Positions 1 through 64,000 of a stretch of DNA of 64,000 nucleotides are shown piece after piece. The position numbers were made by a program, and so were the translations under genes. The stretch spans positions 1 through 64,000 of the forward strand of contig NZ_JAFP01000001.1 of the NCBI RefSeq assembly GCF_000526195.1. The letters are read 5' to 3'. The notes beneath the pieces were generated by a model, which was not told the origin of the DNA, did no database searches, and worked only from the letters and a program-made list of their open reading frames with translations. The number at the start of each line of letters is the position of its first letter. Position 1 is the first letter of the stretch. This stretch comes from Hippea sp. KM1 (GTDB taxonomy: Bacteria > Campylobacterota_A > Desulfurellia > Desulfurellales > Hippeaceae).

Positions 1-958
1 ATCCACCTTGCGCAAAAGTAATTGAGAGATCTCTTGAGGTATCTAATGGTTTACCGCTCCAAAACATCCTAGGAATTGGAAGTGTTAAGACATATGTCCA
101 ATATTGAAGAAACTTAAAATCTAAATGATTATTAAGATATGATTCTATGGCTACTAAAGCATTATACAAACCACTCCATCTAAAGATAGGTTCAAACATT
201 ATATAGCCATCTTCACCGTTTAAATATATTAATTTTCCCATATCACCAGTAGTTCTATATATAGTGTATCCTATGAATATTGGGATCATTACTCCTATAT
301 ATAGTGCTATTTTCATAAACGATACTCTTTTTACATAGTAATGATAAAATAGTAAATACATTACACCCATCAATAACAAATTACTCCTTGCACCACTCAC
401 TATAAAAAAAATAAAAAATATAGTTATAGAAATTATAAAAAATAGTTTTCTTTTTTTAGAAAATAAAAAATAAAGTGCAATTCCATAAGATAAGAAAAGC
501 GCTGTTTTCATAAGTAAGGCTATAGGTCCATATTTGTGTTGCGATACCAATCTAAATTGCAATGGATGTTTCATGGGATTTGTATGTGTTAATTTTAGTA
601 AAACTACAAACAAACCTATCGCAAACAACAAAGAAAAAAACCAAATAAATTTTAGCTTAATGTTAGATATAGTTTTTGTTTTTGATATTTTTAAAATGGT
701 AAAATTGTTTGTAGTTATACGATAACCTATAAAATAACTAATAGCAAATATAAAAACCATTAAGGCTAAATATTGGTATGTTTTTCCATTAAACTCTTTT
801 TCAAATACAAAAAGCCAAAAATTCATTCCACCAAATGCTGCGCTAAAAAAAAATAACTCTATATTTGAAGGCATAAAAATATCTTTTTTTGAATTTAAAC
901 TTAAAATATATATAAAAAACAAGCAACTAACTTCTAATAACAATAAACTAAAAGGCAT
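1..958 (-). CDS. Wzy-like O-antigen/repeat-unit polymerase (3' end outside window)
   Basis: An open frame begins at an ATG at 958 and runs off the left edge with no stop (about 319 codons visible). The product is a hydrophobic multi-pass membrane protein (at least eight segments) opening MPFSLLLLEV. It contains PIPRMFWSGKP near the visible end, like the P-R-x-x-W-x-x-K-P motif of oligosaccharide repeat-unit polymerases. Such proteins join undecaprenyl-linked repeat units at the periplasmic face of the inner membrane. The start overlaps the preceding membrane-protein gene by 11 bases, so the two are co-transcribed. The DNA is very A/T-rich, unlike the export genes at 5-12 kb. Polymerase is the likeliest role; an O-antigen ligase cannot be excluded without the C-terminus. 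Confidence 0.7.
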   Translation of the reverse strand, partial: MPFSLLLLEVSCLFFIYILSLNSKKDIFMPSNIELFFFSAAFGGMNFWLFVFEKEFNGKTYQYLALMVFIFAISYFIGYRITTNNFTILKISKTKTISNIKLKFIWFFSLLFAIGLFVVLLKLTHTNPMKHPLQFRLVSQHKYGPIALLMKTALFLSYGIALYFLFSKKRKLFFIISITIFFIFFIVSGARSNLLLMGVMYLLFYHYYVKRVSFMKIALYIGVMIPIFIGYTIYRTTGDMGKLIYLNGEDGYIMFEPIFRWSGLYNALVAIESYLNNHLDFKFLQYWTYVLTLPIPRMFWSGKPLDTSRDLSITFAQGG

Positions 959-1709
959 TTTTTACCTTTTGATAGATAAATATTTTATTATATTGAGTAT
1001 ATATAGGTAAAAAAATAAATACCATTTTCAAATCGATAAAAACTAAAATAAAACCCCATCCAGTAAATAGCCAAAAATTATGTTTTCTTGAATTTCTAAT
1101 ATCTAAAGAAGATATTTTTTTTGCAAACAAATAATCTAAATATTTAACTATCAAAGTAGGAAAAATAATAAAGATATATTTAGATATATCTACATCAAAA
1201 AAATATAAAATAAACATCGGCTTTAAAACACCAAGCAATACTAAAGTAAGAAACCTATATGAATAATCAACTAACTTATTGTGTACATAGAAAACAGACA
1301 TTAAAAAAAAACTAATCACTAAAAGCTTTAAAATAGGGACTATTTTATATAAATTCCATAACAATAACAAAACTACAATTACTCTAAATATCAATATAAT
1401 ATTTAAATGCTTGCAAAATTGATTTTCAACCCTTATTGAAGAGATATTTTCTTTCTTAACAGATACACAATCATTTATAAAATAACCTATCTCATATATA
1501 CTCCAAAAAAATAGCCATAATAAAAGAAATTTTTTATAATCAATATGAGAGTATAAATATAAAAACATTACTACTGGAATCAATTCTCCCAAAATATAAG
1601 CAAATATTTTTCTCCCTTGATAGTATCTATAAAACTTTGTATAAAAAAAAGGAACAAGGCTACTTAAATAAATTTTGGCTCTTTCCACTTTCTTATGGGT
1701 AACTCCCAC
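948..1709 (-). CDS. Multi-pass membrane protein with IS-derived N-terminus
   Basis: This 253-residue protein has about seven to nine hydrophobic segments. Its first 12 codons (MGVTHKKVERAK) are the 3' terminal bases of the adjacent ISL3 element; native coding sequence starts around IYLSSLVPFF. The insertion therefore removed the native 5' end and the IS seems to supply the start (GTG at 1709, with a GAGGGGG ribosome site inside the IS). The fold could be UbiA-prenyltransferase-like (GYFINDCV near residue 78), but the usual aspartate motif NDxxD reads NDCVS and the second Asp motif is weak, so no function is assigned. It overlaps the Wzy-like gene by 11 bases, pointing to a role in the same glycan pathway. 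Confidence 0.6.
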   Translation of the reverse strand: MGVTHKKVERAKIYLSSLVPFFYTKFYRYYQGRKIFAYILGELIPVVMFLYLYSHIDYKKFLLLWLFFWSIYEIGYFINDCVSVKKENISSIRVENQFCKHLNIILIFRVIVVLLLLWNLYKIVPILKLLVISFFLMSVFYVHNKLVDYSYRFLTLVLLGVLKPMFILYFFDVDISKYIFIIFPTLIVKYLDYLFAKKISSLDIRNSRKHNFWLFTGWGFILVFIDLKMVFIFLPIYTQYNKIFIYQKVKNAF

Positions 1710-2794
1710 AACACTAAATCCCCCTCAAACTCTTGTTGACCAGACTGAAATCAAGTTTGCCTGTTAGAAGGTATACTATAATTCTGTAGTTTTTAAATGT
1801 CCTATATCCTCTTGCTTTTGCCTTTGCTGCCTGAATAACAGAGTTTAATCCCTCAAGTATTCCATTGTTGATTCTGCTTCTAAACCAATTTATGATTCCA
1901 TTCCAGTGTTTTTTAATTGTTCTTGCAGACTCTATTATGGGTTTTAATCTTGAATAGGTTGCCCAGAAATACCATTTTTTCAGGTAGGCTGTAAACTCTT
2001 CTTCTGTTTCTGCATTATAGATGTCTTGAAAAGACTGTCTTATGTTATATGCCCTTATAGTTTTCAGATTCATATTTGATATTGTCAATTCTTTCAAAGC
2101 CTCTCTCTGTTTTCTTGTGAGATTATGTTTATTCTTAAGCCAGATATATTTGGTTCCTTTCAGCAGTTTATTTTCTTTGGATTCTTGTTTTCTTACACTA
2201 TCCACTGCCTCATTGATAATCTTAAGGATATGAAACTTATCGAATGTAATATCGGCATTGGGTATGTGTTCTTTTACTCCTTTGATGAATGCAGGCGACA
2301 TATCGCAACTGACATTTCTAATGTTGTCTATCTCTGCTTTATGCTCTTTAAAGTCTTTTACAAACTCTTTGACTGTTGATGCATCTTTGCCCTCTGCCAC
2401 AAACAGTGTTCTCCTTTTGTTTAAATCCACAAACAGGGTGATGTATTCATGTCCCTTGGCTATACTTGTTTCATCTATACCTACAGAATCAATATTGGAG
2501 GAATCTTCATATTCTTTTGCTTTATTCACATATTTATCAAGCATATCCCATATTTTATCATTGTGGACATTGATGAGTTTAGATACCTGATTAACAGGCA
2601 TGGATGAGCATAGCTGCAAAAGTAAAGCTTCAAAAAGCAGACTAAATCCACTGCTTACACCCTCCCAGGGAGCTTTTATTGTTTTTATAGTTCCATCCGG
2701 CAGTTTTACCCTTGGGATTCTTGCATGAAGATAACACTCATGCTCAAAGAAGTTTAGATGTCTCCACTTCTTTGTTATAGTATCATAAGCACTC
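1677..2794 (-). mobile_element. ISL3-family element, copy 1, 5'-truncated by an IS3 element
   Basis: The 3' terminal repeat reads GGCTCTTTCCACTTTC inward from 1677 and matches copy 2 (17,238) and copy 3 (ending 23,855). The 5' part is missing: homology to intact copy 2 ends near 2,790, where the terminal repeat of the neighbouring IS3 element begins at 2,795. The ISL3/IS3 junction is the same as in copy 3. No target duplication can be assigned because only one end survives. Confidence 0.85.
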
Positions 2795-2832
2795 TGGTCT
2801 GTCAACCTTTTTTTATACACCCAATTAGTCAT
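1714..2832 (-). pseudogene. ISL3-family transposase, N-terminus replaced by IS3 end
   Basis: The 372-codon frame keeps the ISL3 DDE domain: Asp in GIDETSIAKGHEY, Asp in VSCDMSPAFIKG, FDKFHI, and Glu in GILEGLNSVIQ. Compared with copy 2 it lacks the first 45 or so residues. Residues 1-14 (MTNWVYKKRLTDQ) are translated from the terminal repeat of the adjoining IS3 element, and the frame then passes into ISL3 sequence at SAYDTITKKW. The product is identical to that of the inverted chimera at 22,700. Without its own N-terminal DNA-binding part and 5' terminal repeat it should not be autonomously mobile, though it may still be translated. Confidence 0.85.
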
Positions 2833-2862
2833 GTTTTTTAAAAAACCCCCCCTCTTTTTTAA

Positions 2863-3765
2863 TCACACTGCCTCTTTCTGCTCTACTTGTTGTGTTTCTT
2901 CTTCTCTTTTGTCAGTATTTCTGTAGTAGTTCTCCAAATACTCCTCAGGAGTACACCAATTCAGTGAGGAGTGGATCCTTTTCTTGTTGTAGTACAACTC
3001 TATATACTCAAAAACCTTGATTTTAGCTTCTCTTTTTGTTTTGAAAGCCCCATTTGATAGAAGCTCACTCTTTAGGGTTTTAAAGAAGCTCTCAGCGACA
3101 GCATTATCATAGCAGTTGCCCTTTCCGCTTGTGCTTTGTGTGATATTGAAAGCTTTGAGTATGTTTCTGAATTCTTTGGAGTGGTATTGAACGCCTTTGT
3201 CTGAGTGGAATATGAGTTTTTCTTTTGGTTTCCTCTTTCTCATTGCCTCATATAGGGCTTTTATGACGGTATTCTCCGTTTTTAGGTTGTATGACCTGCT
3301 CTCACCCACTACCTCTCTGTTGAACAGGTCTATTATTGTGGTTAAATAGAGCCAACCCTCTTTGGTTGGGATATAGGTTATATCAGATACCCAGACCTTG
3401 TTGGGTGAGTCAACAGTAAAGTCCTGATTCAACAGATTGGGCGGATATTTATCTATTTTTTCACTGTTTTTATTTTCTGGGTATCTGTGTCTTTTGTATC
3501 TTATGCTGATAAGATTGGCTGACTTCATTAGCTTCGCTACTCTTCTTCTTGAGCAGGTTATGTTTTCTTTTTTAAGTTCTGCATGGATTCTGCTTGAGCC
3601 GTACCTTTTCTTGTGGAGATAGAATATGTGTCGTATTCTCGAAAGTAGAAACTCATTTTCCTGTTTTCTTTTGCTTTGTCTTCTTCTTAGCCATTTGTAG
3701 TAGCTATCCCTTGTAATATCCAGTACTTTTGCCATCCTCTCAACTGGAAATTCATTTCTGAACAT
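2863..3765 (-). CDS. IS3-family transposase OrfB (DDE integrase domain)
   Basis: The 300-residue frame has the HTH_21 start (YGSSRIHAELKKE) and an rve DDE core: Asp in WVSDITYIPTKEG, Asp in FHSDKGVQYHS, and Glu in NCYDNAVAESFFKTLKSE. It is expected to be made as an OrfAB fusion by -1 frameshifting. The end of orfA carries seven A's followed by G (in ATA TTA AAA AAA GCA near 3,820), and the shifted frame reads through KYRFIEMFRNEFPVERM into orfB. A separate start at 3,765 is only the first ATG of the frame. Its last 40 or so codons are also present as a remnant at 22,575. Confidence 0.9.
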   Translation of the reverse strand: MFRNEFPVERMAKVLDITRDSYYKWLRRRQSKRKQENEFLLSRIRHIFYLHKKRYGSSRIHAELKKENITCSRRRVAKLMKSANLISIRYKRHRYPENKNSEKIDKYPPNLLNQDFTVDSPNKVWVSDITYIPTKEGWLYLTTIIDLFNREVVGESRSYNLKTENTVIKALYEAMRKRKPKEKLIFHSDKGVQYHSKEFRNILKAFNITQSTSGKGNCYDNAVAESFFKTLKSELLSNGAFKTKREAKIKVFEYIELYYNKKRIHSSLNWCTPEEYLENYYRNTDKREEETQQVEQKEAV

Positions 3766-3767
3766 CT

Positions 3768-4076
3768 CTATAAATCTGTATTTTTGTTCTGATGAGTTGA
3801 GAAGATGGCGAGTGCTTTTTTTAATATGTCTCTCTCCTGCCTCACAATTCTCAACTCTCTTTCTAAAGCCTTTATGTCTTTTCTATCCTCTGAGATGTTT
3901 CCTTTGCCAACAAAGGCCTTCTCTCCCAACTTTTTGTATTTTGTTCTCCATTTGCAAAGGAGAGCATAGGGGATATCCATCTCCTCTGATACCTCTTTGA
4001 CAGTCCTGTCTCCTTGAAGAGTAAGGAGGACTGCATCCAACTTGAATTCATTTGAAAACCTTCTCCTTGGTTTCAT
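3768..4076 (-). CDS. IS3-family transposase OrfA (HTH_Tnp_1)
   Basis: The protein has 102 residues. It begins MKPRRRFSNEFKLDAV, the typical IS3 OrfA helix-turn-helix, followed by a leucine-zipper-like heptad region (DIKALERELRIVRQERDILKKAL) used for multimerisation. The 3' end contains an A7G slippery run within LKKAL that fits programmed -1 frameshifting into orfB. A ribosome site AAGGAGGT lies just upstream. Confidence 0.9.
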   Translation of the reverse strand: MKPRRRFSNEFKLDAVLLTLQGDRTVKEVSEEMDIPYALLCKWRTKYKKLGEKAFVGKGNISEDRKDIKALERELRIVRQERDILKKALAIFSTHQNKNTDL

Positions 4077-4111
4077 AAAAACTACCTCCTTAAGTTAGTG
4101 TATCATATGCA

Positions 4112-4918
4112 CTAACTTGGTGTATACAGGATTGTAGCAGGTCCATCCATTATCTGGTTTAGCTCTTTCAGCATCTCATCCCAGTGTCTCTTTCTCACCT
4201 TGCTTTTTATGTTCTTCTTCAGATGAAACCAGCATAGCTGATGCTTTGCTTTGGGGAATGCCTCCTCTATTGATCTTGAGAGCCCTTTTAGATCATCGCT
4301 GATTATCATTCTGACATTCTTTAGTCCCCTTGATTTTAGGTCCTCAAATATCTCTCTCCACATCTGTGTATTCTCATTGCCTCCAGGTAGGAAGTATGCA
4401 AGTATGTTTCTTCTGCCGTCGTATCTCAATCCCAGAACAGCATAAACTGCCTCTTTTTCTACACTGTCCCTCTTCAGAGGCAGGTATGTTGCATCTATGT
4501 ATAGGACTGGATACTCATCATCCAACCTTCTGTTTTTGAACTCCTCTATGACCTCTTTTGGTATGTCGGAAATATAGCTTGCAAACTGGGATGATATGGA
4601 ACATCCAATGAGATTTTCTAAAACCTTGCCTGCCTTCCTTGATGAGACTCCAGACACGAACATTGCCCTTATTATGTCATCAAGGAGAAACATCACCCTC
4701 TTTCTCTCAGGCAATACATCGCTTTTGAACTTGCCGTCCCTTGTTCTGGGGATGGAAAGCTCCATCTGACCTAATATTGTTTTTGGTGACCTTGTGTAAT
4801 ATCCATTTGCCCTTGTTGATTTGTTCTCTTCCAGATACCTGTCTCTTTCCTCTTTCATGATCCTTTCAATCATTGACTTGAATTCTTCCTTCAATTGTGT
4901 AAAAATCAAATCATACAT
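4112..4918 (-). pseudogene. IS256 (mutator) transposase, C-terminally truncated
   Basis: This is a 268-codon frame compared with 367 in the intact copies. Native sequence ends at KELNQIM; the tail DGPATILYTPS comes from the IS3 terminus. Both catalytic Asp regions remain (YIDATYLPLKRD, IISDDLKGLSR, and CWFHLKKN), but the Glu region (NWMERCFKELKDSL in the intact copies) is lost, so the product should be inactive. Confidence 0.9.
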
Positions 4919-5013
4919 GTGTTTTTCCTCCTTTGAAGGGTTAGTGTCAAAGAGGGGTTATAACATATAACCCCTCTCCCTTCAAAGGGTGACACAAGTA
5001 ATTTTACACTGCC
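4146..5013 (-). mobile_element. IS256-family element, copy A, 3'-truncated
   Basis: The 5' terminal repeat ends at 5,013 (inward GGCAGTGTAAAATTACTTG), as in copy C. The transposase gene matches copies B and C until 4,146, where the IS3 terminal repeat begins, so the last 100 or so codons and the 3' terminal repeat are missing. The outer end lies only 13 bases upstream of the Wzz-like start codon and has replaced whatever promoter originally drove the export operon. Confidence 0.88.
4930..4988 (-). promoter_or_regulatory. IS256 read-in protection hairpin, copy A
   Basis: This has the same nested inverted repeat as copy C (29,634-29,692). Eleven-base outer arms lie at 4,930-4,940 and 4,978-4,988. 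A 12-base inner stem with a 3-base loop lies at 4,951-4,977. The arm nearest the gene contains part of the transposase ribosome site. Confidence 0.6.
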
Positions 5014-5026
5014 TGGAGGGAGGTTT

Positions 5027-5998
5027 ATGGATAAATTGGAAAAAGAAGAAAGATGCATGGATGTTTATCAGGATGATGAGATAGATTTATATGAGTTGTG
5101 GGAGAGGATATGGAAGTATAGAAAATTTATAGTTGTTTTTACACTCTCTTTGACGATAATAACCGTTGTGGCAACGCTTTTTATGGAGAATATTTATAAA
5201 AGCAGTGCTGTAATATTGCCAACCAAGCAGGGTTCAGGAGGAAGCTCTTTGGTATCTCAATACAGCGGCATTGCGTCTTTGGTTGGTATAAGCCTGCCCG
5301 GCTCGGGTGGCAGTGATGATATAATGGCCCTTTTGAAATCAAGGAGCTTGAAAAGGGAAACAATTGAGAAATACAATCTTTTGCCTGTTATACTTTATAA
5401 ATCGTGGGATAGTAAAAATAAGAGATGGATAGAAAAAGAGGGTATTATAACAAAAATAAAAAAAGCTATTTTTGGCTCCAAAAAGCAGGTTTTTAATAAA
5501 GAAGAAATAAGAATGTCAAAAGCTATTAAATCATTTTCCGATATGATAGATGTTAATGAGGATAAAAAGCTTGGAACGATTAGCGTATCTGTGGAGTATC
5601 CGGATCCTGTTATAGCCGCCAACCTTGTTGGTGATTTGCTTTCAACCTTAAAGGATAGGATGACCAAAGAGGCTATAGAAATTGCAAAAAAAAGAAAGAA
5701 GATATTGGAAGATGAACTTAATAAAACCCAGGATCCAACTATACAACAGAAGCTTTACAGTTTGATAGCGAAACAGGAAGAGACAATGGTTATGGCTAAG
5801 GTTAGTGAGGATTTTGCCTTTAAGGTTATCGATCCGCCCCAAATTCCTATTAAGAAATACAAACCCAAAAGAAAACTTATCGTTATAGTGGCTTTTATTA
5901 TGAGTCTTATTTTGGGTATTTTTTTGGTATTTTTTGTTGAGTTTATAAAAGAGGCTAAAAATAGGAGGCAAGAGATGCTGAAGGAGGAGTCGGCATGA
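5027..5998 (+). CDS. Wzz-type chain-length/co-polymerase protein
   Basis: This 323-residue inner-membrane protein has a Wzz domain. An N-terminal cytoplasmic stretch (DEIDLYELWERIWKYRK) precedes TM1 (about 34-53), then a long periplasmic, partly coiled-coil region (KRKKILEDELNKTQ), a GNVR-like segment with the proline motif PPQIPIKKYKPKR, and TM2 (about 286-308). There is no C-terminal tyrosine-kinase domain, so it is a polysaccharide co-polymerase without BY-kinase. The start at 5,027 follows GGAGGGAGG at 5,015. The stop overlaps the exporter gene by 4 bases. It likely sets polymer length together with the Wza-like protein downstream. Its promoter region was displaced by IS256. Confidence 0.85.
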   Translation: MDKLEKEERCMDVYQDDEIDLYELWERIWKYRKFIVVFTLSLTIITVVATLFMENIYKSSAVILPTKQGSGGSSLVSQYSGIASLVGISLPGSGGSDDIMALLKSRSLKRETIEKYNLLPVILYKSWDSKNKRWIEKEGIITKIKKAIFGSKKQVFNKEEIRMSKAIKSFSDMIDVNEDKKLGTISVSVEYPDPVIAANLVGDLLSTLKDRMTKEAIEIAKKRKKILEDELNKTQDPTIQQKLYSLIAKQEETMVMAKVSEDFAFKVIDPPQIPIKKYKPKRKLIVIVAFIMSLILGIFLVFFVEFIKEAKNRRQEMLKEESA

Positions 5999-8550
5999 AA
6001 AGAAGTGTTATTCTATTTGGAATCATTTTTATTATATTTGGTTTTGCTTTGGCTTCAAATAGCCAGAATATACAAGGCAGTCCTAATTTACCAGCAAATA
6101 TCTCTCAAACTCAGCTGCAACAGGTTATACAGAACAATCCGCAGTTTAAAGATTTAACGCCTGAGGAGATACAAAGAGCTTTGGAGATAGTTAGGAGTAA
6201 TAGAATTCAACAAAAACAGGCTTATAAAAGCAAATATAGGTTTTATGATAATACAACAGCAGATAATTTAACTGATAATATAACGAGGAATAAAAATTTT
6301 TATTCTGAAAGGGAATTTGACAATAATAGTGGGTTGTTTAGCATTTATCTTAAGACCTCATCTGGCGTTTTGGATATCTCTTTAGAAGATTTAAAACCTT
6401 ACGGTTACTCTCTGTTTGAAAGAAAACCCAGTGAACCTTTGTTTGTTCAACCTGTCCCACCAAATTATGTTATCGGTCCTGGTGATGAGATACAGGTGAT
6501 ACTGTGGGGAAGGATAAATGCACAATACAACCTTAAGGTTGGTGCAGACGGCAGGATATTCTTTCCTAATATAGGCCCATTAATGGTTGCCGGTATGACA
6601 TACAGTAAGATGCAGGATTTTTTAAAGGAACAGGCAAAGAGGATAATAGGGACAAATGTATCTATAACCCTTAATGGACTTCATCAAATTCAGGTTTTTG
6701 TTTTAGGAGAGGTAAAAAAACCCGGGTTGTATAGCTTGCCTGCCATGTCTACTGTTTTAGATGCTCTAATGGCGTGCGGTGGCCCAACAACACGGGGGAC
6801 ATTAAGAAAAATAGAGCTTAAAAGATATAACAGAGTGGTAAATGTTCTTGATATATACGATGTTTTGATGAAGGGCGATAGGTCGCATGATTGGATATTA
6901 AGAAACAACGATGTGGTTTTTGTGCCACTTGTAGGTCCGCTTGTAGGTATTGCCGGTAATGTGAAAAGACCGGGTATATATGAGTTGAAAAAACCGGCAA
7001 GCCTTAAGGATATAGTGAATATGGCTGGTGGATTACTGCCCAATGCCCTATCCCAGGTGATTCAGGTTGTAAGGTTTAAGAATCATAAATGGAGAATAGT
7101 TAAGGATATAGAGTTTGATAATAAAAAACTATTAAATAGCTTTATGGTTAAGGATGGAGATTTGGTTAAGGTATTTTCTGTCAGAAGTAATCTGAAAAAC
7201 TCCGTGGAGCTGATTGGTAATGTAAAGCATCCAGGTGTGTATTCATATCATCCCGGTATGAAATTAAGTGAATTAATAAAGAGCTATAATGATTTGTTGC
7301 CCAATACATATCTTAAATACGGCCTTATTAAGAGGTATAATACCTCTGAGACCGATACAGAACTGTTGAGATTTGATTTAAGAAAGATATTAAATGGTCA
7401 ATACGATATTGCCCTTAAACCATTGGATAAAGTCTATATATTCCCCAAATCCTTTTTTAAGCAGAAACCTAAATATTTTATATTCGGAGAAGTTAGAAAT
7501 CCGGGAATATATGAGACCTGGGATAGCAATTTTAGGATAAAAGACCTTATAATGAAAGCCGGGGGTTTAAAAGAAGGTGCCTATATGAAAAGAGCAGAGA
7601 TTGTATCTTATAAATACCTGGATAATGGATCCCTGGCTGAGATGTCAAGAAAGTATGTGGATTTAAGGTTGGCTATGATGGGTGATCCGTCCAATAATAT
7701 TTTGCTAAAACCATTTGATAGGGTTTTTATAAGGAAAATGCCTGGCTGGGGAGATGTAATTAATGTCACCATTAAAGGAGAGGTTAAATTCCCAGGTGTT
7801 TATACTTTGAAGAAGGGTGCTAAATTATCGGATTTAATTAAAGAAGCTGGTGGGTATAAGGACGATGCATATCTAAAGGGCGCTGAGTATCTATCACCAA
7901 CCGCCAGAGAGATTCAGCAAAAGGCTTTAGAGGAGCTTGTCAGAAAGCTGCAGTCACAGATATTCCTATCAACCAGCGAAACAAGCCAAAAATCCCTTTC
8001 CGCAGAAGAGGCCCAAACTGCCAAGACCCAGATGACACTGGCAGAAAGGTTTATTAATACGCTTAAACAGCTTAAGGCTAAAGGCAGGGTTGTTATAAGA
8101 TTGGCTCCTGTTAGGATAATGGAAGGCACCCCATATGATATTGAACTTGAGGATAAAGCGACACTTATTATACCGAAGGAAAAGGATATAGTAAGTGTTG
8201 TTGGCGCTGTAATGTCACCCTCAACATTCGTTTATTCGCCAGATTTCAGCTGGAAGGACTATATAAAAATGGCCGGAGGGTATTCTGAATTTGCGGATAA
8301 GAGCAATGTGTTTGTGCTAAAAGTTGATGGGAGCGCTTATAAGGTATCATCTGGTGCGGTTAAATGGAATCCGTTTAAATCCAGGTGGGAGGTTGCTGCC
8401 TTCTCGAACAAGAGTGAGCTTGATCCGGGTGATACCATTGTTGTTCCAAGTAAGGTTCAATTTACGCCGTGGTTGAGAAATATAAAGGATATTACTCAGG
8501 TTTTGATGCAGATAGCCGTTACAACAGGTGTTGTTCTTAAGTTGTATTAA
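5995..8550 (+). CDS. Wza-like polysaccharide export protein with six SLBB repeats
   Basis: The 851-residue protein has a signal peptide (MKRSVILFGIIFIIFGFALA) without a clear lipobox cysteine. A Q-rich helical stretch follows, then a Poly_export domain at about 155-215 (YVIGPGDEIQVILWG). SLBB-type units begin near residues 235, 317, 405, 495, 591 and 734; most show the G-x-V-x-x-P-G-x-Y pattern, e.g. GEVKKPGLY and GNVKRPGIY. The hydrophobic C-terminus (QIAVTTGVVLKLY) may span the outer membrane. E. coli Wza is about 380 residues; this enlarged form has extra SLBB units that should lengthen the periplasmic conduit. It is translationally coupled to the Wzz-like gene. Confidence 0.88.
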   Translation: MKRSVILFGIIFIIFGFALASNSQNIQGSPNLPANISQTQLQQVIQNNPQFKDLTPEEIQRALEIVRSNRIQQKQAYKSKYRFYDNTTADNLTDNITRNKNFYSEREFDNNSGLFSIYLKTSSGVLDISLEDLKPYGYSLFERKPSEPLFVQPVPPNYVIGPGDEIQVILWGRINAQYNLKVGADGRIFFPNIGPLMVAGMTYSKMQDFLKEQAKRIIGTNVSITLNGLHQIQVFVLGEVKKPGLYSLPAMSTVLDALMACGGPTTRGTLRKIELKRYNRVVNVLDIYDVLMKGDRSHDWILRNNDVVFVPLVGPLVGIAGNVKRPGIYELKKPASLKDIVNMAGGLLPNALSQVIQVVRFKNHKWRIVKDIEFDNKKLLNSFMVKDGDLVKVFSVRSNLKNSVELIGNVKHPGVYSYHPGMKLSELIKSYNDLLPNTYLKYGLIKRYNTSETDTELLRFDLRKILNGQYDIALKPLDKVYIFPKSFFKQKPKYFIFGEVRNPGIYETWDSNFRIKDLIMKAGGLKEGAYMKRAEIVSYKYLDNGSLAEMSRKYVDLRLAMMGDPSNNILLKPFDRVFIRKMPGWGDVINVTIKGEVKFPGVYTLKKGAKLSDLIKEAGGYKDDAYLKGAEYLSPTAREIQQKALEELVRKLQSQIFLSTSETSQKSLSAEEAQTAKTQMTLAERFINTLKQLKAKGRVVIRLAPVRIMEGTPYDIELEDKATLIIPKEKDIVSVVGAVMSPSTFVYSPDFSWKDYIKMAGGYSEFADKSNVFVLKVDGSAYKVSSGAVKWNPFKSRWEVAAFSNKSELDPGDTIVVPSKVQFTPWLRNIKDITQVLMQIAVTTGVVLKLY

Positions 8551-8551
8551 A

Positions 8552-10615
8552 ATGAAGAAAGCCCTCCTGTTTTTATTGTTTTTTGCATTGATTAAGGGGT
8601 CGGTTTATGCAGCCGACTCCCCTTTTAATTCGCCTTCCAATTACGGTATATCTGGCTTGATGGCCATACCCAATGCAAGGGTAATGAAGAAAAACAGGTA
8701 TAGGTTTGGAGCAAGTTTTGTTTATCCGTATTGGAGATTTTACGGAACATTTTCTCCTCTTAAAAGGCTTGAGCTAAATGGCTTGATTACAGATATAATT
8801 GGGGTTAAAGGTTTTAGTAATAATAGTAAATACGGTAATTACAAGGATAAGGATATTGATTTTAAGTATCAGCTTTTTCCTGAGGGTAAATGGAGACCTG
8901 CTATAGCAATTGGCGGTAATGATTTAATTGGAACAAGACTGTATGCGTCACAATATTTGGTGTTTAGTAAACAGATATGGCCTTTTGATTTTACTATAGG
9001 TTTGGGAAACGGTAGGTATGGAAAGAAGCAACTTGGCAGAAGCAAGAGTAAATTTGAATTTGAGATGCTCCATCACCCTATTGAATGGTTTAAGGATTCT
9101 AAATTGTTCTGGGGTATTGAATTTGCACCCACTGATAGATACTCCCTTATGGTTGAATACAATCCTACTGAATTTCACAACCAAACCAAGGATCCTGCAA
9201 CCAGAAAATACTTCAAAAAACCTGTAAAATCACACTATAATTTTGGATTGAGATGGAAACCAAGAAAGTGGATAGAACTTGATCTGTCTTATCAGAGGGG
9301 GGAAAGATTTGCTGCCAATCTGTCTGCCAATTTTAATATAGGTAAGCCTCTTATTCCTATCTATGATCCACCATATGTTGAGCCTGTTGCTTATTTCAAA
9401 TACCCTATTGAGAGAAGGATTGCTTTGGCATTGCAGGAATCTGGGTTTAGCAATATCATGGTTAAAATAGAGGATAAAAGGCTGTATATAGTTGCAGAGA
9501 ACACAAAATACTTCTATCAGACAAGGGCATTAGGAGTTGTGTTAAATATATTAAAATCCATCCATCCCAAGGATAAAAAATTGGGTGTCTCTATAATACT
9601 GGAGAGGAACTTTATTCCAGAGTTTGAATTTACGACCACTGTTAGGGATATTGTAGATTTGAAAGACAAAAGAATTTCAAAAGATAATTTTTTGTATTTA
9701 TCTAAACTCAGAACGCAAAACATATATGTGCCTAAGGGTGAATTTAGTAATATCAGGATGTTCGATTGGGGTTTAAAGCCCAATACAGAAACATTTTTAA
9801 ACGACCCCTCAGGTTTCTTTAAATACAGAGCAGGTATTTCTTTGTGGGGTAAGTATTTCCCGTGGAAGGGCGGCAGTGTATATGTCTCTGTTAGTAAATA
9901 TTTCTTGAATAACATCTCCACAGTGAATAAACCACTATCAATACCTGTCAGGAGTGATATAGTTTTATATGAAAAACAGAACTTTAATCTGGACACATTG
10001 CTTTTTAATCAGATTTTTAAGGTGGGTGATGTGTATTTTAGGGGGGCAGTGGGCCTTTTGGAGTATGAATATGCAGGCATAGATGCTGAAGTTGCAAAAC
10101 CGCTCTTTGATGGAAAATTGCTTGTGGGTCTTGGTGGAAGCTTGGTTAAAAAGAGGAGTCCGGATAGGATGTTCGCCTTTGCAGATGCTAATAAACTAAA
10201 AGAGAATGTGAAAAAATACTATGCGCCGTTCTTTTTGAAGGCCAGGATAAACTTTCCATCGAAGGATCTGTTTTTCGATATAAAAGCAGGAAGATTCTTA
10301 GCAGGGGATTATGGGTGCAGATTCCAGATTTCAAAGGATATAAACGGTGTTATACTCTCTGCGTGGTATTCAATAACCAACACATCTGTTTTTCATGATA
10401 GTGTTAATAGGGGTTATCATGATTATGGTATATCTTTGAGTTTACCGATAAGGCTGTTTAAGGGTGAGGATAGTAAGGTGGTCTACGACTATTCTCTTTC
10501 GCCCTGGACGAGGGATGTTGCCCAGGATATAAAGCATCATAAAGAACTATTTAATTATATGAGACGAACACAACCGTGGTATCTCTATCATCATGGAAAT
10601 GAGATATTTAAATGA
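8552..10615 (+). CDS. YjbH/GfcD-like outer-membrane polysaccharide protein
   Basis: The 687-residue protein has a signal peptide (MKKALLFLLFFALIKGSVYA) and the YjbH-family opening NYGISGLMAIPNARV. It is rich in alternating aromatic beta strands throughout, as expected for an outer-membrane barrel. The ATG at 8,552 directly follows the exporter stop; an upstream in-frame start at 8,528 would only add residues before the signal peptide. YjbH/GfcD proteins accompany Wza-type exporters in yjbEFGH and group-4 capsule operons, and the neighbour at 11,148 resembles the small YjbE/GfcA member of the same systems. A role in polymer secretion or modification is inferred. Confidence 0.75.
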   Translation: MKKALLFLLFFALIKGSVYAADSPFNSPSNYGISGLMAIPNARVMKKNRYRFGASFVYPYWRFYGTFSPLKRLELNGLITDIIGVKGFSNNSKYGNYKDKDIDFKYQLFPEGKWRPAIAIGGNDLIGTRLYASQYLVFSKQIWPFDFTIGLGNGRYGKKQLGRSKSKFEFEMLHHPIEWFKDSKLFWGIEFAPTDRYSLMVEYNPTEFHNQTKDPATRKYFKKPVKSHYNFGLRWKPRKWIELDLSYQRGERFAANLSANFNIGKPLIPIYDPPYVEPVAYFKYPIERRIALALQESGFSNIMVKIEDKRLYIVAENTKYFYQTRALGVVLNILKSIHPKDKKLGVSIILERNFIPEFEFTTTVRDIVDLKDKRISKDNFLYLSKLRTQNIYVPKGEFSNIRMFDWGLKPNTETFLNDPSGFFKYRAGISLWGKYFPWKGGSVYVSVSKYFLNNISTVNKPLSIPVRSDIVLYEKQNFNLDTLLFNQIFKVGDVYFRGAVGLLEYEYAGIDAEVAKPLFDGKLLVGLGGSLVKKRSPDRMFAFADANKLKENVKKYYAPFFLKARINFPSKDLFFDIKAGRFLAGDYGCRFQISKDINGVILSAWYSITNTSVFHDSVNRGYHDYGISLSLPIRLFKGEDSKVVYDYSLSPWTRDVAQDIKHHKELFNYMRRTQPWYLYHHGNEIFK

Positions 10616-10636
10616 GAAATAATGAAAGTTGAGGGA

Positions 10637-11131
10637 TTAGTGGTTAAAGAATGTTTCAGCTAAACCTACTTTCCATGAGCCGTTTTCCTTCTTCATGAGC
10701 AAAAAAACAGGATTGGGGGCTTTTTTGTATTTGATTGTTATCTTTGCATCGTCTGCGTGTATATATTTTATATTCCAGCTGCTTTGGTTAAGTATGATAT
10801 CTGGGTTGAAATATCTTAAATAAGCATCCCAATAATCACGGGCAAGGCCTTTGCCTTTCTTAAAGCTGGATCTTACTATATTTACATCACACTTTCCTGA
10901 AGATTTTTTTATAAATTTACACACATCCTTTATGATTATGCTTTTGGATTGTTCTGTCAACAATTGCCATATGCCTCTATAATCCTTGCTTTTCATCATC
11001 CTGAAGAAGGTATCGGCTCTATTGAGGATTAAAGAAGACTCCCTCTCAAACTGAGAGAGAGCCCAAGAATTAACACCAATTAACGACCCAATAAATAATA
11101 GATAAAAAATCAGCCAGCTACTTTTTCTCAT
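10637..11131 (-). CDS. Exported protein of unknown function
   Basis: The 164-residue protein starts with a signal peptide (SSWLIFYLLFIGSLIGVNSWA). The mature part has helix-then-strand character (NRADTFFRMMKSKDYRGIWQLL ... AKITIKYKKAPNPVFLLMKKENGSWKVG) reminiscent of NTF2-like/DUF4878 periplasmic domains. I do not recognise a specific family. Two cysteines (in IIKDVCKFIKK and GKCDV) could form a disulfide. It is convergent with the YjbH-like gene (21 bases between stops) and lies 16 bases after the Ala/Gly-rich gene, with which it is probably co-transcribed. It occupies roughly the place of the lipoprotein member (YjbF/GfcB) of related systems but shows no lipobox. Confidence 0.6.
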   Translation of the reverse strand: MRKSSWLIFYLLFIGSLIGVNSWALSQFERESSLILNRADTFFRMMKSKDYRGIWQLLTEQSKSIIIKDVCKFIKKSSGKCDVNIVRSSFKKGKGLARDYWDAYLRYFNPDIILNQSSWNIKYIHADDAKITIKYKKAPNPVFLLMKKENGSWKVGLAETFFNH

Positions 11132-11147
11132 AGAGCAAAGATTAATT

Positions 11148-11513
11148 CTAATGATGATGAGTTGTCGTTGTTCCGCCTGTGGATGCAGCTATAGCAGCTA
11201 TAACACCTGCTGCCACCACAGCTCCAGCTGCTATAGTTCCTGTACTAACTCCCGCAATAGTTGCTGCCCCTGCTGTTGCCCCAGCTGTTGCGGCTCCTGC
11301 TCCAGCTGCCCCTGCCGCAGCTCCTCCAGATGCTCCTCCTGCTGCTGCACCTGCGCCACCAGCAGCTGCTCCAGATGAACCTCCACCGCTTGTAGCTGCA
11401 GCTGCTCCACCCCCTGCGGTTGCAGGCGCAGCCATAACAACAGGTGTAACACCCAAAACCGTAGCAACACACATACTTAAAACACCAATACCTACTTTCT
11501 TTTTCAGCTTCAT
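11148..11513 (-). CDS. Small Ala/Gly-rich secreted protein, YjbE/GfcA-like
   Basis: The 121-residue protein has a signal peptide (LKKKVGIGVLSMCVATVLGV, cleaved near VMA-APAT). A low-complexity Gly/Ala/Ser tract follows, then a glycine-zipper-like hydrophobic segment (GTIAAGAVVAAGVIAAIAA), then a polar TGGTTTTHHH tail. E. coli YjbE and GfcA share this layout: signal, low complexity, small-residue hydrophobic segment, Thr-rich tail. They sit in operons with YjbH/GfcD homologues, as here. Identity is inferred from architecture and context, because low-complexity sequence cannot be aligned reliably. It has its own promoter and a strong ribosome site (AAGGAGGGAG). Antisense frames across it are composition artefacts. 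Confidence 0.65.
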   Translation of the reverse strand: MKLKKKVGIGVLSMCVATVLGVTPVVMAAPATAGGGAAAATSGGGSSGAAAGGAGAAAGGASGGAAAGAAGAGAATAGATAGAATIAGVSTGTIAAGAVVAAGVIAAIAASTGGTTTTHHH

Positions 11514-11546
11514 CTTCTCCCTCCTTCTAATTATATCTACTAAATC

Positions 11547-11575
11547 CTTATAGCAAATAGAGCTACTAAAGTCAA
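11547..11575 (-). promoter_or_regulatory. Promoter of the Ala/Gly-rich gene
   Basis: On the minus strand, TTGACT (11,575-11,570) and TATAAG (11,552-11,547) are separated by 17 bases. The predicted mRNA has a leader of about 25-30 bases with AAGGAGGGAG before the ATG at 11,513. It is divergent from the promoter of the WecA-type gene. Confidence 0.6.
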
Positions 11576-11592
11576 TTTTATTTTAATATATT

Positions 11593-11621
11593 TTGACATA
11601 TAAATTGTAAATTACTAAAAT
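11593..11621 (+). promoter_or_regulatory. Promoter of WecA-type gene, apparently leaderless
   Basis: TTGACA (11,593-11,598), a 17-base spacer and TAAAAT (11,616-11,621) are followed after six bases by the ATG at 11,628. Transcription would start at or next to the A of the start codon. No ribosome site is visible. Confidence 0.6.
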
Positions 11622-11627
11622 TACTAC

Positions 11628-12665
11628 ATGAACCAGTTTTTAATTGTTTTTGTAGTAGTTTTTTATGTCTCTTTAATTAGCTGTTTTTTTTTAATTTATT
11701 TGGCAAGACATAGGGGGTTGTTTCTTGATAAAGTTAAAGAGAATAAGCCCCAAAGGTTCCATCAAGATGACACTCCAAGAATAGGCGGGTTAGGCATATT
11801 CCTTGCTTTTTTAATAGGATCGTTGTTTTTTGCTAATACTTTGGCTTTAAAACTATTTTTAGCAAGTTTGCCTGTCTCCATTGGCGGATTTTTGGAAGAC
11901 TCTTCAATAAAGGTAAGTCCAAAAATAAGACTAATATTGGCTTTTTTGTCTGCTTTTTTGGTTATTTTATTTACAGGAGTTTTGCTTAAGAATCTGGGCT
12001 TTGCGCCTTTTAGGCATTTACATTACGCAATAGCCTTTGTATTCACGGTTTTTGCTGTAGCTGGTGTGGTAAACTCTATAAATATAATCGACGGTTTCAA
12101 CGGCCTTGCAAGTGGCTTTTCTCTGATTGCTTTAGCTGTGTTTTCTGCTGTGTCATACCAATTGCACGACACTGCCCTATTTGAAATTAGCTTGGTTTTG
12201 TTCTTTTCTACACTGGGCTTCTTTGTTTTGAACTTTCCCTTCGGCAAGATCTTTTTAGGCGACGGCGGGGCTTATTTTTTGGGTTTCATGCTTGCAGAGT
12301 TATCTGTGTTTTTAGTCTCAAGACACCCCCAGGTCTCCCCTTGGTTCTGCCTGGCAGTCATGATATACCCCGTCTGGGAGGTGATATTCTCCTTCTATAG
12401 AAAAAAGTTTTTACGCGGAACATCTCCGTTTGAACCAGATAGATTTCATTTTCATATGCTTGTTTTTCGCAGACTTACAAAATCAAACCCCAAAACATCA
12501 CTCCTCATCTTGAGCTTTATCATTCCTTACGAATTTGCCCTCTATTTCTTCAAAAACCGAACATCAATCTCAATGCTCTTCATTTTGTTTTTTATAGTTG
12601 CCTACAACATGTCATACCATGCAATTGTGTGGCACAGAGGCAAACCCCCATCTTACACCTCGTAG
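11628..12665 (+). CDS. WecA/MraY-family undecaprenyl-phosphate sugar-1-phosphate transferase
   Basis: This 345-residue integral membrane protein has about ten TM helices. Its cytoplasmic-loop motifs are RIGGLGIFLAF, GGFLEDSSIKVSPKIRL (the usual D-D pair reads E-D), NSINIIDGFNGLASG (about residue 148) and FLGDGGAYFLG (about 210), with a late His motif DRFHFHMLVFRRL. It should start glycan assembly by moving a sugar phosphate, probably an N-acetylhexosamine, onto undecaprenyl phosphate. It is the only initiating enzyme in the window, so the heptose-containing polymer is likely built on it. The donor sugar cannot be told from sequence. Confidence 0.85.
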   Translation: MNQFLIVFVVVFYVSLISCFFLIYLARHRGLFLDKVKENKPQRFHQDDTPRIGGLGIFLAFLIGSLFFANTLALKLFLASLPVSIGGFLEDSSIKVSPKIRLILAFLSAFLVILFTGVLLKNLGFAPFRHLHYAIAFVFTVFAVAGVVNSINIIDGFNGLASGFSLIALAVFSAVSYQLHDTALFEISLVLFFSTLGFFVLNFPFGKIFLGDGGAYFLGFMLAELSVFLVSRHPQVSPWFCLAVMIYPVWEVIFSFYRKKFLRGTSPFEPDRFHFHMLVFRRLTKSNPKTSLLILSFIIPYEFALYFFKNRTSISMLFILFFIVAYNMSYHAIVWHRGKPPSYTS

Positions 12666-12698
12666 ATACTGTGTCATTTGTCAACCCCTTTTAGCCAA

Positions 12699-13076
12699 TC
12701 AATGCGTTTTTTCTAAGTATGCATTCTTATACTGTGCCAATGCCATAATTAACAGTTTCCTCATACAAGCAACCAAAGCCACCTTTTTCTTTTTGCCGTT
12801 AGATACAAGTCTTTCAAAAAACTCTTTGATTTTATCGTTGGTTCTTATTGCGCACATACCTGCCATATAGATGAGGTTCCTTATATAGCCATCTCCCTGT
12901 TTGCTTATTCTTTTATTTGTTTTCTTTTTGCCAGATTCATATACAATGGGGTCTAATCCTATCAACGCAGTTGCCTCTCTCCTATTTTTAACCTGTTTCT
13001 TTTCAAAAAACAAGAACAAATTAACGGCTGTTAGAAAGCCTATGCCCTTTATACTTTCTATCTTTTTGTGTCATCC
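12699..13076 (-). pseudogene. IS110-family transposase, C-terminal fragment
   Basis: The frame reads IESIKGIGFLTAVNLF, then ATALIGLDPIVYESGKK, then ISKQGDGYIRNLIYMAGM. These are the helix-hairpin-helix and Transposase_20 part of IS110/IS1111 enzymes. The N-terminal RuvC-like DEDD domain is absent. The right boundary meets an IS21-type end at about 13,081. No intact copy is present in the window. Confidence 0.8.
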
Positions 13077-13080
13077 GTCG

Positions 13081-13212
13081 TGCTAAAATACACCACCAAC
13101 GCCTACTAAAAGTGCACCACTTTTAGTAATTGGTTATACTCTCCTTGGGTAATCTTTTTAAAAAGGAGAGTGTCAGAATGATTAGCAAGGAGGAGTTTGT
13201 TGTGATCCACAC
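13081..13212 (+). mobile_element. IS21-family 5' remnant with istA start
   Basis: A TG-starting end (TGCTAAAATACACC) and the repeat-rich GTGCACCACTTTT region are followed by AAGGAG and an ATG at 13,178. The ATG opens MISKEEFVVIHT, typical of IstA N-termini. After 11 or so codons the frame is cut by IS256 copy B at 13,213. The rest of istA and istB are missing. Confidence 0.65.
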
Positions 13213-13271
13213 GGCAATGTCAACTTTTTTGTGTCACCCCTCTTCCTGTTTGGTTCACTTAGTTTCCCCAT

Positions 13272-14375
13272 CTATCCAAAAGCCTCCATCAGGTATTCAG
13301 AGTATCTGAGCTTTCTTGATGAATACTTCTCATCCTTATCTTTGAAGAAAAGGTAAAGGAACTTTTCAGCACTGTCCTCAGAATGGAGATAACCCCTAAT
13401 TCTTAAAGAATCCTTTAATTCCTTGAAACACCTCTCCATCCAGTTTGTTGTTGAAAAGTATACCTTTATCTTTTCATTGAGGTTTGAGAAGTGTGTATAG
13501 TTCTTGACTTTACTTTTTAGGCTGTTTAGGGATTTATAGAGCCTACTCCATTTGTCGATGAACTCATTCATCAAGAGTTCTGCCTCCTCTTGGGTCTTAG
13601 CCTCCATTATCTGGTTTAGCTCTTTCAGCATCTCATCCCAGTGTCTCTTTCTCACCTTGCTTTTTATGTTCTTCTTCAGATGAAACCAGCATAGCTGATG
13701 CTTTGCTTTGGGGAATGCCTCCTCTATTGATCTTGAGAGCCCTTTTAGATCATCGCTGATTATCATTCTGACATTCTTTAGTCCCCTTGATTTTAGGTCC
13801 TCAAATATCTCTCTCCACATCTGTGTATTCTCATTGCCTCCAGGTAGGAAGTATGCAAGTATGTTTCTTCTGCCGTCGTATCTCAATCCCAGAACAGCAT
13901 AAACTGCTTCTTTTTCTACACTGTCCCTCTTCAGAGGCAGGTATGTTGCATCTATGTATAGGACTGGATACTCATCATCCAACCTTCTGTTTTTGAACTC
14001 CTCTATGACCTCTTTTGGTATGTCGGAAATATAGCTTGCAAACTGGGATGATATGGAACATCCAATGAGATTTTCTAAAACCTTGCCTGCCTTCCTTGAT
14101 GAGACTCCAGACACGAACATTGCCCTTATTATGTCATCAAGGAGAAACATCACCCTCTTTCTCTCAGGCAATACATCGCTTTTGAACTTGCCGTCCCTTG
14201 TTCTGGGGATGGAAAGCTCCATCTGACCTAATATTGTTTTTGGTGACCTTGTGTAATATCCATTTGCCCTTGTTGATTTGTTCTCTTCTAAGTACCTGTC
14301 TCTTTCCTCTTTCATGATCCTTTCAATCATTGACTTGAATTCTTCCTTCAATTGTGTAAAAATCAAATCATACAT
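13272..14375 (-). CDS. IS256 (mutator) transposase, copy B
   Basis: The 367-residue DDE transposase begins MYDLIFTQLKEEFKSM. Catalytic regions are YIDATYLPLKRD, IISDDLKGLSRS followed by QLCWFHLKKN (the C-x2-H of mutator transposases), and Glu in NWMERCFKELKDSL. The ribosome site AAAGGAGG lies eight bases before the ATG and falls partly in the hairpin arm described for copy C. The gene is intact and probably functional. Confidence 0.93.
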   Translation of the reverse strand: MYDLIFTQLKEEFKSMIERIMKEERDRYLEENKSTRANGYYTRSPKTILGQMELSIPRTRDGKFKSDVLPERKRVMFLLDDIIRAMFVSGVSSRKAGKVLENLIGCSISSQFASYISDIPKEVIEEFKNRRLDDEYPVLYIDATYLPLKRDSVEKEAVYAVLGLRYDGRRNILAYFLPGGNENTQMWREIFEDLKSRGLKNVRMIISDDLKGLSRSIEEAFPKAKHQLCWFHLKKNIKSKVRKRHWDEMLKELNQIMEAKTQEEAELLMNEFIDKWSRLYKSLNSLKSKVKNYTHFSNLNEKIKVYFSTTNWMERCFKELKDSLRIRGYLHSEDSAEKFLYLFFKDKDEKYSSRKLRYSEYLMEAFG

Positions 14376-14386
14376 GTGTTTTTCCT

Positions 14387-14445
14387 CCTTTGAAGGGTTA
14401 GTGTCAAAGAGGGGTTATAACATATAACCCCTCTCCCTTCAAAGG
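14387..14445 (-). promoter_or_regulatory. IS256 read-in protection hairpin, copy B
   Basis: Outer arms at 14,387-14,397 and 14,435-14,445 and an inner stem at 14,408-14,434 match those of copies A and C. The gene-proximal arm covers part of the transposase ribosome site. Confidence 0.6.
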
Positions 14446-14470
14446 GTGACACAAGTAATTTTACACTACC

Positions 14471-14742
14471 AGGTTCTTTGATTTACTTGATGATGGTATT
14501 GCATCATCTATGGTTTCTTTAATCTTCAGTTCATCTATCATACCGGCTATCAGTCCTAAGTGATCCATGTTCTTGATAACTGCCTTTTGCTGTGTCATTT
14601 GAATACCCCCTCTTTTTAGGGGTAGGTGAAAGCATTTTCTGTTCCATTTGTTTTACAACCCTTTTCATTATTTTTCGCTCTGTGCGTTTACTGTGCATTT
14701 GGGTTTGGTTAAAATGGAGGTTTGGGTGCGGAAGGGGGGGGG
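14471..14742 (-). mobile_element. IS1634-type element, 5' remnant
   Basis: On the minus strand an ATG at 14,598 opens MTQQKAVIKNMDHLGLIAGM, the DUF4277 start of IS1634-type transposases. The frame is cut after 42 codons by IS256 at 14,470. Its outer end (14,722-14,742) contains GGTGCGGAAG then G's, matching GGTGCGGAATGAGGG at the opposite-end remnant near 29,354-29,371; this is taken as the terminal repeat. The remnant faces the cassette with its 5' end. Confidence 0.7.
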
Positions 14743-14754
14743 TTGGAAAGAGCC
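14743..14754. other. Isolated ISL3-like terminal motif
   Basis: TTGGAAAGAGCC followed by T matches the 5' terminus of intact ISL3 copy 2 (18,708-18,720, also followed by T). It lies at the left edge of the AT-rich block II, whose right edge is a full ISL3 element. The sequence to its left is not ISL3. It may be a remnant of a second ISL3 bounding the block; a chance match is unlikely but possible. Confidence 0.35.
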
Positions 14755-14761
14755 TAAATTT

Positions 14762-15361
14762 TTAACATTCAAAACTCTCTATTTCTATATTTTTAAAGTA
14801 CATATCTTTATACACATAAATATAATTTTTAAATTCTTTATTTATATCTTCTTTATTATCACTTACAAAAAGGTATTTTTCATATTTACTAAAATGTTCA
14901 TCTACATAGTTTACTTTTTGACCCGTCATATCAAAATAGTATTTACCATTTTTTATTATGGATGAATATATCTCTATATCATATTTGTTAGCTATATACT
15001 TAGCAATAAAATCAACAGTTGCACTCAATACTATGACCTTATAACCTTTACTTTTCATTTTATTTAATAAATTAAATGTTTTATCAATTTTATAATCATC
15101 TAGATTTTTAAAAATTTTTTCTAACCCATCATCGAGTATCTTAGAACTAAAAAACGAAAACATATAAACAGAAAAATCTCTTTTAATATCTCTTTTTGTA
15201 AACATATAATATAAATGAACAAAAAGTTTTAATGATAAAATTTTATAGATCAAGTATATAAATTTACTTTTACTTTTAAAAAAATGATCACTAAAATAGT
15301 GATGTGTATTTATACTAAATAGTGTATTATCCAAATCAAAAACAACCAATCTACTTTTCAT
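14762..15361 (-). CDS. HAD-superfamily phosphatase (HAD-IB, SerB-like)
   Basis: The 199-residue protein opens MKSRLVVFDLDNTLF, the HAD motif I (DxDxT). Motif II is VIVLSATVDFIAKYIA, motif III is a Lys in the QKVNYVDEHF region, and motif IV is YLFVSDNKEDI. The helical insert after motif I is typical of subclass IB phosphatases. The substrate is unknown; context points to a phosphorylated sugar or lipid-linked intermediate. It does not look like GmhB, the heptose bisphosphatase (which has a DRDGT motif). ATG at 15,361 overlaps the methyltransferase end by 11 bases; an upstream TTG at 15,370 is less likely. Confidence 0.75.
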   Translation of the reverse strand: MKSRLVVFDLDNTLFSINTHHYFSDHFFKSKSKFIYLIYKILSLKLFVHLYYMFTKRDIKRDFSVYMFSFFSSKILDDGLEKIFKNLDDYKIDKTFNLLNKMKSKGYKVIVLSATVDFIAKYIANKYDIEIYSSIIKNGKYYFDMTGQKVNYVDEHFSKYEKYLFVSDNKEDINKEFKNYIYVYKDMYFKNIEIESFEC

Positions 15362-16298
15362 ATTTTGCAATAAACCCTATATGAAATGAAATTTCTTTAT
15401 TTTTATTAAGAAGAGTAGCAATTGGAGATAAAATTAAAAATGCTAAATCCAAAACTTGTCTTATTTTTCTTCGAATACTCTTTTTAGATTTAACATAAAA
15501 TGAAGATTCTTGTGAAACTATTATTGGCTTAGTAGCTCTTGCATACTTCTCTTTAAATATAGCACTAAGCACCCTATATCTCAAATCTGCTCCAGTCACT
15601 TTAGTATATGCCGGATAAAAACTGACACTAAATTGATGTTTTTCAAATAGTTTATTTAATGACTTCAAGCTAAACCAATTAAAATGATGTGGAGGGTAAT
15701 CAGACACTTCCCTAAAACCCAATCCATTTATCCATCTATTTGTATTTGGTGTGCTACCTACTAATACTCCGTGTGGTTTGAGATATTTTTTTAAATGGTT
15801 TATAAAATTATCTAAATCATCTTGATGTTCTATAACTTCAAAAAAAGTTATAATATCAAAATAACCTAAAAATTTACTATCAATCTTTTCTAAATCTTCT
15901 AACTTACAATGGAAGATTTTATCTTCTGCTATCTTTTTTTTAGCTACTTTTACAGCATATCTATCTAAATCTAAACCGTAACAATCATATCCTTTATCTT
16001 TCATTTCTTTCAAAAAAGAACCATTTCCACAGCCAACATCTAAGATTTTTTTACCAGTTGCACCGATCTTGTTTAAATTTTTAAAAAAGAATTCTGTCCA
16101 AAGAGGCAATCTTTGAATATCTTCATGCAAATTTTGCTGAAATCCTAAATCATCATTTTCATAAAAAGAAACATCTATTTTTCTTGGATACCAAGCATGA
16201 AAATCACAATTTTCACAACTATAAAGTCTATATTCATTATGTGTAATATTTGTTTGTTCAAGCTTAGTTGAACATATTTGGCAATTTATTTTATCCAT
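15351..16298 (-). CDS. SAM-dependent methyltransferase with zinc-ribbon start
   Basis: The 315-residue protein has an N-terminal zinc ribbon (CQIC at 6-9, CENC near 28) and a class I methyltransferase core. Motif I is ILDVGCGNGSF (about 83-93), an acidic loop is YGLDLDRYAV, and motif IV is FFEVIEHQDD. A C-terminal basic and hydrophobic region suggests membrane association. Proteins of this build methylate sugars or nucleotide sugars in surface-glycan clusters. The 3' end overlaps the HAD gene, and the start overlaps the sulfotransferase end by 13 bases. Confidence 0.8.
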   Translation of the reverse strand: MDKINCQICSTKLEQTNITHNEYRLYSCENCDFHAWYPRKIDVSFYENDDLGFQQNLHEDIQRLPLWTEFFFKNLNKIGATGKKILDVGCGNGSFLKEMKDKGYDCYGLDLDRYAVKVAKKKIAEDKIFHCKLEDLEKIDSKFLGYFDIITFFEVIEHQDDLDNFINHLKKYLKPHGVLVGSTPNTNRWINGLGFREVSDYPPHHFNWFSLKSLNKLFEKHQFSVSFYPAYTKVTGADLRYRVLSAIFKEKYARATKPIIVSQESSFYVKSKKSIRRKIRQVLDLAFLILSPIATLLNKNKEISFHIGFIAKYEK

Positions 16299-17209
16299 TT
16301 TGTTAAATCCTTTTTTAATAACTCCGAAGTTTTAATTATATCTTCTTTAAATATATTTTGTAATATTAAAATCTCTTTTTCGCTAATATTTTTTTGTTTC
16401 GTACCTAAAAAATTATCTCTAGTTTTTTTCAAAGAAATATACAAAGATGAAGGAAGTATTTTTTTAGTTAATATTTTAAATTTACTATCTTTATAAAATA
16501 TTTTTGCAAAACTATTTTTTGGAAATATTGTTTCATTTAAATTTTCACTTGTATTTATATTCTCTTTTTCTATATCTAAAAATGTAAAAATATCAGTTAA
16601 AACTTTATCTTTATTGTATTTTAGATCCTCATGAAACAATATCAAGACATCATCAAAATGATTTTTAAAAAATTTTATTCTATCAAAGAATTTGTATCTA
16701 AAAGTGTGACAAATTGCATAATATTTATTTTGAAACATTTTTTTTTCTATTTTTATCGCTTCCTCTAATGAACGATATTTTGCTCCATTATATATTTCAA
16801 ATATTCGCTTATACATTAAATAATGTGAAATTGTTGCTTCTATTGGATTTCTTAAAATAATTATTATTTTATTAGTTTGCGGTTTCTCATAATATTGTTG
16901 AACACTTTTATAAAATTCCTCATAAAATACAAAAGCAGCTGTAGATGCATCACCAATATATTTTTTATTTTCAATATCATCGTTACGATATAGACTAAAA
17001 TATTCATTTTCTGACAATACGAATTCATTGAGTTTGTGAGGATAAACAACTTTTTCAATATCATTTAAAAAATGTTTAAACGATAAATATTGAGGTTCTT
17101 TAAAATCAGGTAAATATATTTTTGAATGTTGCTTTAAATAATAATACAAAGAAGTTGTTCCACATTTTCCTGCACCTACAATAAATAAATTAGGAAGTTT
17201 ACACTTCAT
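16286..17209 (-). CDS. PAPS-dependent sulfotransferase
   Basis: The 307-residue protein carries the 5'-phosphosulfate loop near the start (FIVGAGKCGTTSLYYYL, K-x-G-T-T) and the 3'-phosphate motif IIILRNPIEATISHYLMY, with a later FHEDL. It should transfer sulfate from PAPS to a sugar of the polymer, giving an anionic glycan. The start is set at the ATG at 17,209, which follows GGGCGGG; the frame is open into the ISL3 element but upstream codons are IS-derived. The IS ends 28 bases upstream at 17,238. Sequence is strongly AT-rich. Confidence 0.82.
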   Translation of the reverse strand: MKCKLPNLFIVGAGKCGTTSLYYYLKQHSKIYLPDFKEPQYLSFKHFLNDIEKVVYPHKLNEFVLSENEYFSLYRNDDIENKKYIGDASTAAFVFYEEFYKSVQQYYEKPQTNKIIIILRNPIEATISHYLMYKRIFEIYNGAKYRSLEEAIKIEKKMFQNKYYAICHTFRYKFFDRIKFFKNHFDDVLILFHEDLKYNKDKVLTDIFTFLDIEKENINTSENLNETIFPKNSFAKIFYKDSKFKILTKKILPSSLYISLKKTRDNFLGTKQKNISEKEILILQNIFKEDIIKTSELLKKDLTKWIK

Positions 17210-17274
17210 ATTATACCCGCCCTCACTTGTTTTTCTTGGCTCTTTCCACTTTCTTATGGGTAACTCCCACAACA

Positions 17275-18531
17275 CTAAATCCCCCTCAAACTCTTGTTGA
17301 CCAGACTGAAATCAAGTTTGCCTGTTAGAAGGTATACTATAATTCTGTAGTTTTTAAATGTCCTATATCCTCTTGCTTTTGCCTTTGCTGCCTGAATAAC
17401 AGAGTTTAATCCCTCAAGTATTCCATTGTTGATTCTGCTTCTAAACCAATTTATGATTCCATTCCAGTGTTTTTTAATTGTTCTTGCAGACTCTATTATG
17501 GGTTTTAATCTTGAATGGGTTGCCCAGAAATACCATTTTTTCAGGTAGGCTGTAAACTCTTCTTCTGTTTCTGCATTATAGATGTCCTGAAAGGACTGTC
17601 TTATGTTATATGCCCTTATAGTTTTCAGATTCATATTTGATATTGTCAATTCTTTCAAAGCCTCTCTCTGTTTTCTTGTGAGATTATGTTTATTCTTAAG
17701 CCAGATATATTTGGTTCCTTTCAGCAGTTTATTTTCTTTGGATTCTTGTTTTCTTACACTATCCACTGCCTCATTGATAATCTTAAGGATATGAAACTTA
17801 TCGAATGTAATATCGGCATTGGGTATGTGTTCTTTTACTCCTTTGATGAATGCAGGCGACATATCGCAACTGACATTTCTAATGTTGTCTATCTCTGCTT
17901 TATGCTCTTTAAAGTCTTTTACAAACTCTTTGACTGTTGATGCATCTTTGCCCTCTGCCACAAACAGTGTTCTCCTTTTGTTTAAATCCACAAACAGGGT
18001 GATGTATTCATGTCCCTTGGCTATACTTGTTTCATCTATACCTACAGAATCAATATTGGAGAAATCTTCATATTCTTTTGCTTTATTCACATATCTATCA
18101 AGCATATCCCATATTTTATCATTATGGACATTGATGAGTTTAGATACCTGATTAACAGGCATGGATGAGCATAGCTGCAAAAGTAAAGCTTCAAAAAGCA
18201 GACTAAATCCACTGCTTACACCCTCCCAGGGAGCTTTTATTGTTTTTATAGTTCCATCCGGCAGTTTTACCCTTGGGATTCTTGCATGAAGATAACACTC
18301 ATGCTCAAAGAAATTCAGATGTCTCCACTTCTTTGTTGTAGTATCATAAGCGCTTAAATTAGAGAACTCTTTGTTGTTTTTATTATCAAAATAGCTGAAT
18401 TTGGAACCTCTTTTGAAATTTATGTATATGTCCAATCTTTTCTCATCTTGACTAAACTCTATCCTTTCTATAAACCAGGGTGGTGCAATACCCAATGCCT
18501 TTTCAAACAGTTCCTGCATAACATTAGCCAC
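17275..18531 (-). CDS. ISL3-family transposase, intact copy
   Basis: The 418-residue protein (GTG start at 18,531, nine bases after GGAGG; an ATG at 18,540 would leave no spacing) keeps the whole ISL3 layout: N-terminal region, KKWRHLNFFEHECYLHARIPR, then the DDE_Tnp_ISL3 domain (GIDETSIAKGHEY, CDMSPAFIKG, ILEGLNSVIQAAKAKARGYR). Where ISL3 proteins normally carry CPxC and CPECG zinc ligands, this one reads GSKFSYFDNKNNKEF and RVKLPDGTIK, with no cysteines. It is the only full-length transposase of the three copies. Confidence 0.9.
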   Translation of the reverse strand: MANVMQELFEKALGIAPPWFIERIEFSQDEKRLDIYINFKRGSKFSYFDNKNNKEFSNLSAYDTTTKKWRHLNFFEHECYLHARIPRVKLPDGTIKTIKAPWEGVSSGFSLLFEALLLQLCSSMPVNQVSKLINVHNDKIWDMLDRYVNKAKEYEDFSNIDSVGIDETSIAKGHEYITLFVDLNKRRTLFVAEGKDASTVKEFVKDFKEHKAEIDNIRNVSCDMSPAFIKGVKEHIPNADITFDKFHILKIINEAVDSVRKQESKENKLLKGTKYIWLKNKHNLTRKQREALKELTISNMNLKTIRAYNIRQSFQDIYNAETEEEFTAYLKKWYFWATHSRLKPIIESARTIKKHWNGIINWFRSRINNGILEGLNSVIQAAKAKARGYRTFKNYRIIVYLLTGKLDFSLVNKSLRGI

Positions 18532-18632
18532 AGAGCTCATCCTCCAATAAAAAGGTAATAAATGAATGCAACACAACAGATGCAGCCAATAACAACATAA
18601 TTCTGGGTAATTCTAACTTCTTAAAGAGAAGA

Positions 18633-18666
18633 ATGCAAAGAATAATTTATCAATTATTCTTTGCAT
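18633..18666. repeat. Perfect 15-bp stem hairpin upstream of ISL3 transposase
   Basis: A 15-base arm at 18,633-18,647 and its exact complement at 18,652-18,666 are separated by the loop TATC. It lies inside the 5' end of ISL3 copy 2, about 90 bases upstream of the ribosome site. It could stop or fold read-in transcripts, or bind transposase. It is absent from the truncated copies. Confidence 0.6.
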
Positions 18667-18719
18667 AGTTTAACATCTCCAACAGAGCTTGAATTACCCA
18701 TAGATTTTTGGAAAGAGCC

Positions 18720-19982
18720 TTACTGCTTCCATGCCCCCAAAGCCGTCGGATCAAGTCTTGTCCTTTTATAAACATAAATCCCAAGGATTATATTCCACAT
18801 TATCATACTGGTTGAGGTCGCAATTGCTGCCCCTTTTGCACCAAGGTGTGGTATAAGCATAGCGTTTAAAATCACATTAACCACAGCACTCACTCCCACG
18901 CCAAAAGCTACATCCTTCTCATGTCCTGTCATTGCAAGTATTAATCCCACTGAGCCAGCGGAGGCATTTATTAACTGTCCGATACTTAATATTGCCAATG
19001 TACTACTACCAGCCATAAATTCCTTGCCAAACAACCATAAAGCCAGCTTACCTTTGTATATCAAAAAAACAGCTATTGGTAAAGAGAGAAAAAATACAGC
19101 TCTTGCACTTTTTGTAATAACATTTTGTAATTGTTTCAAGTTATTTTTAGCGTATAATTCTGCAATCGTCGGGGCCATAGCTGCGTTAACGGAGGCAAGA
19201 ATGAAAACGATAAGAGTTGCCACCCTTGTTGCTACAGCATATATACCAGTCGCATAAGCTCCTTTCATTGCTCCCAGCATAATAATATCTGTTTGAGAGT
19301 TGATCAAACCTAATACACCTGACAATAAGAGTGGTAAAGCGCTTTTTATCCAGAATTTTGCTTTGTATTTTGCTTTTTCGAGCTTAATTTCGGGCGGCAG
19401 GTAGTTTCTTAAAATATAAAACGAAAAGACTAAAGCGACTATCACTGCAACTATATTTAACTCTATAGTTCTTGAAGGATTTAAATTTATTTTAGAAAAA
19501 TAAGCGATAGCAATAACTATAAGGAAAATCAAAGGTCTAATTGTAGAACTTGAGATTTGACCCATTATAATGTGTTTAAGTCCCTGTATTGCTGCCTCTT
19601 TAAGCTGCAGAAGACCTAAGAAAGGCAATAGTAATACAGCTATTCTAAATGGTAAAAGCATTTCATGGTTTAAATGGCTTTGAAATATGAACGTGATTAC
19701 AAAAGATAAGCTCGCAGCTATTATGGCATTTATAAGAATGACTCTCTCTGACCATTTCAAAAAGCCTCTTAGATACCCCCATTTCTTTTTGCTACTATAT
19801 ATGGATACCTGCTTAGTGGTTAGTACAGGCAAGCCAAACACAACAAAAACATTGATAAAATCTACCAACGATAATGCATAGGCATAAGCCCCATATCCCT
19901 TTGCTCCTAACATGTGAGCAAGAAGTAAGCTTGTTAGAAATCCTAAACCTACCGAGGAAACCTTTAACAGGAATGTGCCCAA
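18720..19982 (-). CDS. Wzx-type polysaccharide flippase
   Basis: The protein has about 420 residues and 12 or more TM helices, of the Polysacc_synt/MOP family (GFLTSLLLAHMLGAKGYGAYAYALSL). It should flip undecaprenyl-linked repeat units to the periplasm, completing the Wzx/Wzy/Wzz/Wza set in the window. The start is uncertain: the frame is open well upstream without ATG or GTG, and family members usually contain the SHLTKSALGTF stretch that precedes this TTG, so initiation may be further upstream at a rare codon. Base composition resembles the native genes more than blocks I-III. The stop abuts ISL3 copy 2. Confidence 0.8.
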   Translation of the reverse strand: MGTFLLKVSSVGLGFLTSLLLAHMLGAKGYGAYAYALSLVDFINVFVVFGLPVLTTKQVSIYSSKKKWGYLRGFLKWSERVILINAIIAASLSFVITFIFQSHLNHEMLLPFRIAVLLLPFLGLLQLKEAAIQGLKHIIMGQISSSTIRPLIFLIVIAIAYFSKINLNPSRTIELNIVAVIVALVFSFYILRNYLPPEIKLEKAKYKAKFWIKSALPLLLSGVLGLINSQTDIIMLGAMKGAYATGIYAVATRVATLIVFILASVNAAMAPTIAELYAKNNLKQLQNVITKSARAVFFLSLPIAVFLIYKGKLALWLFGKEFMAGSSTLAILSIGQLINASAGSVGLILAMTGHEKDVAFGVGVSAVVNVILNAMLIPHLGAKGAAIATSTSMIMWNIILGIYVYKRTRLDPTALGAWKQ

Positions 19983-20338
19983 TGCGCTTTTTGTAAGGTG
20001 AGAGCGAAGAGAGTTAGCATTTGCCTCTGAATTCAGTCCGAAACTTTTAAATAATTTTGAATTTTGAATTTTGAATTTTAGATTAGAAGTTTTTGCTAGC
20101 GGAGTAATTGTGTTTAAGTGCGCTGTTTGGTTACTGTTTTTAATTACCGTACCCTCCTACTCAATCCCATTGTAAACATCGCAAACCTTATTTGTGTAAT
20201 CCAGAATCTAAAACTAAAAAACCTTTTTAATTTACTTTTTCCTGCTCCAAAGCTCCTTCTCCCTCTACCATTCACCAATTAACCCATTATCCCATTCACC
20301 AATCCTACCAATTATCCTTTGTTCAAACTCTGAACGCA
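19983..20338. other. Gene-free 356-bp leader with short repeats
   Basis: No gene is recognised. On the minus strand this is the region between a strong promoter (20,339-20,366) and the flippase, so it would be a long 5' leader. It contains three tandem AATTTTG units near 20,053-20,079 and two copies of CCATTCACCAAT (20,268-20,279 and 20,292-20,303) in a pyrimidine-rich tract. No ops/JUMPstart element is seen. Confidence 0.45.
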
Positions 20339-20366
20339 ATTATAGAAATAAAATAGACAAGGTCAA
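20339..20366 (-). promoter_or_regulatory. Promoter reading toward the flippase
   Basis: On the minus strand, TTGACC (20,366-20,361), a 16-base spacer and TATAAT (20,344-20,339). It resembles a second promoter at 21,000-21,028 over some 50 bases, suggesting a duplicated promoter module. Confidence 0.55.
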
Positions 20367-20385
20367 GAAGATTTAAATGCATAGC

Positions 20386-20553
20386 CTATACATTTTCAAG
20401 CTCCTCCAAAATCTTTTTTATTTGTTTCTTTAGAGTAGGTAAATTATTCTTTATAGTATCCCATACAGATTCAGCATCAACACCAAAGTAGTCATGTATC
20501 AGCACATCTCTAAAACCTGCTATTTCTCTCCATTTTATCTTAGATTTAGACAT
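20386..20553 (-). CDS. hepT: HepT-like HEPN toxin, N-terminally truncated
   Basis: The 55-residue frame matches the C-terminal half of HepT (DUF86) proteins: IKWREIAGFRDVLIHDYFGVD, then VWDTIKNNLPTLKKQI. The HEPN catalytic motif R-x4-H-x-Y (RDVLIHDY) is intact. The usual first 55-60 residues, which form much of the helical bundle, are missing, yet an ATG at 20,553 lies in frame and overlaps the MntA stop by 8 bases as in intact operons. It is either a decayed toxin left beside its antitoxin or a minimal form. Confidence 0.65.
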   Translation of the reverse strand: MSKSKIKWREIAGFRDVLIHDYFGVDAESVWDTIKNNLPTLKKQIKKILEELENV

Positions 20554-20872
20554 AAATTACTTCGTTTAAAATTTCTTCTTTTATTTGAGATTTAATCGCA
20601 CTTTTCGTAACGAGATCGACTTTTTTGTTAAATATCTTCTCAAGATAATGCTTTAACCTCATATAATTTAAGAAGTCCTTGTGATACTTATCGAATTTCA
20701 CAAGTATGTCAATATCGCTATCATTTGATTGCTCTCCTCTAACCATAGTTCCAAAAACCCCTATTTCTTTTACATGGAATTTAGATTGTAAGTATTGTTT
20801 GTTTGACTTTAAGAAAGATAATATATGTGTAAGCTCGTCGTTTTTATGGGTAACAGAATCAAATTTCCGCAT
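20546..20872 (-). CDS. mntA: MntA-type nucleotidyltransferase antitoxin
   Basis: The 108-residue protein has a minimal nucleotidyltransferase fold: GVFGTMVRGEQSNDSDIDILV contains the G-x-x-x-R-G and D-x-D catalytic motifs. In type VII MntA/HepT systems this enzyme adds AMP to a tyrosine of the HEPN toxin. The ATG at 20,872 follows AAAAGGGG; an upstream TTG adds three residues. The C-terminus (IKEEILNEVIYV) is family-typical, so the antitoxin is complete while its toxin partner is shortened. Confidence 0.75.
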   Translation of the reverse strand: MRKFDSVTHKNDELTHILSFLKSNKQYLQSKFHVKEIGVFGTMVRGEQSNDSDIDILVKFDKYHKDFLNYMRLKHYLEKIFNKKVDLVTKSAIKSQIKEEILNEVIYV

Positions 20873-20999
20873 AAGGATCAACCCCTTTTCCGAGATTGCT
20901 ACTTTTATTTAAACTTATCTCTTTTTCGCTTATTTTTCAAACTTTTTTGAGAAGTGCTCGCAAGGACTGCATCTCATTCAAAATCTGAATGCAAATTCA

Positions 21000-21028
21000 A
21001 ATATAAGAATTAAAACAGGGAGAGTCAA
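21000..21028 (-). promoter_or_regulatory. Promoter reading toward mntA
   Basis: On the minus strand, TTGACT (21,028-21,023), 17 bases, TATATT (21,005-21,000), about 120 bases before the mntA start. Surrounding sequence parallels the promoter at 20,339-20,366 (shared TTCTTGAC and TTCAGA-x-TTTG). Confidence 0.5.
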
Positions 21029-21075
21029 GAAGAATCAAATTTTGAATCAAGAACTATAGGTCGACAGATCTTCGT

Positions 21076-21183
21076 TTAGCAAAACAGCTTCCTTACCAAT
21101 TCCTCTTTTGATATTCCAATATAATCTGCAACTTCTTTCAATATGTTGTTCAATGTTCCTATTTTTATTGGGCTATGCGTATA
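21076..21183 (-). pseudogene. HicA/YcfA-like toxin, C-terminal fragment
   Basis: The minus-strand frame reads YTHSPIKIGTLNNILKEV then ADYIGISKEELVRKLF and stops at 21,076. This matches the end of HicA-type dsRBD mRNA interferases (K-x-G-T-L-x-x-I-L-K). The 5' part has been removed by the IS3-family element at 21,184. No HicB partner is seen. Confidence 0.6.
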
Positions 21184-21271
21184 TTGCCCCCACTTGTCAA
21201 GTCAATTCTTCCCATTTCCCTTTTCCTTCTCTCTCCTTAACCCTCAGTTAACAGGACTACTCACCTCCTTT

Positions 21272-22444
21272 TCAAGCAACTATGTTTTCTTTTGTTTCTG
21301 ACATACACCCATATACCTCAAAAGGCGTCTTATATCCAATAGCAGAGTGTAATCTCTTGCTATTGTAGGTGTGTATGTATTCATCTATTCCAGTTTTTGC
21401 GTCTTTGAATCTCTCATAGCAGCTTGGATAGATATTCTCCTGTTTTAAGCTTCTGAAGAACCTCTCCATGTGTATGTTGTCAAAACACCTGCCCTTGGCA
21501 TCCATGGATATGGATATGTTGTGTTTCTTTAGAAGCTCTATTGTCCTGTTTGAGGTGTATTGGCTCCCCTGGTCAGAGTTGAAGATATCGGGTCTTCCGT
21601 ATTTTTCTATAGCAGATTCTATAGTCCTTACAACAAGTTCATCATCCATTGTTGGTGATAGTTTGTGTGATAATACAGCCCTTGATTTTAGGTCCATTAT
21701 GACGCACAGATAGGCAAAGCCCTTACAGAGCCTGATGTATGTGATATCTGAGACCCATACCTGATTGGGCTTTGTGGGTATTATGTCGTTTAGCAGATAT
21801 GGATAGGCCTTTGTGTTCTTATCCAATTCTGTTGTTTTAAATCTCTTCCTTTTGGGATATAAAGCCCTTATGCCCATAATCTTCATGAACCTTGTTATTC
21901 TTCTCTTTCCCACATTATCAAAGCCTTTTCTTCTCAACTGGTGGTATATCCTTCTGTATCCGTAGTATGGAAACTCTGTGTATATCTCATCAATGGCATT
22001 CATGATTTCTATGTCTTCTTCTGAAATCTCTGGCTTGTTCTTGTAATACAGTGTAGACCTGTTCATCCCTAAAAGCTCTGTTTGCCTGGTGATTGAAAGG
22101 TTTTTGAGCTTGGGCTCCACCAGGCTCTTCTTAGTCTTCAAGCCCAAGCTCTTTAATTTTTTTAATACCCAGTCCCTTTCTATGGTAGCCTGACCCAATG
22201 CTTTGGATAGAGCCTCAATTTGGGATTCCTTCTCTCTTATCTCCTCTTTATACTTCTTTGCCGGGACAGCATTCTCAAAGGCTAAGGATGCATTCTCCAA
22301 AAACTGCTTCTTCCACTGATGTATGGATTTAGGTAATATGCCGTATTTGGATGCAATCTCACTTACACTCTTGTCACCTTCCAACAACTCTAAGACCACT
22401 TTGGCCTTAAACTCAGAAGAAAACTTTCTGTGTTTCTTTGACAC
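21272..22444 (-). CDS. IS3-family transposase, OrfA-OrfB in one frame
   Basis: The 390-residue protein has an N-terminal HTH (SSEFKAKVVLELLEGDKSVS), a coiled segment (KEEIREKESQIEALSKAL), HTH_21 (YYGYRRIYHQLRRKG) and an rve DDE core: WVSDITYIRL, FNSDQGSQYTS and NIHMERFFRSLKQE. Unlike most IS3 elements no frameshift is needed. The GTG start at 22,444 follows GAGGAGG by six bases. It appears intact. Confidence 0.88.
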   Translation of the reverse strand: MSKKHRKFSSEFKAKVVLELLEGDKSVSEIASKYGILPKSIHQWKKQFLENASLAFENAVPAKKYKEEIREKESQIEALSKALGQATIERDWVLKKLKSLGLKTKKSLVEPKLKNLSITRQTELLGMNRSTLYYKNKPEISEEDIEIMNAIDEIYTEFPYYGYRRIYHQLRRKGFDNVGKRRITRFMKIMGIRALYPKRKRFKTTELDKNTKAYPYLLNDIIPTKPNQVWVSDITYIRLCKGFAYLCVIMDLKSRAVLSHKLSPTMDDELVVRTIESAIEKYGRPDIFNSDQGSQYTSNRTIELLKKHNISISMDAKGRCFDNIHMERFFRSLKQENIYPSCYERFKDAKTGIDEYIHTYNSKRLHSAIGYKTPFEVYGCMSETKENIVA

Positions 22445-22485
22445 AACAACCTCCTCAAATCAATCAAACTTTTAAGACTAAATCA

Positions 22486-22555
22486 GATTTAAGAACATCT
22501 GATTACTTCTCAAATCTTATCAGATTTGAGAAGAGAAGTGTTCAAAAATCTGATG
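22486..22555. repeat. Hairpin and repeated ATCTGAT motifs at IS3 5' end
   Basis: A perfect 12-base stem with loop TATC spans 22,506-22,533. AATCTGAT/ATCAGATT-type octamers also occur near 22,485, 22,497 and 22,547. Lying between the transposase start and the terminal repeat, they could be transposase-binding sites or a structure that blocks read-in expression. Confidence 0.5.
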
Positions 22556-22574
22556 AAGTTTACGGGGCATTATA

Positions 22575-22737
22575 GGTGTACTCCTGAGGAGTATTTGGAG
22601 AACCACTACAGAAATACTGACAAAAGAGAAGAAGAAACACAACAAGTAGAGCAGAAAGAGGCAGTGTGATTAAAAAAGAGGGGGGGTTTTTTAAAAAACA
22701 TGACTAATTGGGTGTATAAAAAAAGGTTGACAGACCA
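22575..22737 (+). mobile_element. IS3-family remnant (3' end of the 2,795-4,145 type)
   Basis: From GGTGTACTCCTGAGG this matches the end of the OrfB gene of the left IS3 element (TPEEYLEN to its stop) and its terminal repeat, ending GGTTGACAGACCA at 22,737. It joins ISL3 sequence exactly as in the left chimera. The remainder of the IS3 was lost. Confidence 0.8.
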
Positions 22738-23818
22738 GAGTGCTTATGATACTATAACAAAGAAGTGGAGACATCTAAACTTCTTTGAGCATGAGTGTTA
22801 TCTTCATGCAAGAATCCCAAGGGTAAAACTGCCGGATGGAACTATAAAAACAATAAAAGCTCCCTGGGAGGGTGTAAGCAGTGGATTTAGTCTGCTTTTT
22901 GAAGCTTTACTTTTGCAGCTATGCTCATCCATGCCTGTTAATCAGGTATCTAAACTCATCAATGTCCACAATGATAAAATATGGGATATGCTTGATAAAT
23001 ATGTGAATAAAGCAAAAGAATATGAAGATTCCTCCAATATTGATTCTGTAGGTATAGATGAAACAAGTATAGCCAAGGGACATGAATACATCACCCTGTT
23101 TGTGGATTTAAACAAAAGGAGAACACTGTTTGTGGCAGAGGGCAAAGATGCATCAACAGTCAAAGAGTTTGTAAAAGACTTTAAAGAGCATAAAGCAGAG
23201 ATAGACAACATTAGAAATGTCAGTTGCGATATGTCGCCTGCATTCATCAAAGGAGTAAAAGAACACATACCCAATGCCGATATTACATTCGATAAGTTTC
23301 ATATCCTTAAGATTATCAATGAGGCAGTGGATAGTGTAAGAAAACAAGAATCCAAAGAAAATAAACTGCTGAAAGGAACCAAATATATCTGGCTTAAGAA
23401 TAAACATAATCTCACAAGAAAACAGAGAGAGGCTTTGAAAGAATTGACAATATCAAATATGAATCTGAAAACTATAAGGGCATATAACATAAGACAGTCT
23501 TTTCAAGACATCTATAATGCAGAAACAGAAGAAGAGTTTACAGCCTACCTGAAAAAATGGTATTTCTGGGCAACCTATTCAAGATTAAAACCCATAATAG
23601 AGTCTGCAAGAACAATTAAAAAACACTGGAATGGAATCATAAATTGGTTTAGAAGCAGAATCAACAATGGAATACTTGAGGGATTAAACTCTGTTATTCA
23701 GGCAGCAAAGGCAAAAGCAAGAGGATATAGGACATTTAAAAACTACAGAATTATAGTATACCTTCTAACAGGCAAACTTGATTTCAGTCTGGTCAACAAG
23801 AGTTTGAGGGGGATTTAG
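22700..23818 (+). pseudogene. ISL3-family transposase, chimeric copy 3
   Basis: The 372-codon frame has a product identical to the minus-strand chimera ending at 1,714. It starts within the IS3 terminal repeat (MTNWVYKKRLTDQ) and enters ISL3 at SAYDTITKKW. The DDE residues remain but the ISL3 N-terminus is missing. The stop lies four bases before the IS-encoded GTG used by the downstream glycosyltransferase. Confidence 0.85.
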
Positions 23819-23855
23819 TGTTGTGGGAGTTACCCATAAGAAAGTGGAAAGAGCC
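22738..23855 (+). mobile_element. ISL3-family element, copy 3, 5'-truncated
   Basis: The 3' terminal repeat GTGGAAAGAGCC ends at 23,855. The 5' end is replaced by the IS3 remnant at the same point as in copy 1. Together with the IS3 remnant, about 1.28 kb is shared, as an inverted copy, with 1,677-2,957. Confidence 0.85.
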
Positions 23856-24995
23856 AAGAAAATATTATACATAACCCCATATTTTCCAGAACCTAATAAA
23901 AAAGCCGGCTCAAAGTTTACATATAATCAAATAAAAAAGCTTGTAGAATTAGGGTATGATGTTGATTTGGTAAGTATAACTAGGTTTGATAAATTGGATA
24001 TAGAAAATGTACAATTAATATGTAAAAATGTTTTTGTTTTTAAAAGGGATAATTATTTATCATATTTTAATGCTTTTGTTAAAGCTTTCTTTCAAAAACA
24101 ATCTTTATTTTTGGATTTATTACCTAGTAGTTTTAAGAGACAAATTAGAATTTTATTAAATAAAAACTATGATAGAGTATTTATAGAACATAGTTATATG
24201 GCAATTTGGTTTAGAAATGAATTTGGTAATAAATATGATGATAAATTAAGAATTGTGATGCACAACATTGAAAAAGATTATTTTGAATATATGTATAAGA
24301 ATGAAAAATTAAATTTAAGTAAATTATTTTATTGGTTAGAATATAGATTTTTATTTCATAATGAAGATATCCTATTAAGAAATAAAAATTTAAAATTTTT
24401 ATTTCTTAATAAAGATAATGCAAAAAAATATAATGGTCTGTTTTTGCCAAGTTTTCCTTTCGAAGTAAAGAATGTAAAGGAGTATGCAAAGTATGATATA
24501 GGGTACATTGGATTTTTAGGAAGTCAAAGAAATATAAATGCTTTAAAATTTTTTTTAGAAAATATTTGGCCTATTATTTTAAAAAATAATAAAAATATTA
24601 CTTTTTGTATTGCAGGAAGAGGACTTAGAAATGAAGATGAAAATTATTTAAAGAAATTTAAAAATGTTTATATTATTGGGGAAATAAATAAAATAGAAAA
24701 TTTTTATTCTAATAATAAAATCATTATTGTACCTATTTTAGAGAGTATAGGTGTTCAAACAAAACTTTATGAAGCATTGTCATATTTAAAACCTGTAGTT
24801 TGTACAAAATTTGCATTAAATGGAATGCCTTTTGAAAATAATATTCATTTGTTTGCAACTAATGATATTCAAAAGTTTGCAAATTATTGTCTATTATTGC
24901 TAGAAAAAAAAGAAATAATGGAAATATTTAAGAAAAATTTAATTTCCTTAGAACAAAATATTAAAATTCAAATAGAAAAGGTTTTGAAAATATGA
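23823..24995 (+). CDS. Glycosyltransferase (GT4-like) with IS-derived start
   Basis: The 390-residue protein begins MGVTHKKVERA from the ISL3 terminus; native sequence follows as KKILYITPYFPEPNKKAGSKF, the usual opening of a GT4 glycosyltransferase, so the insertion fell at or just after the native start codon. C-terminal features include IGFLGSQRNINALKFFLENI, an acidic ESIGVQTKLYEALSYLKPVV stretch (E-x7-E equivalent) and a GT-B layout. The IS provides GAGGGGG ten bases before GTG 23,823. It overlaps the next glycosyltransferase by 4 bases. Donor and acceptor are unknown; GDP-heptose is a candidate donor from context. Confidence 0.78.
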   Translation: MGVTHKKVERAKKILYITPYFPEPNKKAGSKFTYNQIKKLVELGYDVDLVSITRFDKLDIENVQLICKNVFVFKRDNYLSYFNAFVKAFFQKQSLFLDLLPSSFKRQIRILLNKNYDRVFIEHSYMAIWFRNEFGNKYDDKLRIVMHNIEKDYFEYMYKNEKLNLSKLFYWLEYRFLFHNEDILLRNKNLKFLFLNKDNAKKYNGLFLPSFPFEVKNVKEYAKYDIGYIGFLGSQRNINALKFFLENIWPIILKNNKNITFCIAGRGLRNEDENYLKKFKNVYIIGEINKIENFYSNNKIIIVPILESIGVQTKLYEALSYLKPVVCTKFALNGMPFENNIHLFATNDIQKFANYCLLLLEKKEIMEIFKKNLISLEQNIKIQIEKVLKI

Positions 24996-26080
24996 AAATT
25001 TTATTGGTAGGTTTTAAATTATCAATAGGAAATGAACTTTATATGAATATGCTTTATAAATATTTAAAAGAAAATAATATTGAAATAGATATTTGTGGAG
25101 ATAGTAATTATATTAAGAAATATAATATTGGTAAAGTAATAGCAAACGGTGGGAATGCTAAACAGATGTTTATAGATACTATAAATCCTATAAATTGGAT
25201 AAAATTTTATAAATTATTGAAAAAAGGTAATTATGATTATGTGTTTTTTGTAACTTCACATACCCTTAATAATATTGCAATAATATTAGTAAAATTATTT
25301 AAAAATATTAAAATAATTTCTCAAATACATGATCCATTGCCTCATTCAGGAACAAGTTATGCAAAAATTATATTTTATTCTCAAAAGATTCAATCTATTT
25401 TAAGTGATTTAGTTATAGTAGCAGGAAAATCATTAAAAAATGATATAATAAAATATTATAATAAGGAAGCTAACAAAATTTTTGTTTTACCACTTGGTAG
25501 TCATAGAAAAGAGAAAAGTTTCATAAATAAATCAAAAAGACAATATTTTTCAGTATTAGGTAGAATAGAGGAGTATAAAGGGATAGATGTCTTTTTAAAA
25601 GCAATAATAAAAATATTAAAAGATGAAAATATGAAAAAGTTAAAGTTTGTTATAGCAGGAGATGGTGATATATCTAAATATAAAAATTTAATACAACAGA
25701 TTCCAAAAGAAAATTTAGTTATAAAAAATTATTTAATTAGTGATGAAGAATTTGATGAAATAATAAAAAACTCTTATGCGGTTGTATTGCCATACAAAGA
25801 TGGAACTCAGACAGGAACAGTTCAAATTGCTTACTCTAATAGTACACCTTGTATAGTTACTAAAGTTGGTAGTATATATGAACTTGTAGAAGATAAAAAA
25901 ACAGGTTATATAATAGAACCAAATAATGTTGAAGAGTTAGTAAATGCTATAAAAAAAATGTTTTTTAATAGTGATATTATAGAAATGGAGAAAAATGCAT
26001 ATGCATTTTACAATAAATATTTAAAATGGGATAGTATTATTAATCAATTGATAGAAAAACTTAACAGAAGGGATTTTTAA
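24992..26080 (+). CDS. Glycosyltransferase, GT4 family
   Basis: The 362-residue GT-B protein carries the Glycos_transf_1 domain: FSVLGRIEEYKGIDVFLKA, FVIAGDGD, YKDGTQTGTVQIAYSNSTPCI and ELVEDKKTGYIIEPNNVEEL. The N-terminal half has MKILLVGFKLSIGNELYMN. It ends one base into the epimerase start and so is tightly coupled. The DNA is extremely AT-rich, and the protein is rich in Lys, Asn and Ile. It probably adds one of the sugars of the repeat unit. Confidence 0.82.
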   Translation: MKILLVGFKLSIGNELYMNMLYKYLKENNIEIDICGDSNYIKKYNIGKVIANGGNAKQMFIDTINPINWIKFYKLLKKGNYDYVFFVTSHTLNNIAIILVKLFKNIKIISQIHDPLPHSGTSYAKIIFYSQKIQSILSDLVIVAGKSLKNDIIKYYNKEANKIFVLPLGSHRKEKSFINKSKRQYFSVLGRIEEYKGIDVFLKAIIKILKDENMKKLKFVIAGDGDISKYKNLIQQIPKENLVIKNYLISDEEFDEIIKNSYAVVLPYKDGTQTGTVQIAYSNSTPCIVTKVGSIYELVEDKKTGYIIEPNNVEELVNAIKKMFFNSDIIEMEKNAYAFYNKYLKWDSIINQLIEKLNRRDF

Positions 26081-27036
26081 TGATTATTATAACTGGAGGA
26101 GCGGGATTTATAGGTAGTAATTTAGTAGAATATCTTAACAAAAAAGGAAGAAAAGATATTATTATTATTGATGAATTTTCTCAGAAAAATAAATATAAAA
26201 ATATTGTTGATTTAGAATTTACTGATGTGTTGAATTTTCAAAAAGGATTTGATTATTTAAAAAATGTATTAAAAAATTATGACATTGAAGTGGTTTTTCA
26301 TATTGGTGCAAATGCTGATGTATTGATTAATGATTGTAATATTATGTTAGATGATAATTTTGAACATTCTAAATTTTGGTTCTATTTTTCAAAAGAAAAT
26401 AACATACCATTTATTTATGCATCTAGTAGTGCAGTATATGGAAATAGTCAGTGTTTTAAAATTAAAAAAGAGTGTGAAAAACCTCATAATGAATATGCTT
26501 TTTCTAAATGGTTATTTGATAAATTTGTATTGAATAATTTAAATATTGGAAATAGAGTAATAGGATTTAGATTTTTTAATGTTTTTGGAATGAGAGAGTT
26601 TCATAAAGGGAAAAATGCAAGTTTGCCTTATAGGTTTTTTGAATTTATAAGAGAAAAAGGATATATTGATTTATTTGATGCTGAAATTAAAAGAGATTAT
26701 GTTTATGTAGATGATGTATGTGAAGTTTTATATTATGCATGGAATAATAAGATAGATAATGGAATTTATAATTTAGGCAGTGGTAACCCAATAAGTCATG
26801 AAAAATTAGCTAATTTTGTAGTTGAAACTTTAATAGAAAGAAAAATTATTGAAAAAGGAAATAGCTATATAAAAAAAATTCCTATGCCAGAAAATTTAAA
26901 AACAAAATTTCAGTTTTATACAATAGCAGAAGAACTACCATATTGGATTAGACAATTTACTATTAACAATGAAATAAAAATTAAATTATATATTAATAAG
27001 TTAGTAGAAAGGTTTTATAATGTTAATTCGCTCTAA
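26080..27036 (+). CDS. HldD-like NAD-dependent sugar-nucleotide epimerase
   Basis: The 318-residue SDR-type protein has the nucleotide-binding [17 protein letters not shown], a catalytic Y-x-x-x-K (YAFSK) and [19 protein letters not shown], which closely follows ADP-glycero-manno-heptose 6-epimerase (R-x-F-N-V-Y-G-x-R-E-x-H-K-G). It adjoins hddA, gmhA and hddC, which make the GDP-D,D-heptose branch, so its substrate may be an activated heptose (ADP or GDP form). It could also be a related C4/C6 epimerase. The end overlaps hddA by 17 bases. Confidence 0.75.
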
Positions 27037-28036
27037 AGCACCACTTAGATTAGGTCTTGCAGGAGGAGGAACGGATTTAGATGTTTATGCAAGTAGATAT
27101 GTTGGATATGTATTAAATGCTACTATTTCATTATATGCTCATACTACATTAGAAAAGTTGGATAATGGAAAAATTATTTTTCATTCTGTTGATAATGATG
27201 AGTATTTAGAAATTGATAGCAAAGAATTTTTAGAATTAGATGGGAAAATGGATTTATATAAAGGGATTTATAATAGAATTGTAAAAAATTTTGTTAAAAA
27301 ACCGCTATCTTTTAAACTTATTACGTATTCAGATGTTCCAAGTGGAAGTGGACTTGGGGGAAGTTCTACATTAGTTGTTGCTATTATAAAGGCTTTTGTA
27401 GAATGGCTTAATTTGCCACTTGGTGAGTATGATATAGCAAAATTGGCTTATGAAATAGAGAGAGAAGATATAGGAATAGTTGGAGGAGCACAAGATCAGT
27501 ATGCGGCTACTTTTGGAGGATTTAATTTTATGGAATTTTATGGAGATAAAAGAGTAATTGTTAATCCTTTAAGAGTAAAAAATTGGATAATAGATGAATT
27601 AGAAGAAAGTATAATTTTATATTTTACAGGCATACAAAGAAGTGCAAGTGTTATTGAAAAAGAAAAAGAAAGTGTTTTAAAAAAAGAAAAATCGCTTGAA
27701 GCAATGCATGAAGTAAAAGAAGATGCAATAAAGATGAAAGAGTATTTACTAAAAGGTGATATTAAAAATTTTGCTAAAATTTTAGGAAAATCTTGGGAAG
27801 CAAAAAAAAGAGTAAGCTCAGCTATTTCAAATAGTGAAATAGATAGAATCTATAATCTCGCAATGGAGAATGGAGCATATAGTGGTAAAGTAAGTGGTGC
27901 AGGTGGTGGTGGATTTATGTTTTTTATGGTAGATCCAACTAAAAAATATCATTTAATTAATTTGCTAAACAAACAAGGCGGACAAGTTTATAATTTTCAT
28001 TTTACAAAAGAAGGAACAAAAGGCTGGAAAGTATAA
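27020..28036 (+). CDS. hddA: D-glycero-D-manno-heptose 7-phosphate 1-kinase (HddA)
   Basis: The 338-residue GHMP kinase begins [20 protein letters not shown], has the ATP loop [12 protein letters not shown] and motif 3 [12 protein letters not shown]. It resembles HddA, which makes D-glycero-alpha-D-manno-heptose 1,7-bisphosphate for GDP-heptose. Family neighbours gmhA and hddC follow directly. Related fucokinase-type GHMP enzymes are an alternative, but the operon fixes the call. Confidence 0.85.
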
Positions 28037-28085
28037 ATTAATTATGAATTTTAAATTATAAATTTTGAATTAAAAAGGAGAGAGG

Positions 28086-28670
28086 ATGAAAAAGTTTGTA
28101 GAAACTCAGATAAAAAAATCTTATGAAGTTAAAAAGAGTATTTTAGATAATGAAAAATTAATCAATGAGATATTAGAAATCGGTAATTTGTTAATAGAGA
28201 CTTATAAAAAGGGAAATAAGCTGTTAATTGCAGGTAATGGAGGAAGTGCAGCAGATGCTCAACATATTGCAGGAGAATTGGTTAGTAAATTTTATTTCGA
28301 TAGACCTGCCCTTCCAGCAATAGCTCTTACAACTGATACAAGTATAATTACAGCTATTGGAAATGATTACGGATATGAATATCTTTTTTCAAGACAAATT
28401 GAAGCAAATGGAGTTAAAGGAGATGTATTTTTAGGGATTTCTACAAGCGGAAACTCAAAAAATATTATAGAAGGATTAAAAACAGCAAAAGAAAAAGGGC
28501 TTATTACAATTGGCTTAACAGGTGAAAGTGGAGGAAAGATGAAAGAATTGTGTGATTATTGTATATGTGTGCCATCAAGCGAAACTCCAAGAATTCAAGA
28601 AGCTCATATATTAATAGGGCATATTTTATGTTCAGTTATAGAAGAAGCTATTTTTGGTAAAGGATTTTAG
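28086..28670 (+). CDS. gmhA: Sedoheptulose 7-phosphate isomerase (GmhA)
   Basis: The 194-residue SIS-domain protein has the GmhA signature LLIAGNGGSAADAQHIAGEL, TTDTSIITAIGNDYGY, GISTSGNSKNIIEGL and a C-terminal ETPRIQEAHILIGH with the catalytic Glu/His. It converts sedoheptulose 7-phosphate to D-glycero-D-manno-heptose 7-phosphate, the substrate for HddA. The start follows AAAAAGGAGAGAGG. Stop and hddC start overlap by one base. Confidence 0.92.
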   Translation: MKKFVETQIKKSYEVKKSILDNEKLINEILEIGNLLIETYKKGNKLLIAGNGGSAADAQHIAGELVSKFYFDRPALPAIALTTDTSIITAIGNDYGYEYLFSRQIEANGVKGDVFLGISTSGNSKNIIEGLKTAKEKGLITIGLTGESGGKMKELCDYCICVPSSETPRIQEAHILIGHILCSVIEEAIFGKGF

Positions 28671-29392
28671 TGGAAGCTATTGTTTTAGCTGGGGGACTTG
28701 GGACAAGGCTTAGAAGTGTAGTTAGTGATGTGCCAAAACCTATGGCTCCTATAAATGATAAGCCTTTTTTAGAGTATATTTTAGAGTTTTTGAATAATCA
28801 AAATATAAAAAAAGTTATTTTATCTGTTGGGTATAAATGGGAAGTGATAAAAGATTATTTTGGTGACAAATATAAAGATATTGAATTAGTTTATAATATA
28901 GAAAAAGAACAGTTAGGCACAGGCGGAGCTATAAAAGATTCTTTAAAGCTGACAAAGAATGATGAAGTTTATGTTTTAAACGGGGATACTTTTTTTGATG
29001 TTGATTTGTCAAAAATGAAATTAGATAGTAATTTAATAGAAATTGCATTAAAAGAAATGAAAGATTTTGACAGGTATGGAGTTGTTGAAATAGATGAAAA
29101 TAGATATATTCGAAATTTTAAAGAAAAGTCATATTATAATCAGGGGTTTATCAATGGAGGAATATATTTATTAAAAAGAGAAATTTTTGATGATTTTAAT
29201 TTGCCAAAAAAGTTTTCTTTTGAAGAGTTTTTAGAGAATAATTTTCAAAACTTAAAAGCAAAAGGAAAAGTTTTTAATAGTTATTTTATAGATATAGGTA
29301 TTCCAGAAGATTATGAAAAAGCAAAAAGGTATTTTAGTGAAAACTTTATTTTTAGCCCTCATTCCGCACCTCTCCCTCCATTTATACCATAA
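28670..29392 (+). CDS. hddC: D-glycero-alpha-D-manno-heptose 1-phosphate guanylyltransferase (HddC), IS-altered C-terminus
   Basis: The 240-residue nucleotidyltransferase has LAGGLGTRLRSVVSDVPKPM, LGTGGAIKDSL and NGDTFFDVDL, all typical of HddC, the last step to GDP-D-glycero-D-manno-heptose. The bisphosphatase GmhB between HddA and HddC is not in this window. The last 13 or so residues (SPHSAPLPPFIP) are read from the terminal repeat of an IS1634 remnant starting near 29,354, so the native tail was lost or replaced; the catalytic part is complete. Translation starts at GTG 28,670. Confidence 0.88.
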   Translation: MEAIVLAGGLGTRLRSVVSDVPKPMAPINDKPFLEYILEFLNNQNIKKVILSVGYKWEVIKDYFGDKYKDIELVYNIEKEQLGTGGAIKDSLKLTKNDEVYVLNGDTFFDVDLSKMKLDSNLIEIALKEMKDFDRYGVVEIDENRYIRNFKEKSYYNQGFINGGIYLLKREIFDDFNLPKKFSFEEFLENNFQNLKAKGKVFNSYFIDIGIPEDYEKAKRYFSENFIFSPHSAPLPPFIP

Positions 29393-29608
29393 AACCTCAT
29401 ATAATCTCCACCCAACAGCTCCAATATAAGCCTATGCTTATCTTCCAACCCAACAATTTGCTCTTGGTTGTTTAGAATAAGTAGATGTATGGCAAAGAAG
29501 TTCTCAAACACCCACCTTACTGTTGGGTTCTGAATGGGTTTTCCAAGCTGATTGGGAAAGGTCTTGCTTTTATTCTTAAGATCACTTCTTATTCTTATAA
29601 TGCCCCCG
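29354..29608 (-). mobile_element. IS1634-type element, 3' remnant
   Basis: The minus-strand frame 29,608-29,359 encodes NQLGKPIQNPTVRWVFENFF, then IVGLEDKHRLILELLGGDYM and a stop, the C-terminal end of IS1634-type transposases. The terminal repeat (outward GGTGCGGAATGAGGG) lies inside the hddC 3' end. IS256 copy C cuts it at 29,608. The N-terminal remnant is at 14,471-14,742; the middle, several hundred codons, is absent from the window. Confidence 0.75.
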
Positions 29609-29633
29609 GGCAGTGTAAAATTACTTGTGTCAC

Positions 29634-29692
29634 CCTTTGAAGGGAGAGGGGTTATATGTTATAACCCCTCTTTGACACTAACCCTTCAAAGG
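29634..29692 (+). promoter_or_regulatory. IS256 transposase promoter nested in an RBS-sequestering hairpin, copy C
   Basis: Outer arms 29,634-29,644 and 29,682-29,692 are perfectly complementary (11 bases) and flank a perfect 12-base inner stem (29,645-29,671, 3-base loop). The right arm includes AAAGG of the AAAGGAGG ribosome site (29,688-29,695). A promoter TTGAAG (29,637-29,642), 17 bases, TATAAC (29,660-29,665) predicts transcripts starting near 29,672, after the left arm. Native mRNA would therefore keep the ribosome site free, while read-through mRNA would fold it away. All three copies share this. Confidence 0.6.
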
Positions 29693-29703
29693 AGGAAAAA
29701 CAC

Positions 29704-30807
29704 ATGTATGATTTGATTTTTACACAATTGAAGGAAGAATTCAAGTCAATGATTGAAAGGATCATGAAAGAGGAAAGAGACAGGTACTTAGAAGAGAACA
29801 AATCAACAAGGGCAAATGGATATTACACAAGGTCACCAAAAACAATATTAGGTCAGATGGAGCTTTCCATCCCCAGAACAAGGGACGGCAAGTTCAAAAG
29901 CGATGTATTGCCTGAGAGAAAGAGGGTGATGTTTCTCCTTGATGACATAATAAGGGCAATGTTCGTGTCTGGAGTCTCATCAAGGAAGGCAGGCAAGGTT
30001 TTAGAAAATCTCATTGGATGTTCCATATCATCCCAGTTTGCAAGCTATATTTCCGACATACCAAAAGAGGTCATAGAGGAGTTCAAAAACAGAAGGTTGG
30101 ATGATGAGTATCCAGTCCTATACATAGATGCAACATACCTGCCTCTGAAGAGGGACAGTGTAGAAAAAGAGGCAGTTTATGCTGTTCTGGGATTGAGATA
30201 CGACGGCAGAAGAAACATACTTGCATACTTCCTACCTGGAGGCAATGAGAATACACAGATGTGGAGAGAGATATTTGAGGACCTAAAATCAAGGGGACTA
30301 AAGAATGTCAGAATGATAATCAGCGATGATCTAAAAGGGCTCTCAAGATCAATAGAGGAGGCATTCCCCAAAGCAAAGCATCAGCTATGCTGGTTTCATC
30401 TGAAGAAGAACATAAAAAGCAAGGTGAGAAAGAGACACTGGGATGAGATGCTGAAAGAGCTAAACCAGATAATGGAGGCTAAGACCCAAGAGGAGGCAGA
30501 ACTCTTGATGAATGAGTTCATCGACAAATGGAGTAGGCTCTATAAATCCCTAAACAGCCTAAAAAGTAAAGTCAAGAACTATACACACTTCTCAAACCTC
30601 AATGAAAAGATAAAGGTATACTTTTCAACAACAAACTGGATGGAGAGGTGTTTCAAGGAATTAAAGGATTCTTTAAGAATTAGGGGTTATCTCCATTCTG
30701 AGGACAGTGCTGAAAAGTTCCTTTACCTTTTCTTCAAAGATAAGGATGAGAAGTATTCATCAAGAAAGCTCAGATACTCTGAATACCTGATGGAGGCTTT
30801 TGGATAG
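29704..30807 (+). CDS. IS256 (mutator) transposase, copy C
   Basis: This intact 367-residue transposase is the same as in copy B, with the mutator DDE regions YIDATYLPLKRD, IISDDLKGLSRS, CWFHLKKN and NWMERCFKELKD. The ribosome site AAAGGAGG is eight bases upstream. With copy B it bounds the 15-kb cassette. Confidence 0.93.
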   Translation: MYDLIFTQLKEEFKSMIERIMKEERDRYLEENKSTRANGYYTRSPKTILGQMELSIPRTRDGKFKSDVLPERKRVMFLLDDIIRAMFVSGVSSRKAGKVLENLIGCSISSQFASYISDIPKEVIEEFKNRRLDDEYPVLYIDATYLPLKRDSVEKEAVYAVLGLRYDGRRNILAYFLPGGNENTQMWREIFEDLKSRGLKNVRMIISDDLKGLSRSIEEAFPKAKHQLCWFHLKKNIKSKVRKRHWDEMLKELNQIMEAKTQEEAELLMNEFIDKWSRLYKSLNSLKSKVKNYTHFSNLNEKIKVYFSTTNWMERCFKELKDSLRIRGYLHSEDSAEKFLYLFFKDKDEKYSSRKLRYSEYLMEAFG

Positions 30808-30885
30808 ATGGGGAAACTAAGTGAACCAAACAGGAAGAGGGGTGACACAAAAAAGTTGACATTGCCCTTCAAAATCAAACATTAT

Positions 30886-30914
30886 TTGACAAAAGATAAA
30901 AAATAAAATAAAAA
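30886..30914 (+). promoter_or_regulatory. galE promoter
   Basis: TTGACA (30,886-30,891), 17 bases, TAAAAA (30,909-30,914); leader of about 20 bases with GGGAGG (30,928-30,933) before the ATG. It lies 20 bases outside IS256 copy C. Confidence 0.55.
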
Positions 30915-30941
30915 CTCACCAAAAATTGGGAGGTTTAATCC

Positions 30942-31946
30942 ATGAAAATCCTGATCACCGGTGGGGCGGGGTATATTGGAAGCCATGTTGCAAAGCACAT
31001 ACTCAAAGAGACGAACTTTGAGCTAACGATAGTGGATAACCTCTCCACCGGTTTTTTAAGGACAATAGAGACACTGAAGACCATCAGGGATTTTGAGTTT
31101 ATTAAGCTGGATCTGTCAAATTGGAACGATACGCAAAACCTATTCAAAACCCACGGGTTTGATGCTGTTATACACTTTGCGGCAAGCTTGATAGTGCCAG
31201 AAAGTGTCGAAAATCCGCTTAAATACTATCTAAACAATACATCCAATGGAATGCACCTAATAAAGTGCTGTATAGATTACGGTGTAGATTATTTCATATT
31301 CTCCTCAACGGCAGCCGTGTATGGACAACCAGAGTTATCGGCTAAGGATAGAATCAAGGAAACCCACCCAACAGAGCCTATAAACCCTTACGGCAAAAGT
31401 AAGCTGTTTGTTGAAAATATCCTAAAGGATGCAGCAGAAGCCCACAAAGGCTTTAGGTATGTAGCTTTAAGATACTTCAATGTGGCAGGCGCAGACAAGG
31501 AAGGCCTAATAGGCCAGAGCACAAAAAATGCAACGCATCTGATAAAGGTTGCAGCACAGACGGCACTGGGCAAAAGGGATAAGATGTTTATATTTGGGGA
31601 TGATTATCCAACACCCGACGGCACATGCATAAGGGACTATATCGATGTGGATGATTTGGCTGTAGCCCATCTAAAGGCCTTAGAATATATCAAAAACAAC
31701 AAAAGCGATGTGTTCAACTGCGGCTATGGTAAGGGTTTCTCTGTAAAAGAGGTAATCCAAACAATGAAGGAGGTAAGCGGCAACGACTTTAGGGTTGAAA
31801 TTACACAAAGAAGAGCGGGCGACCCTGCGATACTTGTTGCCGACAATACAAAGATCACACAACTAATGGGGTGGAAGCCCCTATATAACGATTTAAAACT
31901 CATCTGCAAAACAGCCCTCGACTGGGAAAGAAAACTCTCAAATTGA
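30942..31946 (+). CDS. galE: UDP-glucose 4-epimerase
   Basis: The 334-residue SDR-type epimerase has GGAGYIGSH (NAD binding), FIFSSTAAVYG, a catalytic YGKSK and ALRYFNVAGA. It interconverts UDP-glucose and UDP-galactose and may also act on UDP-GlcNAc, supplying precursors for the surface polymer. Composition is like the housekeeping genes, not like blocks I-III. It is the last glycan-related gene before dnaA and has its own promoter. Confidence 0.9.
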   Translation: MKILITGGAGYIGSHVAKHILKETNFELTIVDNLSTGFLRTIETLKTIRDFEFIKLDLSNWNDTQNLFKTHGFDAVIHFAASLIVPESVENPLKYYLNNTSNGMHLIKCCIDYGVDYFIFSSTAAVYGQPELSAKDRIKETHPTEPINPYGKSKLFVENILKDAAEAHKGFRYVALRYFNVAGADKEGLIGQSTKNATHLIKVAAQTALGKRDKMFIFGDDYPTPDGTCIRDYIDVDDLAVAHLKALEYIKNNKSDVFNCGYGKGFSVKEVIQTMKEVSGNDFRVEITQRRAGDPAILVADNTKITQLMGWKPLYNDLKLICKTALDWERKLSN

Positions 31947-31963
31947 ACCCAAAGCCCATATAA

Positions 31964-31992
31964 TTGAAAAAGAACAATCTATGTAATATAAT
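31964..31992 (+). promoter_or_regulatory. dnaA promoter, apparently leaderless
   Basis: TTGAAA (31,964-31,969), a 17-base spacer and TATAAT (31,987-31,992) are followed by only eight bases before the ATG at 32,001. Transcription is predicted to begin at or within a base or two of the start codon. The GGGG at 31,993-31,996 would lie upstream of the mRNA. Confidence 0.65.
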
Positions 31993-32000
31993 GGGGCGCT

Positions 32001-33254
32001 ATGTGGGAAAAGGTGATAGAGAATCTAAAAAACAAGGTGGAGACGCAGGATTTAGAGAAACTCTCCCTAATTGAGCCTATCTTTGTATCGGAGGAGAAGA
32101 TCACCTTAGCCATACCGGGTGAGCAAATAAAGGAACTCTTAAAATCCAAATACAAAAACCAACTAAAAGAGAGCCTAAAATTGGTATTCAACAGGCTTCC
32201 AAAGATAGAGCTCATCATAAAAACCCAGGAAAAGGACAACCTAAACCCCAAATACGGCTTTGAAAACTTCGTCGTCGGGCCGAGCAATCAATTGGCTTAT
32301 GCGGCAAGCGTGGCCGTTAGCGAAAACCCGGCCAAGGCGTATAATCCGTTGTTCATCTACGGCGGTGTGGGTTTAGGTAAAACCCATCTTCTGCATGCCA
32401 TAGGGAACTCAATCAAGAAGAACAACCCCAATGCCAGGGTTTTATACATATCGAGTGAGGAATTTACAAACGAGCTTATAAACTCCATACAATACAAAAA
32501 AATGACGCAATTCAGGAACAAATACAGGAATTTAGACTGCCTGCTTATAGACGACATACAGTTTATATCAAAAAAAGAGAGAACAGAGGAGGAGTTCTTT
32601 CATACCTTCAACGCTCTATATGAGAACCAAAAACAGATAGTCATAACAAGCGACAAACCGCCAAACGACATACCGGATATAGAAAACAGGCTAAAATCAC
32701 GCTTCAGCTGGGGCCTAATCGTCGATATACAACCGCCTGAGCTTGAAACACGCATAGCCATTATAAGAAAAAAAGCCGAGCTGTTTAACCTTGACCTAAA
32801 TCAGGAGATCGTTGAGTTTATAGCATCAAGTATAAGCTCAAATGTTAGGGAGATAGAAGGGGCATTGATTAAGATATCGGCATATAAGTCCATAATGAGA
32901 AAACCGGTAACACTGAATTTAGTTAAAACCATTCTTCAGGACATAGTTATAAGAAAGGAAAAGATGCTCACAGCAGAAAACATACAAAAAACCGTGGCCA
33001 AACACTTCGGTATTAGCGTGGAGGAGTTAAAATCCTCAACAAGAAAAAAGGAAATTCTAATACCACGGGAAATAGCCATGTATCTAACCAGAAAGATAAC
33101 AAAAAACTCACTCCCAGAAATCAAGGCGAAATTCGGCGTCAAGAGCCACGCAACAATCATAAACGCATGTAAAAAGATAGAGAAAGAGATAGAAAAGGAC
33201 ATAAACCTCAAAAAGAAGGTCGAGGAAATCGAAAAAGAGATAACAGATGTCTAA
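32001..33254 (+). CDS. dnaA: Chromosomal replication initiator DnaA
   Basis: The 417-residue protein has domain I, a very short linker, then the AAA+ core: FENFVVGPSNQLAYAAS, Walker A GGVGLGKTHLLHA, Walker B CLLIDDIQFI, sensor II region SNVREIEGALIK. The C-terminal DNA-binding domain follows (RKKEILIPREIAMYLTRKIT). The DnaA-box signature loop reads FGVKSHATIINACKKI, where most DnaAs have FGGRDHTTVLHAxxKI, so box recognition may differ. No TTATCCACA-type boxes are visible in the gaps before or after the gene. It is co-directional with dnaN, recF and gyrB. Confidence 0.95.
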   Translation: MWEKVIENLKNKVETQDLEKLSLIEPIFVSEEKITLAIPGEQIKELLKSKYKNQLKESLKLVFNRLPKIELIIKTQEKDNLNPKYGFENFVVGPSNQLAYAASVAVSENPAKAYNPLFIYGGVGLGKTHLLHAIGNSIKKNNPNARVLYISSEEFTNELINSIQYKKMTQFRNKYRNLDCLLIDDIQFISKKERTEEEFFHTFNALYENQKQIVITSDKPPNDIPDIENRLKSRFSWGLIVDIQPPELETRIAIIRKKAELFNLDLNQEIVEFIASSISSNVREIEGALIKISAYKSIMRKPVTLNLVKTILQDIVIRKEKMLTAENIQKTVAKHFGISVEELKSSTRKKEILIPREIAMYLTRKITKNSLPEIKAKFGVKSHATIINACKKIEKEIEKDINLKKKVEEIEKEITDV

Positions 33255-33399
33255 AAACCTTTCAAAAAACCCCCAAAAAGGGATAAAACCTGTCAAAAAA
33301 ACAGCCAACTCAGATAGGGCTATCAATTACAGCAAAGATAATGACAGATTAATTGAAAAGAGAAAATCCCAAAAGAAAAGCAAAAGCAGAGTAAAATGA
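33247..33399 (+). CDS. Possible small basic protein between dnaA and dnaN
   Basis: An ATG at 33,247 overlaps the dnaA stop by 8 bases and opens 50 codons (MSKNLSKNPQKGIKPVKK ... KSQKKSKSRVK), about one third lysine or arginine. No family is recognised. Position and overlap resemble coupled genes, but the A-rich composition alone could keep the frame open and no clear ribosome site is seen. The alternative is a non-coding, AT-rich part of an origin region. Confidence 0.25.
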   Translation: MSKNLSKNPQKGIKPVKKTANSDRAINYSKDNDRLIEKRKSQKKSKSRVK

Positions 33400-33467
33400 C
33401 ATTTAAAAAGGCCTTATTATTACTGCTAAACAAAAAAAAGAAAAAACAAAAATAGGAGGATGAAAAC

Positions 33468-34564
33468 ATGTCAGTAAACATCCAAACAAAAGCCCTAAGG
33501 GATCTAATAGGTGAGCTGATGCTATCAACAGCCAAAGAAAAAGACAGCATACTATCGAATATCCTGATAGAAATAGATGAAAACGGGATAAAAGGAACAG
33601 CTCTAAACAACATAACATCAATAGAGAAAACAATAGAAACAAAAACAGACAGCAGCCTAAGCTTCACAACAGACCCACAAAAGCTTGCCAATATCCTAAG
33701 GGAGATAAAGGAAGAAACAATTGAATTGGATCCTGAAGGAAAAACAATAACCATAAAATCATCGGGTTTCAAAACAAAGATAAAGGTTCAAGACCCCCAG
33801 ATGTTTCCAAAGGTAAAACACCCAGAAAACACTCAAAAGATTTGCACAATCAAGGCAGAGAAACTAAAAAAACTCATAAAAGAAACAATATACTGCCCGG
33901 ATAAAAACGATATAGCCAGGGAATACACAGGCGTATTCGTAGAAGTAGAAGAGCAACAGACAAAAGCAACAGCCACAGACCACTACAGACTCATAAACAT
34001 AAAGACGGAGAACCAGAACCAGACACAGACAAGCCTTATAATAGAAAACGCCGGAGCAACACTTATAAGCAGATTATCCTTAGAAGGCGATGTTGAACTA
34101 TACAGGGGCGAAAACGAGCTTCTAATAAAGCAGGACAACCTCATAATCGTATCAAAACTCATAAGCGGCAACTTCCCAGATTACAACCAGATACTGCTCG
34201 ATAGAGAGACATCAAACTCCATAGAAATAGACAAAGAGAAACTGAAAGACGGCGTAAAGAGGAGCTCAATACTCTCAGAGAATAAGGACATAACGGTAAA
34301 GATAGACATAAACGAAAAAACCATGTCCTTAGTCGGGCAAAACTCAGAAGGTGAGACAGCTGAAGATGTTATAGAAATAAACCCGCTTGAGGCACAAAAG
34401 GATCTGATAATAAAACTAAACTCAAAATTCATACTGGATTTTCTAAATCAGATAGAGGCAGACAGTGTTGTATTGCTATACAGAAGCGCTGAAGAGCCCA
34501 TCATGTTTGAAAGCAGTGAGGATCAATACAGCTATAAATACATAATGACGCCAATAATAGAGTA

Positions 34565-34565
<1 letters not shown>
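33468..34565 (+). CDS. dnaN: DNA polymerase III beta clamp
   Basis: The 365-residue protein shows three clamp-domain repeats, e.g. SNILIEIDENGIKGTALNN, ATDHYRLINIKTE, and a final YKYIMTPIIE in place of the common YVVMPMRL. It forms the sliding clamp for replication. The start follows AGGAGGATGAAAAC. The stop overlaps the recF start by one base. Confidence 0.92.
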
Positions 34566-37920
<3,355 letters not shown>

Positions 37921-37930
37921 GGTTGAATAG

Positions 37931-40369
37931 ATGAAGGATCTGTTTTCCGATAAGAATATTTTTCCTGTTGATATAAAGGATACGATGCAACAATCCTATT
38001 TAGATTACTCCATGAGCGTCATAGTGGGCAGGGCTATACCCGATGCAAGGGACGGCCTAAAGCCTGTCCACAGAAGGATACTCTATGCGATGAAGGAGCT
38101 CAATTTAGAGCATAACAAGCCGTATAAGAAGAGTGCAAGGGTCGTCGGTGATGTTATAGGTAAATACCACCCACACGGCGATATGGCCGTCTATGATGCG
38201 CTTGTCAGGATGAGTCAGGATTTCTCCATGCGCTATCCCTTGATAGACGGTCAGGGTAACTTCGGCTCCTTGGACGGTGACAGCCCTGCAGCCATGAGGT
38301 ATACAGAGGTGAGACTGTCTAAGATTGCAGAGGAGATGTTGAAGGATTTAGATAAAAACAGCGTTGATTTTGTGCCCAATTACGATGATTCACTTCAGGA
38401 GCCGTCGGTTTTGCCGACCTTTATACCCAACCTGTTGATGAACGGCACAGACGGTATAGCCGTCGGTTTTGCAACAAAGATCCCACCGAATAACTTGGGT
38501 GAGATTATAGATGCATGCCTGGCTTACCTTGATAGCGATGGTGATATATCAACCGATGAGATCTTGAATTATATAAAGGGCCCTGATTTCCCAACAGGGG
38601 GTATCTGTTTCGATACAAAATCAATAAAAGAGGCCTATAAAAAGGGTATAGGCAAGATTACGCTCAGGGCGAAGGTAAAAGAGGAGAAGATTAAAAACAG
38701 GCAGGCACTTGTGGTCTATGAGATACCCTATCAGGTAAACAAGGCCCTGCTTCTTCAAAGCATTGCCCAGCTGGTTAAGGATAAAAAGATCGAGGGCATA
38801 GCCGATTTGAGGGATGAGTCCAATAAGGAAGGCGTCAGGATCGTTATAGAGATAAAGAAGGATGAACAGCCCAAGGTCATACTGAATAAGCTCTTTAAAT
38901 ACACAAACCTACAGACGACATTTGGCGTGAATATGATGGCTTTGGTTGATAACACACCGAGGCTTTTGAATATTAAGGATGCCATTGGCGTCTTTGTTGA
39001 GCACAGGATAGAGGTTGTAAAAAGGCGCACCTCGTTTTTACTCTCAAAGGCCAAGGATAGGGCCCATATACTTGAGGGTCTTTTGATAACATTAGACAAC
39101 ATAGACGAGGTTGTAGCTATCATAAAATCCTCCCAATCCACCCAGGAAGCCAGAGCAAGGCTGAAGAAGAGGTTTAAGCTAAGCGATAAGCAGACCCAGG
39201 CCATCTTGGATATGAAGCTTGCACGATTGGTGGCCTTGGAGAAGCAGAAGCTGATCGATGAATACAATCAGGTTTTAAAGGATATAGAGTATTACGAAGG
39301 TATCTTGAGAAATAGGTCTATTCTGAAGGGTGTTATAAAGGATGAGCTTGTCTATGTTAAGCAGACCTATGCCGATGAGAGGAAGACGCAGATTTTAGAC
39401 GGTGTTGTCGATATAGGTGTTGAGGATGTTATAAAGGATGAGCAGTTGATTATAACATTCTCCAAAAAGGGCTATGTAAAGGCCGTGCCTTTGGATGTCT
39501 ATTCAACCCAGAACAGGGGCGGCAAGGGCAGGATGGCCGCAACATTCTCCGATAACGATTACATAACCGACATCTTTTTAACAAACAGCCTTAATACGCT
39601 TCTGTGCTTTACCAACTTAGGCAGGGTCTATTCAATTAAGGCTTACAATATTCCCAGGCAATCACCATCGGCCAAGGGCAGGCCCATTGTAAATATATTG
39701 AACCTGCAGCCGCAGGAGTTTGTTAAGACGATCGTTCCTATAAGCAAGGCCGATAGCCTGTTCTTTGCAACAGCGGCAGGAACGGTTAAGCGCTCCTCGT
39801 TTGAGCACTTTGAAAACATACCCTCAAACGGCAAAATGGCTATCAGGTTGAATGAGCAGGATTCCCTGGTAAGCGTCTTTAGTGTGGCAGAGGGGGATGA
39901 GGTGATTATAACCACCAGGCGTGGCATGTGTGTTAGGTTTGATGCAAATAGCGTAAGGGATATGGGAAGGATAGCAGCCGGTGTCAGGGGTATAAATTTA
40001 GCCGAAGGCGATAGTGTTGTAAGCGCCTTTAACTTCAATAAAGAGAAGCACACAAAGCTCATAGTTGTATCGGAGAGTGGACTTGGTAAGCTGTTGAGGG
40101 TTTCGGATATAAGGAAGGTTAACAGGGGTGCAAAGGGTGTCAGGTGTATAAAGCTAAAAGAAAACGACAGTGTTGCAGGCAGCTTGTCGCTAAAGGATAC
40201 AGATGATGTTATTGTTGTAACAAAGAACGGTAAGATGATAAAGATGGATGCAGATTCCATCAGTGTATTCAGCAGGGCGGCAAGAGGGGTTAAGCTTATA
40301 AACTTGGATGAGGGCGACAGTGTCGTCAGTATAGTTGTTGCGGGGAGTGAGGATGAATATAAAACTTAA
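37931..40369 (+). CDS. gyrA: DNA gyrase subunit A
   Basis: The 812-residue protein has the catalytic tyrosine in [13 protein letters not shown] (about residue 122), the breakage-reunion core ([38 protein letters not shown]), and a C-terminal beta-pinwheel. The gyrase-specific GyrA box reads QNRGGKG, identifying gyrase and not Topo IV. The stop lies within the start of the polyprenyl synthase gene. Confidence 0.95.
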
Positions 40370-41303
40370 ATTGGCCATAAAGAGGGATATACAGGCGGTT
40401 AACGAAACATTGGCTGCTTTGATAAAACCAGAGAGTGAGCTTACAAGAAAGGTCTATAGGCAGGTTATAGAAGACGGCAAAAGGCTCAGGCCTCTGCTTG
40501 TATTGTATTCTGCTTTGTCTTTGGGTATAGAAAGACCGCAGGATGCGCTTGTTGTGGGCAGTGCCGTTGAATTGATCCATACGGCAAGCCTGTTGCATGA
40601 TGATATAATCGATGATGCCCTATACAGGCGCGGGAGGCCGGCCTCACACACGATATACGGTGTAAAACCGGCTGTTATGGGTGGTGATTATCTATACTCA
40701 TTGGCCTATAACATCGTTTTGGATTACGATGTGGATGTTGCAAAGGCCATCTCAAGGGCTGCATGCATTTTGAGTGAGGGTGAGATAGAGGAGATAGAAC
40801 AGGCCTTTAGGGTGGATGTGGATTTTGATGATTACTATAGGGTGATTTATAAAAAGACAGCTGTTTTGATAGAGGCAAGCTGCGAAAGCGGCGCCATATT
40901 GGCCAATAAGGGGTTTGTTTCTGTTTTTAAAGAATACGGCAAGAACTTGGGTTTGGCCTTTCAAATAAAGGATGACTGCCTCGACTATCAGGCGGATTTT
41001 GAGGTTTTGGGTAAGGATGTGGGGATTGATCTAAAGGAGGGCAAGATCACACTGCCCGTTTTGTATGCAATGGAGGAGGATTCGTCTATAAGGGAAAGGA
41101 TAGTGGACTTTTTTGATAAAAAGGACGAATCTGTTTTGAGGGATATTGTTTTATCGGTGAAGGAGAGGGGTTTGAATAAGGCATTGGATAAGGCCAAGGA
41201 GTTTTCTTATAAGGCAAAAGAGGCCATAAGGGGTCTACCTGAGAGTGGTTATAAGGGTTATTTAGAGGCCATAGCCGATTATGCCATAGAAAGGGAAAAA
41301 TGA
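40353..41303 (+). CDS. Long-chain polyprenyl diphosphate synthase
   Basis: The 316-residue trans-isoprenyl transferase has the first Asp-rich motif in [20 protein letters not shown] and the second in [14 protein letters not shown]. Small residues before the first motif indicate a long product, such as a C35-C40 quinone side chain, which fits a menaquinone-using bacterium. The ATG at 40,353 follows GGGGAGTGAGG and overlaps gyrA by 17 bases. It overlaps hemA by four. Confidence 0.87.
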
Positions 41304-42580
41304 ATAGTATAGTTTTGATAGGCACAAACCACAACACATCCCCTCAGGATATCAGGGAGAGGTTGGCTTTTGATAACAATAGGCTCGATAGGTATCTAAG
41401 GGAGTTGAAATCCATTGATGGGGTTGTTGAGGTGATGGTGATCTCGACCTGCAACAGGGTTGAGGTGTTGTATGTCTCAGAGGGGGATGTAAAGGATAGG
41501 ATAGTTGACTATCTATCCAAACACTCGGGTATTGAAAAGAAGGAGCTTGAAGGTTATCTCTATGTGAAGGAGGGTTTAGAGGCCGTAAGGCATATATTCA
41601 GGGTTGCATCTTCTTTGGATTCTATGGTTGTTGGTGAGCCGCAGATATTGGGTCAGATTAAGGATGCCTATAAGTGGTCTGTTGAGTTTTTGACAAGCGG
41701 CGCCACGATAAACCGTATAATGCGCAGGGCCTTTCACGCCGCAAAGGTGGTAAAGGCCAATACCGACATATCCAGGGGTGCCGTTAGTGTTGCCTATGCC
41801 GGCTATTTGGGCGTCAGCAAGCTGATTGATTTGGAAGGCAAAAGGGTTTTGAGTATCGGTTCATCAGAGATGAATAGGCTGGCTTTGGAGTATTTCTCAA
41901 AACACGGGGCAGACATCTATGCACTTGCCAACAGAACAAAAGGCAATATAGAAGACCTATGCGAAAAGTACAACGCACCCGCTTATGGCCTTGATGAGAT
42001 TGGACATATACTGCCTGAGGTCGATATTGTCATTACAGCCACATCGTCCAAAGAGCCTATAATCAAAAAGTGTGATATACCCAACAAAAACCTCATAATC
42101 TTGGATTTAGCCCTGCCAAGGGATACCCAAAAGGGTGTTGAGGATTTGGAGAATGTCGTTGTGATCTTTATTGACGATTTGAAGAATGTCGTTGATGAGA
42201 CGCTAAAGGAGCGCAAAAAACAGGCCCAGATTGCAGAAAGGATCATAGATGATGAGCTTAAGGCGTATCAGGAGTATGTGGAATCACTGAATTACGATGA
42301 GGTTGTAAAACAGATAAGGCTGACGGCCGAGAGGATAAGGAAGCTTGAGCTGTATAAGTTTCAGAAGATCTATAAGAACAAGGTGGATGATGAGATTATA
42401 GACGGTGTGGATAAGCTGACCAGATCGCTAATATCCAAGATCCTCCACCAGCCGACAATGAATATAAAGGATTTCTTGAACCATCCAGAAGGGGATCTGT
42501 ATGTCGAACTGCTAAGGAGGCTGTTTGGTTTGAGTAAGTCCAAGAGGGATGTAAGATGCTTCTTCTCAGAAAACAACTGA
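41300..42580 (+). CDS. hemA: Glutamyl-tRNA reductase
   Basis: The 426-residue protein has the catalytic cysteine in VISTCNRVEVLYV, HIFRVASSLDSMVVGEPQILGQIK, an NADPH-binding domain (KRVLSIGSSEMNRLALEYF) and the C-terminal dimerisation helices. It reduces Glu-tRNA to glutamate semialdehyde, the first step of C5 tetrapyrrole synthesis. Together with hemC and hemD it forms a heme gene run; hemB and hemL are not in the window. Confidence 0.95.
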   Translation: MNSIVLIGTNHNTSPQDIRERLAFDNNRLDRYLRELKSIDGVVEVMVISTCNRVEVLYVSEGDVKDRIVDYLSKHSGIEKKELEGYLYVKEGLEAVRHIFRVASSLDSMVVGEPQILGQIKDAYKWSVEFLTSGATINRIMRRAFHAAKVVKANTDISRGAVSVAYAGYLGVSKLIDLEGKRVLSIGSSEMNRLALEYFSKHGADIYALANRTKGNIEDLCEKYNAPAYGLDEIGHILPEVDIVITATSSKEPIIKKCDIPNKNLIILDLALPRDTQKGVEDLENVVVIFIDDLKNVVDETLKERKKQAQIAERIIDDELKAYQEYVESLNYDEVVKQIRLTAERIRKLELYKFQKIYKNKVDDEIIDGVDKLTRSLISKILHQPTMNIKDFLNHPEGDLYVELLRRLFGLSKSKRDVRCFFSENN

Positions 42581-43455
42581 AGATAGGCACAAGGGGCTCA
42601 AAACTCGCCCTATGGCAGGCGGAGTTTGTAAAGAAGCGACTGGCCGATCTGGGTTTTGAGTGTGAGATAGTGCCTATAAAGACAGGCGGCGATAAAACCG
42701 ATAAACCCCTATACCAGCTTGGCGGAAAGGGTCTGTTTGTTAAGGATATAGAGAAGGCCTTGATGGATAAAACCATAGACATAGCCGTTCACAGCCTAAA
42801 GGATATGAGCGTGTTTGAGGATGAACGGTTCGATTTTGTTGTCCTTGAGAGGGATTATTGGCAGGATGTCTTTGTCAGTTTTAAGGGGAATTTCTTGGAT
42901 ATAGATAAGGGTGCAAGGATAGGGACGAGCTCTTTAAGGAGAAGGGCGGAGCTTATTCAATACAGGGATGATTTTGAGTTTGTTGATTTGAGGGGTAATC
43001 TGGATACAAGACTGAAAAAGTTAAAAGATGGTGAGATTGATGCCATAGTCGTCTCAAAGAGCGGCTTAAAGAGGCTTGGCTTGTATGATGAGGGTTATAT
43101 GTATGACCTTGGGTTTATGACACCGGCTGCAGGCCAGGGCGTTATAGCCGTTGAGTTTCTGTCGGATTTTGAGTTTAGGGATGAGCTAAAACAGCTTGAG
43201 GATGAAAAAACAAGGATCTGTATAGATTCAGAGAGGGCGTTTGTTAGGCAGTTCAACGCAGCGTGCAACTATCCCATAGGCGCTTTGGCAAGGTTTGAGG
43301 GTGATGAGTTTTTTATGCAGATAACCTATGGCTTTCCTGAAAATCTGAAGAGGATTATTAAATACAGCAGGCGGGATATAAGCCCCCTGTTTGTGTTTAG
43401 CGATATTGTTGAATATGTTAAAGAGAAGGTAAGGGATTATGAGAATAGGGGTTGA
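42556..43455 (+). CDS. hemC: Hydroxymethylbilane synthase (porphobilinogen deaminase)
   Basis: The 299-residue protein has KIGTRGSKLALWQAEFV, GGKGLFVKDIEKALMD, HSLKDM, GTSSLRRRAELIQ, DLRGNLDTRL and the dipyrromethane-binding cysteine in FNAACNYPIGALA. It condenses four porphobilinogens. The ATG at 42,556 lies inside the hemA end (25-base overlap) after GAGGGATGTAAG. Confidence 0.94.
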   Translation: MLLLRKQLKIGTRGSKLALWQAEFVKKRLADLGFECEIVPIKTGGDKTDKPLYQLGGKGLFVKDIEKALMDKTIDIAVHSLKDMSVFEDERFDFVVLERDYWQDVFVSFKGNFLDIDKGARIGTSSLRRRAELIQYRDDFEFVDLRGNLDTRLKKLKDGEIDAIVVSKSGLKRLGLYDEGYMYDLGFMTPAAGQGVIAVEFLSDFEFRDELKQLEDEKTRICIDSERAFVRQFNAACNYPIGALARFEGDEFFMQITYGFPENLKRIIKYSRRDISPLFVFSDIVEYVKEKVRDYENRG

Positions 43456-44299
43456 TGAACATTTATCGCTTAGATTTTTTCCGTATATCGATGTTAGGGT
43501 TGGTTTTGAAAAGGGGCTGGATAGGCGTTTCCTGTTGAAGTGCAAAGGCATAGATCAAAACGAGTATGAGCTGTTTTTAAGCCACGATACAGACGGCAGC
43601 GACATTGCCATAACATCCAAAGTTAGGCCGTTTCATAAGGCAAGGGTGCTGTTTAGTGCAAACAGGGAGGATCTGGTCAAATATACACAGCTTTACGATG
43701 AGGTATTCAAGATCCATCCCGTCGTCTCTATGGATTTTAGGGGCGTTGACTTTATAATGGACAACTCGTCCAGGTGGGTTGTGTTTACCAGCAAAAGGGC
43801 TGTGGAGTTCTTCTTCAAAAGGATAAACCCCCGATGCTTGTGTAATAAAAACATCGCTGCTATCGGTGAGAAGACGGCATTGGCCTTGAAGGAGAAGGGG
43901 TTTCAGCTGGATTATGTGCCTGAGGAGTTTTACAGTTCCTCCTTGATTGAATTTTTGAAGGATAAAGAGGATGTGCTTATTATAACGGCGCTTAAATACA
44001 ACAAGGCCTATGATGAGCTTGAGAATGTTAAGGTTCTACCGGTCTATGAGAATTTCATACCAGATGAGATTGAATACTTTAAACCCGAAGGGGAGTTTGA
44101 TTTTGGACTGTTCTCCTCACCTTCTGCCTTCTGGCACATAAAGGAGGCCTTCGGCAGTTACGATTTTGCCAAAAGGATCAAAAGGATTATAGCCATAGGT
44201 AAAACCACAAAGTCATACATAGAATCGTGCGGTTTTGAGGCTGAGATACCTGCTAAAGCCACAATTGATGAGATGTTTAAATACATTTTTAAGGAGTAA
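43439..44299 (+). CDS. hemD: Uroporphyrinogen-III synthase with N-terminal extension
   Basis: The HemD domain starts near residue 70 (RVLFSANREDLVKYTQLYDEV) and includes WVVFTSKRAVEFFF, IAAIGEKTALALKEKGF, FSSPSAFWHI and IAIGKTTKSYIESCGF. It closes hydroxymethylbilane into uroporphyrinogen III. The total of 286 residues is longer than the usual 240-260. Residues 1-70 (MRIGVDEHLSLRFFPY, then FLSHDTDGSDIAITSK) match nothing I recognise and may be an added small domain. It overlaps hemC by 17 bases, so the N-terminus may be misassigned, but no better internal start with a ribosome site is obvious. Confidence 0.82.
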   Translation: MRIGVDEHLSLRFFPYIDVRVGFEKGLDRRFLLKCKGIDQNEYELFLSHDTDGSDIAITSKVRPFHKARVLFSANREDLVKYTQLYDEVFKIHPVVSMDFRGVDFIMDNSSRWVVFTSKRAVEFFFKRINPRCLCNKNIAAIGEKTALALKEKGFQLDYVPEEFYSSSLIEFLKDKEDVLIITALKYNKAYDELENVKVLPVYENFIPDEIEYFKPEGEFDFGLFSSPSAFWHIKEAFGSYDFAKRIKRIIAIGKTTKSYIESCGFEAEIPAKATIDEMFKYIFKE

Positions 44300-44301
44300 G
44301 T

Positions 44302-45126
44302 ATGGGAGAGTTTGATAATTTGGAGAGGATTGCCAGGGATTTAAGGAAAGATATCTTGATTATGTTAAACAAGGCAGGCAGCGGCCATTCGGGCGGCTCA
44401 TTAAGCGTTTTAGACATACTCGTTGCCTTGTATTTTGGCGGCATCATGAATTACAAACCGGAGGACCCCCAATGGGAGGATAGAGACAGGCTCGTTTTGT
44501 CCAAGGGCCATGCATGTCCTGCTCTGTATGCCGTTTTGGCAAAAGCCGGGTTCTTCGATAGAGACCTTTTGTGGACATTGAGAAAGTTGGGTTCCCCTCT
44601 TCAGGGGCATCCAGACTCAAAGAAACTTAAAGGCGTTGAGGCCTCAACCGGCTCTTTGGGCAACGGCATAAGCCAGGCTGTGGGTATGGCTCTGGCTGCT
44701 AAGGTTTTGAAGAAGAGGTATAAGGTTTTCTGTGTGATGGGCGATGGTGAGTTGCAGGAGGGTATTGTCTGGGAGGCCTTCATGGCGGCCAACCATTACA
44801 AGCTCTCAAACCTCGTTGTTATAATCGATTACAACGGTTTGCAGATCGACGGAGCCTGTAATCAGGTTATGAACATAAACCCGCTGAAGGATAAGCTTGA
44901 GGCTTTTGGTTTTAGGACTTACGAGATAGGCGGCCATGTGTATAAAAACCTGATAGACACCTTGACAACCGCCAAGAGGAATGTCATAAGCCCAACGGCC
45001 ATTATAGCAAGAACGGTTAAGGGATACGGTGTGTCGTTTATGGCCAATAAGGTGGAATACCACGGCGTTGCACCCACCGATGAGGAGTTAGAAAAAGCAT
45101 TGAAGGAGCTTGACAATGGAGCTTAA
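44302..45126 (+). CDS. Transketolase, N-terminal subunit
   Basis: The 274-residue protein binds thiamine diphosphate: LSKGHACPALYAVLA, GHPDSKKLKGVEASTGSLGN and the GDGELQEG ... IIDYNGLQIDG motif. The family is the split transketolase found in many thermophiles and anaerobes. It moves two-carbon units in the pentose phosphate pathway and so yields sedoheptulose 7-phosphate, the precursor for the heptose cluster upstream. AAGGAG precedes the ATG. Confidence 0.92.
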   Translation: MGEFDNLERIARDLRKDILIMLNKAGSGHSGGSLSVLDILVALYFGGIMNYKPEDPQWEDRDRLVLSKGHACPALYAVLAKAGFFDRDLLWTLRKLGSPLQGHPDSKKLKGVEASTGSLGNGISQAVGMALAAKVLKKRYKVFCVMGDGELQEGIVWEAFMAANHYKLSNLVVIIDYNGLQIDGACNQVMNINPLKDKLEAFGFRTYEIGGHVYKNLIDTLTTAKRNVISPTAIIARTVKGYGVSFMANKVEYHGVAPTDEELEKALKELDNGA

Positions 45127-46045
45127 GGCAACAAGGGAGGCCTACGGTAAGGCCCTGGTTGAGATAGGAAAGATGGATAACCGTGTGGTTGTGCTGGATG
45201 CTGACTTAAGCGGTTCAACAAAATCGGCAGAGTTTAAGAAGCAATTTCCCGATAGGTTTTTTAATTTGGGCATAGCAGAGGCCAACATGGCCGGTGTTGC
45301 CGCAGGCCTTGCACTGTCGGGTCTGAAACCGTATGCTTCAAGCTTTGCCGTCTTTATAACCGGCAGGGCGTTTGAGATCATCAGACAGTCCATATGTTAT
45401 CAAGACCTCCATGTGGTTTTGTGTGGCTCGCATTCCGGGATTAGCGTGGGTGAGGATGGCGGCTCTCACCAATCCGTTGCCGATATTGCATTGATGAGGG
45501 CACTGCCCAACATGAAGGTCATTGTGCCTGCTGATTACAGCGAGACATATCAGGCCACTCTGGCGACTTTGGATATGGAAGGGCCTGTATACATACGCAC
45601 ATCGAGGGCTAAATCGCCTGTATTTATGCAGAATGAGCCGTTTGAGCTTGGCAGGTCTAAGGTTGTAAGAGAGGGTAAGACCGCCACGCTATTTGCCTGC
45701 GGCATGATGGTTCATCTGGCGCTTGAGGCTGCAGAGATACTGACAAAAGACGGTATTGAGCTTGAGGTTGTCAATGTTTCCTCTATAAAGCCCCTGGATA
45801 GGGAGACTGTCTATAACTCTGTCAAAAAAACCGGAAGGGCATTTAGCCTTGAAGAGCATTCGGTAATAGGCGGTTTGGGTTCTGCTATAGGTGAGTTTTT
45901 GGCCGAGGAGTTGCCCGTTTTTATCCATAAGATGGGGCTTGAGGATAGGTTTGGTGAGTCTGGTTCAAAGGAGGATCTATTCTGTAAATACGGCTTTACA
46001 AAAGAGGCAATAGCTGAAAGGATAAAAGAAAGGCTCAATGGTTGA
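45116..46045 (+). CDS. Transketolase, C-terminal subunit
   Basis: The 309-residue protein has the pyrimidine-binding domain (VVVLDADLSGSTKS, FNLGIAEANMAGVAAGLALS, HSGISVGEDGGSHQSVADIA) and the C-terminal domain (VSSIKPLDRETV, SLEEHSVIGGLGSAIGEFL). It pairs with the preceding subunit to form active transketolase. The ATG at 45,116 lies seven bases after AAGGAG and overlaps the first subunit by 11 bases. It overlaps ftsE by eight. Confidence 0.92.
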   Translation: MELKATREAYGKALVEIGKMDNRVVVLDADLSGSTKSAEFKKQFPDRFFNLGIAEANMAGVAAGLALSGLKPYASSFAVFITGRAFEIIRQSICYQDLHVVLCGSHSGISVGEDGGSHQSVADIALMRALPNMKVIVPADYSETYQATLATLDMEGPVYIRTSRAKSPVFMQNEPFELGRSKVVREGKTATLFACGMMVHLALEAAEILTKDGIELEVVNVSSIKPLDRETVYNSVKKTGRAFSLEEHSVIGGLGSAIGEFLAEELPVFIHKMGLEDRFGESGSKEDLFCKYGFTKEAIAERIKERLNG

Positions 46046-46658
46046 GTTCATAGGTGTTGTTAAGAGCTTCAACAAGAGGATGGTTTTTTCCAATCTAAGC
46101 TTCAGGATAGCATCGGGCAGGATAAATCAAATTATATTGCCCCAATCCGGTGGTAAAAGCACCATAATCAAGATGGTTTATGGGGCAGAAAAACCCGATA
46201 GCGGCTTTGTCAGGGTATTTGATTTTAATGTTTCTGATTTGAACTATTCCGGTATTCTTCTGCTTAGGAGGTATTTGGGTATCATATTTGAGGATATAAG
46301 GCTTATCTCGAATATGACCGTTAAGGAGAATCTCTCGGCCATAACGAGGCTTACAAAGAGGAACCTCTATCTATCCGAGGAGATATTCGAGATGCTGTCG
46401 ATAGGCCATCTTTTGGATAAGTATCCGCATGAGCTTTCCATTAGCGAACAGTCGCTTGTGAATATTGCAAGGGGGGTTATATACAACTTTCCGCTCGTTA
46501 TAGCCGATGAGCCGTTGAGGTATCTGTCTGAGGATTACAGAATCAGGGTTATACGGCTGTTTAAGTATTTGAACGAAAAGAAGGGGATAACCTTCTTGAT
46601 AGCGACGCTTGCCCCCATAGATGATGATTTCTATACGGTGGAGCTTGAGGGGTTATGA
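46038..46658 (+). CDS. ftsE: FtsE-like ABC ATPase, degenerate
   Basis: The 206-residue protein is placed as FtsE by context (next to FtsX and an EnvC-like gene) and by overall alignment. ABC motifs are eroded: Walker A reads LPQSGGKSTI (first Gly gone, GKST kept), the Q-loop IIFED has Glu for Gln, the signature LSISEQSLVNIAR replaces LSGGEQQR, and the H-loop LIATLAP lacks His. Walker B (LVIADEP) with its Glu remains. It may bind ATP but hydrolyse it poorly. FtsEX normally couples ATP cycles to peptidoglycan hydrolase activation at the septum. Confidence 0.78.
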   Translation: MVEFIGVVKSFNKRMVFSNLSFRIASGRINQIILPQSGGKSTIIKMVYGAEKPDSGFVRVFDFNVSDLNYSGILLLRRYLGIIFEDIRLISNMTVKENLSAITRLTKRNLYLSEEIFEMLSIGHLLDKYPHELSISEQSLVNIARGVIYNFPLVIADEPLRYLSEDYRIRVIRLFKYLNEKKGITFLIATLAPIDDDFYTVELEGL

Positions 46659-47485
46659 GAAGGGATAATGTCAAGATAGCCCTGTTCTTTGTCTTTGTTT
46701 CATTTGTTTTGAGTATGAGTATCTTGATGAGCATATTCTTTGTGATGAACAACTATATACAGCAGAAGAAGAGCAAGACCCCGTTGTATCTGTTCTGCTC
46801 GCCCAACTCCACATTTAAGGATGTCAAAAACCTTGTCGATACGATAAAGCAAAAAAAGGGGGTTTTGAGCGTTAGGCTTATCACCAGGGATGATGCATTC
46901 AAGGAGATGGTGAAGAAGTTTTCGATCGATAAAGACCTGTTCAGCACAAACCCCTTTCCCTATTCGATAGAGGTGTTTTTTCAGCCCTCATACACCAATA
47001 AGGAGTTCTTTGACGAGTTTGCCAAATCCATAGAAAATCCCATTATCGAGGATATTAGATACCCCAAGACGCTCCTTAAGGATATAGAGAGCCTGCACCA
47101 GAAGCTTCTCTATTTCTCTGAGGCTGTTGTGGGGCTGTTGTATGCAACCCAATTCATTGTATTTGTCTCGCTTATGACCATCTTTTACTCCCACCGCAAA
47201 TTCGATTACGATACATTGAAGTTCTTTGGCATAAACAGGCTTACCATTCTGAGGCTGTTCATGAAGGAGACGATTACGCCGGCTTTTTGGGGCTTTCTGT
47301 TTAGTGTTGTAATCGTTGCCCTGCTTTACTTTGTTTATGGTAAATATGGGCAGATACCCTATATATCAAAGGAGATGCTGCAGAGCTCTCAAAAGAGCAC
47401 CTTTGCTTTGAATGTGGTCATAGGTTTTATGTTTATACTCGTCTCCTCGGTTTTGGTGTTTTTTGTAAATGATGAAAAGGTTTAG
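46655..47485 (+). CDS. ftsX: Cell-division permease-like protein FtsX
   Basis: The 276-residue protein has TM1 near the start (IALFFVFVSFVLSMSILM), a periplasmic loop with the FtsX extracellular fold (GVLSVRLITRDDAFKEMVKKF), and three C-terminal TM segments (VVGLLYATQFIVFVSLMTIF, AFWGFLFSVVIVALLYFVYG, FALNVVIGFMFILVSSVLVFF). It recruits the periplasmic EnvC-like activator. It overlaps ftsE by 4 bases and the envC-like gene by 17. Confidence 0.85.
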   Translation: MRRDNVKIALFFVFVSFVLSMSILMSIFFVMNNYIQQKKSKTPLYLFCSPNSTFKDVKNLVDTIKQKKGVLSVRLITRDDAFKEMVKKFSIDKDLFSTNPFPYSIEVFFQPSYTNKEFFDEFAKSIENPIIEDIRYPKTLLKDIESLHQKLLYFSEAVVGLLYATQFIVFVSLMTIFYSHRKFDYDTLKFFGINRLTILRLFMKETITPAFWGFLFSVVIVALLYFVYGKYGQIPYISKEMLQSSQKSTFALNVVIGFMFILVSSVLVFFVNDEKV

Positions 47486-48623
47486 CCTCTTAATTGCGCT
47501 CTTTGTGCTCCTTCCCCTATCCTGCTTTCCCGTTAATAAGAAGACCATAGAGCAGAAGCTGAAGAACATAGACCAGACCATAATGAAGAAAAAGAGCGAT
47601 TACGATAAGCTCAGGCAGCAATACATAGACCTTCTAAATAAGGTAAAATCCACAGACAGTAAGATCAACGATTTGAAAATCAGGATCAAAAAGGCAAAAA
47701 GGGACTTAAATTTGCTAAACAAAAAGATAGAGAATCTAAAAAGGGAGATCGGCTCTGTTTCTGAAAGCCTGAATAAGCAGAAGAAGGAGCTATCCTTGGA
47801 ACTTAAGGCCTATTATAAATACTCACGCATCAGCCCCTACTATCAGGAGGGTGTCTGGTTTGATTATATGAACGGCTTTATTGCAGACTATATGCAAAAA
47901 CGGATCAAGAGCTATTTGAACAAGAACGCATACCTTAAGGATAGAATGGCAAGGCTTAAGCATTACATAGACTCCAAGAACGCTATACTGGAAAAGATAA
48001 AGAAACAGCAGGCGGATTTGCAAAAACAGCGCAACAACCTGAAGGTGTTAATCGGTCAGGCAGACAGTAAAAAAGAGGAATACCTCGCCCAGATTAAACA
48101 GCTGACCCAGGAGAAGGAGAACCTAAAGAACCTGCTTAAAAAGATAATCGAGCAGGAGAAGAAAAGACAACAGCAGCTTAAAAGACTGAAACACAAAGAA
48201 GCCATAAACCCAAAACTCATCACCAAGGAATTTAAGGCGCTCTCAGGCAGGGTTGCACCCCCCGTATCGGGTAAGGTTATATCGACCTTTGGAAGGAAGT
48301 ACGACCCATTGTTTAAGGTTTATACAAGAAACGACGGCATAGACATAAAGGCGAAAAAGCACGCATGCGTTAGGGTTATAGCTTACGGCAAGGTGGGATT
48401 TTCTGGCGATCTGCCCGGATACGGCGGAGTGGTTATAGTAAACCACCTAAACGGATACTATACGGTCTATGGGGGTGTTGAGAGCTCCCTAAAGGTAGGC
48501 AGGATAGTAAAGGCCCATCAATGTATTGGAAGATTGCAGAAGAATATATTACACTTTGAAATCAGGAGGCATTCGGTGCCGTTGAATCCACTAAATTTCT
48601 TAGACAGGAGGTTTTTGAAATGA
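47469..48623 (+). CDS. envC: EnvC-like murein hydrolase activator (M23/LytM fold)
   Basis: The 384-residue protein has a signal peptide (RFSLLIALFVLLPLSC), a long coiled coil (about 20-250, e.g. DLNLLNKKIENLKREIGSV) and a C-terminal LytM domain. Zinc ligands are degenerate: the H-x3-D position reads NDGID (about 287) and the H-x-H position reads ILHFEIR. As in E. coli EnvC, it should activate amidases instead of cutting peptidoglycan. AmiC at 62,009 is a plausible client. An alternative start lies three bases downstream. Confidence 0.85.
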   Translation: MMKRFSLLIALFVLLPLSCFPVNKKTIEQKLKNIDQTIMKKKSDYDKLRQQYIDLLNKVKSTDSKINDLKIRIKKAKRDLNLLNKKIENLKREIGSVSESLNKQKKELSLELKAYYKYSRISPYYQEGVWFDYMNGFIADYMQKRIKSYLNKNAYLKDRMARLKHYIDSKNAILEKIKKQQADLQKQRNNLKVLIGQADSKKEEYLAQIKQLTQEKENLKNLLKKIIEQEKKRQQQLKRLKHKEAINPKLITKEFKALSGRVAPPVSGKVISTFGRKYDPLFKVYTRNDGIDIKAKKHACVRVIAYGKVGFSGDLPGYGGVVIVNHLNGYYTVYGGVESSLKVGRIVKAHQCIGRLQKNILHFEIRRHSVPLNPLNFLDRRFLK

Positions 48624-49861
48624 AGAGGCTCTTGGCCGCTTTTGCGTTGATTGTGTTGATGGCTAATGTGGGTTTTGCAAACCCCACCGAGTATGAGAAG
48701 CTCAAGGTGTTTGCAAAGGTTATGGCCATAATAGAGAACAACTATGTGGATAAGGTAAGCCAGACCAAATTGATAGATGATGCCATAAAGGGCATGGTTA
48801 GCTCGCTTGATCCGCACTCCTCCTATATGACGAAGGAGGAATACAAGGAGCTTAAGATAACCACGACGGGTAAATTTGGCGGCCTCGGCATGGTTGTTAG
48901 CATGAAGGACGGCATTCTAACCGTTGTGTCGCCGATTGAGGATACGCCGGCTTATAAGGCTGGTATAAAGGCCGGCGATGCCATCATAAAGATAAACGGC
49001 GAAAGCACGCTCGGTATGACGCTTGAGCAGGCTGTAAAGCTTTTGAGGGGCAAGCCCGGCACAAAGGTCACGATAACGATTCTGAGGAAGAACTCGAAAA
49101 AACCGTTCGATCTGACCATCACGAGGGCCATTATCCATGTCAAGAGCGTAAAGTTTAAAAAATACGGCAATATAGGCTATATCAGGATTACGCAGTTCCA
49201 GAGCGGGACAACCAAGGAGCTTAAGAGTGCTTTGGATAAGCTAAAAGGTATAAGCGGCCTTGTTATAGACCTAAGAAACGATCCGGGCGGTCTTTTGAGG
49301 GAGGCCATAGGTGTTTGCGATGTCTTCATCAAGAAGGGCGTTATCGTTTCGATAAGGGGAAGGAGCAAGAACGATGTTCAATACTTCTATGCCCATGATG
49401 ACAAGAACGAGCCCTCCTATCCAATAGTCGTTCTGATTAATGCAGGCACAGCCTCAGCCGCAGAGATCGTATCCGGGTGTTTGAAGGATCACCACAGGGC
49501 CATAATCATGGGTATTAGGAGCTTCGGTAAGGGTTCTGTCCAGTCTATAATACCGTTGGGCGACGGTTCTGCCTTAAGATTGACCACAGCCCGCTATTAC
49601 ACCCCCTCAGGCAAGAGCATCCAGGCCGTTGGCATAAAGCCGGATATTGTCGTGAAGCAGGCCAAGATAGTTGAGGAGGAGTCAAACAGTTACAGCTTAA
49701 GGGAGAGTGATTTGATTCACCATCTAAATAACCCTCAGGCCAAGAAGACCAAGAAGACGCTCGATTTTGAAAAGGAGCTTAAAAACGACTATCAGCTTTT
49801 GAGGGCTATTGAGCTTATAAAGGCTGAGGATCTGGTATGCAAAACAAGGCAATCCCAATAG
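48620..49861 (+). CDS. C-terminal processing protease (S41, CtpA/Prc)
   Basis: The 413-residue protein has a signal peptide (MKRLLAAFALIVLMANVGFA) and a PDZ domain (LGMVVSMKDGILTVVSPIED, GIKAGDAIIKINGES). The S41 core has the catalytic serine in AGTASAAEIVSG (about 278) and lysine in SFGKGSVQSIIPL (about 303). It acts in the periplasm on C-termini of envelope proteins and often regulates peptidoglycan hydrolases. It overlaps envC by 4 bases, as in many Campylobacterota and delta-type genomes. Confidence 0.92.
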   Translation: MKRLLAAFALIVLMANVGFANPTEYEKLKVFAKVMAIIENNYVDKVSQTKLIDDAIKGMVSSLDPHSSYMTKEEYKELKITTTGKFGGLGMVVSMKDGILTVVSPIEDTPAYKAGIKAGDAIIKINGESTLGMTLEQAVKLLRGKPGTKVTITILRKNSKKPFDLTITRAIIHVKSVKFKKYGNIGYIRITQFQSGTTKELKSALDKLKGISGLVIDLRNDPGGLLREAIGVCDVFIKKGVIVSIRGRSKNDVQYFYAHDDKNEPSYPIVVLINAGTASAAEIVSGCLKDHHRAIIMGIRSFGKGSVQSIIPLGDGSALRLTTARYYTPSGKSIQAVGIKPDIVVKQAKIVEEESNSYSLRESDLIHHLNNPQAKKTKKTLDFEKELKNDYQLLRAIELIKAEDLVCKTRQSQ

Positions 49862-50580
49862 CCGTTGCCTTTGTTATCCTTTTTATTCAGACAGCTTTTG
49901 CAGCAAGCTCCCTGTTTCTTTTGAAGCAGAAGAAGCTTGCCATTGTTATAGACGATATGGGATACGATGTGGCATTGGCCAGGAGGTTTAAATCGCTAAA
50001 CATGCCCCTGGCCTTTGCCTTTCTGCCCGATGCACCCTTTAGTGGTGAATTATCCAGGGATTTTTCTAAAAATGGCTTTGTTGTTATGATACACATGCCG
50101 AGCCAGCCGCTGGATTATCCCAAAGACAACCCCGGCAAGCACGCCATATACCTCTGGACGAGCAAGGCCGATACGCTTAAGCTTCTAAATTGGGCATACA
50201 AAAGGATACCCAACGCCATGGGCTTAAACAACCACATGGGCTCTGCCATTTTGAGGGATAAACCCCACATGGATTACATTATGGAGTTTTTGAAAGAGCA
50301 CGGCCTGTTTTTTATAGACAGTGCGACGGTAAAGGATAGCATAGGCTGTGCAGAGGCCAAAAAATTCGGCGTTATGTGTGCAAGAAGAAGGGTTTTTATA
50401 GACAACAAGAAGGATGTTTTATATATAAAGGGGCAGCTTAGAAGGGCCCTGGCGATGTTGAAAAAGAGAAACGATGTTGTCGCCATAGGCCACTGCAATG
50501 AGAAGACCTATGAGGCGCTGTTTCAGATGAGAAAGCAATTAAAGCCTTACCTGGTTAGTGTGGTGTTTGTGTTGAAATGA
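49837..50580 (+). CDS. Divergent polysaccharide deacetylase (YibQ-like)
   Basis: The 247-residue protein has a signal sequence (IAVAFVILFIQTAFA) and a Polysacc_deac_2 domain (LAIVIDDMGYDVALARRF, MPLAFAFLPDAPFS, VVMIHMPSQP, GLNNHMGSAI, GLFFIDSATVKDS). This family resides in the periplasm next to envC and ctp genes in many bacteria; its substrate is not settled. It overlaps ctp by 25 bases and tsaD by four. Confidence 0.85.
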   Translation: MQNKAIPIAVAFVILFIQTAFAASSLFLLKQKKLAIVIDDMGYDVALARRFKSLNMPLAFAFLPDAPFSGELSRDFSKNGFVVMIHMPSQPLDYPKDNPGKHAIYLWTSKADTLKLLNWAYKRIPNAMGLNNHMGSAILRDKPHMDYIMEFLKEHGLFFIDSATVKDSIGCAEAKKFGVMCARRRVFIDNKKDVLYIKGQLRRALAMLKKRNDVVAIGHCNEKTYEALFQMRKQLKPYLVSVVFVLK

Positions 50581-51584
50581 TCCTGGCATTTGATACATCG
50601 TGCGACGATACGGCCGTTGCCGTTTTGAAGGATAACGGTGATTATGTAAACCTCATAGCCTCTCAGGTCGAGGTGCACAGCTCATTGGGCGGTGTGGTGC
50701 CTGAGCTTGCAGCAAGGAAGCATGCAGAGATTATAGCTGCACTGACAAAGGAGGCTATCAGAGAAGCACAGATAGATATGGATCAGATAGACTTTTTGGC
50801 AGCCACTGTTGGCCCTGGGCTTTTGCCCAGCCTGCTTGTGGGTGTTGCATTTGCCAAGGCGCTGGCTTATTCACACAATATCGCCTTGATTCCTGTGCAC
50901 CACATAGAGGGTCATATATTTGCCCCGTTTTTTGGAAGGGATATAACCTTTCCATTTCTTTCTTTGGTTGTATCGGGCGGCCATACCCACCTGTTTTTGG
51001 TTGAGGGTGTCGGTAAGTATCAAATTATAGGCAAGACGCTGGATGATGCAGTGGGTGAGGCTTTCGATAAGGTTGCAAGGCTGCTGGGTTTGGGGTATCC
51101 TGGAGGGCCTGTTATAGACAGGTTGTCAAAAACCGGAGATCCTTATCGTTTCAAGGTTCCTCAGGGATTGAAACATGAAAAAGGCTATAATTTTAGCTTT
51201 AGCGGTGTAAAGACATATGTCAAAAACCTTGTCAATAGCATGGGTGGGTTGTCAAAAAGTGATGTTTCAGATATTGCAGCATCCTTTCAGAGGGCCTCGA
51301 TCGATATATTAATTGAAAAGACCCTTAAGGCAGCCAAGGAGTATGATGTCAGTATCGTGTCAATTTCTGGTGGTGTCTCTGCAAACTCCTATCTGAGGGA
51401 GGCCTTTGTTGAGGCAGGCACAAAATACGGCATCGATGTGGTTTTACCGCCCAGTGAGATGACGACCGACAATGCATTGATGATAGCATACAGGGCCTCC
51501 TTTATGCCCGATAAGGAGGCCACCAGCAGGCTCTGTTTGGTTGAGGCTAAGCCCTCCATCAGGGTAGGGGAGGGCTTAATCTAA
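50577..51584 (+). CDS. tsaD: tRNA N6-adenosine threonylcarbamoyltransferase
   Basis: The 335-residue ASKHA protein begins [17 protein letters not shown]. It has the metal-binding [46 protein letters not shown] and [14 protein letters not shown]. It makes t6A37 in ANN-decoding tRNAs with TsaB and TsaE, which are not in the window. It is the last gene of the plus-strand array and converges on cysE with a 9-base overlap of stops. Confidence 0.95.
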
Positions 51585-52391
51585 CCCCTCAAGCTCATAG
51601 CTTTTTATGTATTTCTCTATCTTTTTAAGCTCTTCTGCCTCCTTCTTGCGCTCCAATTCTATCTCTTCGGGCTTACCCTCCTTTAAGGCGGATATCTCCT
51701 TTTCAAGCTCCTCTATCCTGTGAAGCAGATACCTTATGACCTTGCCCTCCACATCGGGCAGCTTTGTATGCTCTAAATCCACCTTCTTTTCGACCTTCTC
51801 CTTCTTGACGACCTTGGCCGGTATGCCGACGACGGTGGAGTTCTCCGGCACATCCCTGATTACGACGCTGCCTGAGCCTATCTTGGAGTTGTCGCCTATC
51901 TTTAAGGCGCCCAATACCTTGGCGCCGCTTCCCACAACCACATTCTTACCCACCGTCGGGTGTCTTTTTACCTTCTTCAGGCTCGTTCCGCCCAATGTCA
52001 CGCCCTGATAAAGCGTTACATCATCGCCGATCTCTGCCGTTTCACCGATTACAACACCCATGCCGTGGTCGATAAAGAAGCGCTTACCTATCTTAGCCCC
52101 TGGATGTATCTCAATACCGGTAAGGAATCTCGATATGTGGGATAGGAATCGACCTGCGAACTTAAGGTCGTGATTCCACAAAAAATGGGCGACCCTGTGA
52201 AACCAGAGCGCATGCAGACCTGGGTAGCAGAATATTATCTCAGGCACGCTCCTTGCTGCAGGATCCCTTTCAAAGACCGTCTGTATATCCTCCTTTAGTG
52301 TTTCAATCGCCCCTGTCTTTTTTAAGGCCACAAAACTGCCCACGGCAAACACGCCGAATGTAAGCGTTAGTGCCTTTATCGCCTTGGCCAT
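51576..52391 (-). CDS. cysE: Serine O-acetyltransferase with N-terminal TM and C-terminal coil
   Basis: The 271-residue protein has the CysE core ([35 protein letters not shown]) followed by hexapeptide repeats ([56 protein letters not shown]). It makes O-acetylserine for cysteine synthesis. Two additions are unusual: a hydrophobic N-terminal helix ([16 protein letters not shown]) and a long charged C-terminal coil ([16 protein letters not shown]). ATG 52,391 is preferred over TTG 52,397. It is preceded by ybeY. Confidence 0.9.
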
Positions 52392-52393
52392 CT

Positions 52394-52819
52394 TCAACCC
52401 CCTCTTTTTAGGAACTCATCAACCAATTCCCTTTGCTTTTTCATCATGCTTTCGAATTTCTCCATCGTTTCGTGGGTATAGCCCAAAAGGTGCAAAAAAC
52501 CGTGCGCTATTATAAACAACAAATAGTCCTTGGCGTCCTCTTTTTTTTCTTTGGCCTCTTTCTCTATCGTATCTGAAGAGATTACTATATCACCCAATAT
52601 ATCACCGTCATAGCCGTAAAAACTCAATACATTGGTCGGCCCTTCTCTATTTTTGAACTGCTCGTTTAGTCTGGCTATCTCGTTATCGTCAACAAGCACT
52701 ATGTTGAGCTCCTTTTTGCAATCCTCGTTGCTTTTTTTGAATAGAAACTCTACAAAGCCCTCTATCGTTGCCTCATCTATGAACTCTTTAGGCTTTTTTA
52801 TTATCACCGTTAGGTTCAT
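52394..52819 (-). CDS. ybeY: Endoribonuclease YbeY
   Basis: The 141-residue metalloprotein has the YbeY zinc motif [12 protein letters not shown], with the usual Asp before the third His replaced by Thr, and [18 protein letters not shown]. It acts in 16S rRNA 3' end maturation and ribosome quality control. Start taken at ATG 52,819 after GAGGAAAA; an upstream ATG (52,834) adds five residues. It overlaps the 7TM-HD gene end by 32 bases. Confidence 0.9.
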
Positions 52820-55016
52820 TCTGTTTTTCCTCATCCGGATATTCTATCCTGTGGTGGAAGATGCCCACAAGGACATTCACAAAGCTCGTTGTTATCTTGT
52901 TTAGGTCCTTTAGCGTCAATTCACACTCATCCAACTGCCCGTCTAAGAAGATCTTGTTGGTTATCTCCCTGACGAAGTCGTTTAGGTGTGCAACGGTCGG
53001 ATTGGAGAGGGTCTTCGATGCTGCCTCCACCTCGTCTGCTATCATAACAATACCGGCCTCTTTGGTCTGGGGTTTTGGGCCTGGGTATCTGAAATCTTCC
53101 TCTTTGGGATTGAGGCCGTTCTCCTTGGCTTTGTTGTAGAAGTATTTGATCAGGCTTGTGCCGTGGTGCTGTTGAATGATGTCTATGATGTAGTTGCCCA
53201 GCCTGTGTTTTTTGGCTATCTCCACGCCGTATTTTACATGGTTTTTAATGATTAATGCGCTTATTGACGGTTTTAGGTTGTCATGCGGATTTATGCCGTC
53301 TGTCTGGTTTTCCACAAAATACATCGGTTTCTTGATCTTGCCTATATCGTGATAGTATGAGCCGACCTTGGCTATAAGCGGGTTTGCCCCGATTTCGCTT
53401 GCCGCCGCCTCTGCTAAGCTTGAGACAACGATGCTGTGGTGGTATGTGCCTGGCGCCTTAATGGCAAGCTCTTTCAACAGCGGGTTGTTTAGATTGCCAA
53501 GCTCCAATAGCTTTATGTCTGTTGTCATGTTGAATATGTATTCAAAGACCGGCAGAAGGCCGCTTACGATAATGGATGAGAATATACCGCTTCCAAATCC
53601 GAATACCAGCTCCGTTAAAAGCGATCTGTTCAGTTGGCCACCCTTTAGGAGATGGAATATGACTATGAGTATAACGCTGCTGAATGAGACATACAATCCG
53701 GCCTTTATGATGCCGGTTCTGGTTTTTTCCTTTCTTATGCTGAGTGCACCGACTATGCTGCCAAAGAACACATACAGGCCAAAGTTAGAGGCCGAGTCGG
53801 CCGATGTTAAAAGCCACGATGAGACGCTTAGGAGTATCGATGTTAAAAATGCCAGCTCAAAGTCTATCATTATTGCCAGCATCATGGCTGCCACGGCAAA
53901 CGGCGTGCTGAACATGATGGCGGTTTGAGGAAAATCTGCCGATGAGAAGCTTACGACGCTTGCCAGATAGTTGAATAGCTTGAATATCAAAAACTGTATA
54001 ACGATTAGCGTTTCGGCTATGGCGAGTATGCGTGTTTTTTTAAGCCACTTGTTCTTTTTGGCTTTGGTGATTTCGTAAATCTTGAAGAGTATTATGGACA
54101 TGATGAGGAATAGGAGTATATTGGCCAGAAACTTTACATAGGCGTTTTCCTTCTGTTTTATGGAGTTCAATGCATTTAGCTTTAGGTAATCCGCCTTCGT
54201 TATTACATCGCCGCTGCGGACGATGATCTCACCCTTTGATATCTTAAAGAAGACCTTATTTACCTTTTTGGCTGCCTCTTCCTTCTTCTTCTGCGTGGCC
54301 AGGGAGTTGAATGTCAGGTTGGGCATGATCAGCTGCGATATCAAATCCCATACGGTGTTGCGCAGGCCTGCATCCTCCACCTCATCCCTCAATGCATTAT
54401 AGGCCAGTATCTTGGCCCTTAGGACATCCACCACATCGTCTTTGGATATGAACTTCTCCTCGTCGGGTTTCTGTATATCCCTAACAATGATCTTCTTTGG
54501 TGTGAACTTATACAACTCCCTTACTGAAGAGACTATATACAACCCCTGCAGCTCCTTTAGGGCCAGCGTTGCATAGGTTATTATGTCCTTTTGGTCGTAT
54601 TTTAACAGCCTCGAATAGAGTGTTGGGCTGGGTTTTATCTTAAGTGTTTTAAAGAATATGTCTTTGGAGCTTTGGGGATCCTGTGGGTTTATAAGAGAAA
54701 ATGCCTTTTTTATGGAGTTTATGGTGGATGTTATAAACTGCGAGTTGTAATCAAAGACCGGCGGGACATTGTTTATGGCATCCTCGATGCGCTTCTTTGT
54801 CGCCTCCTTGTCCTCCACAAGCATCGAAACGGTTGACCTTATGGTTTTGGGTGCAATATCGCCTACCCTTAGGTTGTAATAGGTCGATGATGAGCGGGGC
54901 AGGTTGATGAGTATGATGGCTAAAAAGAACAGGCCCGCCACCACATGCTCGTTGAATATCCTCTCTATTACATCCTGTATATTTTCCTTTATCTTATCCT
55001 TCTTCTTGCTTTCCAT
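52788..55016 (-). CDS. 7TM-HD membrane phosphodiesterase (PgpH/YqfF-like)
   Basis: The 742-residue protein has an N-terminal TM, a large extracytoplasmic 7TMR-HDED domain, seven TM helices (about 300-480) and a C-terminal HD domain: APGTYHHSIVVSSLAEAAA, VGSYYHDIGKIKKPMYF, IIKNHVKYGVEIAKKHRLG and IIQQHHGTSLIKYFY. PgpH members hydrolyse cyclic di-AMP. As usual for the family it is next to ybeY. Direct start after the guaA stop. Confidence 0.88.
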   Translation of the reverse strand: MESKKKDKIKENIQDVIERIFNEHVVAGLFFLAIILINLPRSSSTYYNLRVGDIAPKTIRSTVSMLVEDKEATKKRIEDAINNVPPVFDYNSQFITSTINSIKKAFSLINPQDPQSSKDIFFKTLKIKPSPTLYSRLLKYDQKDIITYATLALKELQGLYIVSSVRELYKFTPKKIIVRDIQKPDEEKFISKDDVVDVLRAKILAYNALRDEVEDAGLRNTVWDLISQLIMPNLTFNSLATQKKKEEAAKKVNKVFFKISKGEIIVRSGDVITKADYLKLNALNSIKQKENAYVKFLANILLFLIMSIILFKIYEITKAKKNKWLKKTRILAIAETLIVIQFLIFKLFNYLASVVSFSSADFPQTAIMFSTPFAVAAMMLAIMIDFELAFLTSILLSVSSWLLTSADSASNFGLYVFFGSIVGALSIRKEKTRTGIIKAGLYVSFSSVILIVIFHLLKGGQLNRSLLTELVFGFGSGIFSSIIVSGLLPVFEYIFNMTTDIKLLELGNLNNPLLKELAIKAPGTYHHSIVVSSLAEAAASEIGANPLIAKVGSYYHDIGKIKKPMYFVENQTDGINPHDNLKPSISALIIKNHVKYGVEIAKKHRLGNYIIDIIQQHHGTSLIKYFYNKAKENGLNPKEEDFRYPGPKPQTKEAGIVMIADEVEAASKTLSNPTVAHLNDFVREITNKIFLDGQLDECELTLKDLNKITTSFVNVLVGIFHHRIEYPDEEKQNEPNGDNKKA

Positions 55017-56537
55017 TTACTCCCACTCGATTGTGGCCGGCGGTTTTGATGATACATCGTAAACCACCCTGTTGATGCCCTCAACCTCGTTGATGATGCG
55101 GCTTGAGATTTTGCCAAGCAGGTCATAGTCGATCCTGCTAAAATCGGCCGTCATGCCGTCTGTGCTGTTCACCGCCCTTATGGCCAATACATTCTCGTAT
55201 GTCCTTTTATCGCCCATAACACCAACGGAGTTTACGGGCAATAACACGGCAAAAGCCTGCCATATATCGTTGTATATACCGGCCTTTTTTATCTCCTCTA
55301 TCAATATGGCATCAGCCTCCCTTAGCACCTTAAGCCTCTGTTTGGTTATCCTGCCTATGATCCTTATGGCCAGACCCGGGCCTGGAAAGGGGTGTCTGTT
55401 TATAAACTCCTCATCGATCCCCAACTGCCTCCCCAGCGATCTGACCTCATCCTTAAATAACTCCTTAAGCGGCTCAATGAGCTTGAATTTTAAATCATCG
55501 GGCAGGCCACCCACATTGTGGTGGCTTTTGATTGTGGCCGATGGGCCTTTGACCGAGACGCTCTCTATGACATCCGGATAGAGCGTCCCTTGGGCCAAGA
55601 ATTCGGCATCGTCGTATTCCTTGGCTATTTTGGTAAAGACATCTATGAATGTATGGCCGATGATCTTTCTCTTCTTCTCAGGATCCTCAACATCCTTCAG
55701 TCTTTCCAAAAACAGTTCTGAGGCATCCTCGTATCGTATGTTTACATTGAGCCTTTTGAATAGATCCAAAACATACTCAGGCTCGTTTTTCCTCAAAAGG
55801 CCTGTATTCACGAATACGCCTATAAACCTATCGCCAATAGCCCTGTTCATCAAAACGGCCACAACGCTTGAATCGACCCCTCCGGATACGGCGCCTATTA
55901 CGCGCTTATCCTTGACGGTTTCTTTGATTTTCTCTATCTGCTGGGTCAAGAAGTTGCCCATATTCCAGTCTGCCTTGGCCTTGCATATACCGAATACGAA
56001 GTTGGATAAAAGCTTTTTGCCCTTTTGTGAGTGGTAAACCTCCGGATGGAACTGCACAGCCCATATCCTTTCATCGAGGTTTTGGATGGCGGCAAACGGG
56101 GAGTTGTCCGTTCTTGCTATGGCCTCAAACCCCTCAGGAAGGCTTTTTAGCCTATCCCCGTGGCTCATCCAGACGATGGTGTTGTCGATTTCTTTGTCAA
56201 TTAGCGGGTTTTCCTTCAAAAGCCTCAAACGGGCAAGGCCGTATTCCCTCTTTTCTGCCTTGATTATGCTGCCGCCAAACCTGTTTGCTATAACCTGCAT
56301 GCCATAGCATATGCCGAGTATCGGTATGTTTAGCTTAAATATCCCCTCTTTTGGGATCGGTGCATCCTTTTCGTATATGCTTGAGGGTGAGCCTGAGAGT
56401 ATAATGCCCTTGGTGTCTGTTGTGTCAAAGTCCCTGTTGAACGGAACAATCTCTGCATACACGCCCAATTCCCTGATTTTTCTTGCTATAAGCTGGGTAT
56501 ATTGAGAACCAAAATCTAAGATAACTATCCTGTCCAT
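55017..56537 (-). CDS. guaA: GMP synthase (glutamine-hydrolysing)
   Basis: The 506-residue protein has a class I glutamine amidotransferase domain (nucleophile in [12 protein letters not shown], His/Glu in [13 protein letters not shown]), an ATP-pyrophosphatase domain ([16 protein letters not shown]) and a C-terminal dimerisation domain ending PPATIEWE. It converts XMP to GMP. ATG 56,537 is one base after the pmbA stop; an earlier GTG adds three residues. Confidence 0.96.
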
Positions 56538-56538
56538 T

Positions 56539-57843
56539 TTAACCACCTATAACGCAGTCTGCTATAGCAACATCGGGGCTGCCGATGCTGCCAAGGAAAT
56601 ACAGGTTGTCTGAGATGGCTATGATGCGCTTTATTATCTCATAGAAGTTGTCTGCGAATGTTGCTGCCTTGAAATAGCTTACAAGCTCGCCGTTGTGAAC
56701 CAAAAACCCGTTTATGCCTAAGGAGAAGTCGCCGCTTATGGGGTTTGCCATGTGTAGCCCCATCACATCGATGATATAGATGCCGTCTATCATGTTTAAA
56801 AGCCTATCCCTGCTCGTTGCTTTGTCGGGTTTTATATAGAGGTTGAATGGCCCAACCTTTGGCATGGAATCAAAGCCGCCCCTTTTGGCGTTTGATGTGT
56901 TTGGCATGTTGAGCTTGTTAGATGTGTATGTATTGTGGAGGAATGTTTTGAGTATGCCGTTTTCAACAACAACCGTATCGGCTCTTTCTATCCCCTCATC
57001 GTCTGTCTGCATGGAATTGGGGCGCCTTTCTATCCGTTTGGCGTCTATGATCGTTATGTTTTCTGAGAATACCTGCTCGTTCAGCTTATCCTCAAAAGGC
57101 GTTGTTTGGTTTATAACCGAATAGGCGTTAAATGCACCGATAAAGTGGGCCAGTATATCCCTGAATGTGTTGTTGGATATGATTATACTGTATTTTTTTG
57201 TGTCGATGGATGTTGGATAGAGCTTGTTTATTGCCAGGCTTGAGGCCTTTTTGTATAAAAAGTCAAAGTCTATTGCTTCCAGGCTATCGCCATCCAAGGC
57301 GTAATAGCCTAAATCCGATATCTTATCCTCTGCAAGCACCTCTATGGCTGAGGATACATGCGTCTTGCTGTATGAGGCGTTTAAACCGTAGCTGTTTGCT
57401 ATCTGAACATTTACTGAGTATGTGCCTATCGATGCGGATTTTACCTCTTTGATTCTTTTGTCAAAACCCATGGCATTTGAGGAGATCTCGTTTAGCTTGT
57501 CCTTTATGAGTTTCTCATCCAGTTCTATCTTTTTGGCCTTTTCTTCTATTGTTGTGCTTGTTTGTGGAATGGTTTTGGCATCCACATCCTTGACGATCCT
57601 GCTTGCCTTTTTCAAATCGTCTATTATCTGATCTAAATTGGGCTTATCGGTTAGGCTTGTGTATCCAAAGATCAGCTTGTTGTTCTTAACTGCCCTTATA
57701 CCTATACCCCTTTTTTGCGTTAATTGCTTGGAGAAGTCCTTTGCGTTTTTTAGCTCAAACCCCTCCTCTTTTGATTCTTCTAAAAACACCTCTGTTGTAT
57801 CGAATTCATCCGCTATCCTGTTTAAAACATCAGAAGCTAACAC
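56539..57843 (-). CDS. pmbA: PmbA/TldE-family metalloprotease subunit
   Basis: The 434-residue protein belongs to the TldD/PmbA family ([55 protein letters not shown]). It lacks the HExxxH of TldD, as expected for the PmbA partner, which forms a heterodimeric peptidase with TldD. No tldD lies in the window. The start overlaps the dgt end by 14 bases. Confidence 0.9.
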
Positions 57844-58864
57844 TACCCCCCTCCCACGGTTTCGGTAAGAATATCTGCTGGTATAAGTTTAGCGCAAATC
57901 TATCTGTCATGCCAGAAATATAATCGACAACGACCGTCTCTGTATCGTCTGAAAAGTGTTTCTTTATCTTTTGCGGGTTCTCCATAAAATAGTCGAACAG
58001 GTCGCTTATGATCTTTGAGGCCTTGTTTACCTCGTTCATAACATTCTCGCTTAAATAGACATTCTCAAACAGATAGTCCCTCAAGGCATCCAGCGCCTGG
58101 AGTTTTTCCTCTTCCATCGATATGAACGCATAGTTGTTCTGCTGTGTTGAGCGTATCACGCTTTTAACCATTGTGGCTATCCTTTTTGCATGTGTATCAC
58201 CCAGCTCATCCAGTATATCTTTGGGTATATTGTTGTTTTCTATTATGCCCGCTCTTATGGCATCGTCTATATCGTGGTTAACATAGGCTATGATGTCTGC
58301 TATGCGGACGATTTGACCCTCGAGCGTTTTGGCAAGGTGCGTTTTGTCTTTTGGTATTATATCGCCCCTGCCCTTTGAGTGTTTCAGTATACCGTCCCTT
58401 ACCTGATTGGTCAGGTTTAGCCCCTGGCCGTCCTTTTCTATAACATCAACCACGCGGAGGCTTTGAACCCAGTGTTTAAACCCCTTTTTCGATTTTTCGT
58501 TTAGTATCTTCTCGCCTGCATGCCCAAACGGCGTATGCCCTAAATCATGCCCCAATGCTATGGCCTCTGTAAGGCTTTCGTTTAGAAGGAGCGCTTTGGC
58601 TATGGTGCGTGCGATTTGAGACACCTCAAGCGTATGGGTCATGCGGGTTCTGTAGTGGTCTCCGCTTGGTGAGAAGAACACCTGCGTTTTGTGTTTGAGC
58701 CTCCTGAAGGCCTTGGAGTGGATGATCCTGTCTCTATCCCTCATGAAGTCGGTTCTTACATCGTCTTTTTCATCCCCCTTGGGCCTTGTTGCGTTTTTTG
58801 ATAAAAAAGCAGCCCCGTGGAGGGTATCTTCCTCTATTTTCTCCAGTATCTCTCTGATTAGCAT
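57830..58864 (-). CDS. dgt: dGTPase-like deoxynucleotide triphosphohydrolase
   Basis: The 344-residue HD-domain protein has RDRDRIIHSKAFRRLKHKTQ, RMTHTLEVSQIARTIAKAL, AIALGHDLGHTPFGHAGE and IVRIADIIAYVNHDIDDAI, typical of short-type dNTP triphosphohydrolases. It removes triphosphate from dNTPs, lowering dNTP pools. It overlaps the BFN-domain gene by seven bases. Confidence 0.92.
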   Translation of the reverse strand: MLIREILEKIEEDTLHGAAFLSKNATRPKGDEKDDVRTDFMRDRDRIIHSKAFRRLKHKTQVFFSPSGDHYRTRMTHTLEVSQIARTIAKALLLNESLTEAIALGHDLGHTPFGHAGEKILNEKSKKGFKHWVQSLRVVDVIEKDGQGLNLTNQVRDGILKHSKGRGDIIPKDKTHLAKTLEGQIVRIADIIAYVNHDIDDAIRAGIIENNNIPKDILDELGDTHAKRIATMVKSVIRSTQQNNYAFISMEEEKLQALDALRDYLFENVYLSENVMNEVNKASKIISDLFDYFMENPQKIKKHFSDDTETVVVDYISGMTDRFALNLYQQIFLPKPWEGGSVSF

Positions 58865-59289
58865 AAATCCAGTTCTTTTAGAAGCCTATACCAGAGGGAA
58901 TCCTCGATGGTTTCGACCTCTAAGAAGCATGCCTCCCTTTTTATGTAAAAAGGGGCATTCGCCAAAACACCCAAAACCAGGCCATCCTCTATGCTTATAG
59001 GCAGGTATTTTACCTCTGAGTGCGGGTTGACCACCCTTATCGCAGCCTTGTTTTTGTATCCGTCGAGGATTACGATGGCATCGATGGAGTATCCAAGCGA
59101 GGCCAAAAGCTTTAAAACCAGCTCATAGATGCCATCGGAAGGCACATAAACGCCGTGCATCAGAAGCGATATGAACTTGGCCTTTGAGTAATCGATGGGA
59201 AACTTGTAATAGAAGCCGTCCATGTCCTGGCAATAGACATCACCACCGCCACTGCCCAATTCAACATCGGTTATTTGAAGCTCAATCAT
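58858..59289 (-). CDS. Bifunctional nuclease (BFN/DUF151) domain protein
   Basis: The 143-residue protein matches DUF151: KLLASLGYSIDAIVILDGYK followed by ISIEDGLVLGVLANAPFYIK, where the family has I-D-A-R-P-S-D-A-I-x-L-A. Plant relatives have nuclease activity; the bacterial role is unsettled. The usual RPSDAI is replaced by SIEDGL. ATG 59,289 lies within the miaB end (8-base overlap); a TTG two codons earlier is less likely. Confidence 0.72.
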   Translation of the reverse strand: MIELQITDVELGSGGGDVYCQDMDGFYYKFPIDYSKAKFISLLMHGVYVPSDGIYELVLKLLASLGYSIDAIVILDGYKNKAAIRVVNPHSEVKYLPISIEDGLVLGVLANAPFYIKREACFLEVETIEDSLWYRLLKELDLC

Positions 59290-60565
59290 TGCCAACCCCT
59301 TCAGTGATTTCTCCTATCAGTGAGTGTTTAAGGGCCTTTGTTATCTTAACCCTCAAACAATCGCCTGCTTTAATATTATCCCTAAAGTCGAAATTGACAA
59401 CTATGTTTTGCCTGTTTCTGCCTGCAAGCATGCCCTCTTTCTTGGCCTTGCCCTCAACGAGCACCTCGACTATCCTGCCCACATAATCCTTAAGCTTCTT
59501 TTGTGTTATTTGAGCCTGCAACTGTTGCAGGTGGTTTAGGCGATTTAGTTTGGTTTCTTCGTCTATCTGACCCTCCATGTCTTTGGCTTTTGTTAGTGGT
59601 CTTTTGGAGTATTTGAACGAGAACGATGTGTCGTATTCAACCGTCTTTACCACCTCGACCGTTTGTAGGAAGTCTTCTTCTGTCTCTTGCGGAAAACCCA
59701 CAATTATATCGGTGGTTATTGAGCCTTGGGGTATCATCTCCTTAAACATCATAACCTTTTCTAAGTATTCCTCTTTTGTGTAACCCCGCCTCATTAGTTT
59801 CAATATCTTGTTCGATCCGGATTGTATAGGCAGGTGTATGTGTTCGCAAACCTTATCTAAATCCCTCATGGCCTCGATTAGTTCCTTTGAGAAGTCCTTT
59901 GGGTGAGAGGTGGTAAACCGTATGCGCTTTAGGCCTTCTAACTTGTTTACCTCATAGAGCAGATCCACAAAGCTATAATTCAATCCCTTGCCGTATGAGT
60001 TTACATTCTGTCCAAGCAGCATAACCTCCCTGGTGCCGTTATCTATCAGCTTTTTTATCTCATCGATTATTGCCTCTTTTTTTCGGGATATCTCCCTTCC
60101 CCTTGTGAAGGGCACAATGCAATAGGTGCAGAAGTTGTTGCAACCATACATAATATCAACAAATGCGCTTACGCTTTTTGTGTGGGGAAAGATATAATCG
60201 GGGTTGTCCATCCTCTCCTTGATAAAAACCCCCTTTTGCGGGTTTTTTGCTATGTTGTAAAACTCATCTATCGTGTTTGTGCCTATGACGATGTGTGCTA
60301 CCCTGCTTAGCTTTTCATAATTTATCTGGGCAACGCAGCCCATAGCCACAACGGTTGCGTTTCTATTTTTGAATTTTAATCTCCCTATCTCGCTGTAAAT
60401 CTTGTTTTCGGCCTTCTCCCTGACGGCACAGGAGTTTACGATTATCAGGTCTGCCTCTTTTATATCACTCGTCATCCTCCAGCCGTTTTGAGTCAAGATG
60501 CCTATGACCTTCTCTGAATCCCTTTCGTTCATCTGGCAGCCGAAGGTTTTTATATAGAAATTCAT
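59282..60565 (-). CDS. miaB: tRNA-2-methylthio-N6-isopentenyladenosine37 synthase MiaB
   Basis: The 427-residue protein has the UPF0004 domain with three cysteines (TFGCQMNERDSE, VNSCAVREKAE, AMGCVAQINYEKL), radical-SAM CxxxCxxC in MYGCNNFCTYCIVPFTRGR, and a C-terminal TRAM domain (LVEGKAKKEGMLAGRNRQNI). It adds the methylthio group to i6A37. It overlaps mltG by 4 bases. Confidence 0.95.
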   Translation of the reverse strand: MNFYIKTFGCQMNERDSEKVIGILTQNGWRMTSDIKEADLIIVNSCAVREKAENKIYSEIGRLKFKNRNATVVAMGCVAQINYEKLSRVAHIVIGTNTIDEFYNIAKNPQKGVFIKERMDNPDYIFPHTKSVSAFVDIMYGCNNFCTYCIVPFTRGREISRKKEAIIDEIKKLIDNGTREVMLLGQNVNSYGKGLNYSFVDLLYEVNKLEGLKRIRFTTSHPKDFSKELIEAMRDLDKVCEHIHLPIQSGSNKILKLMRRGYTKEEYLEKVMMFKEMIPQGSITTDIIVGFPQETEEDFLQTVEVVKTVEYDTSFSFKYSKRPLTKAKDMEGQIDEETKLNRLNHLQQLQAQITQKKLKDYVGRIVEVLVEGKAKKEGMLAGRNRQNIVVNFDFRDNIKAGDCLRVKITKALKHSLIGEITEGVGND

Positions 60566-61515
60566 TTTAGATACTTCCTTATGTTTCTGTTGTGTTCTTT
60601 TAGTGTTTTACTGAACACCATCTCGCCGTTCCTTTTGGAGATGAAATAGAGATAATCGGTCGGTTTGGGGTTGTATGCCGCAAATAGGGCATCACTTCCA
60701 GGGTTGCAGATCGGCGCAACGGGCAATCCCCTGCGTTTGTATGTGTTAAACGGCCTGGTCAGGCTTGTGGTTGAGTCCATCTGAAGCGGCATGCGTTTTT
60801 TGAGCCTGTTGTATATCACGCCCGCCACCAGTTGCATATCCTTTATCCTTGTTGCCTCTTTTTGTATGATGGAGGCTATGATGAGTTTGTCGTAATCGTC
60901 TTTGCTGAATTTATCCTTGCCGGTTATGTCTCTAAATACCTCAGCAAACCTCCTGCACATCAAGCCGGCTATGGTGGCCGTTTTTTCCCCTATGGCTATA
61001 TAGTATGTGTCGGGGTATAAAAAACCCTCTAAGGTTTTGGCCCCATAACGGGCGCACTGCTTTATGAAGCTCTGGTTATCCGATAGGGCAAGCAGCCCCT
61101 GGCCGTCAAAGCCCTTTTTGCTTAAAAGCTTTGCTATTTTGCGGATTGTCCATCCCTCGGGTATGGTGATCTTCTTTGTGTATAACTCTGGATTGGTAAG
61201 CTCTTTTAGGATCTGTTTTGGTGTTGAGTCTGTGTAAAACAGGTGGACGCCCGCCTTGATCTGTTTTGCCTTGCCCGTTAGTCTAACATAGTAATAAAAC
61301 CAGTCGCCCCGCTTCAATAGCCCCCTAAATTTCAGCTTTTTTATTATTGAGCGCACCGATTCGTTCTTGTGTATCTCGATGTATATGGGCTTGTGTTTGT
61401 TGGATGGAGGGGAATTTAAGAAGCTGTTAAACTTAAAAATAGTGAAGATTACAAATGCTATAACGATTAACAGAACGAATATGTTGGCTATAAATAGTTT
61501 CTTTAGAAAATTCAT
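60562..61515 (-). CDS. mltG: Endolytic murein transglycosylase MltG
   Basis: The 317-residue protein has one N-terminal TM (LFIANIFVLLIVIAFVIFTI), a LysM-like region (NESVRSIIKKLKFRGLL) and the YceG core (GFLYPDTYYIA, IIASIIQKEATRIKDMQLVA, GVIYNRLKKRMPLQMDST). It cuts nascent glycan strands and sets their length. Overlaps of 4 bases on both sides fit co-transcription with ruvX and miaB. Confidence 0.92.
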   Translation of the reverse strand: MNFLKKLFIANIFVLLIVIAFVIFTIFKFNSFLNSPPSNKHKPIYIEIHKNESVRSIIKKLKFRGLLKRGDWFYYYVRLTGKAKQIKAGVHLFYTDSTPKQILKELTNPELYTKKITIPEGWTIRKIAKLLSKKGFDGQGLLALSDNQSFIKQCARYGAKTLEGFLYPDTYYIAIGEKTATIAGLMCRRFAEVFRDITGKDKFSKDDYDKLIIASIIQKEATRIKDMQLVAGVIYNRLKKRMPLQMDSTTSLTRPFNTYKRRGLPVAPICNPGSDALFAAYNPKPTDYLYFISKRNGEMVFSKTLKEHNRNIRKYLK

Positions 61516-61922
61516 ATCAGGGAATCTAAATAGCCTTGAAGGATGAAGGTTGCCGCTATCTTGTCTATTACCTTCTTTTTGTTCTTCCTGCCCTTGATGT
61601 TTGCCTTGTTTAGTATCCTTTCGGAAAACCGCGTCGACATCCTCTCATCCCACTCGATAATCTCCACGCCGCCTATCCTGTTGGATAGCTCCTCTATGAA
61701 GCCTTCGGTCTCAAGCGCCCTTTTGCCCTTCTCACCTTTTAGCGTTATGGGCATGCCAACAACGATCCTTGTTATGTTGTTTTCCCTTACTATCTCTTCT
61801 ATCTTGCTGAAGCATTCCTCATCTGCATCGATCACCCCATGCGGTAAGGCTATCGTGTTTGTCTGATCGCTTATGGCTATGCCTATCTTTTTTGTTCCAT
61901 AGTCTATGCCTAAAACCCTCAT
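61512..61922 (-). CDS. ruvX: Putative pre-16S rRNA nuclease RuvX/YqgF
   Basis: The 136-residue RNase H-like protein begins MRVLGIDYGTKKIGIAISD and continues VVGMPITLKGEKGKRALETE and EWDERMSTRFSERIL. It is the first gene of the minus-strand array, with a promoter about 16 bases upstream and only a short predicted leader (GGGGG before the ATG). Confidence 0.92.
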   Translation of the reverse strand: MRVLGIDYGTKKIGIAISDQTNTIALPHGVIDADEECFSKIEEIVRENNITRIVVGMPITLKGEKGKRALETEGFIEELSNRIGGVEIIEWDERMSTRFSERILNKANIKGRKNKKKVIDKIAATFILQGYLDSLI

Positions 61923-61937
61923 AAATCCCCCTGCCTA

Positions 61938-61966
61938 ACTATAATAATTTAGGCCATCAAAAGCAA
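61938..61966 (-). promoter_or_regulatory. ruvX operon promoter
   Basis: On the minus strand, TTGCTT (61,966-61,961), 17 bases, TATAGT (61,943-61,938). The predicted leader before ATG 61,922 is about 8-9 bases. It is divergent from and nearly back-to-back with the amiC promoter. Confidence 0.5.
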
Positions 61967-61971
61967 GAAAT

Positions 61972-62001
61972 TTGGCAATTTTGGTCAAAATAGGCTATAA
62001 A
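61972..62001 (+). promoter_or_regulatory. amiC promoter, apparently leaderless
   Basis: TTGGCA (61,972-61,977), 18 bases, TATAAA (61,996-62,001), then seven bases to the ATG at 62,009. No ribosome site precedes the start codon. Confidence 0.55.
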
Positions 62002-62008
62002 TAGACCC

Positions 62009-63106
62009 ATGAGGCGGTTCGTTGTTCTAATCCTGTTTATTTTATACGCATCGTTAGCCCAGGCAGATGGCCTTGTAAAGCTTAAGGGGTTTGGCTGTCT
62101 GAGGATATCGGATGGTGTTCAAAATGTCATTTTGACCTTTAGCGGCATAAGGCATTATAGGTTTATCAGGCTTTCTGACGATTACTGGTATATTGCGGTT
62201 CCGAATAGGATTATAGCAGTCGAGACAGACCTTAAACCGTGCGGTTATATAAAAAGGATTCTAACCCGTATCATCAAGGGTGAAACGAGGATATTCTTCA
62301 AGATGGACAAGGGCTATTCCTATCACTTCCGACTTGTTCTATCCAAAGGCGGCAGGTTTTTGGTTGTAAGGATAAAGGCAGACAGAAAAAGCGCTCCAAT
62401 ACAGGGCAAGCCCCTGATTGTCAGTCCCAAAAAGAGAAGGGCGGTTATAGTCATAGACCCAGGACACGGCGGTAAGGACCCCGGCGCTATTGGTCCGTTG
62501 GATAAGGAGAAGGATGTTGTGCTTTTTATAGGCAGGTATGTGGCCGATTTTCTAAGAGCCGATGGCTATAAGGTTTATATGACAAGGCGGGGCGATACCT
62601 ATCCCACATTGGCAGATAGGGTGAAGCTGGCAAACAGGGTAAAGGCCGATGTTTTTGTCTCGATCCATGCCAATTACTCGCCAAAGAGGAAAGACAACGC
62701 CAGGGGGCTTGAGGTTTACTTTCTAAACACCACATCCGACAAGAGGGCGCTTTCTTTGGCTGCAAGGGAAAACGGGATGAGCCTATCCCAATTGGGGGAC
62801 TTGAATAAAATCATACTCTCCCTGATACAAACAAAGAAGATCCAATACTCCAAGGTGCTGGCATCAAAGGTCTATAGGGATATGCTGATCTGGGGCAGAA
62901 AGGTCTATAAGACCTACAAGGGCAGGGGTGTTAGGCAGGCCCCGTTTTATGTGCTTGTCGGCACCAGATGTCCATCCATTCTTATAGAGACGGCATTCAT
63001 TAACAACCCTGTTGATGCGGTGTATCTCCATAAGGATTCCTTTAAAAGGGAGTTGGCAAGGGGTATAGCAAGGGGTATAGAGGCCTTTGTTAGGCTATAC
63101 AGATAA
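62009..63106 (+). CDS. amiC: N-acetylmuramoyl-L-alanine amidase (AMIN + Amidase_3)
   Basis: The 365-residue protein has a signal peptide (RRFVVLILFILYASLAQA) and an AMIN-like domain (about 20-125). Amidase_3 follows with zinc ligands in VIDPGHGGKDPGAIG, the Glu in DKEKDVV, FVSIHANYSP and a C-terminal SILIETAFINNP. It cleaves the stem peptide from glycan during septum splitting and is the probable client of FtsEX/EnvC. The stop overlaps the pheA stop by 12 bases. Confidence 0.92.
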   Translation: MRRFVVLILFILYASLAQADGLVKLKGFGCLRISDGVQNVILTFSGIRHYRFIRLSDDYWYIAVPNRIIAVETDLKPCGYIKRILTRIIKGETRIFFKMDKGYSYHFRLVLSKGGRFLVVRIKADRKSAPIQGKPLIVSPKKRRAVIVIDPGHGGKDPGAIGPLDKEKDVVLFIGRYVADFLRADGYKVYMTRRGDTYPTLADRVKLANRVKADVFVSIHANYSPKRKDNARGLEVYFLNTTSDKRALSLAARENGMSLSQLGDLNKIILSLIQTKKIQYSKVLASKVYRDMLIWGRKVYKTYKGRGVRQAPFYVLVGTRCPSILIETAFINNPVDAVYLHKDSFKRELARGIARGIEAFVRLYR

Positions 63107-64000
63107 ACGCTGGTCTTTGGGGTATGAGCCCAAGATCTTCAAGAATACGGTCAGTGGCTCTATCCTTGAGAGTGCATCCCTTAGTTTCTGATCCTCTATA
63201 TGAGCCTCAGCATCCACATAGAATATGTATGAAAAGTTCTTCTCCCTGGACGGTCTGGATTCTATACGGGTCAGGTTTATCTTGTTCTGATAAAACGGCT
63301 GCAGTATCTCATACAAAGCCCCGACCTTATCCCTGATGGAAAACATGAATGATGTTTTATCGTTGCCGGTTTTTGAGGGTATCTTTTTGCCGATTACCAG
63401 AAACCTCGTTATGTTGTTGGTTCTATCCTCAATGCCGCTTGCCAGAACATTCAATCCGTAAATCTCGCTTGCCGCCCTGGATGCTATGGCTGCGGCCGTT
63501 TCGTCTTTTTCTGCTATCTTTGCCGCCTTGGCCGTTGATACGGTTTCAAATAAGGGGACATTGGGCAGGTGTTTCTTTATCCAGTTCTTACACTGACCCA
63601 AGGCGTTGGGGTGTGAGTATATGGCCTTTATCTGCTGTAGATTGGTGGCCTTTGAGAGCAAGTTATGCTTGATGTCTATGTATATCTCAGAGACGATCTT
63701 GACGGAGGATTCTATAAACATATCCAGTGTGTAATGCACAACCCCCTCGATGGAGTTTTCTATAGGCACAACGCCAAAATCTGCCCTATCGTGCTCCACA
63801 TCCATGAAGACATCCTCTATCGACTCCTCAGGGACATAGTGCAACGATAGACCGAACCGCTCAATGGCCGCCTGGTGGGTGAATGTGGCCTCAGGGCCTA
63901 AATAGCTTATCGTTAAAGGCTCCTCAAGCCTTATAGATGCGCTCATTATCTCCCTGAATATCGTCTTTAGGCTCTTTATGGGGAATTCCTCCTTGGCATA
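63095..64000 (-). CDS. pheA: P-protein: chorismate mutase/prephenate dehydratase (5' end outside window)
   Basis: The frame is open to the right edge. Codons before the first internal ATG (63,946) read EEFPIKSLKTIFREI, the end of an AroQ chorismate mutase domain, so the gene continues beyond 64,000 and 63,946 is not the start. It has a prephenate dehydratase domain (ISYLGPEATFTHQAAIERF, IENSIEGVVHYTLDM, IASRAASEIYGL, GIEDRTNNITRFLVIG) and a C-terminal ACT domain (SFMFSIRDKVGALYEIL, INLTRIESRPSREKNFSYIF). It makes phenylpyruvate for Phe and is probably Phe-inhibited through the ACT domain. Confidence 0.93.
   Translation of the reverse strand, partial: YAKEEFPIKSLKTIFREIMSASIRLEEPLTISYLGPEATFTHQAAIERFGLSLHYVPEESIEDVFMDVEHDRADFGVVPIENSIEGVVHYTLDMFIESSVKIVSEIYIDIKHNLLSKATNLQQIKAIYSHPNALGQCKNWIKKHLPNVPLFETVSTAKAAKIAEKDETAAAIASRAASEIYGLNVLASGIEDRTNNITRFLVIGKKIPSKTGNDKTSFMFSIRDKVGALYEILQPFYQNKINLTRIESRPSREKNFSYIFYVDAEAHIEDQKLRDALSRIEPLTVFLKILGSYPKDQRLSV

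Follow-up and report, generated by a model that had tools for sequence, protein, structure and literature searches.

A YjbE/GfcA-like exported peptide accompanies YjbH in several phyla and is probably a part of its export machine

Introduction

The E. coli operons gfcABCDE-etp-etk (group 4 capsule) and yjbEFGH share with a locus of Hippea sp. KM1 the YjbH/GfcD double barrel and a small exported peptide made of a signal, a small-residue helix and a Thr/Ser tail; an OPX protein adjoins in the gfc operon as in Hippea. The peptides GfcA and YjbE are among the least understood parts of group 4 capsule export and surface retention. The initial annotation of the Hippea DNA (the window, 64,000 nucleotides) regarded their function as unknown, which understates the case, since published genetics already show that GfcA, by itself, is needed for the group 4 capsule of E. 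coli: deletion of gfcA in EPEC abolished the capsule and increased O-antigen laddering, and plasmid-borne gfcA restored capsule formation (PMC3853201; all papers given here by PMC number are cited from excerpts). Moreover, a 9-bp insertion in yjbE has been reported among candidate mutations for mucoidy, together with mutations in yjbG and yjbH (PMC8540638). The Hippea locus raises the question whether its low-complexity peptide is a real component of the secretion machine, and whether the 164-aa exported protein encoded next to it could stand in for YjbF/GfcB.

Results

The genes for the YjbH homologue, the 164-aa exported protein and the 121-aa Ala/Gly-rich exported peptide were all found in the window (Table 1), confirming that the three lie together. 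Their arrangement needs correction, however: the peptide and 164-aa genes form a minus-strand pair convergent with yjbH, an antisense arrangement that recurs in the sister genome G003, and in both genomes they lie outside the yjbH operon.

Table 1. Features of the yjbH locus in the window of Hippea sp. KM1.
Feature	Position	Strand	Evidence
wzz-like chain-length determinant (Wzz + GNVR)	5027..5998	+	PF02706 E=3.2e-12, PF13807 E=2.3e-9
OPX outer-membrane polysaccharide export protein, multi-SLBB	5995..8550	+	PF02563 E=6e-18; PF10531, six stretches
YjbH/GfcD double beta-barrel porin (predicted)	8552..10615	+	PF06082 E=1.1e-132; AF2 model
164-aa exported protein, YjbH-linked family	10637..11131	-	nine-member alignment A2, co-occurrence, AF2, VIA
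121-aa YjbE/GfcA-like exported peptide	11148..11513	-	signal, A/G/S tract, small-residue helix, tail
intergenic region, peptide gene / divergent WecA-like gene	11514..11627	.	peptide ribosome site at edge
WecA-like glycosyltransferase family 4	11628..12665	+	PF00953 E=1.6e-30

YjbH, for which the ATG was preferred over a mechanically called GTG at 8528, is a full-length match to PF06082 above the curated cut-off (444.6 bits, cut-off 24, covering 3-657 of 658). Its AF2 model (pLDDT 78.8), built without proteobacterial rows, predicts two barrels, with 12 strands in 49-262 and 13 strands in 404-651 by manual count of the listed strands, and between them a mixed alpha/beta middle domain (279-387). 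Pfam matched no kinase domain in the wzz-like protein, and the match of the WecA-like protein to TIGR02380 (E=1.9e-32) is under that family's cut-off. The OPX protein has its own C-terminal hydrophobic stretch (...ITQVLMQIAVTTGVVLKLY), hence the idea that the peptide replaces an OPX outer-membrane helix was dropped. The locus is best explained as polysaccharide secretion of the YjbH/GfcD kind that works like group 4 capsule export.

Past its predicted signal the 121-aa peptide consists to 87% of A/G/S/T. Its parts follow in the order signal, A/G/S tract, small-residue helix (GVSTGTIAAGAVVAAGVIAAIAAS) and tail TGGTTTTHHH, with signal and helix called by a simple custom script. The gene starts behind a strong ribosome site (gaaggagggagaag-ATG), and comparison with the G003 counterpart gave 23/10/42 differences at codon positions 1/2/3 over 93 aligned codons, indicating that the frame is under coding constraint. 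The proposal that this peptide copies the YjbE/GfcA layout holds as far as architecture is concerned, as signal, spacer, small-residue helix near the C-terminus, Ser/Thr tail and a gene near yjbH are all present. Since the YjbE family PF11106 matched neither the peptide nor its G003 relative, architecture and position are what link it to YjbE; the same profile also gave no match to GfcA itself and reached E=0.14 with a Paraburkholderia peptide. A sortase-type C-terminal signal on the peptide was considered and dropped, because a basic cluster after the helix is absent.

Of the 23 non-chlamydial YjbH loci that were opened, 19 have a gene for a small exported protein that combines a small-residue helix with a Ser/Thr(-His) tail; 15 of these were recognized by a mechanical scan and four by inspection (L014, L054, L051, L053). 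All but one of the 19 are encoded within 2.2 kb of yjbH, the exception being located at a separate contig edge, and they range over Desulfurellales, Deferribacterota, the small G162/G622 phylum and alpha-, beta- and gammaproteobacteria, with the proteobacterial loci being a non-random sample drawn solely from plasmid records and from E. coli K-12. Over 36 YjbH loci the scan gave 15 matches, all at most 2.2 kb from yjbH, compared with five in 2.37 Mb of control sequence, i.e. an approximately 20-fold enrichment near yjbH over a background of about 2 matches per Mb, with part of the positives already known before the filter was written. Nine YjbH loci were first scanned afterwards and yielded five matches (L083, L075-L078), where the control rate would predict about 0.2. 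The upper length was 220 aa, including for these nine loci, or 260 aa for YjbH loci and control. A compositional A/G/S/T scan was noisier, with false matches in L055 and L070 and six more in the control.

No peptide was accepted in the 13 chlamydial YjbH loci, and the scan found none in L080 and L081 and only a borderline protein in L079. When 19 loci that lacked an accepted match were scanned with relaxed settings, the L079 protein came up, as did a pair of ORFs from the chlamydial L065 that were rejected by eye. Seven OPX loci without YjbH gave a single scan match, dissimilar to the YjbE/GfcA-like peptides, and no homologue of the 164-aa protein; because the scan misses four of the 19 accepted cases, its negatives, including these controls, are not proof of absence. 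Nine weak YjbH-like loci, not counted as YjbH, had no scan match. A one-protein YjbH search of the genome contigs led to one locus only, and a search for Gammaproteobacteria via ZipA (PF04354) among 70 relatives to none. The association between peptide and yjbH thus holds beyond the enterics and the Hippea strain and spans several phyla, so that the peptide probably does belong to the export machine, as had been suggested for it, with the amendment that the Ala/Gly tract is not its conserved part.

The conserved part is the helix together with the tail. A cross-phylum alignment of the low-complexity peptides has zero invariant columns, and a Ser/Thr-rich stretch comes after the helix in most members. 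The tract is almost absent from three rhodobacterial peptides that keep helix and tail (L071, L073, L078), and two Deferribacterota members (L050, L052) carry long Gly-Ala repeats. A free tail is not universal, because L051 and L053 continue in a C-terminal extension past the helix. Only four Ser/Thr are present among the last 14 residues in L054 and L083, and the borderline L079 protein ends in DDDDH without a Ser/Thr run. In Deferribacterota and the G162/G622 phylum (L050-L054, L083) the genes follow one another on one strand in the order yjbH, peptide, 164-aa protein; in G017 the two halves are on separate contigs, and the order there is inferred. A YdcF-like fragment is fused to the end of the 164-aa gene in G016, as if GT4, OPX, yjbH and peptide had been lost together as a block.

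The 164-aa protein gave nothing significant against Pfam (best E=0.26), NCBIfam or PDB sequences, and PDB profile rows for its family (mostly butyrophilin, E>=0.02) were taken as chance. Comparison of its AF2 model (pLDDT 88.4) with known structures reached E=0.085 at best in Foldseek and Z of 8.6 to 7.1 in VIA, near the VIA background; many of the VIA rows are NTF2-like by title, and further ones are presumably so. The protein founds an exported family for which the model suggests a probable NTF2-like fold. The nine-member family alignment A2 found the family in eight of nine genomes with a strong YjbH and at full length in none of the other 425, with at most nine first-look candidates scored per genome, so that a missed relative is possible. 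Weak A2 matches in G324, G384, G342 and G255 (E 4e-6 to 3e-4), partial and one with 10 stops, were counted as absent, as were a second match in G003 (E=0.008, one stop) and a 32-residue remnant in G016.

The family occurs in the non-proteobacterial, non-chlamydial YjbH loci, and tblastn found it in none of 14 proteobacterial ones. YjbF/GfcB is annotated in 11 of these 14, the remaining three being two unannotated records and one with a hypothetical protein in the YjbF place. In the YjbH tree, Paracoccus and Marinovum were assigned to the YjbF group by clade (no YjbF is annotated in either record), three of the 13 chlamydial loci were used, the broken L082 and the partial L054 were omitted, and the Paraburkholderia fusion was entered with its YjbH-like part only. 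Among the eight Hippea locus proteins scanned with Pfam, no YjbF/GfcB lipoprotein family was found beside yjbH, and no GfcC/YjbG family at E<=1, a sub-threshold GfcC-like part of OPX being possible. The 164-aa protein lacks a lipobox and showed similarity to neither YjbF nor GfcB; GfcB itself, whose structure PMC8592465 gives as 2IN5, was missing from the displayed fold-search rows, which excludes nothing. The missing lipobox and similarity and the distribution of the family fit the suggestion that this protein may replace YjbF/GfcB, and it may do the job of YjbF.

Discussion

The gene association, the co-occurrence of the 164-aa family with YjbH and the conserved peptide architecture, together with the modelled topology of YjbH, lead us to consider it likely that the peptide is exported and works as a subunit of a YjbH-type machine. 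The Hippea machine would be a new form, in which a probable NTF2-like protein occupies the position of the proteobacterial YjbF. In this machine, the Wzz protein would set chain length, the OPX protein would span the periplasm and the YjbH double barrel would form the outer-membrane exit. By analogy with the polymer-export role of E. coli GfcA, the peptide may act as a Sec-exported accessory subunit and functional counterpart of GfcA/YjbE. Its low-complexity tract would be a variable spacer, the small-residue helix might self-associate or pack into the membrane or the barrel assembly, and the neutral Ser/Thr/His tail, exposed in the periplasm or at the exit, could contact polymer or YjbH and in this way allow chains to be exported and retained on the cell surface. 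As a soluble periplasmic partner of the NTF2-like kind, the 164-aa protein would substitute for the lipoprotein YjbF/GfcB. What looked like a low-complexity oddity becomes a conserved component, given that distant phyla share its architecture next to YjbH; the survey points to the helix and tail, not the tract, as its conserved part and contributes a family of partner proteins for which solubility is predicted.

Low-complexity ORFs may arise anywhere, and exported Gly/Ser/Thr-rich proteins indeed occur away from yjbH in L176 and L177; moreover, the scan has its background and some positives were known beforehand. Nevertheless, the enrichment near yjbH, the five matches in later-scanned loci, and the ribosome site and codon constraint of the Hippea gene make coincidence or a compositional artefact highly improbable, and this reading is already disfavoured. 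Larson et al. 2021 reportedly proposed for GfcA that it is a glycan carrier or anchor, with its Ser/Thr tail O-glycosylated with polymer and YjbH exporting or anchoring the conjugate. The Ser/Thr-rich stretch after the helix in most members is in line with this, as is the gfcA mutant, in which the missing capsule and the stronger LPS O-antigen laddering look like a diversion of polymer (PMC3853201), and as is the finding that the anchored colanic acid of evolved E. coli was not on lipid A cores (PMC8117528). However, any export block would be expected to re-route polymer, no O-oligosaccharyltransferase was recognized among 28 window proteins scanned with Pfam, and the Ser/Thr-poor ends of L079, L054 and L083 do not fit, hence we regard O-glycosylation of the tail as a tentative possibility. 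In a wider form the idea appears doubtful: the YjbH/GfcD barrels would export a polysaccharide, or fix it to the outer membrane, with the peptide as its covalent acceptor or non-covalent anchor, and the periplasmic handling of this carrier would fall to the NTF2-like protein or to YjbF/GfcB. If true, this would define a class of capsules that are anchored by protein and occur in several phyla.

An amyloid idea for GfcD is said to come from Saidi et al. 2022. The peptide could be a secreted matrix protein of amyloid or silk type that has the FapF-like N-terminal barrel as its way out and retains polymer on the cell surface. For both GfcD and YjbH this barrel has been matched to FapF (PMC9603273), and the Gly-Ala repeats of the two Deferribacterota members would suit a fibre, but the near absence of the tract from three rhodobacterial peptides indicates that conservation does not lie in a fibre-forming repeat and makes this function unlikely. 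It might also be that the peptide is regulatory or stress-signalling and that its loss perturbs the envelope, the polymer phenotype being indirect. Rcs is an enterobacterial system, whereas the association of yjbH and peptide spans phyla, which argues against such a role. In E. coli, overproduction of colanic acid or mucoidy has been associated with yjb changes (PMC8117528, PMC8540638), but the gfcA mutant shows loss, not gain, of its own capsule (PMC3853201), and we consider regulation quite improbable.

The Hippea locus differs from the E. coli gfc and yjb operons in several respects: YjbF/GfcB and GfcC families, tyrosine kinase and phosphatase are missing among the scanned locus proteins, the 164-aa protein with its probable NTF2-like fold is present instead, the peptide and 164-aa genes are antisense to yjbH, and the peptide tail ends in His. 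A small periplasmic protein that docks on an outer-membrane exporter is exemplified by YbjP (DUF3828), the lipoprotein partner of TolC (PMC13082787); with YbjP appearing among the Foldseek rows of the 164-aa model only weakly (rank 22, E=0.51), being a lipoprotein and having no demonstrated sequence relation to the 164-aa protein, it serves as an analogy only. Rhodobacterales plasmid loci (for example in Phaeobacter, Ruegeria and Thioclava) carry yjbH, yjbF and a small hypothetical protein, and the scan found an exported protein with helix and Ser/Thr tail near yjbH in seven of ten loci. Compared with Hippea, the spacer of these peptides is often minimal, the tail ends in N/K/E/D, and the YjbF lipoprotein takes the place of the 164-aa protein.

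Organization of the locus

The system in Hippea sp. KM1 is of the YjbH/GfcD kind and represents a new form of it. The genome is a single contig of 1.74 Mb, and the window lies at its start. Twenty more window proteins were scanned, several of which are a flippase, glycosyltransferases, sugar-nucleotide proteins or transposases; the surroundings are hence a surface-polysaccharide region with many insertion sequences. The wzz-OPX-yjbH-GT4 block (OPX, outer-membrane polysaccharide export protein) is flanked on both sides by two copies of a mutator-type transposase, of which the left one is shorter, and the block may be mobile. Because matches to several replication genes adjoin the polysaccharide region (last row of the table), it is situated beside a probable replication origin.

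Features of the window around the yjbH locus
Feature	Position	Strand	Remark
Polysaccharide export block	5027-12665		Wzz-type protein, multi-SLBB OPX protein, YjbH, then WecA-like transferase; peptide and 164-aa genes on the opposite strand
yjbH	8552-10615	plus	
164-aa exported protein	10637-11131	minus	
121-aa Ala/Gly-rich peptide	11148-11513	minus	
Mutator-type transposase copies	4112-4918 and 13272-14375		nearly identical, same orientation; 773 aligned bases, score 765
Further mutator-type transposase	29704-30807		
Polysaccharide region and adjoining matches to dnaA, DNA polymerase III beta, RecF/SMC-type ATPase, gyrB, gyrA	18720-31946 and 32001-40369		

YjbH and its distribution

The YjbH/GfcD Pfam family PF06082 covers the window YjbH almost end to end. 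In its AlphaFold2 model (ten rows, pLDDT 78.8), 12 strands precede an alpha/beta domain and 13 follow it, the same layout that PMC8592465 and PMC11494523 give for GfcD. Identity amounts to 76% with the sister genome G003, 52% with G017 from another family, 49% with G622, 34-36% with four Deferribacterota and 24% with E. coli YjbH/GfcD.

PF06082 matches at E<=0.001 occurred in 33 of 386 relatives, most of them weak. The family was also found in 4/50 genomes of the phylum of G271 (at E<=1e-20), in 132/190 of that of G140 and in 2/3 of that of G162. The phylum of G271 is Deferribacterota, because its member G396 carries a contig, 15,000 bases of which match the Deferribacter desulfuricans SSM1 plasmid by 100%. 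That of G140, including G434, is taken as Chlamydiota from plasmid similarity: the small G434 plasmid finds its best matches among Chlamydiifrater plasmids (66% over about 21% of it), which make up five of 12 matching records, the others being Lawsonia, Waddlia and more. The numerous genomes of 1.1 Mb in this phylum agree with the assignment. Plasmid searches gave matches in 190 and 194 records, and 12 opened plasmid records together with E. coli K-12 form the proteobacterial loci.

In a tree of 24 YjbH proteins, the eight from loci with the 164-aa protein group apart (100/100), as do the 13 proteobacterial (100/98) and the three chlamydial ones (100/100). The peptide thus occurs in both export types; next to it lies either the 164-aa protein or, where the proteobacterial records are annotated, YjbF. 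The Paraburkholderia YjbH (L075:6272-9091) has 939 residues with an N-terminal extension, which resembles the GfcC-GfcD fusion OtnG described in PMC8592465.

A small exported peptide accompanies yjbH across phyla

The initial annotation saw in this strain the pairing of yjbH with a small exported peptide that is familiar from E. coli. A neighbour survey across phyla found such a peptide, outside enterics and this strain as well, in 19 of 23 opened non-chlamydial YjbH loci. The peptide was present in 3/3 Desulfurellales (one by inspection, on a contig separate from yjbH), 4/4 Deferribacterota (two by inspection, with C-terminal extension), 2/2 loci of the G162/G622 phylum (one by inspection), 2/2 in E. 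coli, 1/1 in Paraburkholderia and 7/10 in Rhodobacterales, where Paracoccus is borderline and acidic-tailed. The scan found none at the Roseivivax and Marinovum yjbH loci, and the single Aeromonas locus, in which yjbH is interrupted by what appears by eye to be a transposase, gave 0/1. No peptide was accepted at the 13 chlamydial YjbH loci.

The scan searched both strands for a signal, an uncharged small-residue helix and a short Ser/Thr-rich tail. Its filter was set after several positives were known, and these cannot count as independent; the first scan of L074-L090 and of the controls came later. It returned 15 proteins from 36 YjbH loci, every one <=2.2 kb from yjbH; 344,696 bases of these loci lie within 4 kb of the gene, and the remaining 236,378 bases gave no match. 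Likewise, no match was obtained in nine weak YjbH-like loci (131,812 bases), L014-L017 (46,059 bases), 13 other stretches (260,000 bases) and 80,000 more bases, while one appeared in seven OPX loci without YjbH (113,407 bases) and four in 1,679,113 bases of the own genome outside the window. Judged by eye, none of these five control matches resembles the peptide. With the control total of five in 2,366,769 bases (nine own-genome stretches counted once), a Poisson calculation that treats loci as independent and includes previously known positives gives 0.73 expected versus 15 observed (P about 3e-15). Five matches came from the nine YjbH loci first scanned after the filter was set (L083, L075-L082).

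The peptide gene is real, as its ribosome site, codon constraint and relatives demonstrate; the enrichment near yjbH supports the earlier view that the peptide is a genuine part of the system. The G003 peptide has 101 residues ending in TTAHH. In G017, a contig opens with the last 50 codons of the peptide gene (...AIAASGSSSSSSSTVTTTAHH), followed by the 164-aa homologue and then wzz, and yjbH ends near the edge of a different contig. The tract is variable, with Gly-Ala repeats in L050 and nearly none in L071 and L078. The helix often starts with G-G-[IVL] with another Gly nearby, and the tail is Ser/Thr-rich. T-x-H-H (or THHH) stands at or near the end of 7/9 peptides outside Proteobacteria (exceptions L051 and L053), and the final residue of proteobacterial peptides is N, K, Q, E, D, R or P. 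The last 14 positions hold at most one Lys/Arg across 17 aligned peptides, except L053, hence a cytoplasmic tail according to the positive-inside rule seems unlikely.

The 164-aa family

The nine members aligned share 19 invariant columns. Among 434 distinct genomes (386 relatives and 50 Deferribacterota, two shared), YjbH was found at E<=1e-59 in nine (G000, G003, G017, G140, G162, G271, G404, G410, G412), and the 164-aa family at E<=1e-57 in eight of these, the chlamydial G140 being the exception. It occurred in none of the remaining 425, where weak partial matches were not counted as presence. The genomes are related, so this co-occurrence should not be read as a probability; presence toggles within Desulfurellales (3/19) and Deferribacterota (4/50). 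No homologue was detected by tblastn in 14 proteobacterial, 13 chlamydial and seven OPX-only loci. The structural model is confident (pLDDT 88.4) and looks NTF2-like, Foldseek returned no significant match for it, and profile comparison of the family with YjbF and GfcB gave no relation.

G017 carries ydcF-GT4-OPX-yjbH on one contig and peptide-164aa-wzz on another. In G016 (L015, about 9500-10500), a gene start that by eye is ydcF-like runs directly into the 3' end of the 164-aa gene, of which 32 codons are left; this junction resembles a deletion scar, as if the block between both genes had been lost as one.

Possible function of the peptide

The literature offers several views. Larson et al. 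(PMC8592465) describe GfcA as Thr-rich inner-membrane or secreted protein, perhaps modified by O-antigens and sent to GfcD. They also cite that cells lose buoyancy when any gfc gene is missing. A 2013 study (PMC3853201) found the delta-gfcA mutant unencapsulated and restored by plasmid-borne gfcA. Saidi et al. (PMC9603273) suggested amyloid secretion via a FapF-like barrel, and Fruet et al. (PMC11494523) modelled lateral lipid exit, terming GfcA and GfcD uncharacterised. The matches listed from the open-access literature, as far as their accessible text goes, contained no report of the cross-phylum peptide association or the 164-aa family. As to mechanism, the peptide may be a docking or structural subunit, a glycan carrier or a matrix protein; we favour the first over the second, and the second over the third.

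Further observations

The 13 opened chlamydial loci (L057-L069) carry YjbH without accepted peptide or 164-aa gene; what we take by eye to be nqrA is next to or near yjbH in L059, L061 and L067, as is presumably hemB in L059 and L067. The Deferribacterota peptides L051:9997-10683 and L053:7166-7843 have a long C-terminal extension after the helix, and the former nevertheless keeps the His/Thr tail at its end (THTVSNHFTVTHHAY). Deferribacterota also have another type of low-complexity exported protein (L176:149-556, L177:10227-10622), which was not selected by the helix-tail scan; it is Gly/His/Ser-rich with TTTD repeats at the end and shares contigs with yjbH.
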